Shown: one piece after another, positions 1 to 64,000 of the stretch
Layout: every line of letters starts with the position of its first letter
Position numbering within the stretch: the stretch's first letter is position 1
Assembly (NCBI GenBank): GCA_021805865.1
Contig: JAJZDX010000004.1
Coordinates: 1-64,000 of the forward strand
Origin: Pseudomonadota bacterium
Lineage (GTDB): Bacteria; Pseudomonadota; Gammaproteobacteria; Steroidobacterales; Steroidobacteraceae
Direction: 5' to 3'
Length of the DNA: 64,000 bases
The notes under the pieces: model-generated
What the model saw: only the letters and a program-made list of their open reading frames with translations
The model's database searches: none
Told to the model about the DNA's origin: nothing
Position numbers and translations under genes: made by a program

Positions 1-15
1 TGAACGCCACCCCGG

Positions 16-135
16 CATTATCCGGAGTCATGCATTCGCGAAAATCCGTAACGTCAGATTCCTGCGACGATGCTCTCCGGATAACGCCCGACTCCGGATA
101 ATGTTGTTTATCCAGTGCGCCGGATAAACAACATT
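16..135. repeat. Cluster of TCCGGATAA inverted repeats
   Basis: Two perfect inverted repeats interlock here. CATTATCCGGAGTC at 16-29 is matched by its exact reverse complement at 90-103. AATGTTGTTTATCC at 100-113 is matched by its exact reverse complement at 122-135, with an 8-nt loop. A further CTCCGGATAA copy lies at about 75-84. Such dense, nested core sites resemble recombinase binding sites or the end of a mobile element. The element itself is not identified; the only transposase nearby is the truncated IS66 gene just downstream. Confidence 0.7.
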
Positions 136-164
136 GCCGCACGTACTTCAATAAGGCGCTGAAG

Positions 165-743
165 GTGACCGAGCTCCCCTCCGGGCGTTCTCTCGCGCGC
201 GTGGCCATGGAGGACTACCTGGGGCGGGTGTTCAAAATCGAGCGGGAACTGAACGAGCTATGCGAGGCGCGCGCACGGACGGGGGACACCTTGTCCGCCG
301 AAGAGATCCTCAAGCGTCGGCAGGAGAGGTCCGCACCGATCTTCGCCGCCTTCCACAAGTGGGTCGAGGATCTCCTGCCCGCGACGCCCCCGCAGAGCGC
401 GCTCGGCAGAGCGCTCTCTTATACGCATAACCAGTGGAACAAGTTGGTGTTGCATCTGGAGCACGGGGACGTGCCGGCACATAACAACTATGTCGAGAAT
501 CTCATCCGCCCCTTCTCCCAGGGGCGCCGGGTATGGCTCTTCGCGAACAACCCGCTCGGTGCCCGCGCGAGCGCCAATCTCTTCTCCCTGGTCAGCACCG
601 CCCGCGCCAATGGCCTTGATCCCTCCGCATACCTGACCCACCTGTTCGAGCGGCTTCCCGCCGCCGATACCGTCGAGGCGCTCGAGGCACTGCTGCCCTG
701 GAACGTCCGCGACGTGCTGCGCACAGCCCGCCGCGCCGCCTGA
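165..743 (+). pseudogene. IS66-family transposase (TnpC), C-terminal remnant
   Basis: This is the last 192 residues of an IS66-type DDE transposase. A full TnpC has roughly 500 residues, so the N-terminal zinc-binding region and the two catalytic aspartates are missing. What remains contains the family's C-terminal signature: the NNYVEN block at residues 107-112 with the third catalytic residue Glu111, then the RPFSQGRR-WLF-N stretch and the NGLDP-AYL tail. The first possible start is GTG at 165, but the transposase-like frame already runs upstream (TYFNKALK) to about position 141, so the break point lies at or beside the inverted-repeat cluster at 90-135. No TnpA or TnpB accessory genes are present. 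It should be non-functional and marks an old insertion cut by a second event. Confidence 0.85.
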
Positions 744-850
744 GGCGGCTACCGCCGCCACCCTGATCCTTGCCCGACGCGTTCGCGTCCCCTGCCTTGC
801 GACCGGGCCGTCATCGCCTTCCAGCCTGGCCGTGCCCCCCTATGCCATCA

Positions 851-889
851 CGCCGTCCCCCGCAAGGACGGGGATACCGGAGTGCTTAC
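851..889 (+). mobile_element. Putative right end of the IS66 element
   Basis: About 110 bp after the transposase stop, the sequence CGCAAGGACGGGGATACCGG is followed by AGTGCTTAC. IS66 elements often finish with a CGCAAGGACGGGG...GCTTAC segment (recalled from the family), so the element probably ends near 889. The left end is not in the window, so the terminal repeat pair cannot be checked here. The DUF4143 ATPase relic starts directly after this point, consistent with an insertion junction. Confidence 0.45.
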
Positions 890-890
890 G

Positions 891-1127
891 GATCCGCAAC
901 GCTCGAGGGGGCTTCTCGCCGGACCGCGCCAGTGCGGCAAGACAGCCGCGTTCACTGGCTGCTTGAGGCAAAAGCCTCGGATGACACGGTGAGCTCTTCG
1001 CTCGCCGGCTACACCCGAAAAGCTCGATCCGCCGGAATCGATCCAGCTCGTTCCGAACCTTGAGTGGCCGCAAGAGCGCTCCGGCATCAAGATCCTGCCC
1101 CTTGGGCCATGGCTGGAAGCGCTTTAG
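891..1127 (+). pseudogene. AAA/DUF4143-family ATPase, scrambled remnant
   Basis: Three pieces of one protein family are left in two reading frames. Frame one (from about 891) encodes LLAGPRQCGKTA, a Walker A motif typical of the N-terminus of AAA ATPases with a DUF4143 domain. A second frame (956-1018) encodes WLLEAKAS-DTVSSSLAGY, which matches the conserved nuclease-like lysine region near their C-terminus. The first frame resumes at 1020 (KLDPPESIQLVPNLEW...LPLGPWLEAL) and stops with TAG at 1125-1127. Most of the roughly 400-residue protein is therefore deleted and the rest is frameshifted. Its end overlaps the stop codon of the convergent SGNH hydrolase. Family assignment is from recalled motifs. 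Confidence 0.6.
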
Positions 1128-2026
1128 CGTCGCGCGGCTCTCGCCGGGGGGCGCGGCCACGGGGTATCGATGGCCTTGCGCGCCAGCGCGCTCATGAGTT
1201 TGTAGCCGTTGCGGTTCGGGTGCACGCCATCGTTCGAGAGACTGCGACGGAACGTGCCCTGCGGGGTTACCAGGTGCGCATAGTAATCGACGAGCCGCAC
1301 GTGCTGCTCGCGCGCGTACCGACGCAACCAGGCGTTGAGCCGGCGGATCTCGGCGGCCGGCCGGTACCGGCTCGCCCACCAGAAGCGCACCGCCGGCGGC
1401 ATCGTCCCGAGGATCACGTGAATGTGATGGGCCTTGGCCAGCGTGACCATCGCCTCGATGTCATCCTTGTAATACCGCTCGCTGGTCGGTCCGGTGTTGC
1501 CCGCGATGTCGTTCGTGCCGGCGATGATCTGCACCACCTTCGGGTGCAGCGCAATCACATCCGGCCAGAAACGCACCAGCATCTGCGCGCTCGTCTGGCC
1601 GCTGATGCCGCGATCGATCACGCCGTGAGTGAACATGGACGGATCCCCGTACTGCCAGAAGTCGGTGATCGAGTCCCCCATGAAGACCACGCGCGGATGA
1701 TGCTCGAGGGCTTCGTTCGCCGCCTGGTACCGGCAGAGGTCGGCCCAGTCCCGCGCCCGTGACCGCGCGGCCGCGTGGGCCGCGCGCGCCTTCTGCCGTG
1801 CGGTCTGCGGCGGCAGGCGAAAATGCGCTCCCGGCCGCAGGATCATGCGCATGAACGCCGCGCCCGGACCGGCAGTGCTCGCGCCCGCGCACGGGTTGGC
1901 GCTCATCGCGGTGAACGAAGCTGCGCGCGGGGCCGCGAGCACCGGGGCGGCCAACGCGATCGACACCAGCGCGGCTGCGCGTGCGGACGCCAAACGCCTG
2001 CCGTGCCGGTGCGATGTCTCAACCAT
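1124..2026 (-). CDS. Secreted SGNH/GDSL-family hydrolase
   Basis: A 300-residue protein with an N-terminal signal peptide (SARAAALVSIALAAPVLAAP). The four SGNH blocks are visible: FMGDSITDF (nucleophile Ser), DRGISGQTS (Gly), AGTNDIAG (Asn) and DGVHPNRNG (Asp-x-x-His). Proteins of this type are periplasmic or secreted esterases or lipases; the substrate is not predictable. The ATG at 2026 is chosen because GGGAG sits 9 nt upstream and because it places the signal peptide at the N-terminus; the frame stays open another 30 codons upstream. It follows the GNAT gene on the same strand after 68 bp and may be the last gene of that group. Confidence 0.85.
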   Translation of the reverse strand: MVETSHRHGRRLASARAAALVSIALAAPVLAAPRAASFTAMSANPCAGASTAGPGAAFMRMILRPGAHFRLPPQTARQKARAAHAAARSRARDWADLCRYQAANEALEHHPRVVFMGDSITDFWQYGDPSMFTHGVIDRGISGQTSAQMLVRFWPDVIALHPKVVQIIAGTNDIAGNTGPTSERYYKDDIEAMVTLAKAHHIHVILGTMPPAVRFWWASRYRPAAEIRRLNAWLRRYAREQHVRLVDYYAHLVTPQGTFRRSLSNDGVHPNRNGYKLMSALARKAIDTPWPRPPARAARR

Positions 2027-2094
2027 GGTGCAATGCTCCCAAGTCTCACCTTCCACATCAAACGCGACGTCTTCTCTCGGGGTCCCGCAGGGAC

Positions 2095-2643
2095 CTACGG
2101 CAGCCGGATCTCCCAATATCCAACGTCGAGCCAGCGGCCGAACTTGAGCCCGACCTCCTGGAACCGGCCAATCTTCACGAAGCCGAGCCTCTCATGCAAG
2201 GCCACGCTTGCCGGATTGGGCAAGGCGATGGCGCCGATGACACAGTGGACGCCCAGAGGGCGCAGTCTCTCGAGCAGCGTCCGGTAGAGCCTCGTCCCCA
2301 AGCCTTTTCCCGTGGCATCCGCCCTCAGGTAGACCGTGGTCTCCACCGAGTGACGATAGGCAGACCGGCTCTTCCACGGCGCCGCATAGGCGTAGCCCAG
2401 CACCGCGCCATCCTGCTCCCACACGAGCCAGGGGAAGCGGCCGCTCCCATCCACGATCCGCCGCGCCATCTCCTCGACCGGGACCGCATCCTCTTCAAAC
2501 GTGACGGTCGTACGTTCCACGTAGTGGTTGTAGATGGCAGAGACCGCGGCGGCATCGCCGGCAGTGCAATCCCTGAGCAAGCCCGCGCTGCGGGCAGGGG
2601 ACTCGGCGGCCGCGGTTTCAGTCGCTCGAGAACTTCGGGACAT
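2095..2643 (-). CDS. GNAT-family N-acetyltransferase (phosphinothricin-acetyltransferase-like)
   Basis: 182 residues covering a single GNAT fold. The acetyl-CoA binding motif A reads YLRADATGKGLGTRLY, and the C-terminal part (GVHCVIGAIALPNPASVALHERLGF) is typical of the PAT/MddA branch that acetylates phosphinothricin-like amines or L-amino-acid analogues such as methionine sulfoximine. Upstream comes AIYNHYVERTTVTFEE, also characteristic of that branch. The ATG at 2643 is preferred over the one at 2688 because GAGGA precedes it by about 8 nt. It lies 28 bp downstream of the CoxE-like gene on the same strand, so co-transcription is likely; a functional link to that gene is not evident. Confidence 0.88.
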   Translation of the reverse strand: MSRSSRATETAAAESPARSAGLLRDCTAGDAAAVSAIYNHYVERTTVTFEEDAVPVEEMARRIVDGSGRFPWLVWEQDGAVLGYAYAAPWKSRSAYRHSVETTVYLRADATGKGLGTRLYRTLLERLRPLGVHCVIGAIALPNPASVALHERLGFVKIGRFQEVGLKFGRWLDVGYWEIRLP

Positions 2644-2671
2644 GGATCCGTCCTCATCTGAGGCGGCGCCC

Positions 2672-3892
2672 TCAGGCACTGTGCGCATCCGGTCGCGGCG
2701 GCAACTGCGCCGTGCGGCGCAGCTCCGTGATGGCCGAATCCAGGCCCTGCAGGCTAAGCGGAAACATGCGCTCCCCGACCAGCTCCTTCAGCATCCTTAC
2801 CGAGGCGATGTGCTCCCAGCGCTGCACCGGCTCGGGATTGAGCCACACCAGTCGCGGGAACACCGCGCAGAGCCGCTGCATCCACACCGCGCCGCTCTCC
2901 CCGTTCCAGTGCTCGACGCTGCCCCCCGGCTGCACGATCTCGTACGGACTCATGGTCGCATCGCCGACGAGGATGACACGATAGTCATGTCCATAGGTGC
3001 GCAGCACCTCGAGCGTCGCAACGGCGGAGGAGGCGCGGCGGCGGTTGTCCTTCCAGACCCGCTCGTACGGCACGTTGTGAAAATAGAAATGCTCGAGATG
3101 CTTGAACTCGCAGCGAGCCGCCGAGAACATCTCCTCGCAGACTCTCACGTGATCGTCCATCGAGCCACCGACATCGAGAAACAGCAGCACTTTCACGGCA
3201 TTGCGCCGCTCCGGCACGAGCCGGACGTCGAGCAGTCCGGCGTTGCGGGCGGTGGCCGCGATGGTGCCATCGAGATCGAGCTGGTCGGCAACACCCTCGC
3301 GGGCGAACTTGCGCAGTCTGCGCAGGGCGAGCTTCATGCTGCGCGTATCGAGCTCGACCGTGTCGTCGAAATTGCGATATTCGCGCCGCTCCCATACCTT
3401 GACGGCGCGGCGTTGCCGCGCTCCCGCCTCGCCGAAGCGCACACCCTCCGGGTGATGGCCGCCTGAGCCGAACGGGGACGTCCCGCCCGTGCCGATCCAT
3501 TTGCTGCCACCGTGATGGGCTTCCTTCTGCTCACGCAAACGCTCGCGCAGCGTCTCGATGAGCTTCTCCCACCCGCCCAGGGAATCGATTGCGCGCCGGT
3601 CCTGCTCCGTGAGAGCGTCTGCGGCGAGCTCCCGCAGCCATTCGGCGGGGACCTGCGCGGCAAGGAGCTCGGCGAACAGCCGCTCCGCTCCCTGAAAAGC
3701 CTCGGCAAACACCCGGTCGAACCGGTCGTAATGCCGCTCGTCCTTCACCAGACAGGTGCGCGCCAGAAAGTAGAAATCCTGAGCGGACAGCCCCGCCGCT
3801 CTCGCCCGCAGGGCTTCGAGCAACGCCAGCAGCTCGGTGATGCTGACCGGCACACCCGCGGCACGCAGTCCAAAAAAGAAATTGACGAGCAT
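2672..3892 (-). CDS. CoxE-like VWA-domain protein
   Basis: 406 residues of the CoxE/VWA family that pairs with MoxR-type ATPases. The N-terminus (MLVNFFFGLRAAGVPVSITE) is the conserved start of the family. The C-terminal VWA domain shows LLFLDVGGSMDDHV, where the usual MIDAS DxSxS reads D-x-G-x-S, so metal binding may be altered. Such proteins act with their AAA partner in maturation or remodelling of metalloenzymes or other complexes. The ATG at 3892 is used, although the frame is open further upstream. The ATPase gene ends 40 bp before it, supporting an operon. No CO dehydrogenase structural genes are present nearby, so the client is unknown. Confidence 0.88.
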   Translation of the reverse strand: MLVNFFFGLRAAGVPVSITELLALLEALRARAAGLSAQDFYFLARTCLVKDERHYDRFDRVFAEAFQGAERLFAELLAAQVPAEWLRELAADALTEQDRRAIDSLGGWEKLIETLRERLREQKEAHHGGSKWIGTGGTSPFGSGGHHPEGVRFGEAGARQRRAVKVWERREYRNFDDTVELDTRSMKLALRRLRKFAREGVADQLDLDGTIAATARNAGLLDVRLVPERRNAVKVLLFLDVGGSMDDHVRVCEEMFSAARCEFKHLEHFYFHNVPYERVWKDNRRRASSAVATLEVLRTYGHDYRVILVGDATMSPYEIVQPGGSVEHWNGESGAVWMQRLCAVFPRLVWLNPEPVQRWEHIASVRMLKELVGERMFPLSLQGLDSAITELRRTAQLPPRPDAHSA

Positions 3893-3932
3893 GCCGTGTT
3901 GTCGAGGAATGACCCGAAGCCTGCGGGGTGAC

Positions 3933-4781
3933 TCATCGCGCCCGGCGGTGCAAAAACACGAGCTGCTCGAACAGGTGCACGTCCTGCTCGTTCTTGAGCA
4001 GAGCGCCGTGCAGCGCCGGCAGCGCCTTGCGCTCATCATTGGCACGCAGCACCGCCGGATCGATGTCCTCGGCGAGCAGCAGCTTGATCCAGTCGAGCAG
4101 CTCCGAGGTCGAGGGCTTCTTCCTCAGGCCCGGGGTCTCGCGCACCTCGTAAAAGGTCCGCAGCGCCTCCGCGAGCAGCTCCCGCTTGAGCCCAGGGAAG
4201 TGCACCTGAACGATGGCCCGCATCGTGGACTCGTCCGGGAAGCGGATGTAATGAAAGAAGCAGCGGCGCAGGAAGGCATCGGGCAGCTCCTTCTCGTTGT
4301 TGCTGGTAATGAGCATGATGGGACGGTAGCGCGCCGTCACGAGCTCTCGCGTCTCGTAGACGTAGAACTCCATGCGATCGAGCTCCCGCAGCAGATCGTT
4401 CGGGAACTCGATATCCGCCTTGTCGATCTCATCGATGAGCAGCACCGGCTGGACTTGCGACTCGAAGGCCTCCCAGAGCTTTCCCTTGACGATATAGTTC
4501 GCGATGTCGTGTACGCGCGCCTCGCCGAGCTGTGAATCACGCAAGCGCGAGACCGCGTCGTACTCGTACAGACCCTGCTGCGCCTTGCTGGTGGACTTGA
4601 TGTGCCATTCGTAGAGGGGGCGCTCGAGCGAGCGCGCGATCTCCTGCGCCAGCTGCGTCTTGCCCGTGCCCGGCTCGCCCTTGATGAGCAGCGGCCGCCC
4701 GAGCGTGACCGCGGCATTCACCGCCATCATGAGATCGTCGGTGGCGATGTAACGATCGGTTCCGCTGAAGCGCTGGGTCAT
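3933..4781 (-). CDS. MoxR-family AAA+ ATPase
   Basis: 282 residues with a complete AAA+ core. The Walker A motif is GEPGTGKT, Walker B is VLLIDEIDKAD, sensor 1 is LITSNNEKELPDAF, and the arginine-rich RRCFFHYIRFPDE follows. This is the CoxD/MoxR subgroup that works with CoxE-like VWA proteins, and that gene is directly downstream. The start is ATG at 4781, preceded by GAGAG at about -10; a TTG six codons upstream (4799) is the alternative. Role: ATP-driven chaperone for assembly or metal loading of an unidentified enzyme complex. Confidence 0.92.
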   Translation of the reverse strand: MTQRFSGTDRYIATDDLMMAVNAAVTLGRPLLIKGEPGTGKTQLAQEIARSLERPLYEWHIKSTSKAQQGLYEYDAVSRLRDSQLGEARVHDIANYIVKGKLWEAFESQVQPVLLIDEIDKADIEFPNDLLRELDRMEFYVYETRELVTARYRPIMLITSNNEKELPDAFLRRCFFHYIRFPDESTMRAIVQVHFPGLKRELLAEALRTFYEVRETPGLRKKPSTSELLDWIKLLLAEDIDPAVLRANDERKALPALHGALLKNEQDVHLFEQLVFLHRRAR

Positions 4782-5136
4782 GCTCACTCTCGTATCCAAT
4801 CAAGCCGTGAATCGATGCGGCCACCTGCACGGATCCGGCAAGCATATCAGGGCGCGCGAGCCGCGGAGACCGTCCGGCACCGCTCGCGGGGGGCGCGCCT
4901 CTCGCCGCGCCCGCGCGCAATCCCCGGCGGGCTTCGGCGGCAGTCGCACAAGGTGCAGGCGGCATGGCCAACCCGGCAATGCTCGCGAGCCGCCTTCCCC
5001 GAATGTCGCCGGCTCGATCGCTGACCGGCTCGGCAGCAGATCGGTCTTGAGCTGCCGAGCTCAACCTGCAGATAGATTCCGCATGGGCGCGGCCGCCTCG
5101 CATCCCATGCCAATCATCGAGGAGTATAGTCACGTA
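4782..5136. other. Intergenic region, no gene recognised
   Basis: A 355-bp GC-rich stretch between the divergent MoxR ATPase gene and a small plus-strand gene. It must hold the promoters of both, but no convincing -35/-10 pair stands out. Reading frames crossing it show no recognisable protein. Confidence 0.5.
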
Positions 5137-5349
5137 ATGGGCGCCTGGATCATCATGCTCTCCGTCTGCGCCGCCGGGCACACGGGCTGTCAGTCCGCAA
5201 CGCCGACCTGGTACTACGCCACGCGCCAGGAATGCGAGCGGATGCTGACATACATGCCGCAGACGGATCGTCCTCAGTGCGAAGAGATCTCCAGGCGCAA
5301 GGCGAATGCCGAAGGCGCGGTGCTGTTTCCATCGTCACACGGGCGCTAG
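5137..5349 (+). CDS. Small cysteine-containing hypothetical protein, possibly exported
   Basis: A 70-residue protein of unknown function. It begins MGAWIIMLSVCAAG, a short hydrophobic stretch that could be an export signal or anchor, and has four cysteines at residues 11, 18, 33 and 48. The mid-part WYYATRQECERML resembles short periplasmic proteins in which a residue run ends in a cysteine pair, suggesting disulfides. GAGGAG lies 12 nt before the ATG, slightly long; an in-frame ATG at 5107 is the alternative start and has no ribosome binding site. It stands alone between the MoxR group and the cupin operon. Confidence 0.5.
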   Translation: MGAWIIMLSVCAAGHTGCQSATPTWYYATRQECERMLTYMPQTDRPQCEEISRRKANAEGAVLFPSSHGR

Positions 5350-5510
5350 GGGAGGCAATCTCCGGCGCGCGAGCCATGCCGGTGAGTACCGCGGGTATCC
5401 ACCGCCGGTGATGGCCGCTTGCCCGGCCGGCGTCCCGCCGGCTGCGGCGGTTCCACCCGGCCCTCTCTGACGAGGGAGCCATGTCCGGCGGCGGGACGGA
5501 CCGGCGGTGT

Positions 5511-5538
5511 TTGCGTCACCGCCCGCTTTTGGTATATT
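5511..5538 (+). promoter_or_regulatory. Candidate sigma-70 promoter of the cupin operon
   Basis: TTGCGT at 5511-5516 and TATATT at 5533-5538 are separated by 16 bp. This AT-rich patch is unusual for the region and lies about 120 bp before the cupin start. Just downstream, TGGTAT and ATACCA half sites flank the region TTGACACCTCGA and could be an operator, for instance for the GntR protein encoded at the end of the operon (inference). The rest of 5350-5659 shows no gene. Confidence 0.45.
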
Positions 5539-5659
5539 GACACCTCGAAATACCACCGAGCGCGGCCCATACCCGTCCATGCCTGCGATCCGACGCGCTT
5601 GCGCGGCGCGCCCGCGGATTCTTCATGCGCGCTGACCGATTCACCCGCCGTCAGGTCTC

Positions 5660-6094
5660 ATGACCGTCCGCACCCCCTCCCATGCCGCGCTGCTCGGGCC
5701 TGAAGCGCTGCCCTGCTACGACCGGGGCGGCGGCGCCAGCACCACGCCGCTGGTGACGCGCGCCCTCGGCACCGCCGGCTTCATCACCGGCCACACCTCC
5801 TTCGGCGCCGGCGCCGAGATCCCGTTCCATAGCCACAACTGCAAGGAGAGCGTGGTACTGATGAAGGGCCGCGCGACGCTCGACATCGACGGCCTGGAGT
5901 ACGAGCTCAAGCCGCACGATGCGACCTACATCCCGCCCGGCATCTCGCCCCGGCTGCGCAACCTGTCCAAGACGGAGCCGATGAAGATCCTCTGGATCTA
6001 CGCCGGCGCGGACGCCACCCGCACCGCCGACATCGGCGGGCGCATCGGCACGAAAGCCTTCGGCCAGGCCGTCGTGGCCGCCCTGCGGGCGTGA
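5660..6094 (+). CDS. Small cupin-domain protein
   Basis: 144 residues forming one cupin barrel. Motif 1 reads PFHSHNCKESVVLMKG with His57, His59 and Glu63 as likely metal ligands. In motif 2 (PPGISPRLRN) the position usually held by the fourth His ligand is not histidine, so the metal site may be incomplete or differently built. Function is unknown; candidates are a small-molecule sensor, isomerase or dioxygenase-like protein. It is followed by a monooxygenase-like gene (62 bp gap) and a GntR regulator, which suggests one small catabolic operon with its own regulator. Confidence 0.8.
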   Translation: MTVRTPSHAALLGPEALPCYDRGGGASTTPLVTRALGTAGFITGHTSFGAGAEIPFHSHNCKESVVLMKGRATLDIDGLEYELKPHDATYIPPGISPRLRNLSKTEPMKILWIYAGADATRTADIGGRIGTKAFGQAVVAALRA

Positions 6095-6156
6095 AGGACG
6101 GCGGAGCAAGGCCCGTGCGCGAGCCGCAGATCATCCCCAACACTCAGGTGAGCTGA

Positions 6157-6456
6157 ATGATCGTCGAAGTCGCTGATTTCAAGATATCCGCCGGGAACCG
6201 GGACGCCTTCTCCGAGGCCATCACACAGGCCGCGAGCACGGTGCTGGCCAAGGCCGGCGGCTACCTCGGCCACCGGATCCTCGCCTGCCGCGAGTCTCCG
6301 GAGCGCTTCGTCCTCATCGTCGAGTGGGACTCGCTCGAGGCGCACACGGTGGGATTTCGCCACTCCCCGGCATTCACCGAGTGGCGGGCGATCATCGGCC
6401 CTTTCTTCCAGCACCCTCCCCATGTGGAGCACTTTGAGGTGGTGGCCGCCTCCTGA
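6157..6456 (+). CDS. Antibiotic-biosynthesis-monooxygenase (ABM) family protein
   Basis: 99 residues with the ferredoxin-like ABM fold: MIVEVADFKISAGNRDAF at the start, the central helix, then RFVLIVEWDSLEAH and HSPAFTEWRAIIGPFF. Family members are cofactor-free oxygenases or dimeric quinol- or haem-handling proteins, and the substrate cannot be inferred. AGGTGA precedes the ATG by 4-5 nt. The gene sits between the cupin and the GntR regulator, and its stop codon falls only 13 bp before the preferred GntR start, so the three are probably co-transcribed. Confidence 0.85.
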   Translation: MIVEVADFKISAGNRDAFSEAITQAASTVLAKAGGYLGHRILACRESPERFVLIVEWDSLEAHTVGFRHSPAFTEWRAIIGPFFQHPPHVEHFEVVAAS

Positions 6457-6469
6457 GGCCGCCCACATC

Positions 6470-7381
6470 GTGCGGACCGCGTCTCGCGCCAGCCGAGGGC
6501 TTGGCGAGCTCCTCGCCGCGCAGATCGAGCAGCTGATCGCACGGGAGTCCCTCTCTGCGGGCACGCCGTTGGTCGAGCGCGCCCTGGCCGCTCGCCTCAG
6601 GGTGTCGCGCTCGCCCGTGCGCGAGGCGCTGCGGCTGCTCGCCGAGCGCGGCACAGTGGGCCCGCGTCCCGAGGGAGGCTACCTCGTGCGCAGGCGGCCG
6701 AAGGCTTCGCCTCTCACGCCGGGCTTCGTGAGCGAGCCGGCACAGGAGGCGATCTACCTGAAAATCAGCGAGGATCGCCTGGCCGGCATCCTGCCCGCGC
6801 GCGTGTCCGAAAACGATCTGATGCGCCGCTACGGGCTGACCAAGGCCCAACTGGGCGGGCTCCTGCGGCGCATCGCCAACGAAGGATGGATCGAGCGTCT
6901 GCCGGGTCATGGTTGGCGGTTCCTGCCGATCCTGACCTCCGCCGACACCTACGGGCAGGCCTACCGCTTCCGGATCCTGATCGAGCCGGCCGCCATGCAC
7001 GAGCCCGGCTTCCGCATCGACGAGGCGGCGCTGCGCACATGCCTGGCGGAACAACAGACCCTGATCGACGGCGCCGTGAAGCGGGTATCCCCGGCACAAT
7101 TGTTCGATGCCAATACCCGCCTGCACGAGACCATCGCCGCATGTTCCGGCAATGTCTTCATCCTGGAGTCGCTGAAGCGGATCAATCGCCTGCGGCGCTT
7201 GATGGAGTACCGCAAGACGGCGGACCGGGAAGCCGCCGCACGGCGCTGCCGCGAGCACAAGACGCTGATCGAGCTGCTGCTCTCGGGCCGTCGCAGGGCG
7301 GCCGCCGATTTCATCGGCCGGCATCTGCGCGAGGCGGCTCGCGAGAAGGCCATGGGCCATGCTGCAGCGCTCGATGACTGA
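6470..7381 (+). CDS. GntR/FadR-type regulator with two winged-helix domains
   Basis: About 303 residues. A first winged helix-turn-helix (LVERALAARLRVSRSPVREALRLLAERG) is followed by a second HTH-like segment (ENDLMRRYGLTKAQLGGLLRRIANEGWIERL) and then a helical FCD-type effector domain (YRFRILIEPAAMHEP...LHETIAACSGN...EHKTLIELL). Typical FadR-subfamily proteins have only one N-terminal HTH, so the duplication is unusual. A GTG at 6470 is preferred; an ATG at 6422 lies inside the preceding gene and would add only a low-complexity WSTLRWWPPP extension. It likely regulates the cupin–ABM genes with which it appears to share a transcript. Confidence 0.8.
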   Translation: MRTASRASRGLGELLAAQIEQLIARESLSAGTPLVERALAARLRVSRSPVREALRLLAERGTVGPRPEGGYLVRRRPKASPLTPGFVSEPAQEAIYLKISEDRLAGILPARVSENDLMRRYGLTKAQLGGLLRRIANEGWIERLPGHGWRFLPILTSADTYGQAYRFRILIEPAAMHEPGFRIDEAALRTCLAEQQTLIDGAVKRVSPAQLFDANTRLHETIAACSGNVFILESLKRINRLRRLMEYRKTADREAAARRCREHKTLIELLLSGRRRAAADFIGRHLREAAREKAMGHAAALDD

Positions 7382-7859
7382 GCGGCGCAGACGGTGTCGG
7401 AGCGCTGCGAGGACGCGCCGCTCAGCGCTCCCGGCCCAGCTGCGAGGCGGCGAATCCCTCGGGCAGCCGCCCGGATACGGTCCAGCGCCGCGCCGCGCCG
7501 CCGCTGTCGCAGTAGACGGGAACAGCCGCCTTGCCTGCCGGGGCCCGATCCATCGCCCCCTCAGTCATCGCCGTCGTTCGCCACGTAATGGCCGAGTGGC
7601 GGCGTGGTGCGCACGGGCAAGCCGGCGAAGGTATCGCATGGTCCGAGCGTAGCTCGCACGCCCCTTGCTTGCGACCCACTCCTGACGCATTTGCCCGGGC
7701 CCGGTGATTTTGAGAAGACTCGTCGGTGTATACCACTCGCTCGGCGGCGGTAATCGTTGCACAAGCGCCGGCCGCTGCGCACCCGGCCATGACGGTATCA
7801 AGGCACGATCGCGTGCCTCCGTTCATCGGCAGCCTGGCCGTTTTTCTGTCCGAGGGGCG
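7382..7859. other. Unassigned region before the nucleoside hydrolase relic
   Basis: 478 bp with short open frames on both strands but no recognisable protein. Because the following gene lacks its N-terminal half, part of this stretch may be decayed sequence of that gene or of a lost neighbour; nothing specific can be claimed. Confidence 0.4.
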
Positions 7860-8830
7860 GTGTATCCGGGGGCGATGTTCCCGCTGCTCAACACGCCGCG
7901 CAGAGCCCGGGCGTGGCAACGGATGTACGGCAGGCTCTTCTGCGACGGGGCATACATGCGCCACTGGCCGAGTGAGGCACCAGGGACTGGACGCGGCAGC
8001 ATCCGGAGCGGCCGTATTGGGTGCCACCCCTTCCGGAGGGGGCGCCCGCGATCCACGCCCGCAAGGAGAATGCCGCGCTCTTCCTGATCCAGATGGTGCA
8101 CAGGTATCCTCATCAGGTCACGATCCTCGCCGCCGGGCCGATGACCGACCTCGCGCTGGCGGCGAAGCTCGATCCGCGGTTCGCCTCGCTCGCCAAGCAG
8201 CTGGTGTTCATGGGCGGCAGCTTCAATCCACAGCCGGCCGACACGCCGTTCGCGCACGCGGGAGCGTATGAGAACTCGCCTCGGGTCGAGTTCAACATGC
8301 GTTTCGACCCCGAAGCCGCCTCCATCGTGCTCCATCAGCCCTGGCACAGGATCACCGAGGTGCCGCTCGACGCCACGAGCCCCACATTGATGTCGCGTCG
8401 GCTCCTGCGCGAAGTGGCGCGGGGCAAGGCCCCGTTCGATCGCTACCTCGGCAAGTTCGGCCAGGTGTACCCGCTCTGGGACGAGACCGCGGTGGCGGTC
8501 TGGCTCGATCCGGCGCTCATCACCCGCGAGAGAACCTTGCTGGTCGGCGTCGACACCAGTTTCACCGCCGACTATGGCGCCACGTTGAGTTGGCCGGTCG
8601 GCGCCGGTCCGCGCCCGGGCGGGCGGCCGGTTCACGTCGTGTTCGCGGTCAACGTGCCGAAGTTGGACCGGCTCGTGGTGCGGCTGCTCACCGCGGCAAA
8701 GCCCGTTGCTTTGCGAGCGGCGGCCGTCAAAACATCAGCCCGAGGCCGACACCGGTGTAGTTGGAGAAGCCGCCGAGACCGCCCTGAACCCGCACCCCCT
8801 CCTCCAGATCCACCTCGAAATCCGGAGTGA
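7860..8830 (+). pseudogene. Inosine/uridine-preferring nucleoside hydrolase, frameshifted and N-truncated
   Basis: The protein resumes in mid-family at VYPGAMFPLLN (7860 onward), runs to YMRHW, then shifts frame between about 7950 and 8000 and continues as HPERPYWVPPLPEGAP through the rest of the domain: ILAAGPMTDLALAAKLDP, ELVFMGGSFNP-like KQLVFMGGSFNPQPAD, RVEFNMRFDPEAA and LWDETAVAVWLDP. The N-terminal DxDxxxDD calcium-binding cluster that is essential for catalysis is absent. After about 8706 the frame merely runs through into the 3' end of the convergent transporter gene. Family members cleave the N-glycosidic bond of ribonucleosides; this copy should be inactive. Confidence 0.75.
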
Positions 8831-9563
8831 TGAGGTATTGCAGCCCGCCGTCGGCGTCGGTGCCCCATCCTTGACGGTAGCCGGAGTGGGACTGGGCGTA
8901 GACCTCGCCGTAGAACTGCAGCCGTGAGCTCGTCAGCCACGTCACCACCAGATCGGGATTGAAGCTCTGGAAGCGCCGGCCGCCCGAGGCGGTGGGCTCG
9001 GTCTGCGAGGTGAGGCCGACCATGAGTGACACCCCGAGCGGACCGTTGCCGTAGCTCACGATGGCATTGACCGCCCCGCCGACCCCATGGCTGCCGAAGG
9101 TGCGATCGCCCGAAGGGAGCGTCGCCAGCGTTTCGGCGGTCCATTGCCAGTGCTCGGTGTAACCGAATGAGTGTTTGATGCCGACGGTCGTCGGGCCGAA
9201 GCCGCTCATCGTCGCCGCCGGACCGCCCGGTCCGGCATTGACCGACTGGTACTGGAAACTCGGCGGCAGCCACACGAGCTCCGAATTGCCCCCCAGGCCC
9301 CAACGCAGCTCCAGATTCGGCAGCGTATCGATCTCACCGCCCGGTGAGCCGTACAGATTGCCGGCCGTCGCGCCTGCCTCGAGAACGGTCATTCCCTTCG
9401 GGACCACGCAGCTCGAGTCCTCGATGGTCGGCCGATCGAGCTGTCCGAGCAGGCCCGAGGGTCCGCTGCAGGGCGGGGTCGGGGCGGCGGCGTGGGCCGC
9501 CGGGAAGGATGCCGGCGCCAATGCGGCGAGCGCCAGTACGATCAAACCTCGCTGTTTGTTCAA
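8727..9563 (-). CDS. Outer-membrane beta-barrel transporter (MetA/phenol-degradation type)
   Basis: 278 residues with a clear signal peptide (GLIVLALAALAPASFPAAHA) and alternating beta-strand pattern ending in GVGLGLMF, a terminal Phe as in outer-membrane barrels. The sequence order (LELRWGLGGNSELVWLPP, TVGIKHSFGYTEHWQWTAETLATLPSGDR, NPDLVVTWLTSSRLQFYGEVYAQS) fits the family annotated as transporter or MetA-pathway-of-phenol-degradation protein. The start is TTG at 9563; AAAGGA lies 7-8 nt upstream and no ATG or GTG is nearby. A perfect small palindrome lies 36 bp upstream. Substrate unknown. Confidence 0.8.
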   Translation of the reverse strand: MNKQRGLIVLALAALAPASFPAAHAAAPTPPCSGPSGLLGQLDRPTIEDSSCVVPKGMTVLEAGATAGNLYGSPGGEIDTLPNLELRWGLGGNSELVWLPPSFQYQSVNAGPGGPAATMSGFGPTTVGIKHSFGYTEHWQWTAETLATLPSGDRTFGSHGVGGAVNAIVSYGNGPLGVSLMVGLTSQTEPTASGGRRFQSFNPDLVVTWLTSSRLQFYGEVYAQSHSGYRQGWGTDADGGLQYLITPDFEVDLEEGVRVQGGLGGFSNYTGVGLGLMF

Positions 9564-9598
9564 TATTCCGTCCTTTCGTGACTGAGGAATTGACGACT

Positions 9599-9617
9599 AT
9601 TATCGGTTTCCGATAAT
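9599..9617. promoter_or_regulatory. Palindrome upstream of the outer-membrane transporter
   Basis: ATTATCGG-TTT-CCGATAAT is a perfect 8-bp inverted repeat around 3 nt, ending 36 bp before the TTG start of the minus-strand transporter. Position and symmetry suggest an operator overlapping its promoter; no regulator can be assigned. Confidence 0.5.
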
Positions 9618-9751
9618 GGCGCGTTGACCCCTTGACTCACGGCCCATGGAGCGCCAGCCCCGCGAAAGCAGCGGCTTTTCCGCCCTCGTCTCCCGAGGGC
9701 CCGGAGGCGGCCGCGCTCAGGGTCCGGGCCGAGCATACCATTCGGCGCCCG

Positions 9752-10693
9752 ATGGTTCTGCCCTCGCCCGCGGGATCGCTGTCGGCGGATGAGCGGGCAC
9801 CGCCGCGGCGCGCGCGCCACGCCTCGATCCTTGCGCTCGCGGGCGCGTTGGCATTCTCTGTCGGCGCGTATGCGGGCTCGAGGACACACACGAGCGCCTC
9901 TCATCGGTGCGGCGCGGCTCGCGAGCCCGGCGGCGGCTCACTCCGACCTCGCGAGCCGCGGCGTCTCCGTCGGTGGCTTTCTGCACGACGGATCTCACGT
10001 GCTCCCGGGCGGGCGGCCCCATCCCCTCGGCTGCGACGCGTAGCGCCCGCTCGATGTGCTCGCCATCCTCGACACGCGTAAGCTCCTCGGCGGCCGGGCG
10101 GCACGCTGTTTCTCGATGCGCAGAGTCACGGCGGCCCGAGCGTGATCCCCCATCAGGTGCCCGCGATCACCGATCCCGACAATATGGACGAGCCCTCTGA
10201 GACCTCGCTCGACCACGCATGGTTCCAGCAGGACCTGCCGGCGCGCAGGGTCCGGGTACGGCCCGGTGATGTACGTCGATGACCAGTTCTGCACCGTCCC
10301 CTTCGGGCAGAACTGCGTGTCCCGCTGGTCGCGAGCGGCAAGCACTGGCGGCCCGCCGGCGCAGGTGATCGAGGCATTGGCGCCTTCGTGCAGTATGGAG
10401 CCGCGCCCGCCGCCGTGGCGGTGGTGCCGCAACACTTCGGCGCCGGCGTGGTGTGGACGGGACCCTGGGCCGCACGCCCGCAGGATGAGCTCGGCATCGC
10501 CTGCAGCGACAGCTGGCCCGCCGCCCATGCCGGCTTCACTCACGGCGTCGAGAGAGAGACCGAGGCGTACTACGCGCTCGACGCCTCACACGGCTGGACG
10601 GTCCAGCCGGACTTCGAATCCCGGCGGCCTCCCGTCGGGGGCGATACGCCGGACACTGTGCCCGGCCTGATTCGCGTTATGTTCCCATTCTGA
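9752..10693 (+). pseudogene. OprB-family carbohydrate porin, multiply frameshifted
   Basis: The pieces of one OprB-type porin occur in order but in alternating frames. A signal peptide (SILALAGALAFSVGAYAGS) starts the relic. DLASRGVSVGGFLHDG follows in another frame, then GGTLFLDAQSHGGPSV with DPDNMDEPSETSLDHAWFQQ, then MYVDDQFCTVPFGQNCVS, and finally the C-terminal strands GWTVQPDFES and GLIRVMFPF with a terminal Phe. At least four frame changes are needed. OprB porins pass sugars through the outer membrane, so this is a lost sugar-uptake gene. Family assignment is by recalled motifs and the intact order of segments. Confidence 0.72.
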
Positions 10694-10789
10694 TCGGCTG
10701 TGCGGCACTCGCCACGCGAGACCCCCGCCGCCCCCCTTGCCATGGCGGTCAGCGCGGCTCACCGGCCCCATTCCCTCACGCCTTGATAT

Positions 10790-11161
10790 ATGCTCTGCCC
10801 GATGCGCGCCCGTCCAAGAAACAGCCATGGGGATCTTTGGCGCGGCCTGATACAGCTTCATGTGCTGCGTCACGCGTCCGGGGAAGACATTTACGGGCTC
10901 GGCCTCATCGAGGAGCTTCGACGGCACGGTTACTCGATCGGCCCGGGCACGCTCTATCCCCTGCTGCATCGGCTGACCGAGCGGGGATATCTGCAGGAGC
11001 GCGCCAGGGAAGGCGGACGTCAGCGGCGCTACCGCGCCACGGCAAAAGGGCGCCTTGCCCTTGCCGAAGGATATCACTACGTCAAGGAACTCTTTGAGGA
11101 AATGAGGGGTCCAGAGACTCTGACCGAACGGCGCAGCGCGCACAGAGCTGAAAGCGAATAA
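10790..11161 (+). CDS. PadR-family transcriptional regulator
   Basis: 123 residues dominated by a PadR winged helix: IQLHVLRHASGEDIYGLGLIEEL, the recognition part YSIGPGTLYPLLHRLTERGYL, and the wing RRYRATAKGRLALAEG. A short helical tail provides dimerisation. PadR proteins are usually repressors of stress, efflux or phenolic-acid genes. No ribosome binding site precedes either ATG (10790 or 10802), so translation could be leaderless. The next gene, a membrane protein 250 bp downstream on the same strand, is a possible target. Confidence 0.88.
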   Translation: MLCPMRARPRNSHGDLWRGLIQLHVLRHASGEDIYGLGLIEELRRHGYSIGPGTLYPLLHRLTERGYLQERAREGGRQRRYRATAKGRLALAEGYHYVKELFEEMRGPETLTERRSAHRAESE

Positions 11162-11413
11162 AAGTGACTCGTGACGCATCGAAATCCGCCGCCGTGACCG
11201 TTGTCCCATGCGACCGGAATCGCCGATGATCGAGTCACTCCCGGGAAGCGGCGAAACCGGCTCGCACGCGTCTTGCGCCCACGACGCCGCCGGGGTGCGC
11301 TGTCGGCGCCCGGGGACCGAGCCTGCCGAACCGAAGCATTGCACTGTTATCAGGGCACGCCATCCGATCGGACGGACGCGGCGCCCTCCAATCTCAAGCG
11401 AACGGAGAATTCC

Positions 11414-12364
11414 ATGAAACTGGCGGCTCAATTTGACGGCCCGCAGGGCCCGGCGCTGCGCCTGCTGGCCGGCGTGTTTGGCGTGGTCTGGCTGGCGAAC
11501 GCGTTCTTTCAGGCCATGGCCTGGCTCACCGTCGCGGCCGCCAGGGCGAATTTTCTCCACGCGCTCGCCAAGCCCGCCTCGAAGGTGCCGGGCTGGATCC
11601 GGCCGCTGCTGCTGGCGGGACTGGACCTTGCGAAGGCGGTCGGACCGCAGCTCATCGCCGGCTGCATGGTCGTGATCGCCGTTCTGCTCGGCCTTGCGCT
11701 GCTGACACGCAAGAAGGTCGCTCTCGCGGCGCGCGTCGGCATCGCCTACAGCGCGCTCTGCTGGGTGTTCCTGAACGGCTTCGGATTTCCCTACAGCGGC
11801 GGACAGACCGACCCCGGCGTCTTCGTGGCCTACGCGATCGCCTTCCTGTTCGTGCTGTCGGTGGCGCCCACTCTGGAGGGCCGGGGCGCCGATGCGCCCG
11901 AGGTCGGCGGGCGGCTGTGGAATGCGGCCCGGATCAGCTTCGGCGTGCTGTGGCTGTTCGATGCCGCCCTCAAGTGGCTGCCGGCGTTCCTGTTTCATTT
12001 CAGCAGTCAGATCACCTCGGTGATCCCGGGGCAGCCGTACTGGGTCGCCGCGTGGCTCGGATTCGTGGCGCAGATGATTCACGCGGTCGGGCCCGTCCTC
12101 ATCGCCGTCGTCGTGGGTCTTTCGGAGATCGTGATCGCCGTCGCCCTGCTGAGCGGCAGATGGCTGCGCCTCACCATTCCGTTCGGTGTGGTGTACTCGC
12201 TTGGGGTCTGGGCGACCGCGGAGGCATTCGGAGGACCTTACTCCTCGGCCGGCACGGGGGTCCGCGGCAATGTTCTCGGCAACGTCCTCATCTATCTGAT
12301 CCCGTTCGTGTTCCTGTGGGTGGGCAGCACGCGCAGCCGGGCGGCCGAAAGATCGGGGGGCTGA
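11414..12364 (+). CDS. Polytopic membrane protein, DoxX-like, unknown function
   Basis: 316 residues with about eight predicted membrane segments arranged as two similar halves (FGVVWLANAFFQAMAWLT in the first, FGVLWLFDAALKWLPAFL in the second), suggesting an internal duplication of a four-helix DoxX-like unit. The ATG at 11414 follows GGAGA by 6 nt; an open frame upstream lacks such a signal. DoxX-like proteins have been linked to quinol or thiol oxidation, but no catalytic motif is visible, so function stays open. The 250 bp upstream (11162-11413) contain no recognisable gene. Confidence 0.7.
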   Translation: MKLAAQFDGPQGPALRLLAGVFGVVWLANAFFQAMAWLTVAAARANFLHALAKPASKVPGWIRPLLLAGLDLAKAVGPQLIAGCMVVIAVLLGLALLTRKKVALAARVGIAYSALCWVFLNGFGFPYSGGQTDPGVFVAYAIAFLFVLSVAPTLEGRGADAPEVGGRLWNAARISFGVLWLFDAALKWLPAFLFHFSSQITSVIPGQPYWVAAWLGFVAQMIHAVGPVLIAVVVGLSEIVIAVALLSGRWLRLTIPFGVVYSLGVWATAEAFGGPYSSAGTGVRGNVLGNVLIYLIPFVFLWVGSTRSRAAERSGG

Positions 12365-12735
12365 CGCCCCCAAGGAAGGGGGGCGGGCCGGCACGCATCT
12401 GTGCGCCGGCGGCGCTTTCACCGACTCGCCTCGGCTCGGCGCAGATCGCGGGCGTCGCCTGCGGTGTCAGCGCCTGCGCGCCGGCTGCGGGACGCAGCGG
12501 GGAAGGATGCCGTCACATCCGCGCCCGTTCCAGGCTCGTCGCCCGCGGTCCGGCCGGTGCTTTGGAAAGCACCGGCGTGTGCGCTGCCTGCTATTTGCAC
12601 CACATGCTGTTATTCTGGCGGCGGGGGAAGAACTCTACCGACGGCGACTGACTAGGGGGGGCTTGACTGCGGGCTGCTCCGGAATGGGCGGCCGCGCTCA
12701 ACATCGGTCAAGGCCGGCTGCTCCGGGGGCGAACC
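12365..12735. other. Intergenic region with a strong hairpin
   Basis: 371 bp between the membrane protein and the efflux operon. CCGGTGCTTT-GG-AAAGCACCGG at 12554-12575 is a perfect 10-bp inverted repeat with a 2-nt loop. It lacks a following T run, so it is either a rho-dependent-type stop hairpin for the upstream gene or an operator for the efflux operon. Nothing else is recognised. Confidence 0.5.
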
Positions 12736-13785
12736 ATGAAATCGATCGCGCTCGTTGTCGCAGGTGCCCTGGCCATCGGTCTCGGCGCTTATGCGCTCCT
12801 CATGTGGCGAGGGGCCGGTTCCACGTCTGACGGAGCCCGCGCGCCCTCGAGCCTCATCGGCGTCGAGGTTGGCCAGCTCGAGCGCATGACGGTGCATCGA
12901 TTCGTGACCGGATATGGACTGGTCGCGGCGGCGCCCGCCACATCGCGGCGCCCGGCGGCAGTGGCCGCCGTTGCGGCGCCCGTGACCGGCGTCGTCACGG
13001 ACATCGAAGTCGCGGCCGGCGAGAAGGTGCGGCGCGGCCAGTTGCTGATGGACCTGAATTCCGGCGCGATGACCGAGGCTTTTGCAGCGCAGGAAGCGGC
13101 CCGACAGCGGAAGCTCTATGCGGCACACAACACCTCGCTCAGAGCCTTGCAGCAAGCCGAAGCCCAACTTGACCTGCTGCGCGTGACGGCACCGCTCTCC
13201 GGCACTGTCGTCCGCCTCAACGTGGAGCCGGGCACCGCGGTGAGCGCGAGCACGGTGCTTGCCGAGGTCATGGATCTGCAACGGCTGGTGGTGCAGACGG
13301 ACATTCCGCAGGCCGAGGCTGGCGAGCTCGCGCTCGGCCAGCCCCTGACGGTCCTCGCCGCCCCCCCGATCGTCACGCGGCTCGGCTATATCGGCTCGAC
13401 GGTGCACAAAAGCGACGGGGCCGTGACCGCCTGGGCGCCGCTGCCATCGGGCAGCGGCCTTCGGCCCGGCCAATATGTGCGGATCCGCGTTGTCACAGCG
13501 ACTCACCCGCACAGCCTGGTCGCACCGACCGCAAGCGTGGTGCGCGGTATCGGCGGTCAGGGCCATCTCTGGATCGTTCGGGGCGAGGAAGCGATCCGGA
13601 TGGCCGTCAAAACCGGCCTGCGCGAAGGCGGCTGGATCGAAGTGTCCCGGCCCGGTCTCAAGTCCGGCACGCCGGTCGTCACCGTGGGCGCATTCGGGCT
13701 GCCGCGGCGGACCCGGATCCGGATCATCGGCGCCGCCGCAGGCCCATCGGCAACCGCGGCGTCCAAGTCGCCCCAGGCACCATGA
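12736..13785 (+). CDS. RND efflux periplasmic adaptor (membrane fusion protein)
   Basis: 349 residues. An N-terminal membrane anchor (SIALVVAGALAIGLGAYALLM) is followed by a biotinyl-lipoyl-like domain (VAAPVTGVVTDIEVAAGEKVRRGQLLMDLNS, then LLRVTAPLSGTVVRLNVEPGTAVSASTVLAEVMDL), a short helical hairpin between the two halves, a beta-barrel domain and a membrane-proximal domain. The short hairpin is typical of heavy-metal-type or atypical RND adaptors. It links the inner-membrane pump to the outer-membrane channel. The stop overlaps the pump start by ATGA (13782-13785), indicating translational coupling in a three-gene operon. Confidence 0.92.
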   Translation: MKSIALVVAGALAIGLGAYALLMWRGAGSTSDGARAPSSLIGVEVGQLERMTVHRFVTGYGLVAAAPATSRRPAAVAAVAAPVTGVVTDIEVAAGEKVRRGQLLMDLNSGAMTEAFAAQEAARQRKLYAAHNTSLRALQQAEAQLDLLRVTAPLSGTVVRLNVEPGTAVSASTVLAEVMDLQRLVVQTDIPQAEAGELALGQPLTVLAAPPIVTRLGYIGSTVHKSDGAVTAWAPLPSGSGLRPGQYVRIRVVTATHPHSLVAPTASVVRGIGGQGHLWIVRGEEAIRMAVKTGLREGGWIEVSRPGLKSGTPVVTVGAFGLPRRTRIRIIGAAAGPSATAASKSPQAP

Positions 13786-16700
13786 GCCACCGCCCTGCCC
13801 GCCTGGGCCAGTTCACGACGCGGCACGCGCTCGCGATCACCTTCATCGCCGGACTGCTCTGTCTCGCGGGGGTCTTCTCGGCGCTGACCCTGCCTTCGTC
13901 CGTATTTCCCGTCACCTTCTTCCCGCGCATCGTCGTGCAGGTCGGCAACGGCATCCTGCCCGCCAACGAGATGATGGCTACGGTGACGCGCCCCATCGAG
14001 GAGTCCCTCAAGAGGATTCCAGGCGTCGGGTCGGTGCTGTCGACGACGACCCGTGGCTCGGCCATCATCAACGTGGAATTCCCGTGGGGCACGGACATGC
14101 AGCACGCCGAGCTCTACGTCATGGGCCGGCTCTCGCAGATTCGCAGCGAATTGCCTCCCACAGTCGTCACTGATGTCACGCGCGTCGGATTCTCGATGAG
14201 CGATCCTGTCATCGGCATCAGCCTGACGGCGACCCGTCACAGCCAGACCGCTCTCTGGAACACCGCCACCTACATCATCAAGCCGCTGTTTCTGCGGATC
14301 CCGGGCATCTCGCGCGTGCAGGTCGTCGGGGGGCGGGTTCCGGAATACCACGTGGTCGTCGATCCGCTCGAGCTGCAGTCCGCACACCTGGCCCTTCGGG
14401 ACGTGACCGCCGCGCTCGAGCGGAACAACCTGGTCGCTCCGGCCGGCCTTCTCGTGCGCAACTACCGTCTGTACCTGACCCTCGTCGACGGTCGCGTCCA
14501 TTCGGCACGCGACATCGGCGATATCGTCATCGCGGTCCGCAACGGCCACCCGATTCGCGTCAGGGACGTGGCCGATGTCGTTCACGGGGCGGCGCCGGCC
14601 TATACCAGCGTCACGGCCCAAGGCCGCCCCGCGGTGCTGCTGCAGATCGAGAGTCACTCGCATGCAAGCATCCTGTCGATCGCCGAGGGCCTGAAGGCCG
14701 CCTTGCGCCAGCTGCATCGACAGCTGCCGCCGGACATGCATCTCGCTTTCTTTTACAACCAGTCCTCGTTCGTGCGCGAGTCCATCGACAACGTGTGGGT
14801 GGCGGTGATTTTCGGGCTCGCTCTGTCGGTCTTCATTCTGTACGCGTTCCTGAAGAATTGGGGCAGCGTCTGGACGGCGGTCGTCACGATTCCGATTTGC
14901 GTGCTGGTCACGTTCGTGGCGATGAAGCTCGCGGGAATGAGCTTCAACATGTTGACGCTCGGAGGCATCGCGGCCTCCATCGGACTCATCATCGATGATG
15001 CCATCGTGGTGGTGGAAGCGATGTGCCACCGCATCTCCTCGGGAGGTCCGCGACTGGCAGCCATCCATGATGCCATGGGCGAGATCCTGACGGCGCTGAT
15101 CGGGTCGACCCTGACGCCGGTGGTCGTGTTCCTCCCGCTGGCGTACCTGACGGGCCTCGCGGGCGTGTTCTTCCGCGCGCTCGCTCTCGCCATGGTCGTG
15201 GCACTCCTCGTGTCCCTGCTGCTCGCCCTCACCCTGACCCCTTCGCTCGCCGCCTGGCTCATCCGCGGTCGCGCCCGCACCAGCGCGGAGGGCGGATTCA
15301 TCTTCAAGCGCGTGCTGCGAGTCTATGATGGCTGCGCGCGGTGGGCGCTGCGAAACGCCCTGACCACTCTCCTGGCGTGCGGACTGATCCTGTTCGGCGC
15401 CGTCTTCCTGTATCGACACCTGAAGACCGATTTCTTGCCGAATTTCGACGAGGGCGGATTCAATATCGATTATGCGGCGCTGCCGGGCGCGAGCCTCGCG
15501 GAGACCTCGCGGGTGCTCGATGAGGCGGAGCAGATCATCCGTTCCGACCCTGACGTTCAAGGCTATTCGCGCGAGCTCGGCGTGCAGCTCGGGCCGAAGC
15601 TCAACGAACCGAATTTCGGCAGCTATCTGGTCATGCTGAAACGCAATCGAAAGCATTCGACGAATGAGGTCATGGACCACATCCGTCACGAGTTCGATCT
15701 GCGCTTCCCGATGGTCCGCTGGGACATCAAGGGGCTCCTCACCGACCTGGTCGGGGACCTGCAGCTCGCGCCCTATCCGATCGAGATCAAGCTCTTTTCA
15801 CCGCACCTCAGCTGGCTCGAGAGGGTCGCGCCGCGCGTTCAGGCGCAGATCGCGAGAATTCCGGGGCTCGTGGACACGTTCGACGGTCTGACGGTGAGCG
15901 GACCGGCAATCGGCCTGCGGGTGCGGCGCGCCGAAGCGGCGCGCTTTGGCCTCACCACCCGAGCCATCGCCGCCTCAGTGAAGAACGCCATGCTGGGCGA
16001 GGTGTCTTCCGACCTGCTCGAAGGCGACCGGCGGGTCGGCATTCGGGTCCTGGATGCTCGCAGGAGCGTCGATCGGCTCTCGGCGCTGCGCAATCTGCCG
16101 CTGCGGACCCCCGCAGGGGCAATCGTGCGACTCGGCCAGGTCGCCACCGTCGAGATGCTGCCCGATGAGGTGGAATTGAACCGCGACAACCTGCGCCAGG
16201 ACGATATCGTCTCGGCGCGGCTGCAAGGCGTGGATCTCGGGACCGCGATGCGCGAGGTGCGGGCGAGATTGAGCCGGGACAAGTGGCTGCCTGCGGGCAG
16301 CGTGCGCTACGGCGGTCTCTACCGGCTCCAGCAGCAGTCCTTCCGCAATCTGCTGGCGGTGCTGATCATCGCCATCCTGCTCGTGTTCACGGTGCTCGTG
16401 GTTGAATTCCGCTCGTTCTACGAGCCCATCGCCATCGTGTTCGGCGCCGTGCTCGCCCTGTTCGGCGCCATGATCGGGCTGTCGGTCGGCGGGATCACCT
16501 TGAACATCGTGTCCTATCTCGGCGCGATCATCGGGGTCGGCATCGTCGCCAAGAACGGCATCCTCGTGCTCGATCACCACCGGCAGCAGCGCGCCCAGGG
16601 TGTGCCCCTCACCGAGGCGCTGGTCCAGGCCGGTCATCGCAGGCTCCGGCCGGTGCTCATGACCTCGCTGGCCGCCGCGCTCGGCATGCTGCCGCTTGCC

Positions 16701-16880
16701 TACGGCGCAGGCGCCGGAGCACAGATGCTGCAACCGCTCGGCGTCGCGGTCATCGGCGCGCTGATCTTTTCCGTGCCGCTGTCGCTCATTGCAACACCCG
16801 TGATTTACTCCTTGCTGATCCGCGCGCACCGGCGCTATCTTGGCGCAGCTTCAACGCCCGGGAATGAAGGCGGTGTATGA
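13782..16880 (+). CDS. RND-family efflux pump, inner-membrane permease
   Basis: 1032 residues, the normal RND length, with twelve membrane helices and two large periplasmic loops. The TM4 motif SIGLIIDDAIVVVEAM contains the adjacent aspartates Asp405-Asp406 needed for proton relay. The N-terminal start, including TRHALAITFIAGLLCLAGVF, and the conserved GVGIVAKNGILVLDHH in TM10-11 fit the family. The sequence is intermediate between drug (HAE-1) and metal (HME) types, so the substrate cannot be fixed; the short-hairpin adaptor points slightly to small or charged compounds. Its stop overlaps the outer-membrane factor start by ATGA. Confidence 0.93.
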   Translation: MSHRPARLGQFTTRHALAITFIAGLLCLAGVFSALTLPSSVFPVTFFPRIVVQVGNGILPANEMMATVTRPIEESLKRIPGVGSVLSTTTRGSAIINVEFPWGTDMQHAELYVMGRLSQIRSELPPTVVTDVTRVGFSMSDPVIGISLTATRHSQTALWNTATYIIKPLFLRIPGISRVQVVGGRVPEYHVVVDPLELQSAHLALRDVTAALERNNLVAPAGLLVRNYRLYLTLVDGRVHSARDIGDIVIAVRNGHPIRVRDVADVVHGAAPAYTSVTAQGRPAVLLQIESHSHASILSIAEGLKAALRQLHRQLPPDMHLAFFYNQSSFVRESIDNVWVAVIFGLALSVFILYAFLKNWGSVWTAVVTIPICVLVTFVAMKLAGMSFNMLTLGGIAASIGLIIDDAIVVVEAMCHRISSGGPRLAAIHDAMGEILTALIGSTLTPVVVFLPLAYLTGLAGVFFRALALAMVVALLVSLLLALTLTPSLAAWLIRGRARTSAEGGFIFKRVLRVYDGCARWALRNALTTLLACGLILFGAVFLYRHLKTDFLPNFDEGGFNIDYAALPGASLAETSRVLDEAEQIIRSDPDVQGYSRELGVQLGPKLNEPNFGSYLVMLKRNRKHSTNEVMDHIRHEFDLRFPMVRWDIKGLLTDLVGDLQLAPYPIEIKLFSPHLSWLERVAPRVQAQIARIPGLVDTFDGLTVSGPAIGLRVRRAEAARFGLTTRAIAASVKNAMLGEVSSDLLEGDRRVGIRVLDARRSVDRLSALRNLPLRTPAGAIVRLGQVATVEMLPDEVELNRDNLRQDDIVSARLQGVDLGTAMREVRARLSRDKWLPAGSVRYGGLYRLQQQSFRNLLAVLIIAILLVFTVLVVEFRSFYEPIAIVFGAVLALFGAMIGLSVGGITLNIVSYLGAIIGVGIVAKNGILVLDHHRQQRAQGVPLTEALVQAGHRRLRPVLMTSLAAALGMLPLAYGAGAGAQMLQPLGVAVIGALIFSVPLSLIATPVIYSLLIRAHRRYLGAASTPGNEGGV

Positions 16881-18295
16881 CACCGAAGAGGCGAACGCTG
16901 CGCCGGCTATCGATGCTCGGTCTCGCGCTCGTATCGGGCTGCGCGCACTTTGTGCCGCGGCCCCTCTCGCCCGCGAACGAGCTCGCGGACTTCAAAGCGC
17001 GCTCCCTCACCAATCCGGGCCTGCGGGCCTTTTTCACAGACAATCGGGTGCGCGCGCCTGTCGCGGGCTGGGGTCTGAAGGCTCTCACCCTCGCGGCCCT
17101 GTACTATCAGCCCTCGCTTGCCGAGGCGCGCGCGCGGTTGCTCGAGGCCGAGGCTGCACGCGTGACGGCGGGCGAGCGCCCAAATCCGTCGCTGGGAATG
17201 GCGCTCGGGTACGATACCCGCATTCCGGGCGCACCCAGTCCCTGGATCGTGCCGCTCAATGTGGACTGGCCGATTGAAACGGCCGGGAAGCGCGCCGCCC
17301 GGCTCGCGCAGGCACGTCACCTCGCCGCCGCGACACGCTGGGAGCTCATCGGGACGGTCTGGCAGGTGCGCAACCGGGTGCGCCGCGCGCTGCTCGATCT
17401 CTATGCGGCACACCGCATGGAGCTTCTTCTCGCCCGCGAGCAGGCGGCAGAGGCCAACGTCGTGAGGCTGCTCCAAGGCCAGTTCGAAGCCGGCGCGGTC
17501 TCGAGCGATCTGCTCGCCCGGGCTCGCGCTGCACTCGACGATATCACCCTGGCACGCGAGGCTGCGGCCGGCACGATTCGGCAGGCGCAAATCCGCCTGG
17601 CGGCAGCGCTCGGCGTCGCACCGCACGCGCTCAGCGCGGTGCGGCTCTCGTACGCGCCATTGCGGAAGTTTCCGCGCGATCTCATCCGGCCGCAGGTGAG
17701 ACGCCGGGCGTTGCTCAACCGCGCCGACGTGCGCGCCGCGCTCGAGCGGTACGCGGCCAGCCAGTCGGCGCTGCAGCTCGAGATCGACCGCCAGTGGCCG
17801 GACCTGCAACTCGGCCCGGGCTTCGCCTGGAACTCGCAGCTGAGAGAGGACAGCGAGTGGCAGCTCAGATTGAGCCTGCCGCTGCCCATCATGAATCATA
17901 ACCGGGGCCCGATCGCCGAGGCGCGAGCCGAGCGCAGGCTGGCTGGCGCACAGTTCCTCGCCGTTCAGGCCGGCGCCCTCGATCAGATCGATAGCGCTCT
18001 CGCCGGGTACCGCTCGGCGCTCGCCCGGATGAGAACCGCGACGTCGTTGCTGGCGCAGCTGCGCCAACAGATCGACTCGGTGCGTGCCCGGGTGCGCGCC
18101 GGAGAGCTTCAGCCGCTTGATCTCGCCGAGGCCGAAATAACCTTCGACAAGGGCGCCCAACACCTGCTCGCGGCGCACATCGAGGCTCAGCAGGCACTCG
18201 GCACTTTGGAGAACGCCGTGCAAAGTCCGCTCACTCTTGCCCGCTCCACACTGCAGGCGGCGCAGACGGGTGTTTCAAGGTCGAAGGAGCCCTGA
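16877..18295 (+). CDS. TolC-family outer-membrane efflux lipoprotein
   Basis: 472 residues with a lipoprotein signal peptide: LGLALVSGC, lipidation Cys22. Two repeated outer-membrane-efflux domains follow, rich in long helices such as LYAAHRMELLLAREQAAEANVVRLLQGQFEAG and a second set near SALAGYRSALARMRTATSLLAQLRQQIDSV. It forms the trimeric exit duct for the adaptor and pump encoded directly upstream. It starts within the stop codon of the pump gene (4-bp overlap), so the three proteins are made from one transcript. It is the last gene; convergent CBS gene follows after 174 bp. Confidence 0.92.
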   Translation: MTPKRRTLRRLSMLGLALVSGCAHFVPRPLSPANELADFKARSLTNPGLRAFFTDNRVRAPVAGWGLKALTLAALYYQPSLAEARARLLEAEAARVTAGERPNPSLGMALGYDTRIPGAPSPWIVPLNVDWPIETAGKRAARLAQARHLAAATRWELIGTVWQVRNRVRRALLDLYAAHRMELLLAREQAAEANVVRLLQGQFEAGAVSSDLLARARAALDDITLAREAAAGTIRQAQIRLAAALGVAPHALSAVRLSYAPLRKFPRDLIRPQVRRRALLNRADVRAALERYAASQSALQLEIDRQWPDLQLGPGFAWNSQLREDSEWQLRLSLPLPIMNHNRGPIAEARAERRLAGAQFLAVQAGALDQIDSALAGYRSALARMRTATSLLAQLRQQIDSVRARVRAGELQPLDLAEAEITFDKGAQHLLAAHIEAQQALGTLENAVQSPLTLARSTLQAAQTGVSRSKEP

Positions 18296-18469
18296 AAAGA
18301 AGGCGTTCACGGATCGAGGCCGAGAGGCGCTTGCGGCCCGATCGGCCGCCCGTCCGGCCTCACGCCCGGCGTCGTGGCTCGCCCTGGCTGCCTCCGTTGA
18401 GCTCGCCGGGCTCTTGGCCGCAGCGCCTGCCTTTACGCTCTTCAATGGCGGCCGCCGCCCGAAGCGGCC

Positions 18470-18967
18470 TCAGTGGTGCCCTTCGCGACTCGCCTGGGTG
18501 CCCATGAGGCTCGCAAGCGTCATCAGCTCGCCCGCGAGCGCGGGCAACAAGTCATCGAGCGTGATGATGCCGAGCAGCGCGCCGGAGGCATCGACGACCG
18601 GAGCGCGCCGGACCGAGCGCGCATGGAGGGCCTCGATCGCTTCGGCCAGGCCAAGATCGGTGCGCAGCACCAGCGGGTCCGTCGTCATGACATCCCCCAC
18701 CGTCAGCAGGTACAGGTCCGTTCCCCGCCGGAACTCCCCGCGCACGATGTCCCGGTCGGTGAGGATGCCGACCGGCTGGCGCAGCGGATCGCCGCGCCTG
18801 AGAACGACCAGCGCACCGACGTGGCGGTGGCACAGGGTTCGGGCCGCATCGGCGAGCGGCTCGTCCCGGTAGACGGTCTGCGGCTGAGGCGTGTAGAGAT
18901 CCCGTATCTTCACGGTGAGGAAGGTAACCGCAGCGGATCCCGGTGCGCCATCCGCATTGATACGCAT
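18470..18967 (-). CDS. Tandem CBS-domain protein (A)
   Basis: 165 residues, almost entirely two CBS motifs. CBS1 covers VKIRDLYTPQPQTVYRDEPLAD...GILTDRDIVRGEF and CBS2 covers LTVGDVMTTDPLVLRTDLGL...GIITLDDLLPALAGEL. Such stand-alone pairs bind adenosine nucleotides and act as energy or redox sensors. The ATG at 18967 is chosen; a GTG at 18913 would also preserve the first domain, and neither has a good ribosome binding site. It is divergent from, and homologous to, the CBS gene beginning at 19028, so the 60 bp between them serve both directions. Confidence 0.85.
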   Translation of the reverse strand: MRINADGAPGSAAVTFLTVKIRDLYTPQPQTVYRDEPLADAARTLCHRHVGALVVLRRGDPLRQPVGILTDRDIVRGEFRRGTDLYLLTVGDVMTTDPLVLRTDLGLAEAIEALHARSVRRAPVVDASGALLGIITLDDLLPALAGELMTLASLMGTQASREGHH

Positions 18968-19027
18968 TGGCGCATGCGGCGGGTTGTGTCGAACTTGCAG
19001 GGCAACAACCGCTGTTGGGAGACGCAC

Positions 19028-19468
19028 ATGAACGTCGGAAGCTTCTGCAGCCGCCCGCCGGTCGCCGTGGCAGCCGGCACGCCGCTTGCGGATGTCGCCC
19101 AGCTGATGCGCGAGCGGCACGTCGGCGCGGTCGTGGTCATCGAGGGCGATCCGGCACGCCCGCAGGTGGTGGGCATCATCACGGACCGGGACATCGTCTG
19201 TGCGCGCATCACCCGGGCCGCGGATCTCTCGAGCATCAGCGCCGCCGAGACCATGACGGCGCATCCGCTCCTGATCTCCGCACAGGATTCGGTCGGTGCC
19301 GCCGTGGCGCACCTGCGCGCGCGAGGCGTGCGGCGGGCGCCCGTGGTGGGCGAGGACGGGACCCTCCTCGGGGTCATCTCCGCCGATGATCTGCTGGCGC
19401 ACCTCGCCGGCGAGATCGCCGCTCTCGCCGGCATTGTCTCCCGGCAGGTGCGCGCCGAGGCCGGCTGA
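19028..19468 (+). CDS. Tandem CBS-domain protein (B)
   Basis: 146 residues with two CBS motifs: VGSFCSRPPVAVAAGTPLAD...GIITDRDIVCARI and SAAETMTAHPLLISAQDSVG...GVISADDLLAHLAGEI. GGGAG precedes the ATG at 19028 by about 7 nt, which decides the start although the frame is open far upstream. It is a paralogue of the divergent protein A, sharing the ITDRDIV and RRAPVV motifs, and may form hetero-oligomers with it. Probable adenylate-binding sensor; no effector domain is attached. Confidence 0.88.
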   Translation: MNVGSFCSRPPVAVAAGTPLADVAQLMRERHVGAVVVIEGDPARPQVVGIITDRDIVCARITRAADLSSISAAETMTAHPLLISAQDSVGAAVAHLRARGVRRAPVVGEDGTLLGVISADDLLAHLAGEIAALAGIVSRQVRAEAG

Positions 19469-19497
19469 GCGAGCGCCCGGCGGGGGCGCAGACACTG

Positions 19498-20499
19498 CTA
19501 TTGCGGGGCGGACACCGCTCCGTGCAGCTGGCGGTGCTGCGCCGCGAGACTCAGCAAGGCCTGTCCGAACGGCGCCCGGCGGGCTTGCCGACTCTCCGTC
19601 CGCTCCCGCCTTTGCAGCGCATCCAACGCCTCGGCGACCCGGGCCGGGGTCCCAAGATCGCTCCAGCCGCACTCCGGCACGGGCAGCACGCGCAGGCGCT
19701 GCTCCTGGCGCTCGAGGATCGCGCGCGAGAAGTCGAGCTCCGGCAGGGGCTGGTAGAGATCCGCGAGTCCCTCCTCGAGCGCCGGACCGCAGCGCGCGCC
19801 GCGGATGACCCCGCGCATGGCCGCGACGATGTCCGGGCAGCGCCGCTCATACAACTCGAGCAGCGCCGAGGCGTCCGCGGCGATGATGAAGGTGTTCCAG
19901 AGCGCCCCCTCGTAGACGAGAGCCGCCGCGTGCGCCGCGTCCGGCTTCTCCACGAAGCGCTCGACGCGATAAACCACGCGCCCCTCCTCGCGTCGCGGGA
20001 CGATGTATCCCAGCTGCGCATCGGCGGTGCGCGGCTCGAGCCCGAGCAGGACGATATCAGCCGGATCCGCCTCGGGCGGCGCCGCGGCGCAGCGTAACGC
20101 ACGCGCGAGCTGGCGCTCGTCGCGCACGTGGTGGTCCGAAGGCAGCAGGATCACGCGGGCCCGCGGGTCGCGCTCCAGGATGATGAGCAACGGCAGCAGA
20201 ACACCGTTGGCGGTGCCGCGGTTGCGCGGCTGAACGATGACGTTGTCCGGCGCAACGGCCTGCAGCTGGCCGCTCCACCACTGCCGGTGCTGAGCGGCGA
20301 CGATGGTGCAGATGCGCTGCCGTTCCGTGATGCCCGCGGCCCGCTCGAGCGCCTCCTGCATCAGCGACGGCCCCCGATCGAGCGAGCAGAACTGCTTGGG
20401 TATGGCAAGACCGCTGCGGGTGGTGGTGAGGCGTTGCAACCGTCTGCCTTCACCGGCCGCGAGCACGAGGGCCCAGATGTTGCTCTTTGAGTCGCTCAT
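19498..20499 (-). CDS. manC: Mannose-1-phosphate guanylyltransferase
   Basis: 333 residues, the length of the nucleotidyltransferase domain alone; the C-terminal phosphomannose-isomerase domain of bifunctional enzymes is absent. The pyrophosphorylase signature LAAGEGRRLQRLT with IPKQFCSL, the SDHHV metal-site segment (LLPSDHHV), the sugar-binding FVEKPD and WNTFIIAA are all visible. It makes GDP-mannose from GTP and mannose 1-phosphate for exopolysaccharide or LPS. The ATG at 20499 has GGAGG 7 nt upstream. It faces the CBS gene and follows the small membrane protein by 209 bp on the same strand. Confidence 0.85.
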   Translation of the reverse strand: MSDSKSNIWALVLAAGEGRRLQRLTTTRSGLAIPKQFCSLDRGPSLMQEALERAAGITERQRICTIVAAQHRQWWSGQLQAVAPDNVIVQPRNRGTANGVLLPLLIILERDPRARVILLPSDHHVRDERQLARALRCAAAPPEADPADIVLLGLEPRTADAQLGYIVPRREEGRVVYRVERFVEKPDAAHAAALVYEGALWNTFIIAADASALLELYERRCPDIVAAMRGVIRGARCGPALEEGLADLYQPLPELDFSRAILERQEQRLRVLPVPECGWSDLGTPARVAEALDALQRRERTESRQARRAPFGQALLSLAAQHRQLHGAVSAPQ

Positions 20500-20708
20500 G
20501 CAGTTTCCTCCATCGTCGCAGCGACGGCGTCCCGGCCGCCGCAACCGCGTGCAATTCAACTCTACGGGACAACGGCAAGCATAATACCCCGACGGCGAGT
20601 GCTGCCGTAGGGGGAAATACAGACTTGCGTGGAAATCCAACTTCCGGGGCAGTCCGGCACCCCGATACCCTACAGCGATCGCGCGCCCATCGCCAGCGTG
20701 GACGAAAA

Positions 20709-21377
20709 CTACACCAAGTGAGTCCCCGGCCGCCCATCGCGGCCCGCGGGAGGGATGTCGCCCGAGGGCAACACGCGTTGCGTCCCGGGAGCGCCGACAT
20801 CGACGCGCACACTCACGCGCATGGCCGCCAGCCGCTCATAGAGCCGCCGCTGCCGGAACAACGGCACCCAGCCATACACCAGCGACTCGGTCGGGCGCCA
20901 CAGCGCGAGCCACGCGAGGATGATCAGCCCTTCGTCGATCAGCCACGAGGTGCCATGGGGAAGCAGCTTCGCGAGAAGCTCGCGCACGCTCATGCTCAGC
21001 AGAAAGATGAGCCCGCCGCCGAGCAGCGAGAGCCGTCCGAGGCGCATCTGCTCACGCTGGCGGTGGCGGGCGGAGCTCGCGAGGCGCTGATAGTAGCGCG
21101 CGACCGCGCTGCGCAAGTCCGCCGCCAGGGCCTCGCCCTCGCTCGCGTGCACCCGCAGATGCCACCGCCGGGCGGCGCGCTTGTCGCTGAACTCCTCTTC
21201 GATGAACTCGGCCGCGTGCCGATCGAGGTCGCGGTCCCAGAAGGGGGAGGGGTCGAGGGAGTTGAACATCTGCGTCAGGTCATGCACACGGATGCTCACC
21301 GTGGCCGTCGCCGCGCCGCCTCGGCCGCGGCGGACTTTCACATCGGTCTTGGGAGTCAAGGGCATCGCTGCGGTCAT
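20709..21377 (-). CDS. Hypothetical protein with two membrane segments
   Basis: 222 residues, not assigned to a named family. An N-terminal soluble part (VSIRVHDLTQMFNSLDPSPFWDRDLDRHAAEFIEEEF) is followed by a charged helical region and two hydrophobic segments (LSLLGGGLIFLLSMSV and LIDEGLIILAWLALW), then a short basic tail. The segment SLDPSPFWDRDLD recurs in uncharacterised proteobacterial membrane proteins (recollection). It begins 15 bp after the DNA polymerase X stop codon, so the two are probably co-transcribed. Confidence 0.7.
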   Translation of the reverse strand: MTAAMPLTPKTDVKVRRGRGGAATATVSIRVHDLTQMFNSLDPSPFWDRDLDRHAAEFIEEEFSDKRAARRWHLRVHASEGEALAADLRSAVARYYQRLASSARHRQREQMRLGRLSLLGGGLIFLLSMSVRELLAKLLPHGTSWLIDEGLIILAWLALWRPTESLVYGWVPLFRQRRLYERLAAMRVSVRVDVGAPGTQRVLPSGDIPPAGRDGRPGTHLV

Positions 21378-21392
21378 CGGGGCGCAGCGGGC

Positions 21393-23114
21393 TCATCGCC
21401 TGCGCAGCAGCGCGCGCACCCCCGACACGGTGCGCGTGTTGAGCACATCCTGACTGCGAGCCCATCCGCGGCGAGCCTGGCGCACTGCGCCGTCCAGATT
21501 GGCGAGCTGGTCGGCCGAGTGCGCGTCGCTCGCGATCGACAGCGGCACTCCCCGCTCGATCGCCGCCTGGATGTGACCGTCATCCAGATCGAGCCGTGAG
21601 GGCTGGCCGTTCACCTCGAGGCACCCGCCCCGTCCGCTCATCGCCTCCAGCACCTTCTCGAAGTCGAATGCGTACGGCTCGCGCTCTCCGATCAGCCGGC
21701 CGCTCGGATGGGCGAGGATCGAGACACAGGGCCGCTCGAGCGCACGCAGTATGCGCGTCGTCTGCCTCGCCTCGGAGAGCCCGAAATGATCGTGGACGGC
21801 CGCCACGACCACATCGAGCCGCTCGAGCGCGGCCTCGGGCAGCGCGAGCCGGCCGTCCTCGAGGATGTCCACCTCCGCACCCTTGAGGATCGTGAAGCCG
21901 CGCAGTTTCTCGTTGAGAGCATCGATCGCCTGTCCCTGGCGCGCGAGCCGCTCCGAGTCGAGTCCGTGGACGATGCCGAGGTGCTTGGCGTGGTCGGTGA
22001 TGGCGAGGTAGGAGAGATTCTGCGCCTGAGCCGCCGCAACCATCCGCTCGAGCGTGTCCACACCGTCGGAAGCATTCGTGTGCACATGCAGGTCGCCCTT
22101 CAGATCCGAGCGCTCGATGAGCGCCGGCAACGCACCCCGGCCTGCCGCTTCGATCTCGCCGCGATCCTCGCGCAGCTCCGGCGGGATGTAGCTCAGGCCG
22201 AGCGCGCGATACAGGCCCTCTTCGGTCTGCCCCGCCAGGCGCCGCGAGCCGCGGAACAGGCCGTACTCGCTCAACTTCAAGCCGCGCTCCTGCGCCAGGC
22301 GCCGCGTGCGGATGTTGTGATCCTTGCTGCCGGTGAAGTAATGCAGTGCCGCCCCGAAGCTCTGTGGCGCGACCACCCGCACATCGACCTGCAGCCCGTT
22401 GCGAAGGACGCCGGACGCCTTGGTCGTGCCGGAGGCCGAGAGCTCGCGCAGGTCGGGGTAGCGCTTGAGTGCCGCGAAGAGCTTCGTGCCCGAGCTCGCG
22501 CTCACGAGCAGATCCAGATCGCCGACGGTGTCGCGGCCGCGGCGGAAGCTCCCCGCGACCTCGACCCGCGAGACACCGGGGACAGATGCGAGGTACTCTC
22601 GCAGAGGCCCGGCGTACTGCGCCGCCACCGACAGCGGCAGGCGCCGTGCCGCGCCGGGCTCGCGCTTCGCGATCGCCTCCTTGAGCCGCGACTCGAGCCC
22701 GGCCCCGAACCTCGGGAGCGTGGCGACCCGGCCGGCGGCAAGCGCGCGCTCGAGATCCGAGCGGCTCCTGACCGAAAGCTGCCTCATCAGTGCCCGCACC
22801 CGCACCGGACCGAGACCGGGCAGAGCGAGCAGCTCCCGCGTCTGCGGCGGTACCTCGCGGCGCAACCTCTCGAGCGCCTGGAGGTGTCCGGTGCGGATCA
22901 GCTCGAGGATCTTGCGGGCGAGGTCCTCTCCGATGCCGGGTATCGCGTCGTACTCTTCGGGCCCGCGCATCTCGGCAAGCTCCCTCGGCAGGCTCCTCAC
23001 GATGCGCGCGGCCCGCCGGTACGCGCGAATGCGAAAAGGGTTCTCGCCCTCGATGGCGAGCAGATCGCCGATCTCATCGAAGGCGTCGGCAACGTCCGCG
23101 TTATGAATGCCCAT
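21393..23114 (-). CDS. polX: Family X DNA polymerase with C-terminal PHP domain
   Basis: 573 residues, the usual bacterial PolX length. Helix-hairpin-helix segments occupy the first 110 residues (IPGIGEDLARKI, LPGLGPVRVRAL). The nucleotidyltransferase core has AGSFRRGRDTVGDLDLLV with catalytic Asp199 and Asp201. The C-terminal PHP phosphoesterase domain shows DLHVHTNASDG, ITDHAKHLG, HDHFGLSE, LAHPSGR and SDAHSADQ, so its metal ligands appear complete and 3'-5' exonuclease or AP-endonuclease activity is expected. Role: gap filling in base excision repair. It lies 45 bp downstream of nifJ on the same strand. Confidence 0.93.
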   Translation of the reverse strand: MGIHNADVADAFDEIGDLLAIEGENPFRIRAYRRAARIVRSLPRELAEMRGPEEYDAIPGIGEDLARKILELIRTGHLQALERLRREVPPQTRELLALPGLGPVRVRALMRQLSVRSRSDLERALAAGRVATLPRFGAGLESRLKEAIAKREPGAARRLPLSVAAQYAGPLREYLASVPGVSRVEVAGSFRRGRDTVGDLDLLVSASSGTKLFAALKRYPDLRELSASGTTKASGVLRNGLQVDVRVVAPQSFGAALHYFTGSKDHNIRTRRLAQERGLKLSEYGLFRGSRRLAGQTEEGLYRALGLSYIPPELREDRGEIEAAGRGALPALIERSDLKGDLHVHTNASDGVDTLERMVAAAQAQNLSYLAITDHAKHLGIVHGLDSERLARQGQAIDALNEKLRGFTILKGAEVDILEDGRLALPEAALERLDVVVAAVHDHFGLSEARQTTRILRALERPCVSILAHPSGRLIGEREPYAFDFEKVLEAMSGRGGCLEVNGQPSRLDLDDGHIQAAIERGVPLSIASDAHSADQLANLDGAVRQARRGWARSQDVLNTRTVSGVRALLRRR

Positions 23115-23159
23115 GGGTCGATGCCCCAGCGCGGGACGAGCCCGCTCGATGCCTGACCG

Positions 23160-26100
23160 TCAAATCATGCGTCCAGCCCGGGCGGAGGCGGCCTGCGCGG
23201 GATGAAAGCTCTCCCCTGCGCGGGTCGCCAGCTCCTCGTACCCCCGATACTTCTCCAGCACCACCTGCTGCGCCTGCGCGAGCAGCTCGGCGGCCGCCCG
23301 TGGATCGGTCCCGGCGAGCTTGCGGTAGCGCAGCTCCCGGTAGGCGTAGTCCTTGAACGGAATCGCCGGCCGCCTCGAATCGAGCCGGAAGGGCCGCTCG
23401 CCCACGGTGCGCATCGCGGGATTGAAGCGAAACAGCGGCCAATAGCCGCTTGCGACCGCCAGGCGCTGCTGGCGCAGCCCGAAGCGCAGATCGAATCCGT
23501 GGGCGATGCAGTGGCAGTAGGCGAGGATGAGCGAGGTGCCGGGGTAGGCTTCCGCCTCCCGGAAGGCCAGGAGGGTCTGCTGGGGGTTGGCGCCCATGGC
23601 GACCTGGGCGACGTAGACGTTGCCGTAGGCGATCGCCTGCAGCGCCAAGTCGCGCCGCGCGGTGCGTTTGCCCGCCGCGGCGAAGCGGGCCACGGCGCCG
23701 AGCGGCGTAGCCTTCGAGGCCTGTCCCCCGGTATTGGAATAGACCTCGGTGTCGAGCACCAGAATGTTGAGGTCACGGCCGCTCGCGAGCACGTGGTCGA
23801 GCCCGGCCGAGCCGATGTCATACGCCCAGCCGTCGCCGCCGACGATCCAGATGCTGCGCCGGACGAACTGATCGGCGAGCGAGAGCAGCTCGCGCGCGCG
23901 CTCCTCCTGAAGCCGCTCGAGAGCGCCCTTCAGGGCCCGCACCCGCTCTCGCTGCGCGCGCAGCTGCGACTCGCGCATCTGCGGCGCCTCGAGAATCGAG
24001 CGCACGAGGGGCTCCCCGAGCACCGGGGCGAGCTCGCGCAGCAGCGCGCTCGCCTGCTCGAGCTGCTGGTCGGCCGCGAGCCGGAAGCCGAGTCCGAACT
24101 CGGCGTTGTCCTCGAACAGCGAGTTCGCCCAGGCCGGGCCGCGGCCGTCGGGACCCTTCGTCCAGGGCGTGGCCGGCAGGTTACCTCCGTAGATCGAGGA
24201 GCAGCCTGTGGCGTTGGCAATCTGCGCCCGGTCGCCGAAGAGCTGCGAGAGCAGCTTCAGATACGGCGTCTCGCCACACCCGGCGCAGGCGCCGGAGAAC
24301 TCGAACAGGGCTTGCAGAAACTGCACCCCGCGCACGTTCGCGAAATCGACCCGCGAACGCTCATTCACGGCGAGGGACTCGAAGAAGGCGATGTGGTCAC
24401 GCTCGGCCGCAAGCAGCGGCGCCTTGGCCGTCAGCCGGATCGCCTTCGCTGCCTCATCTGCCATGGCATCGTCGGAGGACGCCCCGGCATCGGCGCCGGC
24501 CGGACAGGCCTCGATGCACAGCCCGCAGCCCGTGCAGTCCTCCGGATAGAACTGCAATGCGAAGCGTACGCTCGGGAAGCCGCGCACGTTGACGGTCACG
24601 GAGCGGAAGCCCGCGGGCGCCGCCGCCAGCCTGGCCTCCTCGAAATACTTCGCCCGGATCGCGCTGTGCGGGCACACGAAGCCGCATTCGCCGCACTGCA
24701 CGCAGCGCTCGGGAATCCACGCCGCGACGATGTCGGAGACATTGCGCTTCTCGAACACCGCCGTGCCGGTTGGATACGTCCCATCCGCCGGGAGCTGGCT
24801 CACCTTGAGCTCATCGCCCCGCCCCGCCATCAGCTCGGCGGTGACCTCGCGGACGAACCGCGGCGCATCGGCCGGCACGAGCGGCGCAACCTCGGCCGGG
24901 CCCGCCGCCGCCGCCGGGATCGGCACTTCGAACAGCTCCGCAAGCGTGCGATCGACCGCCACGAAGTTGCCCCGCACGACCTCCTGCCCCTGCCCCCGGT
25001 AGCTGTGCTCGATGGCCTGCTTGATGCGGCCGATCGCCTCCTCGCGCGCCAGGACGCCGGAGATCGCAAAGAAGCAGGCCTGCAGCACGGTGTTGACGTG
25101 CGCGCCGAGGCCGGCCTCGCGGGCCACCCTCGAGGCGTCGATCACGTACAGATGCAGGTGCCTCTCGATGATCCGCTGCTGCAGCCGCCGTGGCAGATGG
25201 CTCCAGACTTCCCCCGGCCCGTGCGGGGTGTTGAGCAGGAAGGTGGCGCCCTCGGCCGCTTCCCGCAGCACATCGATGCGCTCGAGAAACACCGGATTGT
25301 GGCAGGCGATGAAGCTCGCCGACTCGATGAGGTAGGGAGCGTGGATCGGGCGCGGGCCGAAGCGCAGGTGCGAGACGGTCCGAGCGCCGGCTTTGTGCGA
25401 GTCGTAGACGAAGTAGGCCTGCGCAAACCGTCCCGCATCCCGGGCGATGATCTTCGCGCTGTTCTTGTTCGCGCCGACCGTGCCATCCGACCCAAGGCCG
25501 AAGAACAGCGCCCGCACCGTGCCTTCGGGCTCGAGCGTGAACGCACGATCCACCTCGAGACTCGTGTGGCACACGTCGTCCTCGATGCCGACGGTAAAGC
25601 CGTGCCGGGGATCGGCCTTCTTCAGCTCGTGGAAAACGGCCAGTGCCTGGGCGGGGCTGAAGTTCTTCGAGCCGAGCCCGTAGCGCCCGCCGACCACCCG
25701 CGGGAGGCTCGAGCGCTCACCGCGCGCGAGCGCCTCGGCGAGCGTCGCGAGCACATCGAGATACAACGGCTCGCCGCTGGCACCCGGCTCCTTCGTGCGC
25801 TCGAGCACCGCGACCGCGCGGCAGCAGACCGGCAGCGCGCTCAGGAAGTGCCGGGCCGAGAATGGCCGGTAGAGGCGCACCTGCAGGACCCCGACCTTCT
25901 CTCCCTGCGACCGCAGCCTCTGCGCGACCGCGCGGACCGTCTCCGCGCCCGAGCCCATGATGACGATGACCCGCTCTGCATCCTGCGCCCCATCGAATTC
26001 GAACAGTCGATAGCGTCGGCCGGTGAGCGCGGCAAAGCGCGCCAGGATCTCCTCCACAGCCTGTGGTGTCCGGGCGTAGTAGGGATTGACCGCCTCGCGC

Positions 26101-26795
26101 GCCTGGAAAAACGTGTCCGGATCGTGCGAGGTGCCGCGCAGGACCGGATGCTCCGGCGAGAGTCCGCGGGAGCGATGCGCGCGCACGAGCTGCGGATCGA
26201 TCATGGCGCGCAGCTGCCGCTGCGAGAGCACGCGGATCTTGTCGATCTGGTGCGAGGTCCGGAAGCCGTCGAAGAAATGCAGGAAGGGGATGCGCGAGGC
26301 GAGCGTCGCGGCCTGCGCGATGAGCGCCGCGTCATGGGCCTCCTGCACCGATGCGGACGAGAGCAGCGCAAATCCCGTGGCACGAGCGGCCATCACGTCG
26401 GAGTGATCGCCGAAGATCGAGAGCGCCTGAGTCGCCACGGCCCGCGCCGCGACGTGAAACACGGTGGAGGTGAGCTCGCCGGCGATCTTGTACATGTTCG
26501 GCAGCATCAACAGCAGCCCCTGCGATGCGGTGAACGTCGTCGTGAGCGCGCCCGATTGCAGGGCGCCGTGCACGGCGCCGGCCGCACCGGCCTCGCTCTG
26601 CAGCTCCGCGACGAAAGGCACCCGGCCGAAAAGGTTGGTCAGGCCGCCCGCCGCCCATTCGTCGGCGAGCTCGGCCATCGGCGAGGCGGGCGTGATGGGG
26701 TAGATTGCGCAGCCGTCGTTCACCCGGTACGCCACGTGCGCTACGGCCGTGTTGCCGTCCATGACATCGGTTATCGGCTCCTCATCGGGGCTCAT
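23160..26795 (-). CDS. nifJ: Pyruvate:ferredoxin (flavodoxin) oxidoreductase, homodimeric type
   Basis: 1211 residues, the full length of single-chain PFOR. Domains in order: pyruvate-binding domain I (MDGNTAVAHVAYRVNDG, AIYPITPASPMAE), domain II, gamma domain (FFGLGSDGTVGANKNSAKII), a 2x[4Fe-4S] ferredoxin domain (CVQCGECGFVCP and CTGCGLCIEACP), and the C-terminal TPP domain (ACAGCGETPY, GGDGWAYDIGSAGLDH, VLDTEVYSNTGGQASKATP). It interconverts pyruvate and acetyl-CoA plus CO2 with reduction of ferredoxin. It overlaps the end of the upstream GltD-like gene by 14 bp, so the two are translated together, implying that the partner passes electrons to or from NAD(P)H. Confidence 0.95.
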   Translation of the reverse strand: MSPDEEPITDVMDGNTAVAHVAYRVNDGCAIYPITPASPMAELADEWAAGGLTNLFGRVPFVAELQSEAGAAGAVHGALQSGALTTTFTASQGLLLMLPNMYKIAGELTSTVFHVAARAVATQALSIFGDHSDVMAARATGFALLSSASVQEAHDAALIAQAATLASRIPFLHFFDGFRTSHQIDKIRVLSQRQLRAMIDPQLVRAHRSRGLSPEHPVLRGTSHDPDTFFQAREAVNPYYARTPQAVEEILARFAALTGRRYRLFEFDGAQDAERVIVIMGSGAETVRAVAQRLRSQGEKVGVLQVRLYRPFSARHFLSALPVCCRAVAVLERTKEPGASGEPLYLDVLATLAEALARGERSSLPRVVGGRYGLGSKNFSPAQALAVFHELKKADPRHGFTVGIEDDVCHTSLEVDRAFTLEPEGTVRALFFGLGSDGTVGANKNSAKIIARDAGRFAQAYFVYDSHKAGARTVSHLRFGPRPIHAPYLIESASFIACHNPVFLERIDVLREAAEGATFLLNTPHGPGEVWSHLPRRLQQRIIERHLHLYVIDASRVAREAGLGAHVNTVLQACFFAISGVLAREEAIGRIKQAIEHSYRGQGQEVVRGNFVAVDRTLAELFEVPIPAAAAGPAEVAPLVPADAPRFVREVTAELMAGRGDELKVSQLPADGTYPTGTAVFEKRNVSDIVAAWIPERCVQCGECGFVCPHSAIRAKYFEEARLAAAPAGFRSVTVNVRGFPSVRFALQFYPEDCTGCGLCIEACPAGADAGASSDDAMADEAAKAIRLTAKAPLLAAERDHIAFFESLAVNERSRVDFANVRGVQFLQALFEFSGACAGCGETPYLKLLSQLFGDRAQIANATGCSSIYGGNLPATPWTKGPDGRGPAWANSLFEDNAEFGLGFRLAADQQLEQASALLRELAPVLGEPLVRSILEAPQMRESQLRAQRERVRALKGALERLQEERARELLSLADQFVRRSIWIVGGDGWAYDIGSAGLDHVLASGRDLNILVLDTEVYSNTGGQASKATPLGAVARFAAAGKRTARRDLALQAIAYGNVYVAQVAMGANPQQTLLAFREAEAYPGTSLILAYCHCIAHGFDLRFGLRQQRLAVASGYWPLFRFNPAMRTVGERPFRLDSRRPAIPFKDYAYRELRYRKLAGTDPRAAAELLAQAQQVVLEKYRGYEELATRAGESFHPAQAASARAGRMI

Positions 26796-28413
26796 CGATC
26801 AACTCGATGGCATGGCAGGGGCAGCTCTCGAAGCACACCGCGCATCCGGTGCAGCGCTCGTAATCGACCCCGTACCCGCGCCCGGGCCCGAGCTTGGCGA
26901 TCGCCCGCTCCGGGCAGGCCGCCTGACAGATATCGCATTCGTAGCAGTTGCCGCAGGACAGGCAGCGCTTTGCCTCGCGCACGGCCTGCGGCGGGCTCAA
27001 TCCCGAGAGCACTTCCGAGAAGTCCCCGGTACGCGTATCGCCTGGAAGCTTCGGCTGCACGGAGCGCAACGCATCGCTGAACAGAGGCAGATGCAGCATG
27101 GAGACAGACACGCGCGGCGGTTCAGGTGGCGCGGCGTACGTCATCCCACGCAACCAGGCATCGATATGGCGGGCGGCGCGTTTGCCGTAGCCGACCGCCG
27201 CGGTCACGGTCCGCTCCCCGGACACCAGATCCCCGCCGGCGAAGATGCCGGGGGACCCGGTCATCAGGTCGGCCCCCACCTTCACCGTACCGCCGGCGGT
27301 GATTTCGATGCCCGGGACCGATGCGAGGAAGGCGCTCTCGCTCTGTTGTCCGACCGCGAGCACCACCGCATCGGCCTCGATGTGCTCGAGGCGCCCGGTC
27401 GGCTGAGGACGTCCTTCGCCATCGAGCGTCATCTGCTCGACAGTGAGCCCATCGTCCGAGACTTCCCGGATGCTGGAGAGCCATTTGAAGCGCACGCCCT
27501 CCTCCTCGGCTTCCCGGGTCTCGAACGCGTGGGCGGGCATGTGCGCACGGTCGCGCCGATAGAGGATGAGCGGATCGGTCGCCCCCAGGCGCTTCAGCGT
27601 CCGCGCGGCATCGAGCGCAGTGTTGCCGCCGCCGTAGACCACGACCCGCCGTCCGAGCCGAGGCCGCTCTCCGGCGCTCACGTCCTTCAGAAGCGAGAGC
27701 GCATCCACCAGATGGGTGGCATCACGCGCGGGAATGGCGATGTGTTGCGAGACATGCGCCCCGATGGCGAGGAAGACGGCCTCGAAGCGGCCGGCCGCCC
27801 TCGCCTCGAGCAGATCCGTGATGCGCCGGCCGAGCACCAGCCTCAGACCGAATGCCGCCAGGCGGCCCACCTCCTGCTCGAGCACCTGCCGCGGCAGCCG
27901 ATAGGCGGGTATCCCGAAGCGCATCATGCCTCCGGCCCGGGACTCGGCATCGTGGATCTCGACCGTATGCCCGAGCCGCGCCAGGTGATAGCCGGCGCTG
28001 AGACCGGCCGGTCCCGCCCCTACGATGAGCACACGGCGGCCGCACGGCGCGGCGCCACAGGGCAACGGCCAACGCTCTTCAACCGCCTGATCGCCGAGAG
28101 AGCGCTCCACCGCGTGGATCGACACCGCGCTCTCGAGCTCGGCGCGATTGCAGGCCGGCTCGCAGGGGTGATAGCACACCCGTCCGTGCACGGCGGGCAG
28201 GGGATTGTCCTGCACCAGGAGTTCCCACGCCTCGCGCCGGTGGCCCTCGGCCGCCATCGCCAACCACGCCTGGACGCGCTCCCCGGCCGGGCATGCCTGG
28301 TTGCAGGGCGGCAGAAAATCCCGGTACACGGGCCGGCGCGAGCGCACCGGCCCGGCGCCCGGCTCGGCGAGAAGATCGACGTCGGGTGTGAGATCGGGGT
28401 GCAGGGTGCTCAT
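26782..28413 (-). CDS. GltD-like FAD/NAD(P)-binding iron-sulfur oxidoreductase
   Basis: 543 residues. The N-terminal 4Fe-4S region (PPCNQACPAGERVQAW...CYHPCEPACNRAELE) leads to a FAD-binding GAGPAGLSAGYHLARLGH and an NAD(P)-binding VVYGGGNTALDAARTLKRLGA, as in glutamate-synthase small subunits. A C-terminal ferredoxin domain adds CLSCGNCYECDICQAACPERA and CTGCAVCFESCPCHA. Such proteins act as NAD(P)H:ferredoxin oxidoreductases for 2-oxoacid:ferredoxin enzymes (compare KorC), and nifJ overlaps its 3' end. The ATG at 28413 is chosen because it begins the family-like sequence; the upstream extension is low in similarity. No strong ribosome binding site is visible. Confidence 0.88.
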   Translation of the reverse strand: MSTLHPDLTPDVDLLAEPGAGPVRSRRPVYRDFLPPCNQACPAGERVQAWLAMAAEGHRREAWELLVQDNPLPAVHGRVCYHPCEPACNRAELESAVSIHAVERSLGDQAVEERWPLPCGAAPCGRRVLIVGAGPAGLSAGYHLARLGHTVEIHDAESRAGGMMRFGIPAYRLPRQVLEQEVGRLAAFGLRLVLGRRITDLLEARAAGRFEAVFLAIGAHVSQHIAIPARDATHLVDALSLLKDVSAGERPRLGRRVVVYGGGNTALDAARTLKRLGATDPLILYRRDRAHMPAHAFETREAEEEGVRFKWLSSIREVSDDGLTVEQMTLDGEGRPQPTGRLEHIEADAVVLAVGQQSESAFLASVPGIEITAGGTVKVGADLMTGSPGIFAGGDLVSGERTVTAAVGYGKRAARHIDAWLRGMTYAAPPEPPRVSVSMLHLPLFSDALRSVQPKLPGDTRTGDFSEVLSGLSPPQAVREAKRCLSCGNCYECDICQAACPERAIAKLGPGRGYGVDYERCTGCAVCFESCPCHAIELIDEPR

Positions 28414-28523
28414 CGCCGGAAAACTAGAACTCCGCGGCCGGCACCGTCGTCCGCAGATGTACCTATCCGCGCTAGGCAGTAGTCCTGATTTCCGCAGAGC
28501 CGCCACCACAGTAGCTTCGTGTC

Positions 28524-28976
28524 ATGAAACCCTATCCCCATCGCTACACCGTCTCCGCCGCGGGCCGGGCAGAGGGCGAGGTCACACTCACCTGCCCGTC
28601 CCTGCCGCCCATCGCCTCGGCGGCGCCGCCCGAGTTCGACGGTCCGGCCGGCCTCTGGAGCCCGGAGACGCTGCTCACCGCCGCGGTCGCCAACTGCATC
28701 ATTCTCACGTTTCGCGCGCTGGCGAGAGCTTCGCACTTCGAGTGGCTCACGCTCGAGTGCTGCACCGAAGGCGTGCTCGATCGCATCGAAGGCGTCGCAC
28801 AGTTCGCGCACTTCGCCACGGTCGCGCGCCTGACCGTCCCCGCCGAGGCGAGCGAGGAGAAGGCACGGAGGCTGCTCGAGAAATCCGAGCGCGACTGTCT
28901 CGTGACCAACTCGCTGCGCGGTACGCGCACGATGCAGATCGAAGTGACGCACGCCCGCGCGGCGCGGCGGGCCTGA
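28524..28976 (+). CDS. OsmC/Ohr-family peroxidase
   Basis: 150 residues with both redox cysteines of the family: Cys58 in TAAVANCIILTF and Cys125 in SERDCLVTNSL. The central helix carries the ETLLTAAVANC signature of OsmC-like proteins. It would reduce organic hydroperoxides using lipoyl or other dithiols. It is divergent from the GltD-like/nifJ operon with 110 bp between them and lies 40 bp upstream of ppsA on the same strand. Protection next to oxygen-labile PFOR is an attractive but unproven link. Confidence 0.87.
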   Translation: MKPYPHRYTVSAAGRAEGEVTLTCPSLPPIASAAPPEFDGPAGLWSPETLLTAAVANCIILTFRALARASHFEWLTLECCTEGVLDRIEGVAQFAHFATVARLTVPAEASEEKARRLLEKSERDCLVTNSLRGTRTMQIEVTHARAARRA

Positions 28977-29016
28977 GCACCGCCGATCCGCCGCGGGGGC
29001 CGCAGGAGGAGCCGCG

Positions 29017-31434
29017 ATGCCGACCGAGAGACGCTACATCCGCCTCTTCGAGGAGATCACCGCCGCCGACGTGGCGCTCGTCGGGGGGAAGACCGCCTCC
29101 CTGGGGGAGATGTACGGCGCCCTGCGGCCTCGCGGCGTTCTGATCCCCAACGGGTTCGCCATCACCGCGGAGGCGTACCGGGACCTGCTCGAGACGGCGA
29201 ACGCCTGGCGACCGTTGCACGAGGCGCTCGAGGGGGTGCGCATCGATGACGCGCACGATCTCGCCCGGCGCGCCCAGGCGGCCCGGGAGATCGTCTACGG
29301 GGCGGGACTGCCGCAGACGCTGAAACAGGAGATTCTCTGCGCCTACGGCGAGCTGCAACGAGAGTACGGACCGGACGTGAGCCTGGCCGTGCGCAGCTCC
29401 GCGACCGCGGAGGACCTGCCGACGGCGAGCTTCGCCGGCCAACAGGACTCGTTTCTCAACGTGCGCGGGGCGGAGAAGCTTCTCGATGCGTGCAAGCGCT
29501 GCTTCGCCAGCCTGTTCACGGATCGGGCCATTCATTATCGCTGCGACAACGGGTTCGACCACTTCAAGGTCGCCCTGTCGATCGCGGTGCAGAAGATGGT
29601 GCGCTCGGATCTCGCCTCGAGCGGCGTCATGTTCACGATCGACACCGAGAGCGGCTTTCGCGACGTGGTGTTGATCACAGGCAGCGCCGGGCTCGGCGAG
29701 AACATCGTGCAAGGCACGGTGGAGCCCGACGAGTGGATGGTGTTCAAGCCGACGTTCGCCCAGGGACATCGCGCGGTGCTGCGCCGCGCGATGGGCAGCA
29801 AGAAGCTGAAAATGGTCTACGCGCAAGGCGGTACGCGCGAGGCGACCCGCAACGTGCCGACTCCGCAGGCCGAGCGCGAGCGCTTCTGCCTCACCGACGA
29901 GGATGTGCTGGTGCTCGCCGGCTATGCGATCGAGATCGAGCGGCACTACAGCGAGCGCTCGCGTCAGCCGACGCCGATGGACATTGAGTGGGCGAAAGAC
30001 GGAACGGACGGCAGACTCTACGTCGTGCAGGCGCGCCCGGAGACGAGCGCTTCGCGCAGGAGCGGCACCGTGCTCGAGGAATACCTCATCACCCCCACGG
30101 TGGAGCCTCTGGCGAGCGGCCGGGCCGTGGGCAGCCACATCGCCACCGGCTCGGTGCGCCTCATCGCCAACAGCACGCAGATCGGACAGTTCCGCCCCGG
30201 GGAGGTGCTGGTGACCGACAGTACCACGCCCGACTGGGAGCCGATCATGCGCGAGGCCGCGGCCATCGTCACCAACCGGGGCGGGCGCACCTGTCATGCC
30301 GCGATCGTCGCGCGCGAATTCGGCATCCCCGCGATCGTCGGCACGGAGAACGCGACCGAGCGTCTGGCCACGGGAGAGGTGGTGACCGTCTCCTGCGCCG
30401 AGGGGGACACGGGCAGGGTCTATCCCGGCAAGGTGCCTTTCGAGGTGCGCCGCACCGATCTGGCGGGGATCGAGCGGCCGCGGACGAAGATCATGCTGAT
30501 CCTCGCCAACCCCGAGCTCGCCTTTCGGATGAGCTTCCTGCCGAACGAGGGGGTGGGACTCGCGCGCATGGAGTTCATCATCACCGAGTACATCAAAGCC
30601 CACCCCATGGCGTTGCTGCATCCGGAGCGGGTCGACGACGAGGCCGAGCGAGCGCGCCTCGCCGGGCTCACCCGCGGCTACGCGCAGCCAAAGGATTTCT
30701 TCATCGAGCGCCTCGCCGAGGGCATCGGCACGATCGCCGCAGCGTTCCATCCGAAACCGGTCATCGTGCGCATGTCGGACTTCAAGACCAACGAGTACGC
30801 CGGGCTTCTCGGCGGGCGCTGGTTCGAGCCGAAGGAAGACAACCCCATGCTCGGCTTCCGTGGCGCCTCGCGCTACACGCACCCGGCGTACGCCGAGGGC
30901 TTCGCGCTCGAATGCGCGGCGATGAAGCGGGCACGGGAGGTGCTGGGACTCACCAACGTGAAGCTGATGATCCCGTTCTGCCGGCGCCTCGGGGAAGGCG
31001 AGGCGGTCATCAAGCGCATGGCGGAGTTGGGTCTCGTACGCGGCCGGGACGGCCTGGAGATCTACGTCATGTGCGAGATTCCGAACAACGTGCTGCTGAT
31101 CGACGAGTTCAGCCGCATCTTCGACGGGTTCTCGATCGGCTCGAACGACCTCACCCAGCTCACCCTCGGGGTCGATCGGGACTCGGCGCTCGTCGCCTTC
31201 GAGTTCGACGAGCGCGACCCCGGCGTGCGGCGCATGCTGCAGCTTGCCGTCGAGGGCAGCCGGCGCAACGGGCGCCACTCCGGCATCTGCGGCCAGGCGC
31301 CCTCCGACTACCCCGAGATCGCCGCCGAGCTGGTGCGGCTCGGCATCGACTCGATCAGCTTGAATCCCGACGTGGTCATCCAAACGACGCTTAACGTCCT
31401 CGAGCTCGAGAAAGAGCTGGCGCGCGCCCGCTGA
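29017..31434 (+). CDS. ppsA: Phosphoenolpyruvate synthase
   Basis: 805 residues, normal for PpsA. The N-terminal ATP-grasp domain (VGGKTASLGEM, SLAVRSSATAEDLPTASFAGQQ, GLGENIVQGTVEPDEW) is followed by the phosphohistidine domain with the phosphorylated His427 in GGRTCHAAIVARE, then the PEP/pyruvate barrel ending with FSIGSNDLTQLTLGVDRDS and Cys758 in SGICGQAPSDYPE. It converts pyruvate, ATP and water to PEP, AMP and phosphate. With nifJ next door the pair could run acetyl-CoA to pyruvate to PEP, or simply support gluconeogenesis. GGAGGAG precedes the ATG. Confidence 0.95.
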   Translation: MPTERRYIRLFEEITAADVALVGGKTASLGEMYGALRPRGVLIPNGFAITAEAYRDLLETANAWRPLHEALEGVRIDDAHDLARRAQAAREIVYGAGLPQTLKQEILCAYGELQREYGPDVSLAVRSSATAEDLPTASFAGQQDSFLNVRGAEKLLDACKRCFASLFTDRAIHYRCDNGFDHFKVALSIAVQKMVRSDLASSGVMFTIDTESGFRDVVLITGSAGLGENIVQGTVEPDEWMVFKPTFAQGHRAVLRRAMGSKKLKMVYAQGGTREATRNVPTPQAERERFCLTDEDVLVLAGYAIEIERHYSERSRQPTPMDIEWAKDGTDGRLYVVQARPETSASRRSGTVLEEYLITPTVEPLASGRAVGSHIATGSVRLIANSTQIGQFRPGEVLVTDSTTPDWEPIMREAAAIVTNRGGRTCHAAIVAREFGIPAIVGTENATERLATGEVVTVSCAEGDTGRVYPGKVPFEVRRTDLAGIERPRTKIMLILANPELAFRMSFLPNEGVGLARMEFIITEYIKAHPMALLHPERVDDEAERARLAGLTRGYAQPKDFFIERLAEGIGTIAAAFHPKPVIVRMSDFKTNEYAGLLGGRWFEPKEDNPMLGFRGASRYTHPAYAEGFALECAAMKRAREVLGLTNVKLMIPFCRRLGEGEAVIKRMAELGLVRGRDGLEIYVMCEIPNNVLLIDEFSRIFDGFSIGSNDLTQLTLGVDRDSALVAFEFDERDPGVRRMLQLAVEGSRRNGRHSGICGQAPSDYPEIAAELVRLGIDSISLNPDVVIQTTLNVLELEKELARAR

Positions 31435-31808
31435 GCGTCGCCGCCGGCGATCGCCCCGTGAGCGTGTTGCGCCGGCGCTTGAGCGGGAGCGCGCGAAGAC
31501 GGTGATGAGTCCATGAGTCAGGGTCTTTGAACGCCTGAGGGCTCCGGGCCGGGCGCAAGTACGACTTCCAACCCGGCAAACACTCCCGCATCTGCTCCGC
31601 CGCCCGGGTCACGGGAACTGCAACCTCGCCCGCCCTCCGTTCGAGCCCGTTGCGGCGCGGCGCCGCGCCAGGCGTCGGGAAGCGGACCCGTCGCCACGTC
31701 CGGCCTTGCGGCCGGGAAGTACCATCGATATCATGACATCGATGTCATCCGCCTGCCGCAGGCGCAGCGCACGAGAATCGGCACGCCACCTGCGCAACGA
31801 GAGGAGCC
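31435..31808. other. Intergenic region with a 16-bp perfect palindrome
   Basis: 374 bp between ppsA and the HAD gene without a recognisable gene. ATGACATCGATGTCAT at 31733-31748 is a perfect palindrome located about 60 bp before the HAD start. It may be an operator for that gene; the flanking GATATC/CATCGAT repeats make it the most AT-rich patch of the region. Confidence 0.5.
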
Positions 31809-32489
31809 ATGAGCCGCAACGCCGATGTCAGTTTTCTGTTCGATCTGGATGGCACGCTGGTCGACAGCGTGTATCAGCATGTGCTCGCCTGGCAACAGGC
31901 GCTGCACGCCGCCGGCATCGAGCTCTCGGTGTGGCGCATCCACCGGCGCATCGGCATGAGCGGCGGCTTGTTCACGGAGATGCTGCTGCGGGAGGTGAAG
32001 GCCGAGATCACCCCCGATCTTCTCGAGACGCTGCAGCGCCGCCACGGCGAAGCGTACGCGGGCCTGGTCCAATGGGTGCGGCCGCTGCCCGGAGCGAAGG
32101 AGTTGCTTGCCTATCTCACCGACGCGCGCATCCCCTGGGCGATTGCGACCAGCGGCCGGATGGGCTCCGCGAAGTACAATCTGCAGGCCCTGGGGGTCGA
32201 TCCGGCGCAGGCGGTCGTGATTACGCGCGATGACGTTCGCCATGCCAAGCCCGACCCGGACTTGTTTCTGGCGGCGGCCGCGCGGCTCGGCGTCGACATC
32301 CACTCGGCGGCCATCGTCGGTGACAGCATCTGGGACATTCTCGCGGCGCGGCGCGCCCACGGACTCGGAGTGGGACTGCTCTCCGGCGGATATGGCCAGG
32401 ATGAGCTCGAGCGCTCCGGCGCGGTACGGGTCTACGAGGATCCCGCGGATCTGCTGCGGCACATCGACGAGGTCGGCGGACGACCGTGA
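31809..32489 (+). CDS. HAD-superfamily phosphatase (phosphoglycolate-phosphatase-like)
   Basis: 226 residues. Motif I is FDLDGTLVDS, motif II is IATSGR, motif III carries the lysine in HAKPDPDLFL, and motif IV is IVGDSIWDILAARRAH. The cap domain between motifs I and II is helical, as in phosphoglycolate or beta-phosphoglucomutase-type members. The phosphorylated substrate cannot be named. GAGAGGAG lies 4 nt before the ATG. It is followed convergently by the multicopper oxidase (43 bp gap). Confidence 0.9.
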   Translation: MSRNADVSFLFDLDGTLVDSVYQHVLAWQQALHAAGIELSVWRIHRRIGMSGGLFTEMLLREVKAEITPDLLETLQRRHGEAYAGLVQWVRPLPGAKELLAYLTDARIPWAIATSGRMGSAKYNLQALGVDPAQAVVITRDDVRHAKPDPDLFLAAAARLGVDIHSAAIVGDSIWDILAARRAHGLGVGLLSGGYGQDELERSGAVRVYEDPADLLRHIDEVGGRP

Positions 32490-32532
32490 GCGCCGGGTCG
32501 ATCGCGGCGCAGGCGCCCATCCCGCGGCAGCC

Positions 32533-34080
32533 TCACACCGGCACGTAGTCGACCTCGGTCATCATCCCCTCCATCTGGTGGATGATATTGTGACAGTGCA
32601 ACATCCAACGGCCGGGCGGTGAGTCGGCGAGGAAACGCCAGGTGCTCGTGCCGCCGGCGGGCACCAGTGTCGTGTCCTTCGGCAGGGGATACTGCAGACG
32701 CTGCCCGGATTGCTCCACCAGCTCGAACACGTGCCCGTGCAGGTGCATCGGATGATCCATGTCGGTCGGATTCTTGAAGTGGATCAGCACGCGATCCGCG
32801 CGACGCACGTCGATTTTGGGCGTGTGCGGCCAGATCTTCCCGTCGATCGTCCAATGCCGGTGGCCCGGCTCGCCGCCACCGAGCAGCAGGGTCTTGCGCA
32901 CGTTCGCCGGACCGAACGGGTGGTGCGCGCCGGGCGGCAGCGGCGTACCGACTCCCGCCAACCGATAGGTGAACAGCTCCACGCCCTCGAGTGAGGGCGG
33001 CGGCACCTCGGGGGCGAGAGGGTCTGCATCGGCCGTGCGGATCAGCACCGACTGGCGGTGATCGTGCGTATCGCCCATCAGGCTCGTGAGCAGCCAGGCA
33101 CCCGGCCGGGTCACCTCGAACCAGGCGTCGTACCGCTCCGCGACCCCGATGCGCAGCGCATCGACCGTCACGGCGCGCAGCATGGGATTGCCGTCGCTGT
33201 GCGTGACACGCAGCCTGTGCCCCGCCAGGCGCACATAGTGCGTGAGAGTGGGGCTCGCATTGAGAATCCGCAGCCTCACGGTCTGTCCCACCTTGACGAT
33301 GACCGGGCGCGTGTGCGGATAGGCCGCGCCGCTCACGCAATGAGACAGGTAAGACACCTCATCACCCATGGGCATCGCCTTCATGGACCGGGCCATGGCG
33401 CCCATGCGGCCCATGCGGCCCATGCGGCCCATGTCACTCTTGCCACCCATGGCGCCTATCGCACGCTCGACCGGCAAGGCGTGCATGCCGTTGGAATTCA
33501 GGCCCGGCGGCACATTCATCCTCGCCCTGCTCTGGCCGGCGATCGCCTCCCGGAAGCTGCGCATGTCCGGCACATCGTGCAGGACCAGAACGACCTCGAC
33601 ATCGGCGCGCGGGCCGCGCGGGTCCTCGACCAGAAACGCGCCGAACAGGCCGAGCGCCGCCTGATCGCCCACGTGGGAGTGATACCAGCGAAACCCGGGA
33701 GGATCGGGCTTGAACGTGTAGATGAACTCGCCGCCGTCGGGCACCGGTGGCTGGGTGACATACGGCACGCCATCCATGTCGTTCGGCAGGATCATGCCGT
33801 GCCAGTGGATGGTGCTCGGTCCGCCCGTGCGGTTCAAATACCGCGCGCGGAAGGTCTGACCGTACCGCACGCGCAGCAGCGGACCGGGCACCCTGCCGTT
33901 GTACGCGAGGCCCGTGAATCGCGCGCCGCTTGCCGCGGGGTAGCGGTACGGCCGCGCCTCCAGCGTCACATCGACCATGTCGCGGTCGGCGGCCCGCGCG
34001 CTCATCGGCGGCAACAGCATCCAGCTCATCGCCGCGCCGCCGGATGTGAGGCACTGGTGCAGGAATTCTCTGCGGCGCAT
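32533..34080 (-). CDS. Multicopper oxidase (CopA/CueO-like) with Met-rich segment
   Basis: 515 residues with three cupredoxin domains. A Tat-type signal (MRRREFLHQCLTSGGAAM) starts the protein. Copper ligands are in IHWHGM (92-95), WYHSHVG (133-136), HPMHLHGHVFE and HCHNIIHQMEGMM. Residues 211-238 form a methionine-rich loop built on a GRM repeat, as in copper-oxidising enzymes, and the underlying DNA is a 9-bp tandem repeat. Expected role: periplasmic Cu(I) oxidation or laccase-like phenol oxidation. GGGAGG precedes the ATG at 34080 by 7 nt, which decides against longer upstream frames. A link to lignin phenols released from xylan is speculative. Confidence 0.9.
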   Translation of the reverse strand: MRRREFLHQCLTSGGAAMSWMLLPPMSARAADRDMVDVTLEARPYRYPAASGARFTGLAYNGRVPGPLLRVRYGQTFRARYLNRTGGPSTIHWHGMILPNDMDGVPYVTQPPVPDGGEFIYTFKPDPPGFRWYHSHVGDQAALGLFGAFLVEDPRGPRADVEVVLVLHDVPDMRSFREAIAGQSRARMNVPPGLNSNGMHALPVERAIGAMGGKSDMGRMGRMGRMGAMARSMKAMPMGDEVSYLSHCVSGAAYPHTRPVIVKVGQTVRLRILNASPTLTHYVRLAGHRLRVTHSDGNPMLRAVTVDALRIGVAERYDAWFEVTRPGAWLLTSLMGDTHDHRQSVLIRTADADPLAPEVPPPSLEGVELFTYRLAGVGTPLPPGAHHPFGPANVRKTLLLGGGEPGHRHWTIDGKIWPHTPKIDVRRADRVLIHFKNPTDMDHPMHLHGHVFELVEQSGQRLQYPLPKDTTLVPAGGTSTWRFLADSPPGRWMLHCHNIIHQMEGMMTEVDYVPV

Positions 34081-34246
34081 CGGTCGGCCTCCCGGATCAG
34101 TCCAGCCCGAAGGCGCACAGTTTAGCCCCGACGAGCCCCTCGCCAAGCCGGCATGGTGTCGATCGCGCCCCCTTCCCCCCATAAAGAGGTACCGCGCGCG
34201 GCCCACAAAAGGGGTGCGGGACGGGCCCGCCGCACCGCCTGCGCGA

Positions 34247-35746
34247 TTACTCCGCCGCCTGCGCCCGGGCGAAGGCGCCGTCCTTGCCCCGGGCGTGCCA
34301 GAGCTCCTGGATGGACTCGAGCGAGCGGCCCTTGGTCTCGGGCACGAAGCGCATCACGAACACGGCGGCGAGGACCGAGCAGGCGCCGTAGATCCAGTAG
34401 GCGAAGCCGTGGTTGAAGCGCGCATTCAGGTACGCGCTGCCGTCCATCATCGGGAAGGTAAGCGAGACGACGAAGTTCATGATCCACTGCGCCGCGACCG
34501 CGATCGACATGGCCTTGCCGCGGATCGCGTTCGGGAAGATCTCCGCGAGCATGACCCACACCACCGGTCCCCAGGAGAAGGAGAACCCCATGATGTACAG
34601 AACCACCGCCCCAAGGGCGAGATACGAGGGTCCGCCCGAGGCCGCCCCGGATTGCCCCCCCGGCGCGCTGACGACGTGCAAATCGAAAAGGAACCCCAGC
34701 AGGATCATGGCCGCGGCCATGACCAGCGCGCCGCTGATCAGCAGCGGCCGGCGGCCCAGCCTGTCCACCGTGAAGGTCGCCACCAGGGTGAACAGGGTCA
34801 TCGCCACCCCGTCGAAAATCGCCGTTTCCCACAACGCCTGGTTGGTCGAGGCGCCCATGTTCTCGAACATGTGCGGTGCATAGTAGAGCACGGCGTTGAT
34901 GCCAACGACCTGCTGGAACACCGACAACAGGATCCCCACCACCAGCACCAGGGCGCCGAAGCTCAGCAACGGCCGCGTGTGCTCGAGGAGCGTGCCCTTG
35001 ATCTCCTGGAGGGTTCTTTGCGCGGCATCGGCGCCGACCAGACGCCTGAGGAGCGACAGCGCCTCCGCGTCGCGATCCTTCAGCACCAGAAAGCGCGGTG
35101 TCTCCGGCACGAACAGCATCGCGACCACCAGCAGCGTCGCCGGAATGGCCGCCGAGGCGAGCATGTAACGCCAGGCCGTCGTCATGAGGTAGGCCCGGGT
35201 GTGGCCGGCCTGGATGCCCGCGTTGACGAAGTACACGAGCATGATCCCGAAGACGATCGCGATCTGCTGGAACGTGACCAGCATGCCGCGCTTCTCGGGC
35301 GGGGCGACCTCCGCGATGTACATCGGCGCCAGCATCGAGGCCATGCCGATCGCCACGCCGGCCAGCGTGCGATAGGCGAGAAAGGCCGGCAGCGCATGAT
35401 ATCCGGTCGCGCCAAACAGGCTCCAGATGAACTCCGGGTAGCCCGCCCCGAGGGAGGAGAGAAAGAACAACAGGCCGGCGATGAGCAGCCCCGCCTTGCG
35501 CCCGATGCGCGTCGAGATCGGACCGGCGAGCCCGGCGCCGATCGCGCAGCCGACGAGGGCGATGGAGATCGCAAGACCCGAGAGGAAGTTCGCGCTCGCT
35601 TCGGCGAGGTGGCGCGGAGCGACGAAATTATGGGTGATTGCGCTCGTGACCCCCGAGATCACCGCCGTGTCGTACCCGAACAGCAACCCGCCGAGCGTCG
35701 CAGCGGCCGTCAGCGCGACCACGAGCCCCGTATCGCCATTGCTCAT
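34247..35746 (-). CDS. Sugar:H+ symporter of the MFS sugar-porter family (XylE-like)
   Basis: 499 residues with twelve membrane helices. Family signatures are visible: LFGYDTAVISG in TM1, GRKAGLL and DRLGRRPLL between helices, YIAEVAPPEKRG, PETPRFLV before the central loop, QQVVGINAVLYYAP in TM7 and FVPETKGRSLESI at the end. The QQxxGIN and PETPRFL motifs are those of XylE/GalP-type D-xylose or hexose:proton symporters. It brings xylose or a related pentose across the inner membrane. It lies directly downstream of the lacI gene (70 bp gap, same strand) and has its own xylan-type operator at 35760-35773. Confidence 0.9.
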   Translation of the reverse strand: MSNGDTGLVVALTAAATLGGLLFGYDTAVISGVTSAITHNFVAPRHLAEASANFLSGLAISIALVGCAIGAGLAGPISTRIGRKAGLLIAGLLFFLSSLGAGYPEFIWSLFGATGYHALPAFLAYRTLAGVAIGMASMLAPMYIAEVAPPEKRGMLVTFQQIAIVFGIMLVYFVNAGIQAGHTRAYLMTTAWRYMLASAAIPATLLVVAMLFVPETPRFLVLKDRDAEALSLLRRLVGADAAQRTLQEIKGTLLEHTRPLLSFGALVLVVGILLSVFQQVVGINAVLYYAPHMFENMGASTNQALWETAIFDGVAMTLFTLVATFTVDRLGRRPLLISGALVMAAAMILLGFLFDLHVVSAPGGQSGAASGGPSYLALGAVVLYIMGFSFSWGPVVWVMLAEIFPNAIRGKAMSIAVAAQWIMNFVVSLTFPMMDGSAYLNARFNHGFAYWIYGACSVLAAVFVMRFVPETKGRSLESIQELWHARGKDGAFARAQAAE

Positions 35747-35759
35747 ATCACCCCCGCTC

Positions 35760-35798
35760 TGGTATCGCTACCATCCTCCCGCATCCGCCGCTTGTCAA
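35760..35798 (-). promoter_or_regulatory. Promoter and LacI-type operator of the sugar symporter
   Basis: TGGTATCGCTACCA at 35760-35773 matches the regulon palindrome TGRTANCGNTAYCA. On the minus strand a perfect TTGACA -35 (35793-35798) lies 18 bp upstream of a possible -10 hexamer ATGGTA (35769-35774), so the operator overlaps the -10. The start codon is 14 bp further downstream. Confidence 0.75.
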
Positions 35799-35815
35799 GC
35801 GCGCCGGGGGATCGC

Positions 35816-36883
35816 TCAGTCGGCCGTGCCCTTGGGACGGGCCGCCGATTCGCGCGCCACCAGCTCGTAGGCGACCAGCCGGTGCGGGGACTCGACCGGA
35901 CCGTGACCCTTGCCGCCGCGCACCGCGGTAACCAACAGATCGACGGCCTCGCCGGCCATCTGCGCGATCGGCTGATGGATGGTGGTGAGCCCGGGCCAGA
36001 TCGTCGAGGCGATCAGACTGTCATCGAACCCCACCACGGTCAGGTCGTGCGGCACTTCCAGGCCGCGCCGGTGCGCTTCGGCCATGACGGCCGCCGCCAT
36101 GTCATCGTTGCTGGCGAAGATCGCGGTCGGCACCGGCTCGGTGGCGAGGAGCTTGCGCGCGGCATCGAGCCCGGAGCGGAACGTGAAAAAGCCCTGCTCG
36201 ACGCGCGGAGCGGGCAGGTGGCCGGCCTCCTGGACCACGGAGGAGAACCCGCGCCAGCGCTCCTCGCTCGCGCTCTGATTGGGGTGGCCCTTGATGAAGC
36301 CGAGCCGCTCGTGCCCGAGGGCGAGCAGGTAGCGGGTCATCTCCTGTGCCGCCGCGAAATCATCGATCCGCACACACATGAGATCCGCCGGCGGGCGCCC
36401 CGCGGCCACCGCCACGATCTGCATGTGCGCCGCCTGCAGCTCCGCGCGGATGACGGTCGACTCGCACAGCGGCGGCGGCAACACCGCGCCGACCGCGCCG
36501 CCGGAGACCAGCCGACGGACCGCGCGGCGGGACGCGGCGGGAGTGAGCTCGCACTTCTCCAGCACGAGCTGCACGCCGTGGCGGGTGGCGGCATCGAGCG
36601 CGCCGACCAGGAATTCGCTGAGGTAGGAAGCGCTCGGGTTGCCGTAGAGCAGGCCCATGCGCTCGCCGCGGGCGCTCGCGAGGTTGCGGGCGGCGATGTT
36701 CGGGGAGTAGCCGAGCCGGCGCACGGCCTGCAGCACCGTCTGGCGCGTGGCATCGCTCACATACTGGCTGCCGTTGACCACCCGTGAGACGGTCATCGGC
36801 GAAACGCCGGCATAACGGGCCACGTCCTTGATGGTTATGCTGCCGCGCGCACCGCTGCGGGTCTTGCGTGCCGGTTTGTTCAT
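35816..36883 (-). CDS. LacI-family repressor of the xylan/xylose locus
   Basis: 355 residues. The DNA-binding domain is ITIKDVARYAGVSPMTVSRV, with the hinge SPNIAARNLASAR near residue 60-73. A periplasmic-binding-protein-like sensor domain follows, with FIKGHPNQSASEERWRGF, AIFASNDDMAAAVMAEA and VVGFDDS as conserved features. Seven copies of a 14-bp palindrome in front of the surrounding sugar genes, including one at 37020-37033 upstream of this gene, make it the likely local repressor, responding to xylose, xylobiose or a uronate (inference). Similar XylR-type LacI proteins control xylan genes in Xanthomonas. Confidence 0.88.
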   Translation of the reverse strand: MNKPARKTRSGARGSITIKDVARYAGVSPMTVSRVVNGSQYVSDATRQTVLQAVRRLGYSPNIAARNLASARGERMGLLYGNPSASYLSEFLVGALDAATRHGVQLVLEKCELTPAASRRAVRRLVSGGAVGAVLPPPLCESTVIRAELQAAHMQIVAVAAGRPPADLMCVRIDDFAAAQEMTRYLLALGHERLGFIKGHPNQSASEERWRGFSSVVQEAGHLPAPRVEQGFFTFRSGLDAARKLLATEPVPTAIFASNDDMAAAVMAEAHRRGLEVPHDLTVVGFDDSLIASTIWPGLTTIHQPIAQMAGEAVDLLVTAVRGGKGHGPVESPHRLVAYELVARESAARPKGTAD

Positions 36884-37348
36884 CTGCTGATGATCGGACG
36901 AGTTTCCGCGTTGTTACCCGACAACGCACGGCTGGCGGACATTATCACACGCCCGCCCGGGCACGGTGTGGCATTCGCCAACTGCGGAGGCGGCGGAGTG
37001 CATGGGTCCGACTGCGATATGATATCGTTATCACCCTGGAATTTCCGGACTGAATCATATGAGCGGCGCGCCGGCCTTGCGGCCTCGCCATCGGCGTGCT
37101 GCGCGCGCAAGCCCGGGGGGCTTCGGTGGGTTTCGACCGAGGCGGCCCACAGCCGCGCGGGCAACGCAGGCTCCTCTGCCCGCGCCGCGCGCGCCTCGCG
37201 ACTCACGCTCGGTGCGCCGCGACGGGGCTGCCTTCCCCTTGGCGTCTGCGGGCCGGCGGTGGTGGGAACCCGGCGATCGCTCTGGCGGTCGAGCGGGCGC
37301 TCCGTGCCGCCCTGACCTGCGTAGCCGGTGACGAGGTACACTGCGCCC
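36884..37348. other. Intergenic region between lacI and the ion channel
   Basis: 465 bp without a recognisable gene. GCGTTGT-TACCCG-ACAACGC at 36908-36927, a 7-bp inverted repeat, lies 25 bp before the lacI start. The regulon palindrome follows at 37020-37033. Beyond that the sequence is GC-rich with no clear promoter for the channel gene. Confidence 0.5.
37020..37033 (-). promoter_or_regulatory. LacI-type operator upstream of lacI
   Basis: TGATATCGTTATCA, one mismatch from perfect symmetry. On the minus strand the right half followed by T gives TATCAT, a good -10 hexamer, as at the other operators. It lies 137 bp before lacI and suggests autoregulation. Confidence 0.7.
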
Positions 37349-38221
37349 ATGCCCAAGCAGACTGCACTGCTGCGCACTCTGCCCTCGGGCCGCCGGGTGT
37401 TGCTCCAGGGCCTGCGGCGGCGCCGCTGGCATGACCTGTATCACGTGTTCATGACCGCCACGTGGCCGAGGCTGTTCGCCAGCTTCGCCGGCTTCTTCGT
37501 GCTGTTCAATCTCATCTTCGCCGCGGCCTACTCGCTGCAGGCCAATGGCATCGCCGATCTCAATCCGCCCGGATTCTGGGGGCGGTTCTTCTTCAGCGTC
37601 GAGACGCTCGCCACCGTCGGCTACGGCGACATGCACCCGCAGAAGATCTACACGCACATCATCGCCTCGCTCGAGATCTTCACCGGCATGATGAGCCTCG
37701 CTCTGATCGCCGGCATGATGTTCGCGCGCTTCTCACGGCCCACGGCCCGGTTCCTGTTCGCCCGTCACGCGGTCATCCGGTCGGTCGACGGCGAGACCAC
37801 ACTGCTGCTGCGCGCCGCAAACGAGCGGCAGAACGTCGTCATGGAGGCGCGGGCGCAGTTGCGCCTGATCCGTGACGAGCGAAGTGCGGACGGCTACCAC
37901 CTGCGCCGCATCCACGATCTGCGCCTGCGGCGCAGCGAGCACCCCGTCTTTCTTTTCGGCTGGACGCTCATGCACACCATCGACGCGACGAGTCCTCTCG
38001 CGGGGGCCAGCGCCGAGTCGCTCGAGGCCTCAAATGCCTCTCTGTGGCTGACCCTCAGCGGCACCGACGAGACCACCGGCCAGCTGCTCATGGCGCAGCA
38101 CGAGTACGTCGTGTCGATGTTGCGCTGGGAGCACCGGTTCGTGGACATTCTCACGCCGAGCGAGGACGGAATCGACCGTCTCGACTACACGCGATTTCAC
38201 GACGTCGAGCCGCTCGGCTGA
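37349..38221 (+). CDS. Inward-rectifier-type potassium channel (KirBac)
   Basis: 290 residues. A slide helix (WHDLYHVFMTATWP) precedes TM1 (LFASFAGFFVLFNLIFAAAYSL), the pore helix and selectivity filter TVGYGD (residues 89-94), and TM2 (IFTGMMSLALIAGMMFARFSRP). The C-terminal half is the cytoplasmic immunoglobulin-like Kir domain (FARHAVIRSVDGETTLLLRAAN, WTLMHTIDATSPLAG). It conducts K+; gating by phosphate esters or lipids is known for relatives. The ATG at 37349 is preferred to a GTG 7 codons upstream. It sits between lacI and the GH67 gene without an operator of its own and is probably unrelated to sugar use. Confidence 0.9.
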   Translation: MPKQTALLRTLPSGRRVLLQGLRRRRWHDLYHVFMTATWPRLFASFAGFFVLFNLIFAAAYSLQANGIADLNPPGFWGRFFFSVETLATVGYGDMHPQKIYTHIIASLEIFTGMMSLALIAGMMFARFSRPTARFLFARHAVIRSVDGETTLLLRAANERQNVVMEARAQLRLIRDERSADGYHLRRIHDLRLRRSEHPVFLFGWTLMHTIDATSPLAGASAESLEASNASLWLTLSGTDETTGQLLMAQHEYVVSMLRWEHRFVDILTPSEDGIDRLDYTRFHDVEPLG

Positions 38222-38241
38222 GCGGGGAACGGGCCGCCTCG

Positions 38242-38271
38242 TTGAGGCGACCGGTCTGGTAGCGCTATCAT
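38242..38271 (+). promoter_or_regulatory. Promoter and LacI-type operator of the GH67 gene
   Basis: TTGAGG (38242-38247), an 18-bp spacer, and TATCAT (38266-38271). The palindrome TGGTAGCGCTATCA at 38257-38270 includes almost the whole -10 box, so a bound repressor would block RNA polymerase. The start codon lies 40 bp downstream. Confidence 0.8.
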
Positions 38272-38310
38272 CCCGGATCGCAATCTCGTCGCGAGCCATG
38301 AGGGGCACAC

Positions 38311-40617
38311 ATGAGAAGCACTGTGCAACGATCGGCCGGCCGCGCCCGGGGCGCGCACCGGCGAGTTCCCTTCGCGGCGGCGCTGCTCGCCGGGCTGCTG
38401 TGCTCGGCGCTCGCCGCGCCGAGCGTGCGCGCCGAGAGCGGCTATCGCCTGTGGCTGCGTTACACGCCGGTGCATGGTGCATGGCTCACGCGCTACCGGC
38501 ATGCTGCGACTGAGCTGGTGGCCGGCGGGGGCGGCACGGCTGGCGCACCGGGCGCATCAGGCGCCCCCGCCCTCTCGGCAACGCTGCGCGCGGCGCGCTC
38601 TGAGCTGCTGCGCGGACTCTCGGGTCTGCTCGGGCGCCCTCCGCGGCTCAAGCGCACCGTGACGGGCGACGGAGCGATCCTCTTCGGCACTCCCCGCTCC
38701 TCGGCGCTGATCCGCACGCTGCCGCTGCATCTTGCGCGCACGGGCGATCAGGGCTATCTCATCCGGACCCTGCAGGTGCACGGGCATCGGACGATCGTCA
38801 TCGCAGCGCGCAGGGACATCGGCGTGCTCTATGGCGTATTCGCCTTTCTGCGCCTGCTGCAGACCCGCCGCCCCGTCGATCACCTCGATATCCTCTCGCG
38901 GCCGAAGATCCGCCGCCGCGTGCTCGATTTCTGGGACAACCTCGACGGAACGGTGGAGCGCGGCTATGCGGGGGACTCGATCTGGAAGTGGGACGAGTTG
39001 CCCGAGTACCTCTCGCCGCGCTACACCGATTTCGCCCGCGCCTGCGCCTCGATCGGCATCAACGGCGTGGTGCTCAACAACGTCAACGCCAGCCCCTTCA
39101 TTCTCGAGCCGCTCTACCTCGTCAAGGTTGCCGCGCTTGCGCGAGTGCTGCGCCCCTACGGCATCCGCGTCTACCTGTCCGTTCCGTTCAGCGCCCCGAT
39201 CACCCTCGGCAAGCTCGCGAGCGCCGATCCGCTCGATCCGGCCGTGCAGGCGTGGTGGGGCCGGAAGGTCGCGCAGATCTACCGCTACGTGCCCCACTTC
39301 GGCGGTTTCCTCACCAAAGCGGACTCGGAGGGCGAGCCCGGGCCTGCGCAGTACGGGCGCACCCAGGCACAGGGCGCGAACCTGCTCGCGCGCGCACTCG
39401 CGCCATACGGCGGCATCGTGATGTGGCGCACGTTCGTCTATTCGACGAACCCTCACTCGGAGGATCGGGTCAAGCAGGCCTACGACCTCTTCAAGCCGCT
39501 CGATGGCAAGTTCGACCCGAACGTCATCCTGCAGAACAAGAACGGACCGCTCGACTTCCAGCCGCGCGAGCCGTTCAATCCGCTGTTCGGCGCGATGCCG
39601 AAGAGCAACGAGATGCTCGAGCTCGAGATCACCAAGGAGTACCTCGGCCAGCAGACGAGCCTGGTGTACCTGGGGCCGCTCTTCGAGGAAGCCCTGCGCG
39701 CCGACACCTGGGCGATGGGGCGCGGCTCGACCGTGGCACGCATCATCGACGGCTCGCTGTACGGGCAGCGAGACACCGCCATCGCCGGGGTCGCCAATAT
39801 CGGCTCCGACCGCAACTGGTGCGGCTCGATCTTCAACCAGGCGAACTGGTACGTGTTCGGCCGGCTCGCCTGGAACCCCGATGCCTCGGCACGCCGGCTT
39901 GCGACCCAGTGGGTACGCATGACCTTCACCAACAGGCCGGCGTTCGTGCGGCCCGCGCTCAAGATGATGATGCGATCACGCGAGGCGGCCGTCGATTACA
40001 TGGACCCGCTCGGGCTCGCGAGCCAGATGGCCGCCGGCACGCACTTCGGCCCCGGTCCCTGGGTGCACCCGGGCAGGAACTTCCCGCCCGACTGGTCGAG
40101 CACGTACTACAACCGGGCCACCGCACAGGGCATCGGCTTCAACCGCACCGCCACGGGCAGCGACGCGGTGGCGCAGTACGCGCCGCACGTCGCGGCACAG
40201 TTTGCGAGTCTTGCCGCCTGCCCGCAGGATCTGCTGCTGTGGTTTCACCACCTGTCCTGGACTGACCGGCTGCGCTCCGGGCGTACGCTCTGGGACTCAC
40301 TGGTACGGCATTACGATCGCGGCGTCACAACGGTCAAGTGGATGCGCAAGACCTGGGCCGGCCTTGCGAAGTACGTCGATCCGCAACGCTATCGGCTCAC
40401 GGCCGACTTTCTCGACATCGAAGTCCGGGACGCCGAGTGGTGGAGCGATGCCAGCATCGCCTACTTCCAGTCCCTCAACAAGCTGCCGCTGCCGCCCGGC
40501 GCGGCTGCGCCGCCCGATTCCTTGAAAGCCTACGAGGCATTCTGCATCCCCTATGTGGAGGGCAGCCCGGGGGCCGGCCCCGCCTGCGCCCCGGCGGACA
40601 TCCCGGTCCCTCGGTGA
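38311..40617 (+). CDS. GH67 alpha-glucuronidase
   Basis: 768 residues with a signal peptide (VPFAAALLAGLLCSALAAP...VRA), so the enzyme is periplasmic. An N-terminal GH67N beta-sandwich (GVLYGVFAFLRLLQT) is followed by the catalytic barrel: DFWDNLDGTVERGYAG, NGVVLNNVNA, GFLTKADSEGEPGP, QNKNGPLDFQPREPF and ELEITKEYLG. By spacing to characterised enzymes Glu340 is the likely acid and Asp415 and Glu443 (28 apart) the base pair (inference). It removes 4-O-methyl-glucuronic acid from the non-reducing end of xylo-oligosaccharides. GAGGGG precedes the ATG. The released uronate is handled by ManD-type catabolism encoded nearby. Confidence 0.93.
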   Translation: MRSTVQRSAGRARGAHRRVPFAAALLAGLLCSALAAPSVRAESGYRLWLRYTPVHGAWLTRYRHAATELVAGGGGTAGAPGASGAPALSATLRAARSELLRGLSGLLGRPPRLKRTVTGDGAILFGTPRSSALIRTLPLHLARTGDQGYLIRTLQVHGHRTIVIAARRDIGVLYGVFAFLRLLQTRRPVDHLDILSRPKIRRRVLDFWDNLDGTVERGYAGDSIWKWDELPEYLSPRYTDFARACASIGINGVVLNNVNASPFILEPLYLVKVAALARVLRPYGIRVYLSVPFSAPITLGKLASADPLDPAVQAWWGRKVAQIYRYVPHFGGFLTKADSEGEPGPAQYGRTQAQGANLLARALAPYGGIVMWRTFVYSTNPHSEDRVKQAYDLFKPLDGKFDPNVILQNKNGPLDFQPREPFNPLFGAMPKSNEMLELEITKEYLGQQTSLVYLGPLFEEALRADTWAMGRGSTVARIIDGSLYGQRDTAIAGVANIGSDRNWCGSIFNQANWYVFGRLAWNPDASARRLATQWVRMTFTNRPAFVRPALKMMMRSREAAVDYMDPLGLASQMAAGTHFGPGPWVHPGRNFPPDWSSTYYNRATAQGIGFNRTATGSDAVAQYAPHVAAQFASLAACPQDLLLWFHHLSWTDRLRSGRTLWDSLVRHYDRGVTTVKWMRKTWAGLAKYVDPQRYRLTADFLDIEVRDAEWWSDASIAYFQSLNKLPLPPGAAAPPDSLKAYEAFCIPYVEGSPGAGPACAPADIPVPR

Positions 40618-41377
40618 CGGCGGCAACGGGATGGGCCGGGCCCTCATCACGCAGATCCCGGCAGCGGCACGCTCGCCCAACCGCGGTGATCCGCCGGCGG
40701 CGCTCAAGGGCAGATCGGTTGAACGATCACGCCGTTGGGACCGGCAAGGAAGACCGCAGCGCCGCCATGGGCTCATGGCAAGCACGCAAGGCCCCCCCAG
40801 GACAAGTGCCGGCGGGGGCATCGCTTGGGAGCGTGATGGGCGTTCCGATCCCGGGATACCGGGGGTGCTGCCCCCCGAGGGAGCCGCGGTCAAATGGTGA
40901 GTGGCCCAAACGGGCGCGCAGGTGACCGGGTCCTGCGCGATCCGGCACACTCTCGTGCCGGCCGGATGGAGGATGCCCCGCTGAGACCACGGATACCGCC
41001 GAGCACCGTGCCGGGCGCATGGGCCGCCACCACGCGCGGTGTTACGGGTTCCCATCCACTCCGGAGGCGATATCGCAGGACACCGGGATCGTGTGCGGGC
41101 TTGCGGCGGGCTGCCCGCTCCGCCAGCCCGGATCGTTGAGACAGGCGGCGACGGTGATCGAGCCCTGGAAACTGCCGGCGCCAATGCTCGAGGGTATCGC
41201 CGGTATCCCACCGGCCTCACCCGAGTCCCCCCGGGATGCTCATGTCCGGGACCGTGAAGAATCCGTTCGTCTCGTTCGGGAGAGCGTCATTCGCGCCCCC
41301 CTTGACGTAGGCGGCTGCGGAGGTCACGCCCGTGACGGGATGGAATCCTCCCACCGGCTCGCCCCCAAGCGCAGGCC
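40618..41377. other. Non-coding or decayed region between GH67 and manD
   Basis: 760 bp without an intact gene. On the minus strand two fragments look protein-like: VTSAAAYVKGGANDALPNE (about 41320-41260) and GSITVAACLNDPGWRSG in another frame (about 41165-41110), separated by stops. They may be the debris of a secreted protein, not identified. Repeated GGTATC/GATACC half sites occur but none forms the regulon palindrome. Confidence 0.4.
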
Positions 41378-42628
41378 TCACCAGTCCCACATCGTGCCGT
41401 CCTCGAGACGCGCGATGGGCAGCTGCTTCGGACTGTAGGGATATCGCTCCGCCAGCTTCTCATCGAGGCCGACGCCGTGACCGGGACTCTCGCCGCAGTG
41501 CAGCCGCCCGTCGCGGAAAAGGTAGTCGTGCGGAAAGACCTCGAGAGTCTGCTCCGTGTGGCGCATGTACTCCTGGATGCCGAAATTCGGCACCCAGGTG
41601 TCAAAGTGCAGCGCCGCGCCCATCGTGACCGGTGAGAGGTCCGTGGCGCCGTGAAATCCGGTGCGCACCTGATGCAGGCCCGCGAGATCGGCGATCCTGC
41701 GCACGTGCGTGATACCCCCTGCGTGCACGATCGTCGTACGGATGAAGTCTATGAGCTGTCGCTCGATGAGGCGCTTCGAGTCGAAGATGGAATTGAACAC
41801 CTCGCCCACCGCGAGCGGCGTCACCGCATGGCGGCGGATCAGCTCGAAGCCATCGGGATTGTCGGCCGGCGTCGCATCCTCCAGCCAGAAGAGCCGATGG
41901 GGCTCGAGGTCACGGGCGAGTCTTGCCGCCTCGATGGGCGTGAGGCGATGATGTGCATCGTGCAGCAGCTCGAGCGAGCGGCCATGATCCGCGCGCAGCC
42001 GATCGAAGAGCTTCGGCACGAGGTCAAGATAGGCCGGGGTCGACCAGACCGTCTCGGCCGGCAGCTCGCTCTCGGCCGGCTCGTACGCGTTCTTCTCCCG
42101 CGTGACGCCGTAAGGCTTCTTCAGTCCCGGCACGCCGCATTGCGCCCGTACGGCGCGGTATCCCATCGAGACGAACCGCGCCACCTGCTCACTCGCCTCC
42201 CCGATGTCGCCTCCGCTCGCATGCCCGTAGACCAGTACGCCCTCGCGCGAGCGGCCGCCGAGGAGCCGATAAAGCGGCAGGCCCGCCATCTTGCCGAGAA
42301 TGTCCCAGAGCGCCACGTCCACCGCCGCGATCGCCGTCATGGTGACCGGGCCCCGCCGCCAGTACGCGCCCCGATAGAGGAACTGCCAGGTATCCTCGAT
42401 GCACCCGGCATCGCGCCCGATGAGGTTCGGGATCACGTGGTGATCGAGATAGGCCGCCACGGCGAGCTCACGCCCGTTGAGCGTGGCGTCTCCGAGACCC
42501 ACGACGCCCGAGCGTGTCGCCACCTTGAGCGTCACGAAGTTGCGCCCCGGACAGGTGACGATCACGCGCGCCTCGAGGATCTGCCGATCGCGCGCGGAGC
42601 CTTGCAACCCGGACTGAGCAATACTCAT
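41378..42628 (-). CDS. manD: D-mannonate dehydratase (enolase superfamily, ManD)
   Basis: 416 residues, very close in motif content to characterised Man[52 protein letters not shown] and [11 protein letters not shown]. Metal ligands Asp224, Glu250 and Glu276 have the 26/26 spacing of the Novosphingobium enzyme, and the catalytic Arg161, Tyr173 and His226 fall at the same +14 offset. It dehydrates D-mannonate to 2-keto-3-deoxy-D-gluconate, the step after glucuronate isomerisation and reduction. It follows the hexuronate-type MFS gene by 93 bp on the same strand and probably belongs to the transcript starting at 47.7 kb. Confidence 0.92.
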
Positions 42629-42721
42629 GGAAGAAACACTCCGCCTCGATTCGTGAACTCACCCATCCGACAAACGCCGGACCAACCCGCGCGAGCGCGG
42701 CCGCAGAGCGGGCTTTCCCGC

Positions 42722-44002
42722 TCAGGGACGCGTTGCGGCCGCAGTATCGTGAACCGGCGTCCAATTGGGCGCCAGCACGTGAATCACCGCGAGCGCCAGC
42801 AGGTACATGCCGCCCGCGATGATGAAGAGCAACGCATAGCTGCCGGTCGCCTGCAGGACGAATCCCACCGCCGTCGATACCAGGGCGCCCGAGACCGCTC
42901 CGGCGAAGCCACCGAGGCCGACGACCGAAGCCACGGTCCCGCTCGGATACAGGTCCGAGGTCGTCGTGAAGAGGTTCGCCGACCATCCCTGGTGGGCTCC
43001 TGCCGCCAGGCCGATCAGCGCAACCGCCCCCCACAGGTCCTGCATCGAGGGCGCAAAGACGATCGGCACCACGGCAAGCGCGCAGATCAGCATCGCCACC
43101 TTGCGCGCCGCGTTGAGGCTCCACCCCAGTTTCAGGAACCGACCCGCAAGCCAGCCGCCGGCAATGCTGCCGGCATCGGCCATCCCGTAGATCACCACGA
43201 GCGGCGGACCGAGCCCGGTCAGGTCGAGCCCGTAGCGGTGGTGAAGGAACTTCGGCAGCCAGAAGAGGAGGAACCACCACACCGGGTCGGTCAGGAACTT
43301 TCCGGCTGCAAACGCCCACGTCTGACGGTGGCGCAGCAGATGCGTCCACGGGACGCGCGCGCTCGAGGCCGACTCCTGCTCATCGGCGCCGATGTACTCG
43401 AGCTCCCGCGCCGAGACACGCGGGTGGCGCTGCGGCGGACGGTAGACGAGAAGCCATGTGACCAGCCACAGCAGGCTCAGCGCGCTCGTCATGAGAAAGC
43501 CCGACCACAGGCCCCACAGGGACACCACGACCGGCACGGCGAGCGGCGCCACGATCGCCCCGATGTTCGAGCCGGCGTTGAACAGTCCCGTGGCGAAGGC
43601 CCGCTCGCGGCGCGGAAACCACTCCGACACCGTCTTCACCGCCGCCGGAAAATTGCCCGACTCGCCGAGCCCGAGCGCGAACCGCACCGCCGCGAAGGCG
43701 AGTACCGTGCGCACCAGCGCGTGGCTCGCGGCCGCCACCGCCCACACCAGGATCGCAAGCGCATAGCCGATGCGCGTGCCGAGCCGGTCGATGACGGCAC
43801 CGGCGAACACGAGGCCTATGGCATACGCGGTCTGGAAGGCGGCAACGATGTAGCCGTAATCGACCTGCGTCCAGCCGAGCACGTGCCCGAGCGTGGGAGC
43901 GAGCACGCCGAGCACCTGGCGATCGATGTAGTTGAGCGTCGTCGCCCAGAAGAGCAGCCCGCAGATGCCCCAGCGCAGTCGCCCGACCCCCTCGGGACTC
44001 AT
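42722..44002 (-). CDS. MFS transporter of the anion:cation symporter family (hexuronate-type)
   Basis: 426 residues and twelve membrane helices from ATG at 44002. ACS-family features: LNYIDRQVLGVLAP in TM1, AYAIGLVFAGAVIDRLGTRIGYA, GLGESGNFPAAVKTVSEWFPRRERAFATGLFNAGSNIGAIVAPL, and FWLPKFLHHRYGL in the second half. This is the ExuT/GudP type, so glucuronate or a related hexuronate is the likely substrate, matching GH67 and ManD next to it. The reading frame is open for another 101 codons upstream, but those encode an acetyl-xylan-esterase remnant; whether a fused protein is made is open. No strong ribosome binding site precedes the ATG. Confidence 0.85.
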   Translation of the reverse strand: MSPEGVGRLRWGICGLLFWATTLNYIDRQVLGVLAPTLGHVLGWTQVDYGYIVAAFQTAYAIGLVFAGAVIDRLGTRIGYALAILVWAVAAASHALVRTVLAFAAVRFALGLGESGNFPAAVKTVSEWFPRRERAFATGLFNAGSNIGAIVAPLAVPVVVSLWGLWSGFLMTSALSLLWLVTWLLVYRPPQRHPRVSARELEYIGADEQESASSARVPWTHLLRHRQTWAFAAGKFLTDPVWWFLLFWLPKFLHHRYGLDLTGLGPPLVVIYGMADAGSIAGGWLAGRFLKLGWSLNAARKVAMLICALAVVPIVFAPSMQDLWGAVALIGLAAGAHQGWSANLFTTTSDLYPSGTVASVVGLGGFAGAVSGALVSTAVGFVLQATGSYALLFIIAGGMYLLALAVIHVLAPNWTPVHDTAAATRP

Positions 44003-44062
44003 CGCCGCGGTGAGATCACGCGATTCGATCGGCCACCTCCCTCGCCGGCCCGGCCGGGTGAG

Positions 44063-44368
44063 GGACTCGTTCGGCACGAACCTGCCGCCGTGCACGAGGG
44101 AGGCGAGGACTTCCTGCGAGCGCTGCAGCCACGCGCCCTGCTTGTGCGGGGTGATGTTGTTGTGCGCGGACTCGATCATGGGCACCGCCTCCTTGGGCGC
44201 CGCAATCTCGTTGAGCTCCGTCCAGATGCCCGCCGGCGGCGCCGTCGTGTCGATGAACCGCATCGCCGCCAGCACCGGTGCGGTGATGTGCGGGGCGAAA
44301 TTCACCGTGTCGAAATAGCGCGCGGCCGAAAAGACCTGCCGGCTCGTCGTGTCGTAGTACGGGTACCC
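44063..44368 (-). pseudogene. Acetyl xylan esterase / cephalosporin-C deacetylase, C-terminal remnant
   Basis: About 100 residues of an AXE1-type alpha/beta hydrolase: GYPYYDTTSRQVFSAARYFD, NFAPHITAPVLAAMRFIDTT, PPAGIWTELNEIAAPKEAV, then ESAHNNITP and WLQRSQEVLASL. The catalytic Asp (RFIDTTAPP) and His (ESAHNN) regions are present, but the N-terminal two thirds with the nucleophile serine are missing. The original stop codon is lost, so the frame runs directly into the MFS transporter. Deacetylation of xylan would fit the locus; the function may be taken over by the SGNH esterase upstream. Confidence 0.75.
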
Positions 44369-44485
44369 GGGCCGGCGGCCAACGGCCGGCGCCGAGCGCC
44401 GCAGAGGGCACGGACAGCGGGCCGGCGAGGATCGACGCGAAAGCCGGCATTCCGCCGAGGCTTGCCGCCGGCCGCCGCGCCGATC

Positions 44486-45808
44486 TCATTGTGCCGCCGG
44501 CCGCCTTGCCCGCCGGGTGAAGAAGGAGAGCGGCACCGCAGCGGCCATCCGCCGATATCCGGCCGGATTCGGATGCAGGTTGTCACCGGAATCGTAAGCC
44601 GGCCGCAGCCGATGCGGATCGCTCGGATCGCGCAACACCCTGGCGAAGTGCGCGACCGCATCGAAGTGACCGGGAGCGCGGATCCAGGCGTTGACCTTCT
44701 CGCGGTCGGCCTCGGTCGCGGCCGAGGGATGGTAGTAGGTCGAGCCCATGAACGGCGGAATGGTGCCGCCCATCACCGGGATGCCATGGGCGTGCGCGCG
44801 CAGGATGATCTGCTTGTAGGCGCCGATGATGTGGCGCACCAGCGCCGCGTTCTGCACGGGGGTGAGCCGCTTGTGCATGGTTGCGGTGCCGAGGTCGTTG
44901 ACTCCCTCGAGCACGATGAGATAGCGCACGCCGTCCTGCGAGAGCACGTCGCGATCGACGCGCGCGAGGGCATTGGGTCCCAGTCCGTTCAACAACAGCC
45001 GGTTGCCCCCGAGGCCGGCGTTGAGCACCGACAGATCGCGGGTCGCCGGATGCCTCGCCAGACGCCGCGCCAGATCATCGGGCCAGCGGGTGTTGCTGTT
45101 GTTCGGGGTGGCATGCCCGTCGGTGAGCGAGTCCCCGAGCACGACGACGGCGGCGGCCGGACCATGCTTGAGAACATCGACGCCCGAGACGAAAAACCAG
45201 TGGGCGAATCGCTTTGCCCCGGGCAGGGTCGCCTCGGAGACATGCTCGCCGTGAACGAGGAACGAGGTCTGCCGGGAGCCCGGGTGACTGGTCTCGCGCG
45301 CCGGCGGGCGCCTCAGGTACATCGTGATCGCGAGGTTCGACAGCGGCGGGGCATCGAAGGCGATCGGATCGGAGTAGTACACCGCGCCCGCCGGAATGGT
45401 CACACCCGCGCGCCCGTTGAAGGTGAGCGCCGTGCGGGTCGATGCGTCGATGGCGCCTGTCCTCTGCGATACCGGCCTGGCGATGGAGACCGATTCGATG
45501 CGCAGCGGCCGGGTCCCGAAGACGTTTGACAACCGCACGCGAAGCTCCCTGCCGCCGAGGGTGAGATGCACGATCTGGCGCAGAGTCGCGTTGCGCAGCT
45601 CGGCCGGCGGCAGGGCGTTGCCCGGCTCCGGAATCTGCTGCGAGGCGGCCCATGTCCCCACCCAATGCGCCGGGGCCGGCAGAGGGACCCGCATGCCGGT
45701 ACCGGCGGCAACGCCGGCGCCGCCCGTGCCGGCCGTGCCGGCCGAGCAGCCCGCGCAGGCGAGCAGCGCGCACGCCAACATCACGCGGTTGAGCGGCCGC
45801 GCGCTCAT
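44486..45808 (-). CDS. SGNH/GDSL esterase, probable lipoprotein
   Basis: 440 residues. The N-terminus LNRVMLACALLACAGC has a lipobox with Cys21. A beta-rich N-terminal half (ATLRQIVHLTLGGRELRVRLSNVFG) precedes the SGNH domain with VVVLGDSLTDG, GGNRLLL, LEGVNDLG and DNLHPNPAGY, so Ser, Gly, Asn and Asp/His are all present. This arrangement is common in esterases of plant-polysaccharide loci; xylan or xylo-oligosaccharide deacetylation is the best guess. Its ATG overlaps the stop codon of the GH-like gene upstream (ATGA), so both are co-translated from the operator-controlled promoter at 47.75 kb. Confidence 0.87.
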   Translation of the reverse strand: MSARPLNRVMLACALLACAGCSAGTAGTGGAGVAAGTGMRVPLPAPAHWVGTWAASQQIPEPGNALPPAELRNATLRQIVHLTLGGRELRVRLSNVFGTRPLRIESVSIARPVSQRTGAIDASTRTALTFNGRAGVTIPAGAVYYSDPIAFDAPPLSNLAITMYLRRPPARETSHPGSRQTSFLVHGEHVSEATLPGAKRFAHWFFVSGVDVLKHGPAAAVVVLGDSLTDGHATPNNSNTRWPDDLARRLARHPATRDLSVLNAGLGGNRLLLNGLGPNALARVDRDVLSQDGVRYLIVLEGVNDLGTATMHKRLTPVQNAALVRHIIGAYKQIILRAHAHGIPVMGGTIPPFMGSTYYHPSAATEADREKVNAWIRAPGHFDAVAHFARVLRDPSDPHRLRPAYDSGDNLHPNPAGYRRMAAAVPLSFFTRRARRPAAQ

Positions 45809-47694
45809 GACCGTGCCCCCAAGGCCACGAGACTGTGCGGCTCGATCCGAAGCTCATAGCCGTACTCGGGCGGCGTGCCCGCCCGCCCGGGCGCGGCAGC
45901 CACCGGCTCCCCGTTCAAGTCCACGCCGGTGGTGAGGTCCACGAGGTGAGCCGATCCGTCGATCACACGCACGGCGACCGGATGGTTGCGGTAGGACTCG
46001 AGGACCAGGGCGCCGTTGCCGTATTCGAACAGGCTGACCCGCGCCGGTCCCTCGAGACGCGCCAGTCCCGGCGTGAGATAGTCCCTGAGCGCATCGAGCA
46101 CGCGAGGCGGCAGCGAGTAGAAATCGTTCTGCTCTTCGGGCACATTGAGCACGTACAGCTCACCCTTGCCATAGTGATCCATCAGCAGCAGCGGCACGCC
46201 GCCGTCATCATCGAGTCCTCGTATCACGGCCCAGTCCTCGTTGGTGTAGAAGTGAATCAGCGGAAAGAGGATCGGCCGGCTCGTGCCGATCATCGTGCCC
46301 GCGCCGAAGCCATAGCCTTGCACATAGCGGGTGGGCGCGGCGATCGAATGGGTAACGCGCATGTCGGTGACCTGATCGAACCCCCTCCTCTGCAGCACAC
46401 GCAGCAGGCCCGAGGTGATGATCACCCGGTCACCGGCCATCAGGTGCGACTCGATCTGCGGGATGATGTGCGGGTCCTGGCGCGCCGCTTCCGTCAGGAA
46501 CACGGTGTGGGCCTTCGGCCAATGCGGGTACATCTCGATCGGAATGCCGATCATGCCGAGCATCTCGGGCAGGAAGTCCTCGCCGCTGGAATCGAGCGGC
46601 CGGTAGGTCGCAAGGCCCCGCGGCTCGCCGAGGTGGCCCGCAATCCGGTCGACCTGGCGCAGCGCATAAGCGGCCACATCCGCAAGCCGGGGGTATCTGA
46701 AGCCGGGCGCGCCGGGTGCGCCGCAGCACTTCTTCATCATCCGCAAGTAGTTGAACGTGGTCGGCAGATACCGCCAGGCGGCGCGATTCTTCGGGTTGGC
46801 GATCCTGAGGAGGCTCGAGTACTCGAACAGATTGATCGCCGGCGCCTTGGCGAGGATCGTGTCCCAGAGCTGCTCGGCGTAGCGGTCGAGGTCATGCATC
46901 GCAATCGGGTCGACCCACCCGCCGCCGTTTCGGCCCGGGGCGATGTTCTCGAAGTAGCGGAAGATCTCGTAACTCTCGTAGGGCAACAGCTGTTGATCGG
47001 TGGTGGGCGCATAGCGCGTCTCATCGCCCGTCCAGATCTCGGGGAAGATCTTCGGCTCGTTCTTGAGATCGAACCCCATGCCCTGGAAGGACGGATAGAA
47101 ATTCGGGAACTTGATGATGACGCGTACCCGGGGATTGGCCGCCCGCGCGGGCTTCAGGATGAGATGGCGCGAGACCCAGTCCATGGTCTGCATGCGGTAT
47201 TGCGCCCACGTGCGCGCGCCCTTGGCGGCGATGTCCGCATCGCTCTTGGTGTTGAAGAAATACAGGTCGTCGAGGATGAACTCGTTGAAATGCCGGGCCG
47301 TGAGCGCCGACATGCGCCGCGCGAGCGCGCGGTCCTGCGGCAGCGCGTAATCGAGGGTGCGGATCTGTCCGTCCCCTGCCGGCGCGAGCATCGCCATGCC
47401 GCCGGCGACCGCGACGCCGTGGGAAAGAAAGAAGTGCTTGACTCGATCGAGCTGCGCCCCGTCGGCGCTCACCCCGGCCCGATAACTCTCGATGAACACC
47501 CGATCGACGTGCAGCGCCGAGCTGATCGTCCTCCAGCTCGAGCGCATCCACGCCGGATCGCTCGCCATGCGCTGCACGACGCGCACGGGGATGTAGACGG
47601 TGACCTTGAAGTTCCTGTACGGCCGCGGCGCGGCCAAGCACGTGGCGGTCACCATCGCGAGGACGAGCGCTGCGAACCACTTACTGCCTTTCAA
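45805..47694 (-). CDS. Secreted protein of unknown family, glycoside-hydrolase-like (paralogue 1)
   Basis: 629 residues from TTG at 47694, which has GGGGGA 4-5 nt upstream and starts a signal peptide (KWFAALVLAMVTATCLAAP). The first ~300 residues alternate strands and helices like a TIM barrel: FKVTVYIP, RVFIESYRAG, FILDDLYFFNT (Asp142-143), VRVIIKFPN and WTGDETR (Asp224-Glu225). A second domain (VIITSGLLRVLQ, VPLLLMDHYGKGELYVLNVPEEQ) recalls the class-I-glutaminase-like trimerisation domain of GH42 enzymes, and a small beta domain ends the protein (HPVAVRVIDGSAHLVDL, EPHSLVALG). A close paralogue is encoded at 52182-54110. The family is not recognised; a new xylan-active hydrolase is proposed. 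Confidence 0.85.
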   Translation of the reverse strand: MKGSKWFAALVLAMVTATCLAAPRPYRNFKVTVYIPVRVVQRMASDPAWMRSSWRTISSALHVDRVFIESYRAGVSADGAQLDRVKHFFLSHGVAVAGGMAMLAPAGDGQIRTLDYALPQDRALARRMSALTARHFNEFILDDLYFFNTKSDADIAAKGARTWAQYRMQTMDWVSRHLILKPARAANPRVRVIIKFPNFYPSFQGMGFDLKNEPKIFPEIWTGDETRYAPTTDQQLLPYESYEIFRYFENIAPGRNGGGWVDPIAMHDLDRYAEQLWDTILAKAPAINLFEYSSLLRIANPKNRAAWRYLPTTFNYLRMMKKCCGAPGAPGFRYPRLADVAAYALRQVDRIAGHLGEPRGLATYRPLDSSGEDFLPEMLGMIGIPIEMYPHWPKAHTVFLTEAARQDPHIIPQIESHLMAGDRVIITSGLLRVLQRRGFDQVTDMRVTHSIAAPTRYVQGYGFGAGTMIGTSRPILFPLIHFYTNEDWAVIRGLDDDGGVPLLLMDHYGKGELYVLNVPEEQNDFYSLPPRVLDALRDYLTPGLARLEGPARVSLFEYGNGALVLESYRNHPVAVRVIDGSAHLVDLTTGVDLNGEPVAAAPGRAGTPPEYGYELRIEPHSLVALGARS

Positions 47695-47751
47695 GCTTTC
47701 CCCCTTCCTCACGGCCGGGCGCCGGGAGCCGGCTCTTGGACCGTCCGGACG

Positions 47752-47780
47752 ATGATAGCGCTCACATTTTAGCTTGGCAA
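47752..47780 (-). promoter_or_regulatory. Promoter and operator of the GH-like/esterase/MFS/manD transcript
   Basis: On the minus strand TTGCCA (47775-47780), a 17-bp spacer and TATCAT (47752-47757) form a good promoter. The imperfect palindrome TGATAGCGCTCACA (47753-47766) covers the -10 box, as at the GH67 and xylB promoters. It is the likely entry point for the minus-strand series 47694 to 41378. Confidence 0.75.
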
Positions 47781-47839
47781 TTTCCACTCCGGCGGCACCA
47801 GGCCCGAGATCATCCTGAGTCACCGCATGCTTTGAGATA

Positions 47840-47853
47840 TGATATCGGTACCA
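47840..47853 (+). promoter_or_regulatory. LacI-type operator of the GH3 gene
   Basis: TGATATCGGTACCA, matching the regulon palindrome, 28 bp before the preferred GTG start of the GH3 gene. TATGAT at 47838-47843 could be the -10 box. With the site at 47753 it forms a back-to-back pair controlling divergent genes. Confidence 0.72.
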
Positions 47854-47880
47854 CAAAAGATGGCAGACAAGGGGAAGATC

Positions 47881-50247
47881 GTGTCGCGTTTCCGCATTTC
47901 ACGCCTCGGTCGGATGTGCACGCTCGCCATGGCACTGATTCTCGCCCAGGGGCTGGCGACTCAGGCGGTCCGTGCGGGCGCGCAGCCGCTCTACAAGGAC
48001 CCGCACGCTCCGGTCGACGCCCGCGTGAGCGATCTGCTGCGGCGCATGACGCTCCCGGAGAAGCTCGCGCAGATCACCTCGATCTGGGTCGACAAGTCGG
48101 AAATCGAAAACGCCGCGGGAGACTTCGATCCGGCCAAGGCGGCGCGCAATTTCCCCTACGGCATCGGCCAGCTCGCCCGTCCCGACGATTACACGCCCGC
48201 AAGCCAGTACCGGCTGCGCACCACGGCGCAGACCATCCGCTTCGTCAACGCCGTGCAGCGCTTCCAGATCGAGCACACGCCGCTTGGCATCCCGACGCTG
48301 TTTCACTCCGAGGGTCTGCACGGGTACGTGGCGCGCGGCACGACCAGCTTCCCGCAGGCGATCGCGCTGGCGAGCACCTGGGACCCGGCGCTCATCACGC
48401 GGGTGTTCCGCGTGGTGGCGCGCGAAGCGCGCGCCCAGGGCATCGGCATGCTGCTCACGCCCGTGATCAATCTTGGCCGCGACCCGCGCTGGGGCCGGAT
48501 CGAGGAAACCTTCGGCGAGGACCCCTATCTGGTCTCCCGGATGGGCGTTGCGGAAGTGCTCGGCCTGCAGGGCAGGACGCTGCCGCTTGGGCCTGCTCGC
48601 GTGCTCGCCGTCCTCAAGCACTTTGCCGGCTACGGTGTGCCGCAGGCCGGCACCAACGTTGGACCCGTGGAGCTCACGCACCGGGCTCTGCGCGAGATGT
48701 ACCTGCCCGCCTTCCACGCGGCGATCGAGCAGGCCCACGCCCAGGTCGTCATGGCCGCCTACAACGAGATCGGCGGGATCCCCTGCACGGACAATCCCTG
48801 GCTGTTTCGGACGGTGCTGCGCAAGGACTGGGGCTTCAAGGGCATCGTGGTGAGCGACTACTCCGGCATCGAGCAGCTCAAGACCCTGTACCACGTCGTG
48901 CCGAACCTCACCGATGCCGCGGCCCGTGCGCTCAACGCCGGGGTCGACGTCGATTTCCCCGATGGCCAGGCGTTTGCGCATCTGCCGCAGGCGCTCGCCG
49001 CAGGCAAGGTCACCCCGAGTGAGATCAACGCCGCGGTGGCGGGGGTGCTTCGCCTGAAGTTCCTCTCCGGGATTTTCGACCACCCCTACGCCAACGTCCG
49101 CTATGCCCGCAAGATCACCGATGACGCCGAGGCGCGCGCACTGGCGCTGAAGGCGGCACAGCAGGCGATCGTTCTGCTGAAGAATGACGGCACCCTGCCG
49201 CTGCATGTGCGCCGGCTGAAGACTCTGGCGGTGATCGGCCCGAACGCCGCCCCGGCGCGGCTGGGGGGCTACTCCGGCATCCCCTCCCACCCGATCAGCG
49301 TGCTGCAGGGAATCCGCGACTACCTCGGCAGCCGGGTGCGCGTCCTGTACGCTCCCGGGGTAAAGCTGCTCGCCTACGGCAACAAGAGCACCAACCGCGA
49401 AGTCCTGGAGCCGGCCGCGAAGAATCTTCCGCGCATCCGTCAGGCAGTCAGCGTCGCCCGCCGGGCCGATGCGGTGGTGCTGGTGCTCGGCACGAGCGGC
49501 GCCCTCTGCCGCGAAGGCTGGGCCACCTATCACCTCGGCGATCGGGACAGCCTGAAGCTGGTGGCGGACCAGAACCGGCTCGCGCACGCGATCTTCTCCC
49601 TCGGCAAGCCGGTGGTCACCGTTCTGATCAACGGCTGCCCGGTCACCGTCAACCGCATCCTCAAGAAGACCAGCGCCCTGATCGAGGGGTGGTACCTCGG
49701 GCAGGAAGGCGGCACGGCCATGGCGGACGTGCTGTTCGGCAAGACCGACCCGGGCGGCAAGCTGCCGGTGACGATTCCCCGCTCGGTCGGCATGGTGCCG
49801 TACAACTATGACGAGGAGCCGAGCGCGCACCGCGGCTACCTCTTTGCCGACAACTCGCCCCTGTTCCCCTTCGGCTACGGCCTCTCCTACACCACGTTCC
49901 ATATCGGCCGGCCGGTGCTGTCAGCGCGCGCCATCCCCGCGCGCGGCACGGAAACCGTGACCGTCACGGTGCGCAACACCGGCAAGGTCGCAGGGAGCGA
50001 GGTGGTGCAGCTCTACCTGCACGAGCTCGTCACCTCGGTGACCGAGCCGGTGAAGGCGCTGAAAGGGTTCAAGCGCGTGTGGCTCGGGCCGGGCGCCGCG
50101 ACCCGCGTGTCCTTCCGGCTCCGCTGGAAGGACTTCGCCATCTGGAATCAGCACATGCGCCACGTGGTCGAGCCGGGCACCTTCCGCGTGATGGTCGGGC
50201 CGGACTCGGTGCACCTGAAGGCGGTGACGTTCAAAGTCACCTCGTGA
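47881..50247 (+). CDS. GH3 beta-xylosidase/beta-glucosidase, periplasmic
   Basis: 788 residues from GTG at 47881, which has AGGGGAAG just upstream and begins the signal peptide (CTLAMALILAQGLATQAVRA). ATGs at 47839 and 47860 overlap the operator and lack a ribosome binding site. The GH3 N-domain shows DLLRRMTLPEKLAQ, LGRDPRWGRIEETFGEDPYL, LKHFAGYG and the nucleophile Asp326 in GIVVSDYSG. The C-domain (AQQAIVLLKNDGTLPL, GGKLPVTIPRSVGMVPYNY) and a fibronectin-III-like end (GLSYTTFHIG, VTVTVRNTGKVAGSEVVQLY) complete the family layout. In this xylan locus it should cut xylobiose and short xylo-oligosaccharides to xylose. Confidence 0.92.
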   Translation: MSRFRISRLGRMCTLAMALILAQGLATQAVRAGAQPLYKDPHAPVDARVSDLLRRMTLPEKLAQITSIWVDKSEIENAAGDFDPAKAARNFPYGIGQLARPDDYTPASQYRLRTTAQTIRFVNAVQRFQIEHTPLGIPTLFHSEGLHGYVARGTTSFPQAIALASTWDPALITRVFRVVAREARAQGIGMLLTPVINLGRDPRWGRIEETFGEDPYLVSRMGVAEVLGLQGRTLPLGPARVLAVLKHFAGYGVPQAGTNVGPVELTHRALREMYLPAFHAAIEQAHAQVVMAAYNEIGGIPCTDNPWLFRTVLRKDWGFKGIVVSDYSGIEQLKTLYHVVPNLTDAAARALNAGVDVDFPDGQAFAHLPQALAAGKVTPSEINAAVAGVLRLKFLSGIFDHPYANVRYARKITDDAEARALALKAAQQAIVLLKNDGTLPLHVRRLKTLAVIGPNAAPARLGGYSGIPSHPISVLQGIRDYLGSRVRVLYAPGVKLLAYGNKSTNREVLEPAAKNLPRIRQAVSVARRADAVVLVLGTSGALCREGWATYHLGDRDSLKLVADQNRLAHAIFSLGKPVVTVLINGCPVTVNRILKKTSALIEGWYLGQEGGTAMADVLFGKTDPGGKLPVTIPRSVGMVPYNYDEEPSAHRGYLFADNSPLFPFGYGLSYTTFHIGRPVLSARAIPARGTETVTVTVRNTGKVAGSEVVQLYLHELVTSVTEPVKALKGFKRVWLGPGAATRVSFRLRWKDFAIWNQHMRHVVEPGTFRVMVGPDSVHLKAVTFKVTS

Positions 50248-50405
50248 GGGGCAATGCAGCCGCCCGAAGCCGCTGGTCGAAGCCAGGCACCGCCCTGGCT
50301 TCCGGTGCGCGCTTCGAGCCCGAGCCGCTCCTCGGGCTGAACTTCGGCAAGAGGCGGCATCGCCGTACAATGCGTTTACCGATGCAGCACGGGGAAGACT
50401 GGGAC

Positions 50406-50879
50406 ATGACGAGAAAAATCGACCTTGCGGAGGCACCGACCCTGTTCGGCACGAGGTACCCCGCTCCCCACGATGAGCCCTGCCAGGCCCGCCGGCGCTG
50501 GCGGCTCGGGGACGCTGCGGGCCTCACTCAGTTCGGGATCAATCTGCTGCGCCTGCCGGCCGGACAATGGTCGAGCCAGCGCCATTGGCATTCGGCGGAG
50601 GATGAATTCGTCTATGTGCTCGAAGGGGAGGTCGTGTTGGTGAGCGATGACGGCGAGGAGGCGCTGCGAGCGGGCGAGTGCGCCGGCTTCAAGGCGGGCG
50701 AGCCGAACGGCCATCACCTGCAGAACCGCTCCGGCGCCGAGGCGGTGATCCTGGAGATCGGTGCCCGCAATCCGGAGCACGATGCCGTGCACTACCCTGA
50801 CATCGATCTGGCGATGCGCGCCGGAAGCCGTGAATTTCTGCACCGGGACGGCACGCCCTACCGTCGGCCTCCGGCCTGA
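50406..50879 (+). CDS. Cupin-domain protein
   Basis: 157 residues with one cupin domain: RHWHSAEDEFVYVLEGEVVLV carries two His and a Glu as metal ligands, and AGFKAGEPNGHHLQNRSG the last His. Relatives are annotated as sugar-phosphate isomerase-like or XRE-associated cupins, and a role in sugar handling is plausible but unproven. It follows the GH3 gene by 158 bp on the same strand and may share its operator-controlled transcript. Confidence 0.85.
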   Translation: MTRKIDLAEAPTLFGTRYPAPHDEPCQARRRWRLGDAAGLTQFGINLLRLPAGQWSSQRHWHSAEDEFVYVLEGEVVLVSDDGEEALRAGECAGFKAGEPNGHHLQNRSGAEAVILEIGARNPEHDAVHYPDIDLAMRAGSREFLHRDGTPYRRPPA

Positions 50880-51063
50880 GCTGCCCCCCGGGGATCGGCT
50901 CATTCACAGCAGGCGCGTGACGCGCGCGCCATGGGGGATGGACTGCGGGGCTGCGCGGGAGGCGCCATTGCGCGAGGGGCGCCTGTCCTCGTAATGACGC
51001 CACTGCCGATCCGGGTGCCCGCGGCCCCAAGCCTCGCCCTGCCGCCCCCTCGCTCCCTTGACA

Positions 51064-51942
51064 TCACGGCCGAGCTCGAAGCGACACCACGCTCAGCCGG
51101 ACCTCGCCCGTCAAGCGCTCCCCGGGCGCCAGCGTCGTCAATCCCGTGACCGCCGCCGATTCGGCACGGTTCAACGCATCGGGCATGTGGGTTACGGGCT
51201 CGATGCAGAAGAAATCCCATCCGGGGGGCGCATACAGGTGCAGCCAGCGCAAGGGCTCGGTCGCCGTCAGTCGCAGGCACAGCATCTGCTCCGGCCACTC
51301 CACCTGCGCCGCGCCGTTCCAGCCCGAATAACAGTGATCGATCCCGGTGTCCGACGGCAAGCGCCCGCCGCGGCTGAAATCGCCGAAGTGCGCCTCATCC
51401 TCCTGCCGCGTGGGCACGCCCTCCTCATCCGTAAGCCACACGCATCCCACTTCGGTGCGCAGCCGAAGACGCGGCGAGCGGCGCAGGTACGGATGCCAGC
51501 CGAGGCCGGCCGGCATCGGCCGATCGCCGCGGTTCTCCACCGAAAGCTCGACCACGAGCCCCTGCTCGCCGAGCGAGAGAACCTGGCGCGCGAGATAGGG
51601 CCAGGGCCACTCGCCGGCGGGATGCTCAAAGACCATTGCAACACGGCCGGCGTGCACCGACTCCACCCGCCACGGTTTGCGCCAGCCCTGACCGTGCAGG
51701 GGATGAGCCTGCCCCGGCGCGTTTCGCCGCAGTCGCACCTCCATGCCATTGAAACTGAACCTGCCGTGAGCGATGCGGTTGACGAACGGCACCAGAGGGA
51801 AAGCGGCGGTCTCGAGCGGCTCGTCCGCCTGCGGTGGTGTCGGGCGCAGCAGATCGATGTCCCGGAAGCGCAGCGCGCCGACGGCGCCGCCGAGCTCCGG
51901 AAGCGCATCGAGCCGGTAGTCTTCGGATGAAATGGAAATCAA
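51064..51942 (-). CDS. Aldose 1-epimerase (GalM-like)
   Basis: 292 residues from TTG at 51942. GAGG lies 5 nt upstream and the protein then begins LISISSEDYRLDALPELGG, exactly where the family starts; no ATG or GTG fits. The active-site His83 is in HPLHGQGW, His150 in GLGWHPYLR and the catalytic base Glu246 in FFCIEPVTHMPDA. It interconverts alpha and beta anomers, here probably of xylose before isomerisation. It lies downstream of the second GH-like gene on the same strand (239 bp gap). Confidence 0.88.
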   Translation of the reverse strand: MISISSEDYRLDALPELGGAVGALRFRDIDLLRPTPPQADEPLETAAFPLVPFVNRIAHGRFSFNGMEVRLRRNAPGQAHPLHGQGWRKPWRVESVHAGRVAMVFEHPAGEWPWPYLARQVLSLGEQGLVVELSVENRGDRPMPAGLGWHPYLRRSPRLRLRTEVGCVWLTDEEGVPTRQEDEAHFGDFSRGGRLPSDTGIDHCYSGWNGAAQVEWPEQMLCLRLTATEPLRWLHLYAPPGWDFFCIEPVTHMPDALNRAESAAVTGLTTLAPGERLTGEVRLSVVSLRARP

Positions 51943-52181
51943 TCTGACCTCGTGGCTTGCAGGAACAGCTCCCGTCCGATCAATGCCGCACGTCCTTCGT
52001 GCGCCGCAGCCGGCAGGGCAACGGGCCGGGCGGCGCAGCACGCCGGGCCCGCGCGATTGGCGGCGATGCCGCAATGGTCGCGGCCGCCGGGACAGGCCGC
52101 ATCGAGCGGCGCGGCCCGCCGGGTCTGCGTGGCGCGCGTCGGCGCGCGCCGCCTCGCCCTATCAAAGCTTCCGTCCTCGCA

Positions 52182-54110
52182 TCAGCGCACGCTGAACGCC
52201 CGATACGAATGCGGCGCGAGCCGCACCACGAAGCTCCTCTGCCCCTGCTCGCTCGGCAGCGGGCTCGGAGTCACGATCGGGGCCGGCAGCACCGCCCCGC
52301 CCGAGCGCAGATCGACGAGCTCATGCGCGCCGTGCTGCACGAAGATCCGTACCGTGACGGGCCTCGGCAGGTACGATTCGACGATGAACGTGTCGTTGTT
52401 GTAGGCGAACAGCGCCACGTGCGCCGGCGCATCGATGCGCACCGGGAAGCGCGCCATCAGATAGCCCCGCAGGGTATTCAGCACCGGCTCCGGCAGCCGA
52501 TAGAAATCGCCCATGTTGCTCGGCACATTGAGCACGTAGAGCTCGCCGCGCGAATAGCCGGTCATGAGCAGCACCGGCACACCGTGTGCCGCCGCCTCGC
52601 CCTGGATCACCGGCCAGCTGTCGTTGGTGTAGAAGCGGATCTGCGGGAAGATGACGCGCCGGGCGCGCTCTGCCGGCACGTTCAGGCCCGCGGTGCTACC
52701 GCCCGCGATGCTGCCGAGATAATGCCGCACGGCGATGGGCAGCCCCGTGTAAGTGATCTCGGCTACGCTGCGGATGCCGCGGTGCTCGCGCTCGAGCGCA
52801 TGCAGCAGCCCGGAGGTGATGATCACATCCCCGCCCGCGCGCAGCCGGGCTTTGATTTCCTTGACCAGGCTCGGGTCGGCGTCGGCCTCCTGGGTGAGCA
52901 GCACCATCGGCGCATGCGCCGGGAAATGCGGCACCAGGTTGATCGGAATGCCGATGTTGCCGAGGTAGTTCTGCAGGAAATCCTCCCCGCTCGACTGGAA
53001 CGGCTTGTAGCTCGCGATGCCGATGGGCTTGCCGAGCTTGCCGAGGAACTGATCGACCTGTCCGAGCGCGTAGCCGGCCACCTGCGCCCAGCCCGGCGCC
53101 GCCTCCGATCCCGGCGGCGCCTTGAACGAGCGCGCCATCGCGTTCCAGTCGAAGCTGGTGCGATCGTGCGCCCAGGCGTAGCGGTTGCCGGGCGCGACGG
53201 GCTGCGGAACCGCGAGCTGCGGCCAGCTGAACAGCGTGATTTCCGGCGCCTTGGCAAACAGCGTGTCCCACAGCTGCTCCGCATACCGGTCGACGTAACG
53301 GTCCCCGAAGGTATCGACCCAGCCGCCCTCATCTCCGTGCGGACGGATGTTGTGATAGTACCGATAGATCAGATAGCTCTCATATTGCTGCAGCATCTGC
53401 GCGGTGTGGACCGGATCGCGTGTCTCGTCCCCGGTGTAGATGCCGCTGAACATCTTCGCCTCGCGATCGAGATCGAAGCCCAGGCCCTGGAAGTGCTCGT
53501 ACCAGTTCGGGTACTTGATGATCACCTTGACGTGCGGGTTGATCCTGCGCGCCGCCCCGATGATCAGATGCTTGGCGACCCAGCGCATCTTGCGCAGCCG
53601 GTATCGGGTCCAGCTGAGCTTGCCCTTGGCCTTGATGTCGGCGTTGCTGCGGGTGTTGAAGAACGTGAAGTCATCCAGGATGATGGTATTGAAATGCCGC
53701 GCGGCCATGCGCACGGCTCGCTCGCACATGGCCACATCGTGCGGATTCTCGAAGTCGAAGGAATTGTACTGATTGTACTTGTTGCGGCCCGCGAACAGCG
53801 TGATGCCGCCATCGACCGCGATGCCCCGCCGCCGGAAGAACGCGGCGATCCGGTTGAGCGTCGCGGGATTGGCGAACACCTGATCGCGGTACACCTCGAG
53901 ATACACCTTGTTGAAGTGCACCTGGCTCCAGATGCGCTCGAACTGGCGGCGGAGCGTGCGCGGGTTGGCGAGCGCCCGCGTGGAGGTCACCGGGATGTAG
54001 ACGGCCACGCTGAAATTGCGGAACGGGCGTTGAGCGGGCACCGCGGCCGCGCTCGCCGCGGCCGCGCCGGCCAGCATCAGGCAGATGATTGCTGCTGAAA
54101 TCGTACGCAT
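52182..54110 (-). CDS. Secreted protein of unknown family, glycoside-hydrolase-like (paralogue 2)
   Basis: 642 residues with signal peptide RTISAAIICLMLAGAAAASA; AGGAGA precedes the ATG at 54110. It aligns with the protein at 45805-47694 over its length: VAVYIPVTS, VYLEVYRDQV (Glu72), TIILDDFTFFNT (Asp146-147), VKVIIKYPNWYEHFQGLGFD, IYTGDETRDP (Asp228-Glu229), GGWVDTF and DRYAEQLWDTLFAKAPEITLF. The glutaminase-like segment (VIITSGLLHAL, VPVLLMTGYSRGELYVLNVPSN) and the C-terminal beta domain (HELVDLRSGG, APHSYRAFSV) are kept. Conserved acidic residues on putative strand ends suggest a retaining hydrolase. It has its own operator at 54362-54375. Confidence 0.85.
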   Translation of the reverse strand: MRTISAAIICLMLAGAAAASAAAVPAQRPFRNFSVAVYIPVTSTRALANPRTLRRQFERIWSQVHFNKVYLEVYRDQVFANPATLNRIAAFFRRRGIAVDGGITLFAGRNKYNQYNSFDFENPHDVAMCERAVRMAARHFNTIILDDFTFFNTRSNADIKAKGKLSWTRYRLRKMRWVAKHLIIGAARRINPHVKVIIKYPNWYEHFQGLGFDLDREAKMFSGIYTGDETRDPVHTAQMLQQYESYLIYRYYHNIRPHGDEGGWVDTFGDRYVDRYAEQLWDTLFAKAPEITLFSWPQLAVPQPVAPGNRYAWAHDRTSFDWNAMARSFKAPPGSEAAPGWAQVAGYALGQVDQFLGKLGKPIGIASYKPFQSSGEDFLQNYLGNIGIPINLVPHFPAHAPMVLLTQEADADPSLVKEIKARLRAGGDVIITSGLLHALEREHRGIRSVAEITYTGLPIAVRHYLGSIAGGSTAGLNVPAERARRVIFPQIRFYTNDSWPVIQGEAAAHGVPVLLMTGYSRGELYVLNVPSNMGDFYRLPEPVLNTLRGYLMARFPVRIDAPAHVALFAYNNDTFIVESYLPRPVTVRIFVQHGAHELVDLRSGGAVLPAPIVTPSPLPSEQGQRSFVVRLAPHSYRAFSVR

Positions 54111-54360
54111 CACGCTCTCCTGTCCCCGCGGCGGCAGGGCTTGCATTGCACATGGGCCGGCGAACCGGAAAACTCGACGCCCGCTTGCACGCGCGCCGCG
54201 AGGATGTGGGAGTTGGCCTGCGGCATCGGCACGGGCGCGGCCGGACATGGCGAGCGAGAGCGGCAAGTCCGCACCGCCGGCAACGCGAGAGTGGATGAAC
54301 GGGGGAAACGCTCGACTCAAGACCCACACTCCTCCCCGGCGCGGCATTGCGCATCAAACC

Positions 54361-54389
54361 ATGGTACCGGTACCAGTGCAATTTGACCA
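54361..54389 (-). promoter_or_regulatory. Operator and promoter of the second GH-like gene
   Basis: TGGTACCGGTACCA at 54362-54375 is a perfect 14-bp palindrome of the regulon type. On the minus strand TGGTCA (54384-54389), 17 bp and TACCAT (54361-54366) form a promoter whose -10 lies in the palindrome. Confidence 0.7.
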
Positions 54390-54903
54390 GAGGCCCTGCG
54401 CGGCGCGGACGGCAGTTGGACCGCAGGGCCTCGCGAGGAGGAACGCATGCTCTTGCCGTTGAGCAAGCGCTCGATGGGGCCCGCAGGTATCCCGTCGCGG
54501 CCAATTGCAATTGTCTCCGTGACGGGCTCTCCATCGGGCGTCCCGGGGGCATCCCGAGACCCCGTCGGATGCCCGCTGTGGGTTCGGCCCTCCCGCGCCC
54601 GTGCGCCGCCGCAGGCCCCGGCTGGGTGACCCGGCGCGCACGGTCCGCCGCCGGCTCCGCCACGAGGGGGTCTCACCCCATGCCTTGCCTCCCCAAGGGG
54701 GGACCGGATGGCTCACGGCCGCAGGCCGGCTCCTGCCGTTCTCAAATCCCCGCTGAGCGCGCAGCCGAGGGCCCCTGTGCCCGCCCGGCGCCCTCTTCGC
54801 GGCCGCGCGCTCAGGCTCCTGAGGCGCCGCCCGCCCCGACGGAAGCGCCTGCGGCGCCATCAATCCAGATCCCTTCCCGACGAGCCGGCGCCCGACGTGA
54901 CCG

Positions 54904-54933
54904 TTGACACTCCCACCTTGATACCGCTACCAT
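54904..54933 (+). promoter_or_regulatory. Promoter and LacI-type operator of xylBA
   Basis: A perfect TTGACA (54904-54909), an 18-bp spacer and TACCAT (54928-54933). The palindrome TGATACCGCTACCA (54919-54932) covers the spacer end and the -10 box, the same geometry as at the GH67 gene. The coding start follows after 33 bp. Confidence 0.82.
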
Positions 54934-54966
54934 CCCGCATTCCACATCCCAACGGTAGCAACACAC

Positions 54967-56424
54967 CTGTACCTCGGCATCGACATCGGCACCTCCAGCG
55001 TCAAGGCGGTGCTTCTCGAGGCGCACGGCGGCATCGCAGCCCAGAGCGCCTCCTCGCTCGAGGTGCGCCGCCCCTCCCCCGGCTTCTCGGAGCAGGACCC
55101 CGAAGCATGGTGGCAGGGCACGGTTCGCGCCGTCGCAATGCTGCCCAAAGATGCGCGCGCCGGGGTGCGCGCCATCGGGCTGTCCGGGCAGATGCACGGG
55201 GCGACATTGCTCGACGCTCAGGATCGGCCGCTGCGCCCCGCCATTCTGTGGAACGATGGCCGCTCGGCACAGGAGTGCCTGGAACTGGAGCGGCGCGAGC
55301 CCGCCTCGCGCGCGATCACCGGCAACATCATGATGCCGGGCTTCACCGCCCCGAAGCTGCTGTGGGTGGCCCGCCATGAGCCCGAGCTCTTCCGCCGCAC
55401 CGCCCACGTGCTGCTTCCAAAGGATTACGTCCGGTTGCGCCTGACCGGCGAGAGAGTCAGCGACATGTCCGATGCCTCCGGCACGGGCTGGCTCGATGTC
55501 GGCCGGCGGGACTGGTCCGATGCGATGCTGTCCGCGACCGATCTCACACGCGCGCACATGCCGCGGCTCGTGGAGGGCTCGAGCCCTTCCGGAGCGTTGA
55601 CCGCCGACGCCGCCGAGGCGCTCGGCCTGGCGCGCGTCGTCGTCGCGGGTGGCGGCGGGGACAATGCGGCGAGCGCAGTGGGCCTTGGCGTGGTGAGACC
55701 GGGACAGGCTTTCCTCTCGCTCGGCACCTCCGGAGTTCTGTTCGTGGTCACGGAGCGATTCCGGCCGAATCCGCAACGCGCCGCGCACGCGTTCTGCCAC
55801 TGCCTGCCGGAGCGCTGGCACCAGATGTCGGTGATGTTGAGCGCGGCAAGCACGCTTGACTGGATTGCGCAGACCGTCGGCTGCACCGACCTGGCGGACC
55901 TGGTGGAGCGGGCCGAGGCACACGGCCTGCACCGCCACTCCCCGCTCTTCCTGCCGTACCTGAGCGGTGAGCGCACGCCTCACAACGATCCGCACGCCCG
56001 CGGCGTGCTCTTCGGGCTGCGCGCGGATTCGACCGCCGCGGAGCTCGCCGGGGCGGTGCTCGAGGGGGTCGCTCTGGCCTTCGCGGACGGCCTGGACGTG
56101 CTGATCGAGAAAGGCGACCCGGTAGGGGAGATCAGCGTCACCGGCGGTGGCGCGCGCCTGCCCTACTGGGGCCGCCTCATCGCCGCGGCGCTGCGCCGGC
56201 CGCTCACGTACCGCGCGGGCGGGGAGGTCGGAGCGGCGCTCGGGGCGGCCCGGCTTGCGCGCCTGGCGGCGGGGGAGACCGAGGAGGCGGTGTGCGCCGC
56301 CCCGTCCGTGGAGCGCGTCATACAGCCCGACGCAGCGCTGTCCTCGCTCCTCGAGAGCCGCCGCCGAACCTTCCAACGCCTGTATCGGGATCTGAAGACC
56401 GCTTTCGTGGAGTTTTCCTCATGA
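54967..56424 (+). CDS. xylB: Xylulokinase with apparent CTG start
   Basis: 485 residues. The FGGY-kinase phosphate-binding motif (Y)LGIDIGTSSVKAV begins immediately at CTG 54967, where other xylulokinases have Met-Tyr-Leu-Gly. No ATG, GTG or TTG lies in frame upstream within the leader, and the first GTG (55009) would delete the motif. The substrate motif GLSGQMHGATLLD, the catalytic Asp232 in VVAGGGGDNAAS and LFLPYLSGERTPHNDP are intact, so the protein looks functional. It phosphorylates D-xylulose. Its stop overlaps the xylA start (ATGA). Either CTG initiates or the start codon is a recent mutation or sequence error. Confidence 0.9.
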   Translation: MYLGIDIGTSSVKAVLLEAHGGIAAQSASSLEVRRPSPGFSEQDPEAWWQGTVRAVAMLPKDARAGVRAIGLSGQMHGATLLDAQDRPLRPAILWNDGRSAQECLELERREPASRAITGNIMMPGFTAPKLLWVARHEPELFRRTAHVLLPKDYVRLRLTGERVSDMSDASGTGWLDVGRRDWSDAMLSATDLTRAHMPRLVEGSSPSGALTADAAEALGLARVVVAGGGGDNAASAVGLGVVRPGQAFLSLGTSGVLFVVTERFRPNPQRAAHAFCHCLPERWHQMSVMLSAASTLDWIAQTVGCTDLADLVERAEAHGLHRHSPLFLPYLSGERTPHNDPHARGVLFGLRADSTAAELAGAVLEGVALAFADGLDVLIEKGDPVGEISVTGGGARLPYWGRLIAAALRRPLTYRAGGEVGAALGAARLARLAAGETEEAVCAAPSVERVIQPDAALSSLLESRRRTFQRLYRDLKTAFVEFSS

Positions 56425-57737
56425 GTCTGTTTTCCAACATTGAACCGGTTCGCTTCGCGGGTCCGGATTCCTCGAGCGAGTATGCATTCCGCGTCTACGA
56501 CAAGGATCGCAAAGTGCTCGGCAAGCCCATGCAGGAGTGGCTGCGCTGTGCCGTGTGCTACTGGCATTCGTTCAACTGGCCGGGACAGGACATCTTCGGC
56601 GCCGGCACCCTGCCGCGGCCGTGGCTCGGCACCACGATCACCCAGGCCATGGCGGAGGAGAAGCTCGAAGCCGCCTTCGACTTCCTCTCGCGCCTCGGCG
56701 TGCCGTACTTCACGTTCCATGACGTCGACGCGATGGCCACCGCCACGACGCTCAAGGAGCACGAGCGCAACCTGAAGACCATCGAGGAGCGGATGCACGA
56801 GAGGATGGCCGCCACGGGGATGAAGCTTCTGTGGGGCACGGCGAACCTGTTCAGCCACCCGCGCTACGCCGGCGGCGGACCGACCAGCGCCGATCCGCAA
56901 GTGTTCGCATGGGCAGCCGCGCAGGTGCGCGGCTGCCTGGAGGCCACCCATCGGCTCGGAGGAGAAAACTACGTGCTCTGGGGCGGACGCGAGGGGTATG
57001 ACTCGCTGCTCAACACCGACCTCAAGCGCGAGCTCGATCACTACGGACGCTTCCTCTCCCTGGTGGTCGAGCACAAACACCGCATCGGCTTCAAAGGCAC
57101 CATTCTCGTCGAGCCCAAGCCCTTCGAGCCGACCAAGCACCAGTACGACCGCGACGTGGCCTCCGTCTACGCGTTCCTGCAGCGCTACGGACTGGCGCAG
57201 GACGTCAGAGTGAACATCGAAGTCAACCACGCCACCCTGGCCGGCCTCGATTTCGAGCACGAGGTCGCAGCCGCACTCGCCTACGGCATATTCGGCTCCA
57301 TCGACATCAACCGCGGCGATCCGCGCAACGGCTGGGACACCGATCAGTTCCCGAACAACGCCCAGGAGCTGGTGCCCGCGTTCCTGTCGCTCATCGAGAG
57401 CGGCGGCTTCAGCACCGGCGGATTCAACTTCGATGCGAAGCTGCGCCGCCAGTCGGTGGACCCGCTGGATCTGTACGTGGCGCACATCGGCGGCATCGAC
57501 ACGCTGGCGCGCGCGCTGCTTGCCGCCGCCGACATCGTGACCGAGCGCAAGCTCGCCCGGTTGAAGGAAGAGCGCTACCAGGGCTGGACTGGCGAGCTCG
57601 GCCGGCGGATCGAAAGCGGCGCGCTCGACCTCGCCGGCATCGCCGATCTCGCCACGGCGAGCGACTTGCAGCCCGCTCCCCGCTCCGGGCGCCAGGAGCT
57701 CGCCGAAAGCCTGCTGGCCCGCCACTGCAAGTACTGA
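56421..57737 (+). CDS. xylA: Xylose isomerase
   Basis: 438 residues, class II length. Active-site features: His100 and Asp in YFTFHDVDAMA, the metal site VEPKPFEPTKHQYD, EVNHATLAGLDFEHEV and INRGDPRNGWDTDQFP. It converts D-xylose to D-xylulose. The ATG overlaps the xylB stop by 4 bp, so the two enzymes are co-translated; the gene order xylB-xylA is the reverse of the enterobacterial one. The convergent cupin-like gene ends 20 bp after it. Confidence 0.95.
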   Translation: MSLFSNIEPVRFAGPDSSSEYAFRVYDKDRKVLGKPMQEWLRCAVCYWHSFNWPGQDIFGAGTLPRPWLGTTITQAMAEEKLEAAFDFLSRLGVPYFTFHDVDAMATATTLKEHERNLKTIEERMHERMAATGMKLLWGTANLFSHPRYAGGGPTSADPQVFAWAAAQVRGCLEATHRLGGENYVLWGGREGYDSLLNTDLKRELDHYGRFLSLVVEHKHRIGFKGTILVEPKPFEPTKHQYDRDVASVYAFLQRYGLAQDVRVNIEVNHATLAGLDFEHEVAAALAYGIFGSIDINRGDPRNGWDTDQFPNNAQELVPAFLSLIESGGFSTGGFNFDAKLRRQSVDPLDLYVAHIGGIDTLARALLAAADIVTERKLARLKEERYQGWTGELGRRIESGALDLAGIADLATASDLQPAPRSGRQELAESLLARHCKY

Positions 57738-57756
57738 CACCGGCCGGCGGCGCAGC

Positions 57757-58866
57757 TCACCGTCCCTCACCACTGCGGCGTGCTGCCCACAACAGACGCC
57801 GGATGGGCTCGCCCAGCGCCTTCGGCATACGCTTGGTGAGCGAGCGGATCAATTGCGAGCGCATGTGGTCTTGCAGCGCGGGCGTCATCTCACCCAGCAT
57901 TCCGCGCCGATCCGGCGCCAGATAGGGAACCGGGTCGCCGCCGGCGCGGAACACGTAGTGCTCGAACATCATGCGCCAGATCTCACGGCGACTTTCAGGC
58001 AGCGGCGACAGCGCGAGCAGGGAATGCGCCAGCGCCGCGAACGGCTCCGCCGCCCAGTCATCGAGCGCATCGAACCACCAAAAATTCACAGACAGATTCA
58101 ATGGCTCGAGCGCTTCGACGTTGTGCCACCAGAGATTCGGGATGAACACCGCATCTCCCGGCCCGATTTCCGCCGTCTCCGCCGCAGCGAGCGCCTGCGC
58201 GAAGCGCGGGAAGCGCTGGAAGTCCGGCGCCGCGACCCGCACCAGGCTCGTCGGTTGCCCTCCGGGCCCGAGTTCGAGCGGTCCGACATAGAGGTTTGGC
58301 AGCTGCTCCGGCGGAAAGAACGTGAAGCGCTTGCGGCCGGCGACCATGCAGTTGATGCCGTCCGAGTTGTCGTAGTGCGTCGCCGCAGTCACGGCGTTGC
58401 CGAGCCACATTCTCGGTCGCGCCGGCTTGTCCAGAATCTCGAGTCGGCATTCCCGAGCCATCTGCGGCAGGGTGTCCTCGAGCCCCACCGCACCCGTATA
58501 GAGCGATGGGGGACTCGAGAGATCGGCGTAACCGACAATGCTCGCGAGAATCTCATGAGCCGGACGGTAAGCCTGCTCGAAGTTCAGGCCCCTCATGTCG
58601 TCGCGGAAGAAGTACAGGCCGTGAATCTCCGGCCGGCCCATCATGACGCGGATCGGACGGCCGCTGTCGCGCGCGAGGATGTACCGGCTGAGCGCCTCGG
58701 GAGACTCGGCGGCGGCGCGCACGATCGGCCAGCTCCCGGCGAGCCCCCTCAAAACGGCCGGCCTGTCCGCGGGGATGATCTGCTCACGCAGCGTCCTCAC
58801 GGTGACCTCACGCCATTCGCGTGTCTTCGCGAGCGAGTGTCGCTCCAGTGCGTGCTCTTCGGCCAT
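57757..58866 (-). CDS. Cupin_8/JmjC-like Fe(II)-oxygenase-type protein A
   Basis: 369 residues with a JmjC-like double-stranded beta helix. The facial triad is visible: His164 and Asp166 in ATHYDNSDGINC and His248 in PNLWWHNVEAL. The start of the family (PADRPAVLRGLAGSWPIV) is near residue 33. Such proteins are presumed 2-oxoglutarate-dependent hydroxylases, but in TonB–SapC–halogenase cassettes their substrate is unknown. ATG at 58866 has AGAGGG 7 nt upstream; an ATG six codons earlier (58884) is the alternative. It is a paralogue of the next gene upstream and last in the minus-strand series. Confidence 0.85.
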   Translation of the reverse strand: MAEEHALERHSLAKTREWREVTVRTLREQIIPADRPAVLRGLAGSWPIVRAAAESPEALSRYILARDSGRPIRVMMGRPEIHGLYFFRDDMRGLNFEQAYRPAHEILASIVGYADLSSPPSLYTGAVGLEDTLPQMARECRLEILDKPARPRMWLGNAVTAATHYDNSDGINCMVAGRKRFTFFPPEQLPNLYVGPLELGPGGQPTSLVRVAAPDFQRFPRFAQALAAAETAEIGPGDAVFIPNLWWHNVEALEPLNLSVNFWWFDALDDWAAEPFAALAHSLLALSPLPESRREIWRMMFEHYVFRAGGDPVPYLAPDRRGMLGEMTPALQDHMRSQLIRSLTKRMPKALGEPIRRLLWAARRSGEGR

Positions 58867-58949
58867 CTCCCGACCCTCTGCCATGGTGGACAGTTCCCAA
58901 TCCTCTCCGACGCGCCCGGCCGCCGATCGGGAGGGCGTCGCGACTCCGT

Positions 58950-59969
58950 TCAGCCGCCTCGCAGCATCCGCATGATTCTTGCGCGGATGCGCCCGTAGTT
59001 GTCCGGCTGCAGCGGCCCGAGCAGACCGTGCTGCTCCGGCGGCAGATGTGCAAGCGGATGACCGCGCGTACGGAACACGAAGTGATCGAAGAATTCCTTC
59101 CAGGCCTGACGCTCCGCGGACGGGCGCTCCGCGATCGTGATCATGGCGTACAACAGGCTCGTATAGGGAGCGTCGGGTCCTGCGCTGAACGCATCCCACC
59201 AGTGGTTGACCATCACGTTGAACGGCGCGGTGGATTCGACCTGATGCCACCAGAGCTTCGGCAGGTACAGCGCGTCCCCCGGCTCGAGTTCCGCCACGAG
59301 CGCCTGATCCCGGATCGACTCGAACAACGGAAATCGACCGGCTCTGCCCGCGGCGGCCGAGGCGGCGAGGCTCACGGGAGGCCCCGCCATGGTGTGGTCG
59401 ATGGGACCCATGTAAAGCTTGCCGATATGCTCCGGCGCATACAACGTGAAGCGGCGGTGGCCGCCGATCACGCAGGCGAGATTGTCGAAGGTGTCGTAAT
59501 GACTCGAGACATCGGCGGGATGACCGATCCAGATCCGCGCCGGCACGCTCGACGGCAACAGTGCCACGCGATTGGCGGCCGCGAAGCCCGGCATGCACTC
59601 GGCCACCGGCACCGAGCCCACGTACATCGTCCGGGCCCGCGGCTGCTCGAGGGTCTCGATCATCAGCGCAAGGGCCTCGAGGAACTTCATCTGCCGGCGC
59701 TCGAAGTTGAATCCCTTCAGGTCCGGCGTGTAGTAATACTTGCCTGCGATGGAGCGGTCCCCCAAAAACGCCTCGACGCGCAATCCGACGTCGAACGTCG
59801 TGAGGTACAGAGCGAGATCGCGAGGCGAGGCGCGTCCGGCCTGAACCGCGGGCCAGTCCGCGACGAGTCCGCGCAGAACCACCGGCCGGCCGGGCTCGAG
59901 GACCCGCTCCCTGAAATCCGCACACCCGGATAGATCGCAGCCGGCGATCTCGGTTGGGGGGAAAGACAT
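58950..59969 (-). CDS. Cupin_8/JmjC-like Fe(II)-oxygenase-type protein B
   Basis: 339 residues, homologous to protein A throughout. The triad is His157 and Asp159 in VSSHYDTFDNLAC and His242 in PKLWWHQVES. The N-terminal GRPVVLRGLVADWPAV and the central APEHIGKLYMGPIDHT are conserved between the two. GAGG precedes the ATG at 59969 by 7 nt. It follows SapC by 32 bp on the same strand. Two copies side by side suggest hetero-oligomers or two substrates. Confidence 0.85.
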   Translation of the reverse strand: MSFPPTEIAGCDLSGCADFRERVLEPGRPVVLRGLVADWPAVQAGRASPRDLALYLTTFDVGLRVEAFLGDRSIAGKYYYTPDLKGFNFERRQMKFLEALALMIETLEQPRARTMYVGSVPVAECMPGFAAANRVALLPSSVPARIWIGHPADVSSHYDTFDNLACVIGGHRRFTLYAPEHIGKLYMGPIDHTMAGPPVSLAASAAAGRAGRFPLFESIRDQALVAELEPGDALYLPKLWWHQVESTAPFNVMVNHWWDAFSAGPDAPYTSLLYAMITIAERPSAERQAWKEFFDHFVFRTRGHPLAHLPPEQHGLLGPLQPDNYGRIRARIMRMLRGG

Positions 59970-60001
59970 GGAAAGACCTCGATCACCGGCTGCGGGGAAA
60001 C

Positions 60002-60739
60002 TCACCCCATCGATCCCTCGTGCGCATACGCCAAGCCCTCGGTGTGCTTCAGGAGGCGGGCATTCTTCGTCCGCGCCATCTCGCGCACCTGTTTGAGGGA
60101 GGCGATCATCAGCTGAATGAGCGTCAGGTACCCGCGCCGGAACAGCTCCACCACCACGGCATCGGGTATCCGCAGGAGCACCTCCCTGTTGACCGTGTAA
60201 AGGCCATCGCACTTGTACAGGTTGCCGTCCTCGAACTCGACCTCGATCGCCACGGGCTCGATCAGATTGAGCTCGAGCAGGCGGGCGATGAACATCCGCG
60301 TCCGCTCGATGCCGGGCTGCAGGTCCTGGAACGCCCAGATGATGCTCTGCAGGTAGCGCGTCGGGTGGCCCTGCTCGGTGAACAGCGCCTTGCCGCTCTC
60401 GGCCTTGACTCGCGGATGATCGAGATCGATCGCGAGCTCGGGTCCGTGGGCGTAGAACGGCGCGCGCTGCAGGCTGAGCGGCCGATAGAACTCCGGGTCG
60501 CCCCGCCAATCCTCAAGAAACTGATTCTCGCCCTCGATGAACCCCAACATCGCGCCGCAGAAAAACCGCCCCGTAGCCTGCTCCTTCCCGAACAGGATCG
60601 GATAGTGCAGCACCAGGTGAGGGAATTCTTCGACGATCACCTGCACAAAGTGCTGATTGTCGCCGTACTTCTCCAGCGGCCGGCCGTCCACTTTGAGGTG
60701 GCGATGCTTCTCTTTGTTGAGCGGTACGATCTGGGTCAT
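60002..60739 (-). CDS. SapC-family protein
   Basis: 245 residues of the SapC family: VPLNKEKHRHLKV at the start, HFVQVIVEEFPHLVLHYPI, FFCGAMLGFIEGENQFLEDW and RAPFYAHGPELAIDLDHPRV. Members occur with TonB receptors and tryptophan-halogenase-like proteins in carbohydrate loci of Xanthomonas, Caulobacter and relatives; the biochemical role is unknown (an S-layer link is historical only). It lies 18 bp after the halogenase-like gene, so they are co-transcribed. Confidence 0.9.
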   Translation of the reverse strand: MTQIVPLNKEKHRHLKVDGRPLEKYGDNQHFVQVIVEEFPHLVLHYPILFGKEQATGRFFCGAMLGFIEGENQFLEDWRGDPEFYRPLSLQRAPFYAHGPELAIDLDHPRVKAESGKALFTEQGHPTRYLQSIIWAFQDLQPGIERTRMFIARLLELNLIEPVAIEVEFEDGNLYKCDGLYTVNREVLLRIPDAVVVELFRRGYLTLIQLMIASLKQVREMARTKNARLLKHTEGLAYAHEGSMG

Positions 60740-60757
60740 GGCACGGCACGCCGCCCC

Positions 60758-62305
60758 TCAAACGGGCTGCAACCCATACTGGTAGATTTTGTTCAGCAAT
60801 TCGCGGTTCCTGGGCAGCCGCGCGCACATCTCCGCGGTCATCCTCCGGTTCTCCTGCACCAGCCTCAGGGCAGCCGCCGCGGAATCGGCCGTGTCCTCGG
60901 GCGTCACCTCGGTCCGGTAGCCCATCCCGTACAGAACGTACTGATAGCTCGCCGCCGGGAAAACCTCCTCGAGCCGGTCCAGCTCGTCGAAGAACCACGG
61001 TGACTGGTATTTCCACAGGGTCAGCATGTCCTTCAGCCGCTCCGGCACGGTAGCAGGATCGACGTTGTCGCGCCAGAAGGCCGTATCCCTGCGCCGGCTC
61101 AACACATAATGGAGTTTCAGGAAATCGATGATCCGGCCCCACCGGTACATCGTCACCTCGTTGAAGCGCCGCGCGACGATGTCCATCACCTCCCGGCACG
61201 CCGGCATCTGCTCCGCGAGGAGCTTTGCCGAGAGCTCGACCAGGACGATCGCGGAAGACTCGAGCGGCTCGAGAAAGCCTCCCGCGAGACCGGCAGCCAC
61301 GCAGTTGTTCTTCCAGAAGGTCTGCCGGTGACCGGCACGGATCCGGATCTTGCGTACCGCCAAGTCCTCGTGCCCGGCACCGATGTAGCGCCGCAGGGTT
61401 TCCCGCGCCACTTCCTCGCTCGCGTGCCGGCTCGAATACACATAGCCCACGCCGCGCCGCCTCGGCAGGCAAATGTCCCAGATCCAGCCGTCATCCTGCG
61501 CGGTGGCAATGGTCTGCGACGCCATGGGAGCATCCGGGGTGTCGTACGGCACCTGCACCGCCAACGCGGTATCGCACAGCAGGATGTCACCGCAATCCCT
61601 GAAGCCGACCCCGAGCGCCTTGCCGATCAACAGCGCCGAGAATCCACTGCAGTCGACGAACAGGTCGCCGGAAACCTCCCCCGCCTGCCGCGTGAGCAGG
61701 CTCACGATATCACCCGACTCGTCCTGATTCACGGTCACGACGTCCGCCAGGACATGGCGCACGCCGAGCGTGCCCCTGCAACGCTTCGCCAGGAACGGCC
61801 CGAACTTGCCGGCGTCCAGGTGATACGCGTAGTTCGCGACCGCCCGATATTCCCCGTGCGCAATGGTCTTCGGCGCCAGCCCCTGCTCGCACAGCCTGCC
61901 CTGCGGAGTCACGAAGTCGCAAAAGCTCGGCGCCGCGCCCTCGCGCAGCCAATGCGGCACGAGGTTCACCCGGGAGAAGCCCTGCGGGACCATCAGCGGG
62001 TGATAGTACGCATCATCCGCCGCTCCCGTCGCCCAACCGACGAACTTGCCCCCCTGCTTGAAGGCGGCATCACACTCCCGGAAGAGCGCGGTCTCCGATA
62101 CACCCATCCGTTCCAGGGAGGCGCGCATCGTCGGCCACGTGCCCTCCCCCACCCCGATCGCCCGGATGTCCGGGGATTCGATCAGCGTGACCGAGAGGCC
62201 GCCCGCCTTCATCCTCGCCTGATGGCGGGCGGCGATGGTGCCTGCGGTGAGCCACCCGGCGGTTCCTCCGCCGACGATGACCACCGCCCTGACGGGTCTC
62301 ACCAC
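60758..62305 (-). CDS. Tryptophan-halogenase-family flavoprotein
   Basis: 515 residues. The FAD-binding VIVGGGTAGWLTAG (residues 9-22) and GVGEGTWPTMR are typical of the family, as is the lysine-containing CDAAFKQGGKFVGW. The halogenase signature WxWxIP reads GWIWDICLP, with Cys replacing Pro, so true halogenation is doubtful. Proteins like this in TonB loci probably modify or bind something else. The start is GTG at 62305, only 1 bp from the TonB receptor stop, with AGG at about -9, indicating translational coupling. Confidence 0.88.
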   Translation of the reverse strand: MVRPVRAVVIVGGGTAGWLTAGTIAARHQARMKAGGLSVTLIESPDIRAIGVGEGTWPTMRASLERMGVSETALFRECDAAFKQGGKFVGWATGAADDAYYHPLMVPQGFSRVNLVPHWLREGAAPSFCDFVTPQGRLCEQGLAPKTIAHGEYRAVANYAYHLDAGKFGPFLAKRCRGTLGVRHVLADVVTVNQDESGDIVSLLTRQAGEVSGDLFVDCSGFSALLIGKALGVGFRDCGDILLCDTALAVQVPYDTPDAPMASQTIATAQDDGWIWDICLPRRRGVGYVYSSRHASEEVARETLRRYIGAGHEDLAVRKIRIRAGHRQTFWKNNCVAAGLAGGFLEPLESSAIVLVELSAKLLAEQMPACREVMDIVARRFNEVTMYRWGRIIDFLKLHYVLSRRRDTAFWRDNVDPATVPERLKDMLTLWKYQSPWFFDELDRLEEVFPAASYQYVLYGMGYRTEVTPEDTADSAAAALRLVQENRRMTAEMCARLPRNRELLNKIYQYGLQPV

Positions 62306-62306
62306 A

Positions 62307-64000
62307 TCAGAACCTGGCGCGCACGCCGAACGAGAGCGAACGTCCGTACTGGATCAGGTTCAGTGTCTGATTCGGGAATCTCCCATACGTGTGGTATATG
62401 GAATTGGTCAGGTTGTTCGCATCGAAGTACACGTTCACGTACTTGTCGATCTGGTAGTTGGTGGCGAAGTCGAGCTGAGTGAACGGCGCCTGATACACCG
62501 GCTCGTTCCCAAAGGCTCCGCCGCCCTGCTCCTGCCCCGTCAGGAGCAGCAGCTTTGACTGCCAATTCACCGTGACCCTGGCCTGCCACTTGTTCCGCTG
62601 GTAGAACAGTGTGCCGTTTGCCGAGCTGCCGACGCCCGTCAGCGCGAACTGGTTCGAGGTGGTGTTGTAGTTGTTGAAGTTCGCATTATCGTGCATCCAC
62701 GTGCCGTTGATCATCACGCCGAATCCGAACGGCAGCATCTGCTGCCAGGTGGCCGACACGCCGGTGACGTCCGCCGACAGCTTGTTCGAGTAGGTGGTCT
62801 CCGCGAATACCATCGGCTTTCCGCAGCCGGAGTCCGTGAAGACGACCGAGCCGCCGGCGCTGTAGGTGCACGGAGCCGGATCGTTGACCGGAAGAGTGAC
62901 ATCGGTCACGCTCGAGGTCGGGAAGTTCGACACCTGCTTGTAGAACGGATGGATCTCCGCGTAGTCGTTCGGCGCGTAGAACCACGACAGCCTCATATCA
63001 TAGTTATTGGACAGGTACGGCATCAGATTCGGGTTGTTGCCGGTCGCGGTCAGCGCATTGACCCGGCCGCCGTAGGACGTGTTCGGGATCAACTGCAGGT
63101 TCGGCGGCGCGGATTCCGTCCGCGAGAAATCAAATGCCGCCTCGAGCTGCCGCGTGGGCCAGAGGGCCAGATCCAACGCCGGCAGGAAGTAGCCGTACGA
63201 GTTTGTGGTCTGCGTCCACTTCGGCGCTCCCGTGCCGAACTTGTACGCCGTCGGGTCGCCGGCCCCCACCCACGCGACGCTCGTCACCGGCGCCGCCAGG
63301 CCTGCGATCACCTCGTCCGTCTTCTGATACCGCAGTCCCAGCCGCGTCATGAGCCGCATGCCGTCCACCCGGAAATCATGGCTCACCTGCACGAACGGCG
63401 CATAGTTCATGCGGGCCACATGCTGCACCGAGGTCGTGCTCAACGCCTCCGTGGGCACACCGCCGGTGTAATTCGGGTAGCCGGCGGTCGGAGTCCAGCT
63501 CGAGTCGATCGGCTGGGTCATCAGATAGTGGAGCACCGAGTACGGGTTGTACACCAGCAGGCTCGACGGCAGATTGCCGCCGCCGCCATAGCCGGGCATC
63601 CAGGTGCCGACATTGACCGCATTGAAGAGCGAGGAGGGCAGCGGTACGCCCTGGGTGTTGCCCGATGCCGGACCATAACCCGACCAGAGCTCCCAGTAGT
63701 TGTTGGTGAAGGTGTCAAACTCCTTCGTGTTCCAGTCGTCGTCGAGAAATTGCGCCCCGAACTGCACCTTGGTGCTGTTGCCCGGGTTCCAGGTGGCGGA
63801 GATCCTCGCCTCGTTGATCTGGTCCGAATTCTGCTGCGTCTGCAGCGGCAGCACGTGAGATCCGATGATGAACGGATTCAGTCCGTTGTAATTCGGCGAT
63901 GCGGTCGCGCCCGAGCCCGTCGCGACGGCATTCGGACCATAAGCGCTCCAGTACGGCAGCACGTTGCCGCTCTTGTTCAGAGTCAGGCCGCCGGTGTAGT
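62307..64000 (-). CDS. TonB-dependent receptor, 3' part (gene runs past the window end)
   Basis: About 560 residues of the beta-barrel C-terminus are seen; the plug domain and start lie beyond 64000. Alternating aromatic strands (EARISATWNPGNSTKVQFGAQF, FYKQVSNFPTSSV, KWQARVTVNWQSKLLLL) and the end NLIQYGRSLSFGVRARF with terminal Phe identify it. The long extracellular loops are rich in Asn, Tyr and Trp, as in carbohydrate receptors. It should import xylo-oligosaccharides across the outer membrane and heads the minus-strand cassette halogenase–SapC–cupins. Confidence 0.92.
   Translation of the reverse strand, partial: YTGGLTLNKSGNVLPYWSAYGPNAVATGSGATASPNYNGLNPFIIGSHVLPLQTQQNSDQINEARISATWNPGNSTKVQFGAQFLDDDWNTKEFDTFTNNYWELWSGYGPASGNTQGVPLPSSLFNAVNVGTWMPGYGGGGNLPSSLLVYNPYSVLHYLMTQPIDSSWTPTAGYPNYTGGVPTEALSTTSVQHVARMNYAPFVQVSHDFRVDGMRLMTRLGLRYQKTDEVIAGLAAPVTSVAWVGAGDPTAYKFGTGAPKWTQTTNSYGYFLPALDLALWPTRQLEAAFDFSRTESAPPNLQLIPNTSYGGRVNALTATGNNPNLMPYLSNNYDMRLSWFYAPNDYAEIHPFYKQVSNFPTSSVTDVTLPVNDPAPCTYSAGGSVVFTDSGCGKPMVFAETTYSNKLSADVTGVSATWQQMLPFGFGVMINGTWMHDNANFNNYNTTSNQFALTGVGSSANGTLFYQRNKWQARVTVNWQSKLLLLTGQEQGGGAFGNEPVYQAPFTQLDFATNYQIDKYVNVYFDANNLTNSIYHTYGRFPNQTLNLIQYGRSLSFGVRARF

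Follow-up and report, generated by a model that had tools for sequence, protein, structure and literature searches.

Introduction

Several described glycoside hydrolases share parts of the architecture examined here. The GH42 enzymes (5e9a, 1kwg and 5xb7; beta-galactosidase or alpha-L-arabinopyranosidase) combine a barrel with a trimerisation domain and a C-terminal beta domain, and carry an Asn-Glu pair with the acid/base on strand 4 and a Glu nucleophile at the end of strand 7. The GH164 beta-mannosidase Bs164 (6t5o, 6t6g) has the same three-domain layout, and the sections of its report drawn on here place the catalytic Glu160 and Glu297 on strands 4 and 7 (PMC7105311). In the GH151 alpha-L-fucosidase ALfuk2 (6tvk), whose barrel, Rossmann-like and beta domains follow in that same order, the catalytic residues given in the portion of the account cited are Asp154 (strand 4) and Glu235 (strand 6) (PMC10154630). 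Cwp19 (GHL10, 5oq2) has Asp195-Asp196 on strand 4 and a Gly at the strand-7 position, according to extracts of its description (PMC5765458), and D474 of PgaB (GH153; 4p7q, 6au1) is named as the probable acid in an excerpt of its own (PMC5933820); in these extracts, the two proteins carry other domain partners, namely cell-wall-binding or deacetylase domains. At the level of gene content, the xyloglucan locus of Xanthomonas citri comprises GH74, GH31, GH35, GH95 and CE20, and the available parts of its published account add no unclassified hydrolase to this set (PMC8245568).

Here, a 64,000-nucleotide stretch of contig JAJZDX010000004.1 from a Steroidobacteraceae bacterium (hereafter the window) was analysed. 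A first-pass annotation of this DNA had singled out two secreted, glycoside-hydrolase-like proteins, referred to below as A and B, and had suggested that they may be active on xylan or arabinoglucuronoxylan.

Results

Three paralogues in one genome

Both annotated open reading frames were found, A at 45805..47694 (minus strand, 629 aa, TTG start assumed) and B at 52182..54110 (minus strand, 642 aa); B was used for structure prediction. As the first-pass annotation had it, the two proteins match along their length (44% identity over 618 aligned residues, E 9e-170), their N-termini are signal-peptide-like when read by eye, and the ILDD and TGDETR motifs are present in both. Their paralogy was borne out, but the count of two was not, because the genome (4.68 Mb, completeness rated 98.75%) carries a third copy at C21:29038-30948 that is 78% identical to B. 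A tree of 80 sequences places B and the third copy inside one clade of four, and A lies far from them on a long branch, its exact place being unsure. By these sequence comparisons, A and B are old paralogues, and B and the third copy a closer pair.

Gene neighbourhood and operator-like sites

An SGNH/GDSL esterase gene (44486..45808, minus strand; nearest solved relative the SGNH hydrolase 7tog) adjoins A, and because its start at 45808 overlaps the stop of A, which ends at 45805, in an ATGA, the proposed co-translation of the two is plausible. Divergent from A is a GH3 gene (47881..50247, plus strand, GTG start inferred) whose best solved relatives are named beta-xylosidase (7zb3) and xylosidase (8c7f); the GH3 gene behind the third copy likewise has the beta-xylosidase 7zb3 as its best solved relative. 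The window further encodes a GH67 enzyme of the alpha-glucuronidase family (38311..40617, plus strand), a ManD-type protein with solved relatives named D-mannonate dehydratase, of glucuronate catabolism (41378..42628, minus strand), an MFS transporter (42722..44305, minus strand), an aldose 1-epimerase family protein (51064..52074, minus strand), an FGGY sugar kinase that is xylulokinase-like by context (55009..56424, plus strand) and a xylose isomerase-like TIM-barrel protein (56292..57737, plus strand). The stretch 60758-63962 contains a tryptophan halogenase-type gene and, beside it, an ORF that resembles, by eye, the end of an outer-membrane receptor and had no Pfam match; more halogenase-type genes occur elsewhere in the genome (L088:2265-3902) and near a family member in another locus (L013:334-1836).

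Models of GH10, GH11 and GH30 gave no match in the window's genome, which is consistent with the earlier suggestion that A and B could supply an activity not otherwise seen there. The GH43 model matched three places, two of them above the cut-off, the GH29 model one and the GH42 model two. At C83:264603-270038, a pair of GH42 matches and a single GH29 match adjoin one another.

Across the genome, 11 places carry the palindrome TGRTANCGNTAYCA, compared to 3 for a reversed-pattern control, and TGRTACCGGTAYCA, with at most two mismatches, has six matches in the window where 0.06 would be expected. Seven of the 11 sites are on the window's contig, at 35760, 37020, 38257, 47840, 54362, 54919 and 70312. 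The site TGATATCGGTACCA (47840..47853) lies 146 bp before the start of A, TGGTACCGGTACCA (54362..54375) lies 252 bp before the start of B, and the third paralogue has a TGRTANCGNTAYCA-type site 132 bp upstream; all three copies thus have such a site within 132-252 bp. The claim that each protein in the window has its own operator applies to B but not to A, whose site is in the divergent gap and is common to A and the GH3 gene. Further operator-like sites are found upstream of the GH67 gene (38257..38270) and, as TGATACCGCTACCA (54919..54932), upstream of the sugar kinase gene. The sites at 35760 and 37020 neighbour a sugar transporter gene (34247..35746, minus strand), which lies just downstream of 35760, and a gene for a LacI-family regulator (35816..36883, minus strand), the candidate reader of the operator-like sites. 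Past the window, the site at 70312 (C45:70312) separates a TonB receptor gene from one for a TPR protein with a glycosyltransferase 41 domain; this pair of genes is just beyond the window at L088:3934-9339. Elsewhere in the genome (C35; L085:6887-12562), an operator-like site precedes by 54 bp a GH9-like gene that has a TonB receptor gene behind it, and these genes apparently belong to the same regulon as the window sites. Two of the 11 sites fall inside ORFs (C14 and C83) and are probably chance matches.

A widespread family with few names

At E 0.001, among 8,000 scored candidates for each query, A had at least 5,388 and B at least 6,212 homologues. Of the homologues listed, 120 for each query, few of those for B bear names: nearly all that do are called 'hypothetical protein', and two are called 'voltage-gated potassium channel Kch', a name that fits nothing seen for the family. 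The precomputed Pfam domains on the listed homologues of A and B are PF28584, PF28585 and PF27250, and the family is already delimited, as three domains, by these newer accessions. In HMM searches, of the kind that the first-pass annotation had proposed, against NCBIfam and a copy of Pfam without PF28584, neither A nor B matched a family at E 1. Against PDB sequences, A and B each retrieved one chain (E 0.69 and 0.43), nothing beyond chance; a profile of 79 relatives matched no PDB chain, and the 79 scanned singly against Pfam had no family in common. The best Pfam match among them, SupH-like_C (one of 79, E 0.0079), was taken as chance. The statement that the proteins belong to no recognised family consequently holds for the Pfam copy, NCBIfam and the PDB, although their relatives already carry the three newer Pfam accessions. 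Neither a described family or characterised member nor PF28584 was found in the open-licence literature, where absence is weak evidence, and a plasmid search gave no match.

In the genome collection, 407 of 421 pattern-matching stretches encode a relative, and the loci of the best 80 of these 407 were analysed. Members in the tree sample come from Pseudomonadota, Acidobacteriota, Verrucomicrobiota, Bacteroidota, Ignavibacteriota, Planctomycetota, Myxococcota and FCPU426. Among 274 genomes of the class, full-length copies were found only in the window's own genome, and one further genome had a 49-residue match with two stops; the family is sparse in this sample, and close relatives that carry it exist outside the sample.

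Predicted fold and candidate active site

As the first-pass annotation had supposed, the predicted model of B has a barrel, which is followed by a trimerisation-type/Rossmann-like domain and a C-terminal beta domain. The best full-length matches were GH42 and GH164 structures, GH42 being the closest, including its trimerisation-type domain. The model thus contains the three-domain fold of GH42, the domain set of GH151 and the barrel fold of GHL10 and GH153. A Foldseek search with the barrel alone returned GH10 xylanases among its matches, at TM of about 0.41-0.49, which is weak and unspecific.

Residues are numbered as in B, and strands, ending at 39, 75, 103, 145, 200, 228, 266 and 294, were placed by DSSP on the model. 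E72, D146, D147 and E229 do not vary across the 297 aligned sequences, and D266 is an Asp in all but one of them (296), which has Glu. In the model, E72 is inside strand 2, strand 4 leads into D146 and D147, strand 6 leads into E229, and strand 7 ends at D266; D146/D147 and E229 correspond to Asp142/143 and Glu225 of A. E278 was invariant among the first 79 sequences and is present in 225 of the 297. Also invariant in the 297 are R75, K199, R231 and R310, which, speculatively, could accommodate a sugar with a negative charge. Invariant residues are enriched at the C-terminal mouth of the barrel, a zone defined by hand (15 of 33 within 64 of 270 positions, p 0.003). In line with the clustering of conserved acids that the first-pass annotation called for, the secondary structure of the model puts D146, D147 and E229 at the mouth.

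Comparison with described families set the fold apart from their sequence signatures. In place of the strand-4 Asn-Glu of GH42, the family has Asp-Asp in 297/297 sequences, and its strand 7, by DSSP, ends in Asp, save for the single Glu noted above, at a position that may correspond to the strand-7 Glu of GH42. No Pfam match to PF02449 (GH42) was seen at E 1, and hhalign against 25 GH42 proteins gave probabilities of 0.8-3.7%. Because the strand-4 Asn-Glu is absent and the profiles do not match, the GH42-like layout that had been recognised earlier stands as a resemblance of fold only. The same invariant Asp-Asp sets the family apart from GH164, which has a Glu acid/base on strand 4. The GH151 arrangement of a strand-4 Asp and a strand-6 Glu is matched, at similar spacing and as DSSP places the strands of the model, by D146/D147 and E229; however, 6tvk was not retrieved from PDB sequences by A, B or the 79-relative profile, and hhalign against two GHL6-type proteins, both matching 6tvk, gave at most 4.1% with shallow alignments. 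Matches to GHL6 were found in 11 of 150 Pseudomonadota genomes, all below the cut-off; nine of these 11 loci were read by eye, and several look amylase-type and one GH29-like. GHL10 and GH153 gave no Pfam match, and hhalign against four GHL10 proteins and four others that we took, by recognition, to be PgaB-like gave at most 1.0%. By the tests made on sequence and model, membership of GH42, GH164 or GH151 is unsupported, each lacking at least one tested feature.

Neighbours of relatives

Genes in the relatives' loci were called by a crude script, and clusters of neighbours were counted in 78 of the 80 loci, the fragments L017 and L059 being left out. Near the family member were a GH3 gene of the window's type in 18 loci, a TonB receptor gene in 16, ManD in 14, a GH31 cluster in 10 and GH67 in eight. 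All eight GH67 loci, and every ManD locus except L044 (13 of 14), belong to close relatives of the window's member, with at least 69% identity in the best segment. Other loci carry gene sets of xyloglucan type. A Sphingomonas locus (L035) has a GH3 gene, a GH35/GH42-like enzyme with DUF5597, a SASA-type esterase and a member of the GH31 cluster near the relative, and L013 runs GH31, family member, GH27, GH29, GH31. GH95 is near the family member in L029, L046 and L064. Beta-propeller genes matching BNR/Sortilin, which we take to be GH74-like, form a cluster near the family member in six of 78 loci, the matches having been seen in the scans of two of the six (L029 and L066), and are adjacent to it in L066.

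The nearest genes were sampled from L013 onward as the closest on each side of at least 180 aa within 1.5 kb, without L017, L041, L052, L053, L054, L057, L058, L059, L073 and four genes above 1,110 aa. Among the 99 genes so obtained, no carbohydrate-enzyme family was matched by more than four, and unrelated families were equally frequent, as judged from the 25 commonest of 121 families; such mixed neighbours count against a tight carbohydrate link. Some relatives are in xylan- or xyloglucan-type loci, and others are beside genes without a carbohydrate link. As for the suggested activity on xylan or arabinoglucuronoxylan, the hemicellulose setting in the window holds, but that substrate is a candidate rather than a result, given that some relatives occupy xyloglucan-type loci and others loci without a carbohydrate link.

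Discussion

A and B are very probably glycoside hydrolases of some kind, and a hemicellulose-derived substrate is somewhat favoured. The most economical reading, which we put forward tentatively, is that they are exported, probably retaining enzymes of an unassigned family that would act on decorated oligosaccharides derived from xylan or xyloglucan. By analogy with the GH151 alpha-L-fucosidase and GH29, one of the two Asp residues in the strand-4 ILDD motif, D146 or D147, would be the nucleophile, and E229 after strand 6 would serve as acid/base; such a GH151-like catalytic pair has close to an even chance. If the FLD stretch of 6tvk is its strand 4, as we assume, it would pair with D146 as the active Asp, and the likeness to Cwp19 and GH42 would instead point to D147. 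Acting with retention on an axially linked sugar, the enzymes may then remove a side group from the oligosaccharides, either in the periplasm or extracellularly, after which the beta-xylosidase-like GH3 enzyme, GH67 and the esterase could continue. In some relatives, the proximity of GH29, GH27, GH31 or GH95 genes makes alpha-L-fucose, alpha-galactose or alpha-xylose a less probable target. Alpha-L-fucosidase was set aside as the likely activity, since a GH151 activity would be redundant beside the GH29 or GH95 genes near relatives in L013, L029, L046 and L064.

An unlikely alternative is a glycosidase that keeps the acid positions of clan GH-A, with D147 on strand 4 and D266 on strand 7 replacing the Glu residues of GH42 and GH164. 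GH42 and GH164 have their acids on strands 4 and 7 (PMC7105311, in the part cited), they are the best full-length fold matches, and the family's strand 7 does end at an almost invariant D266; two Asp would leave a wider gap between the acids and thereby favour inversion or another bond geometry. This assignment, however, leaves the invariant E229 without a role, and it has to accommodate an invariant Asp-Asp where Asn-Glu would be expected and a GH42 profile that is not matched.

It is improbable that the proteins are instead backbone-cleaving hemicellulases, endo-acting or chain-end, that replace missing xylanases and supply short xylo-oligosaccharides to GH3 and GH67. The failure to find GH10, GH11 and GH30 in a genome rated nearly complete would suit this proposal, as would the operator-like sites of all three paralogues, the GH3 genes, with beta-xylosidase relatives, that adjoin two of them, and the weak, unspecific GH10 barrel matches. 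The xylanase gap nevertheless concerns the families searched for, GH10, GH11 and GH30, and the genome has two above-cut-off GH43 genes and a GH9-like gene with an operator-like site. In addition, GH42-like trimers are, as general knowledge has it, mostly chain-end enzymes on small substrates, and where a presumed GH74-like gene lies near the member, in six of 78 loci, an endo-enzyme is already there. More doubtful still is an undescribed class of hemicellulase that would replace GH10, GH11 and GH30 as a GH42-like trimer, with a catalytic site made up of an Asp on strand 4, a Glu on strand 6 and an Asp on strand 7 that would be new among the GH42-type families compared. That the proteins bind carbohydrate or are dead relatives of glycosidases is very unlikely, because full invariance of D146, D147 and E229 at the barrel mouth, and of E72, would be unusual for a dead enzyme, even though no characterised family enzyme was found in the database or open-licence literature searches.

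A founding activity for these proteins, whichever reading applies, would annotate a family of at least 6,212 homologues, those listed being mostly nameless or called 'hypothetical protein', and might close a gap left in hemicellulose loci. It would also be a test of a GH151-type active site in a GH42-like architecture outside GH151.
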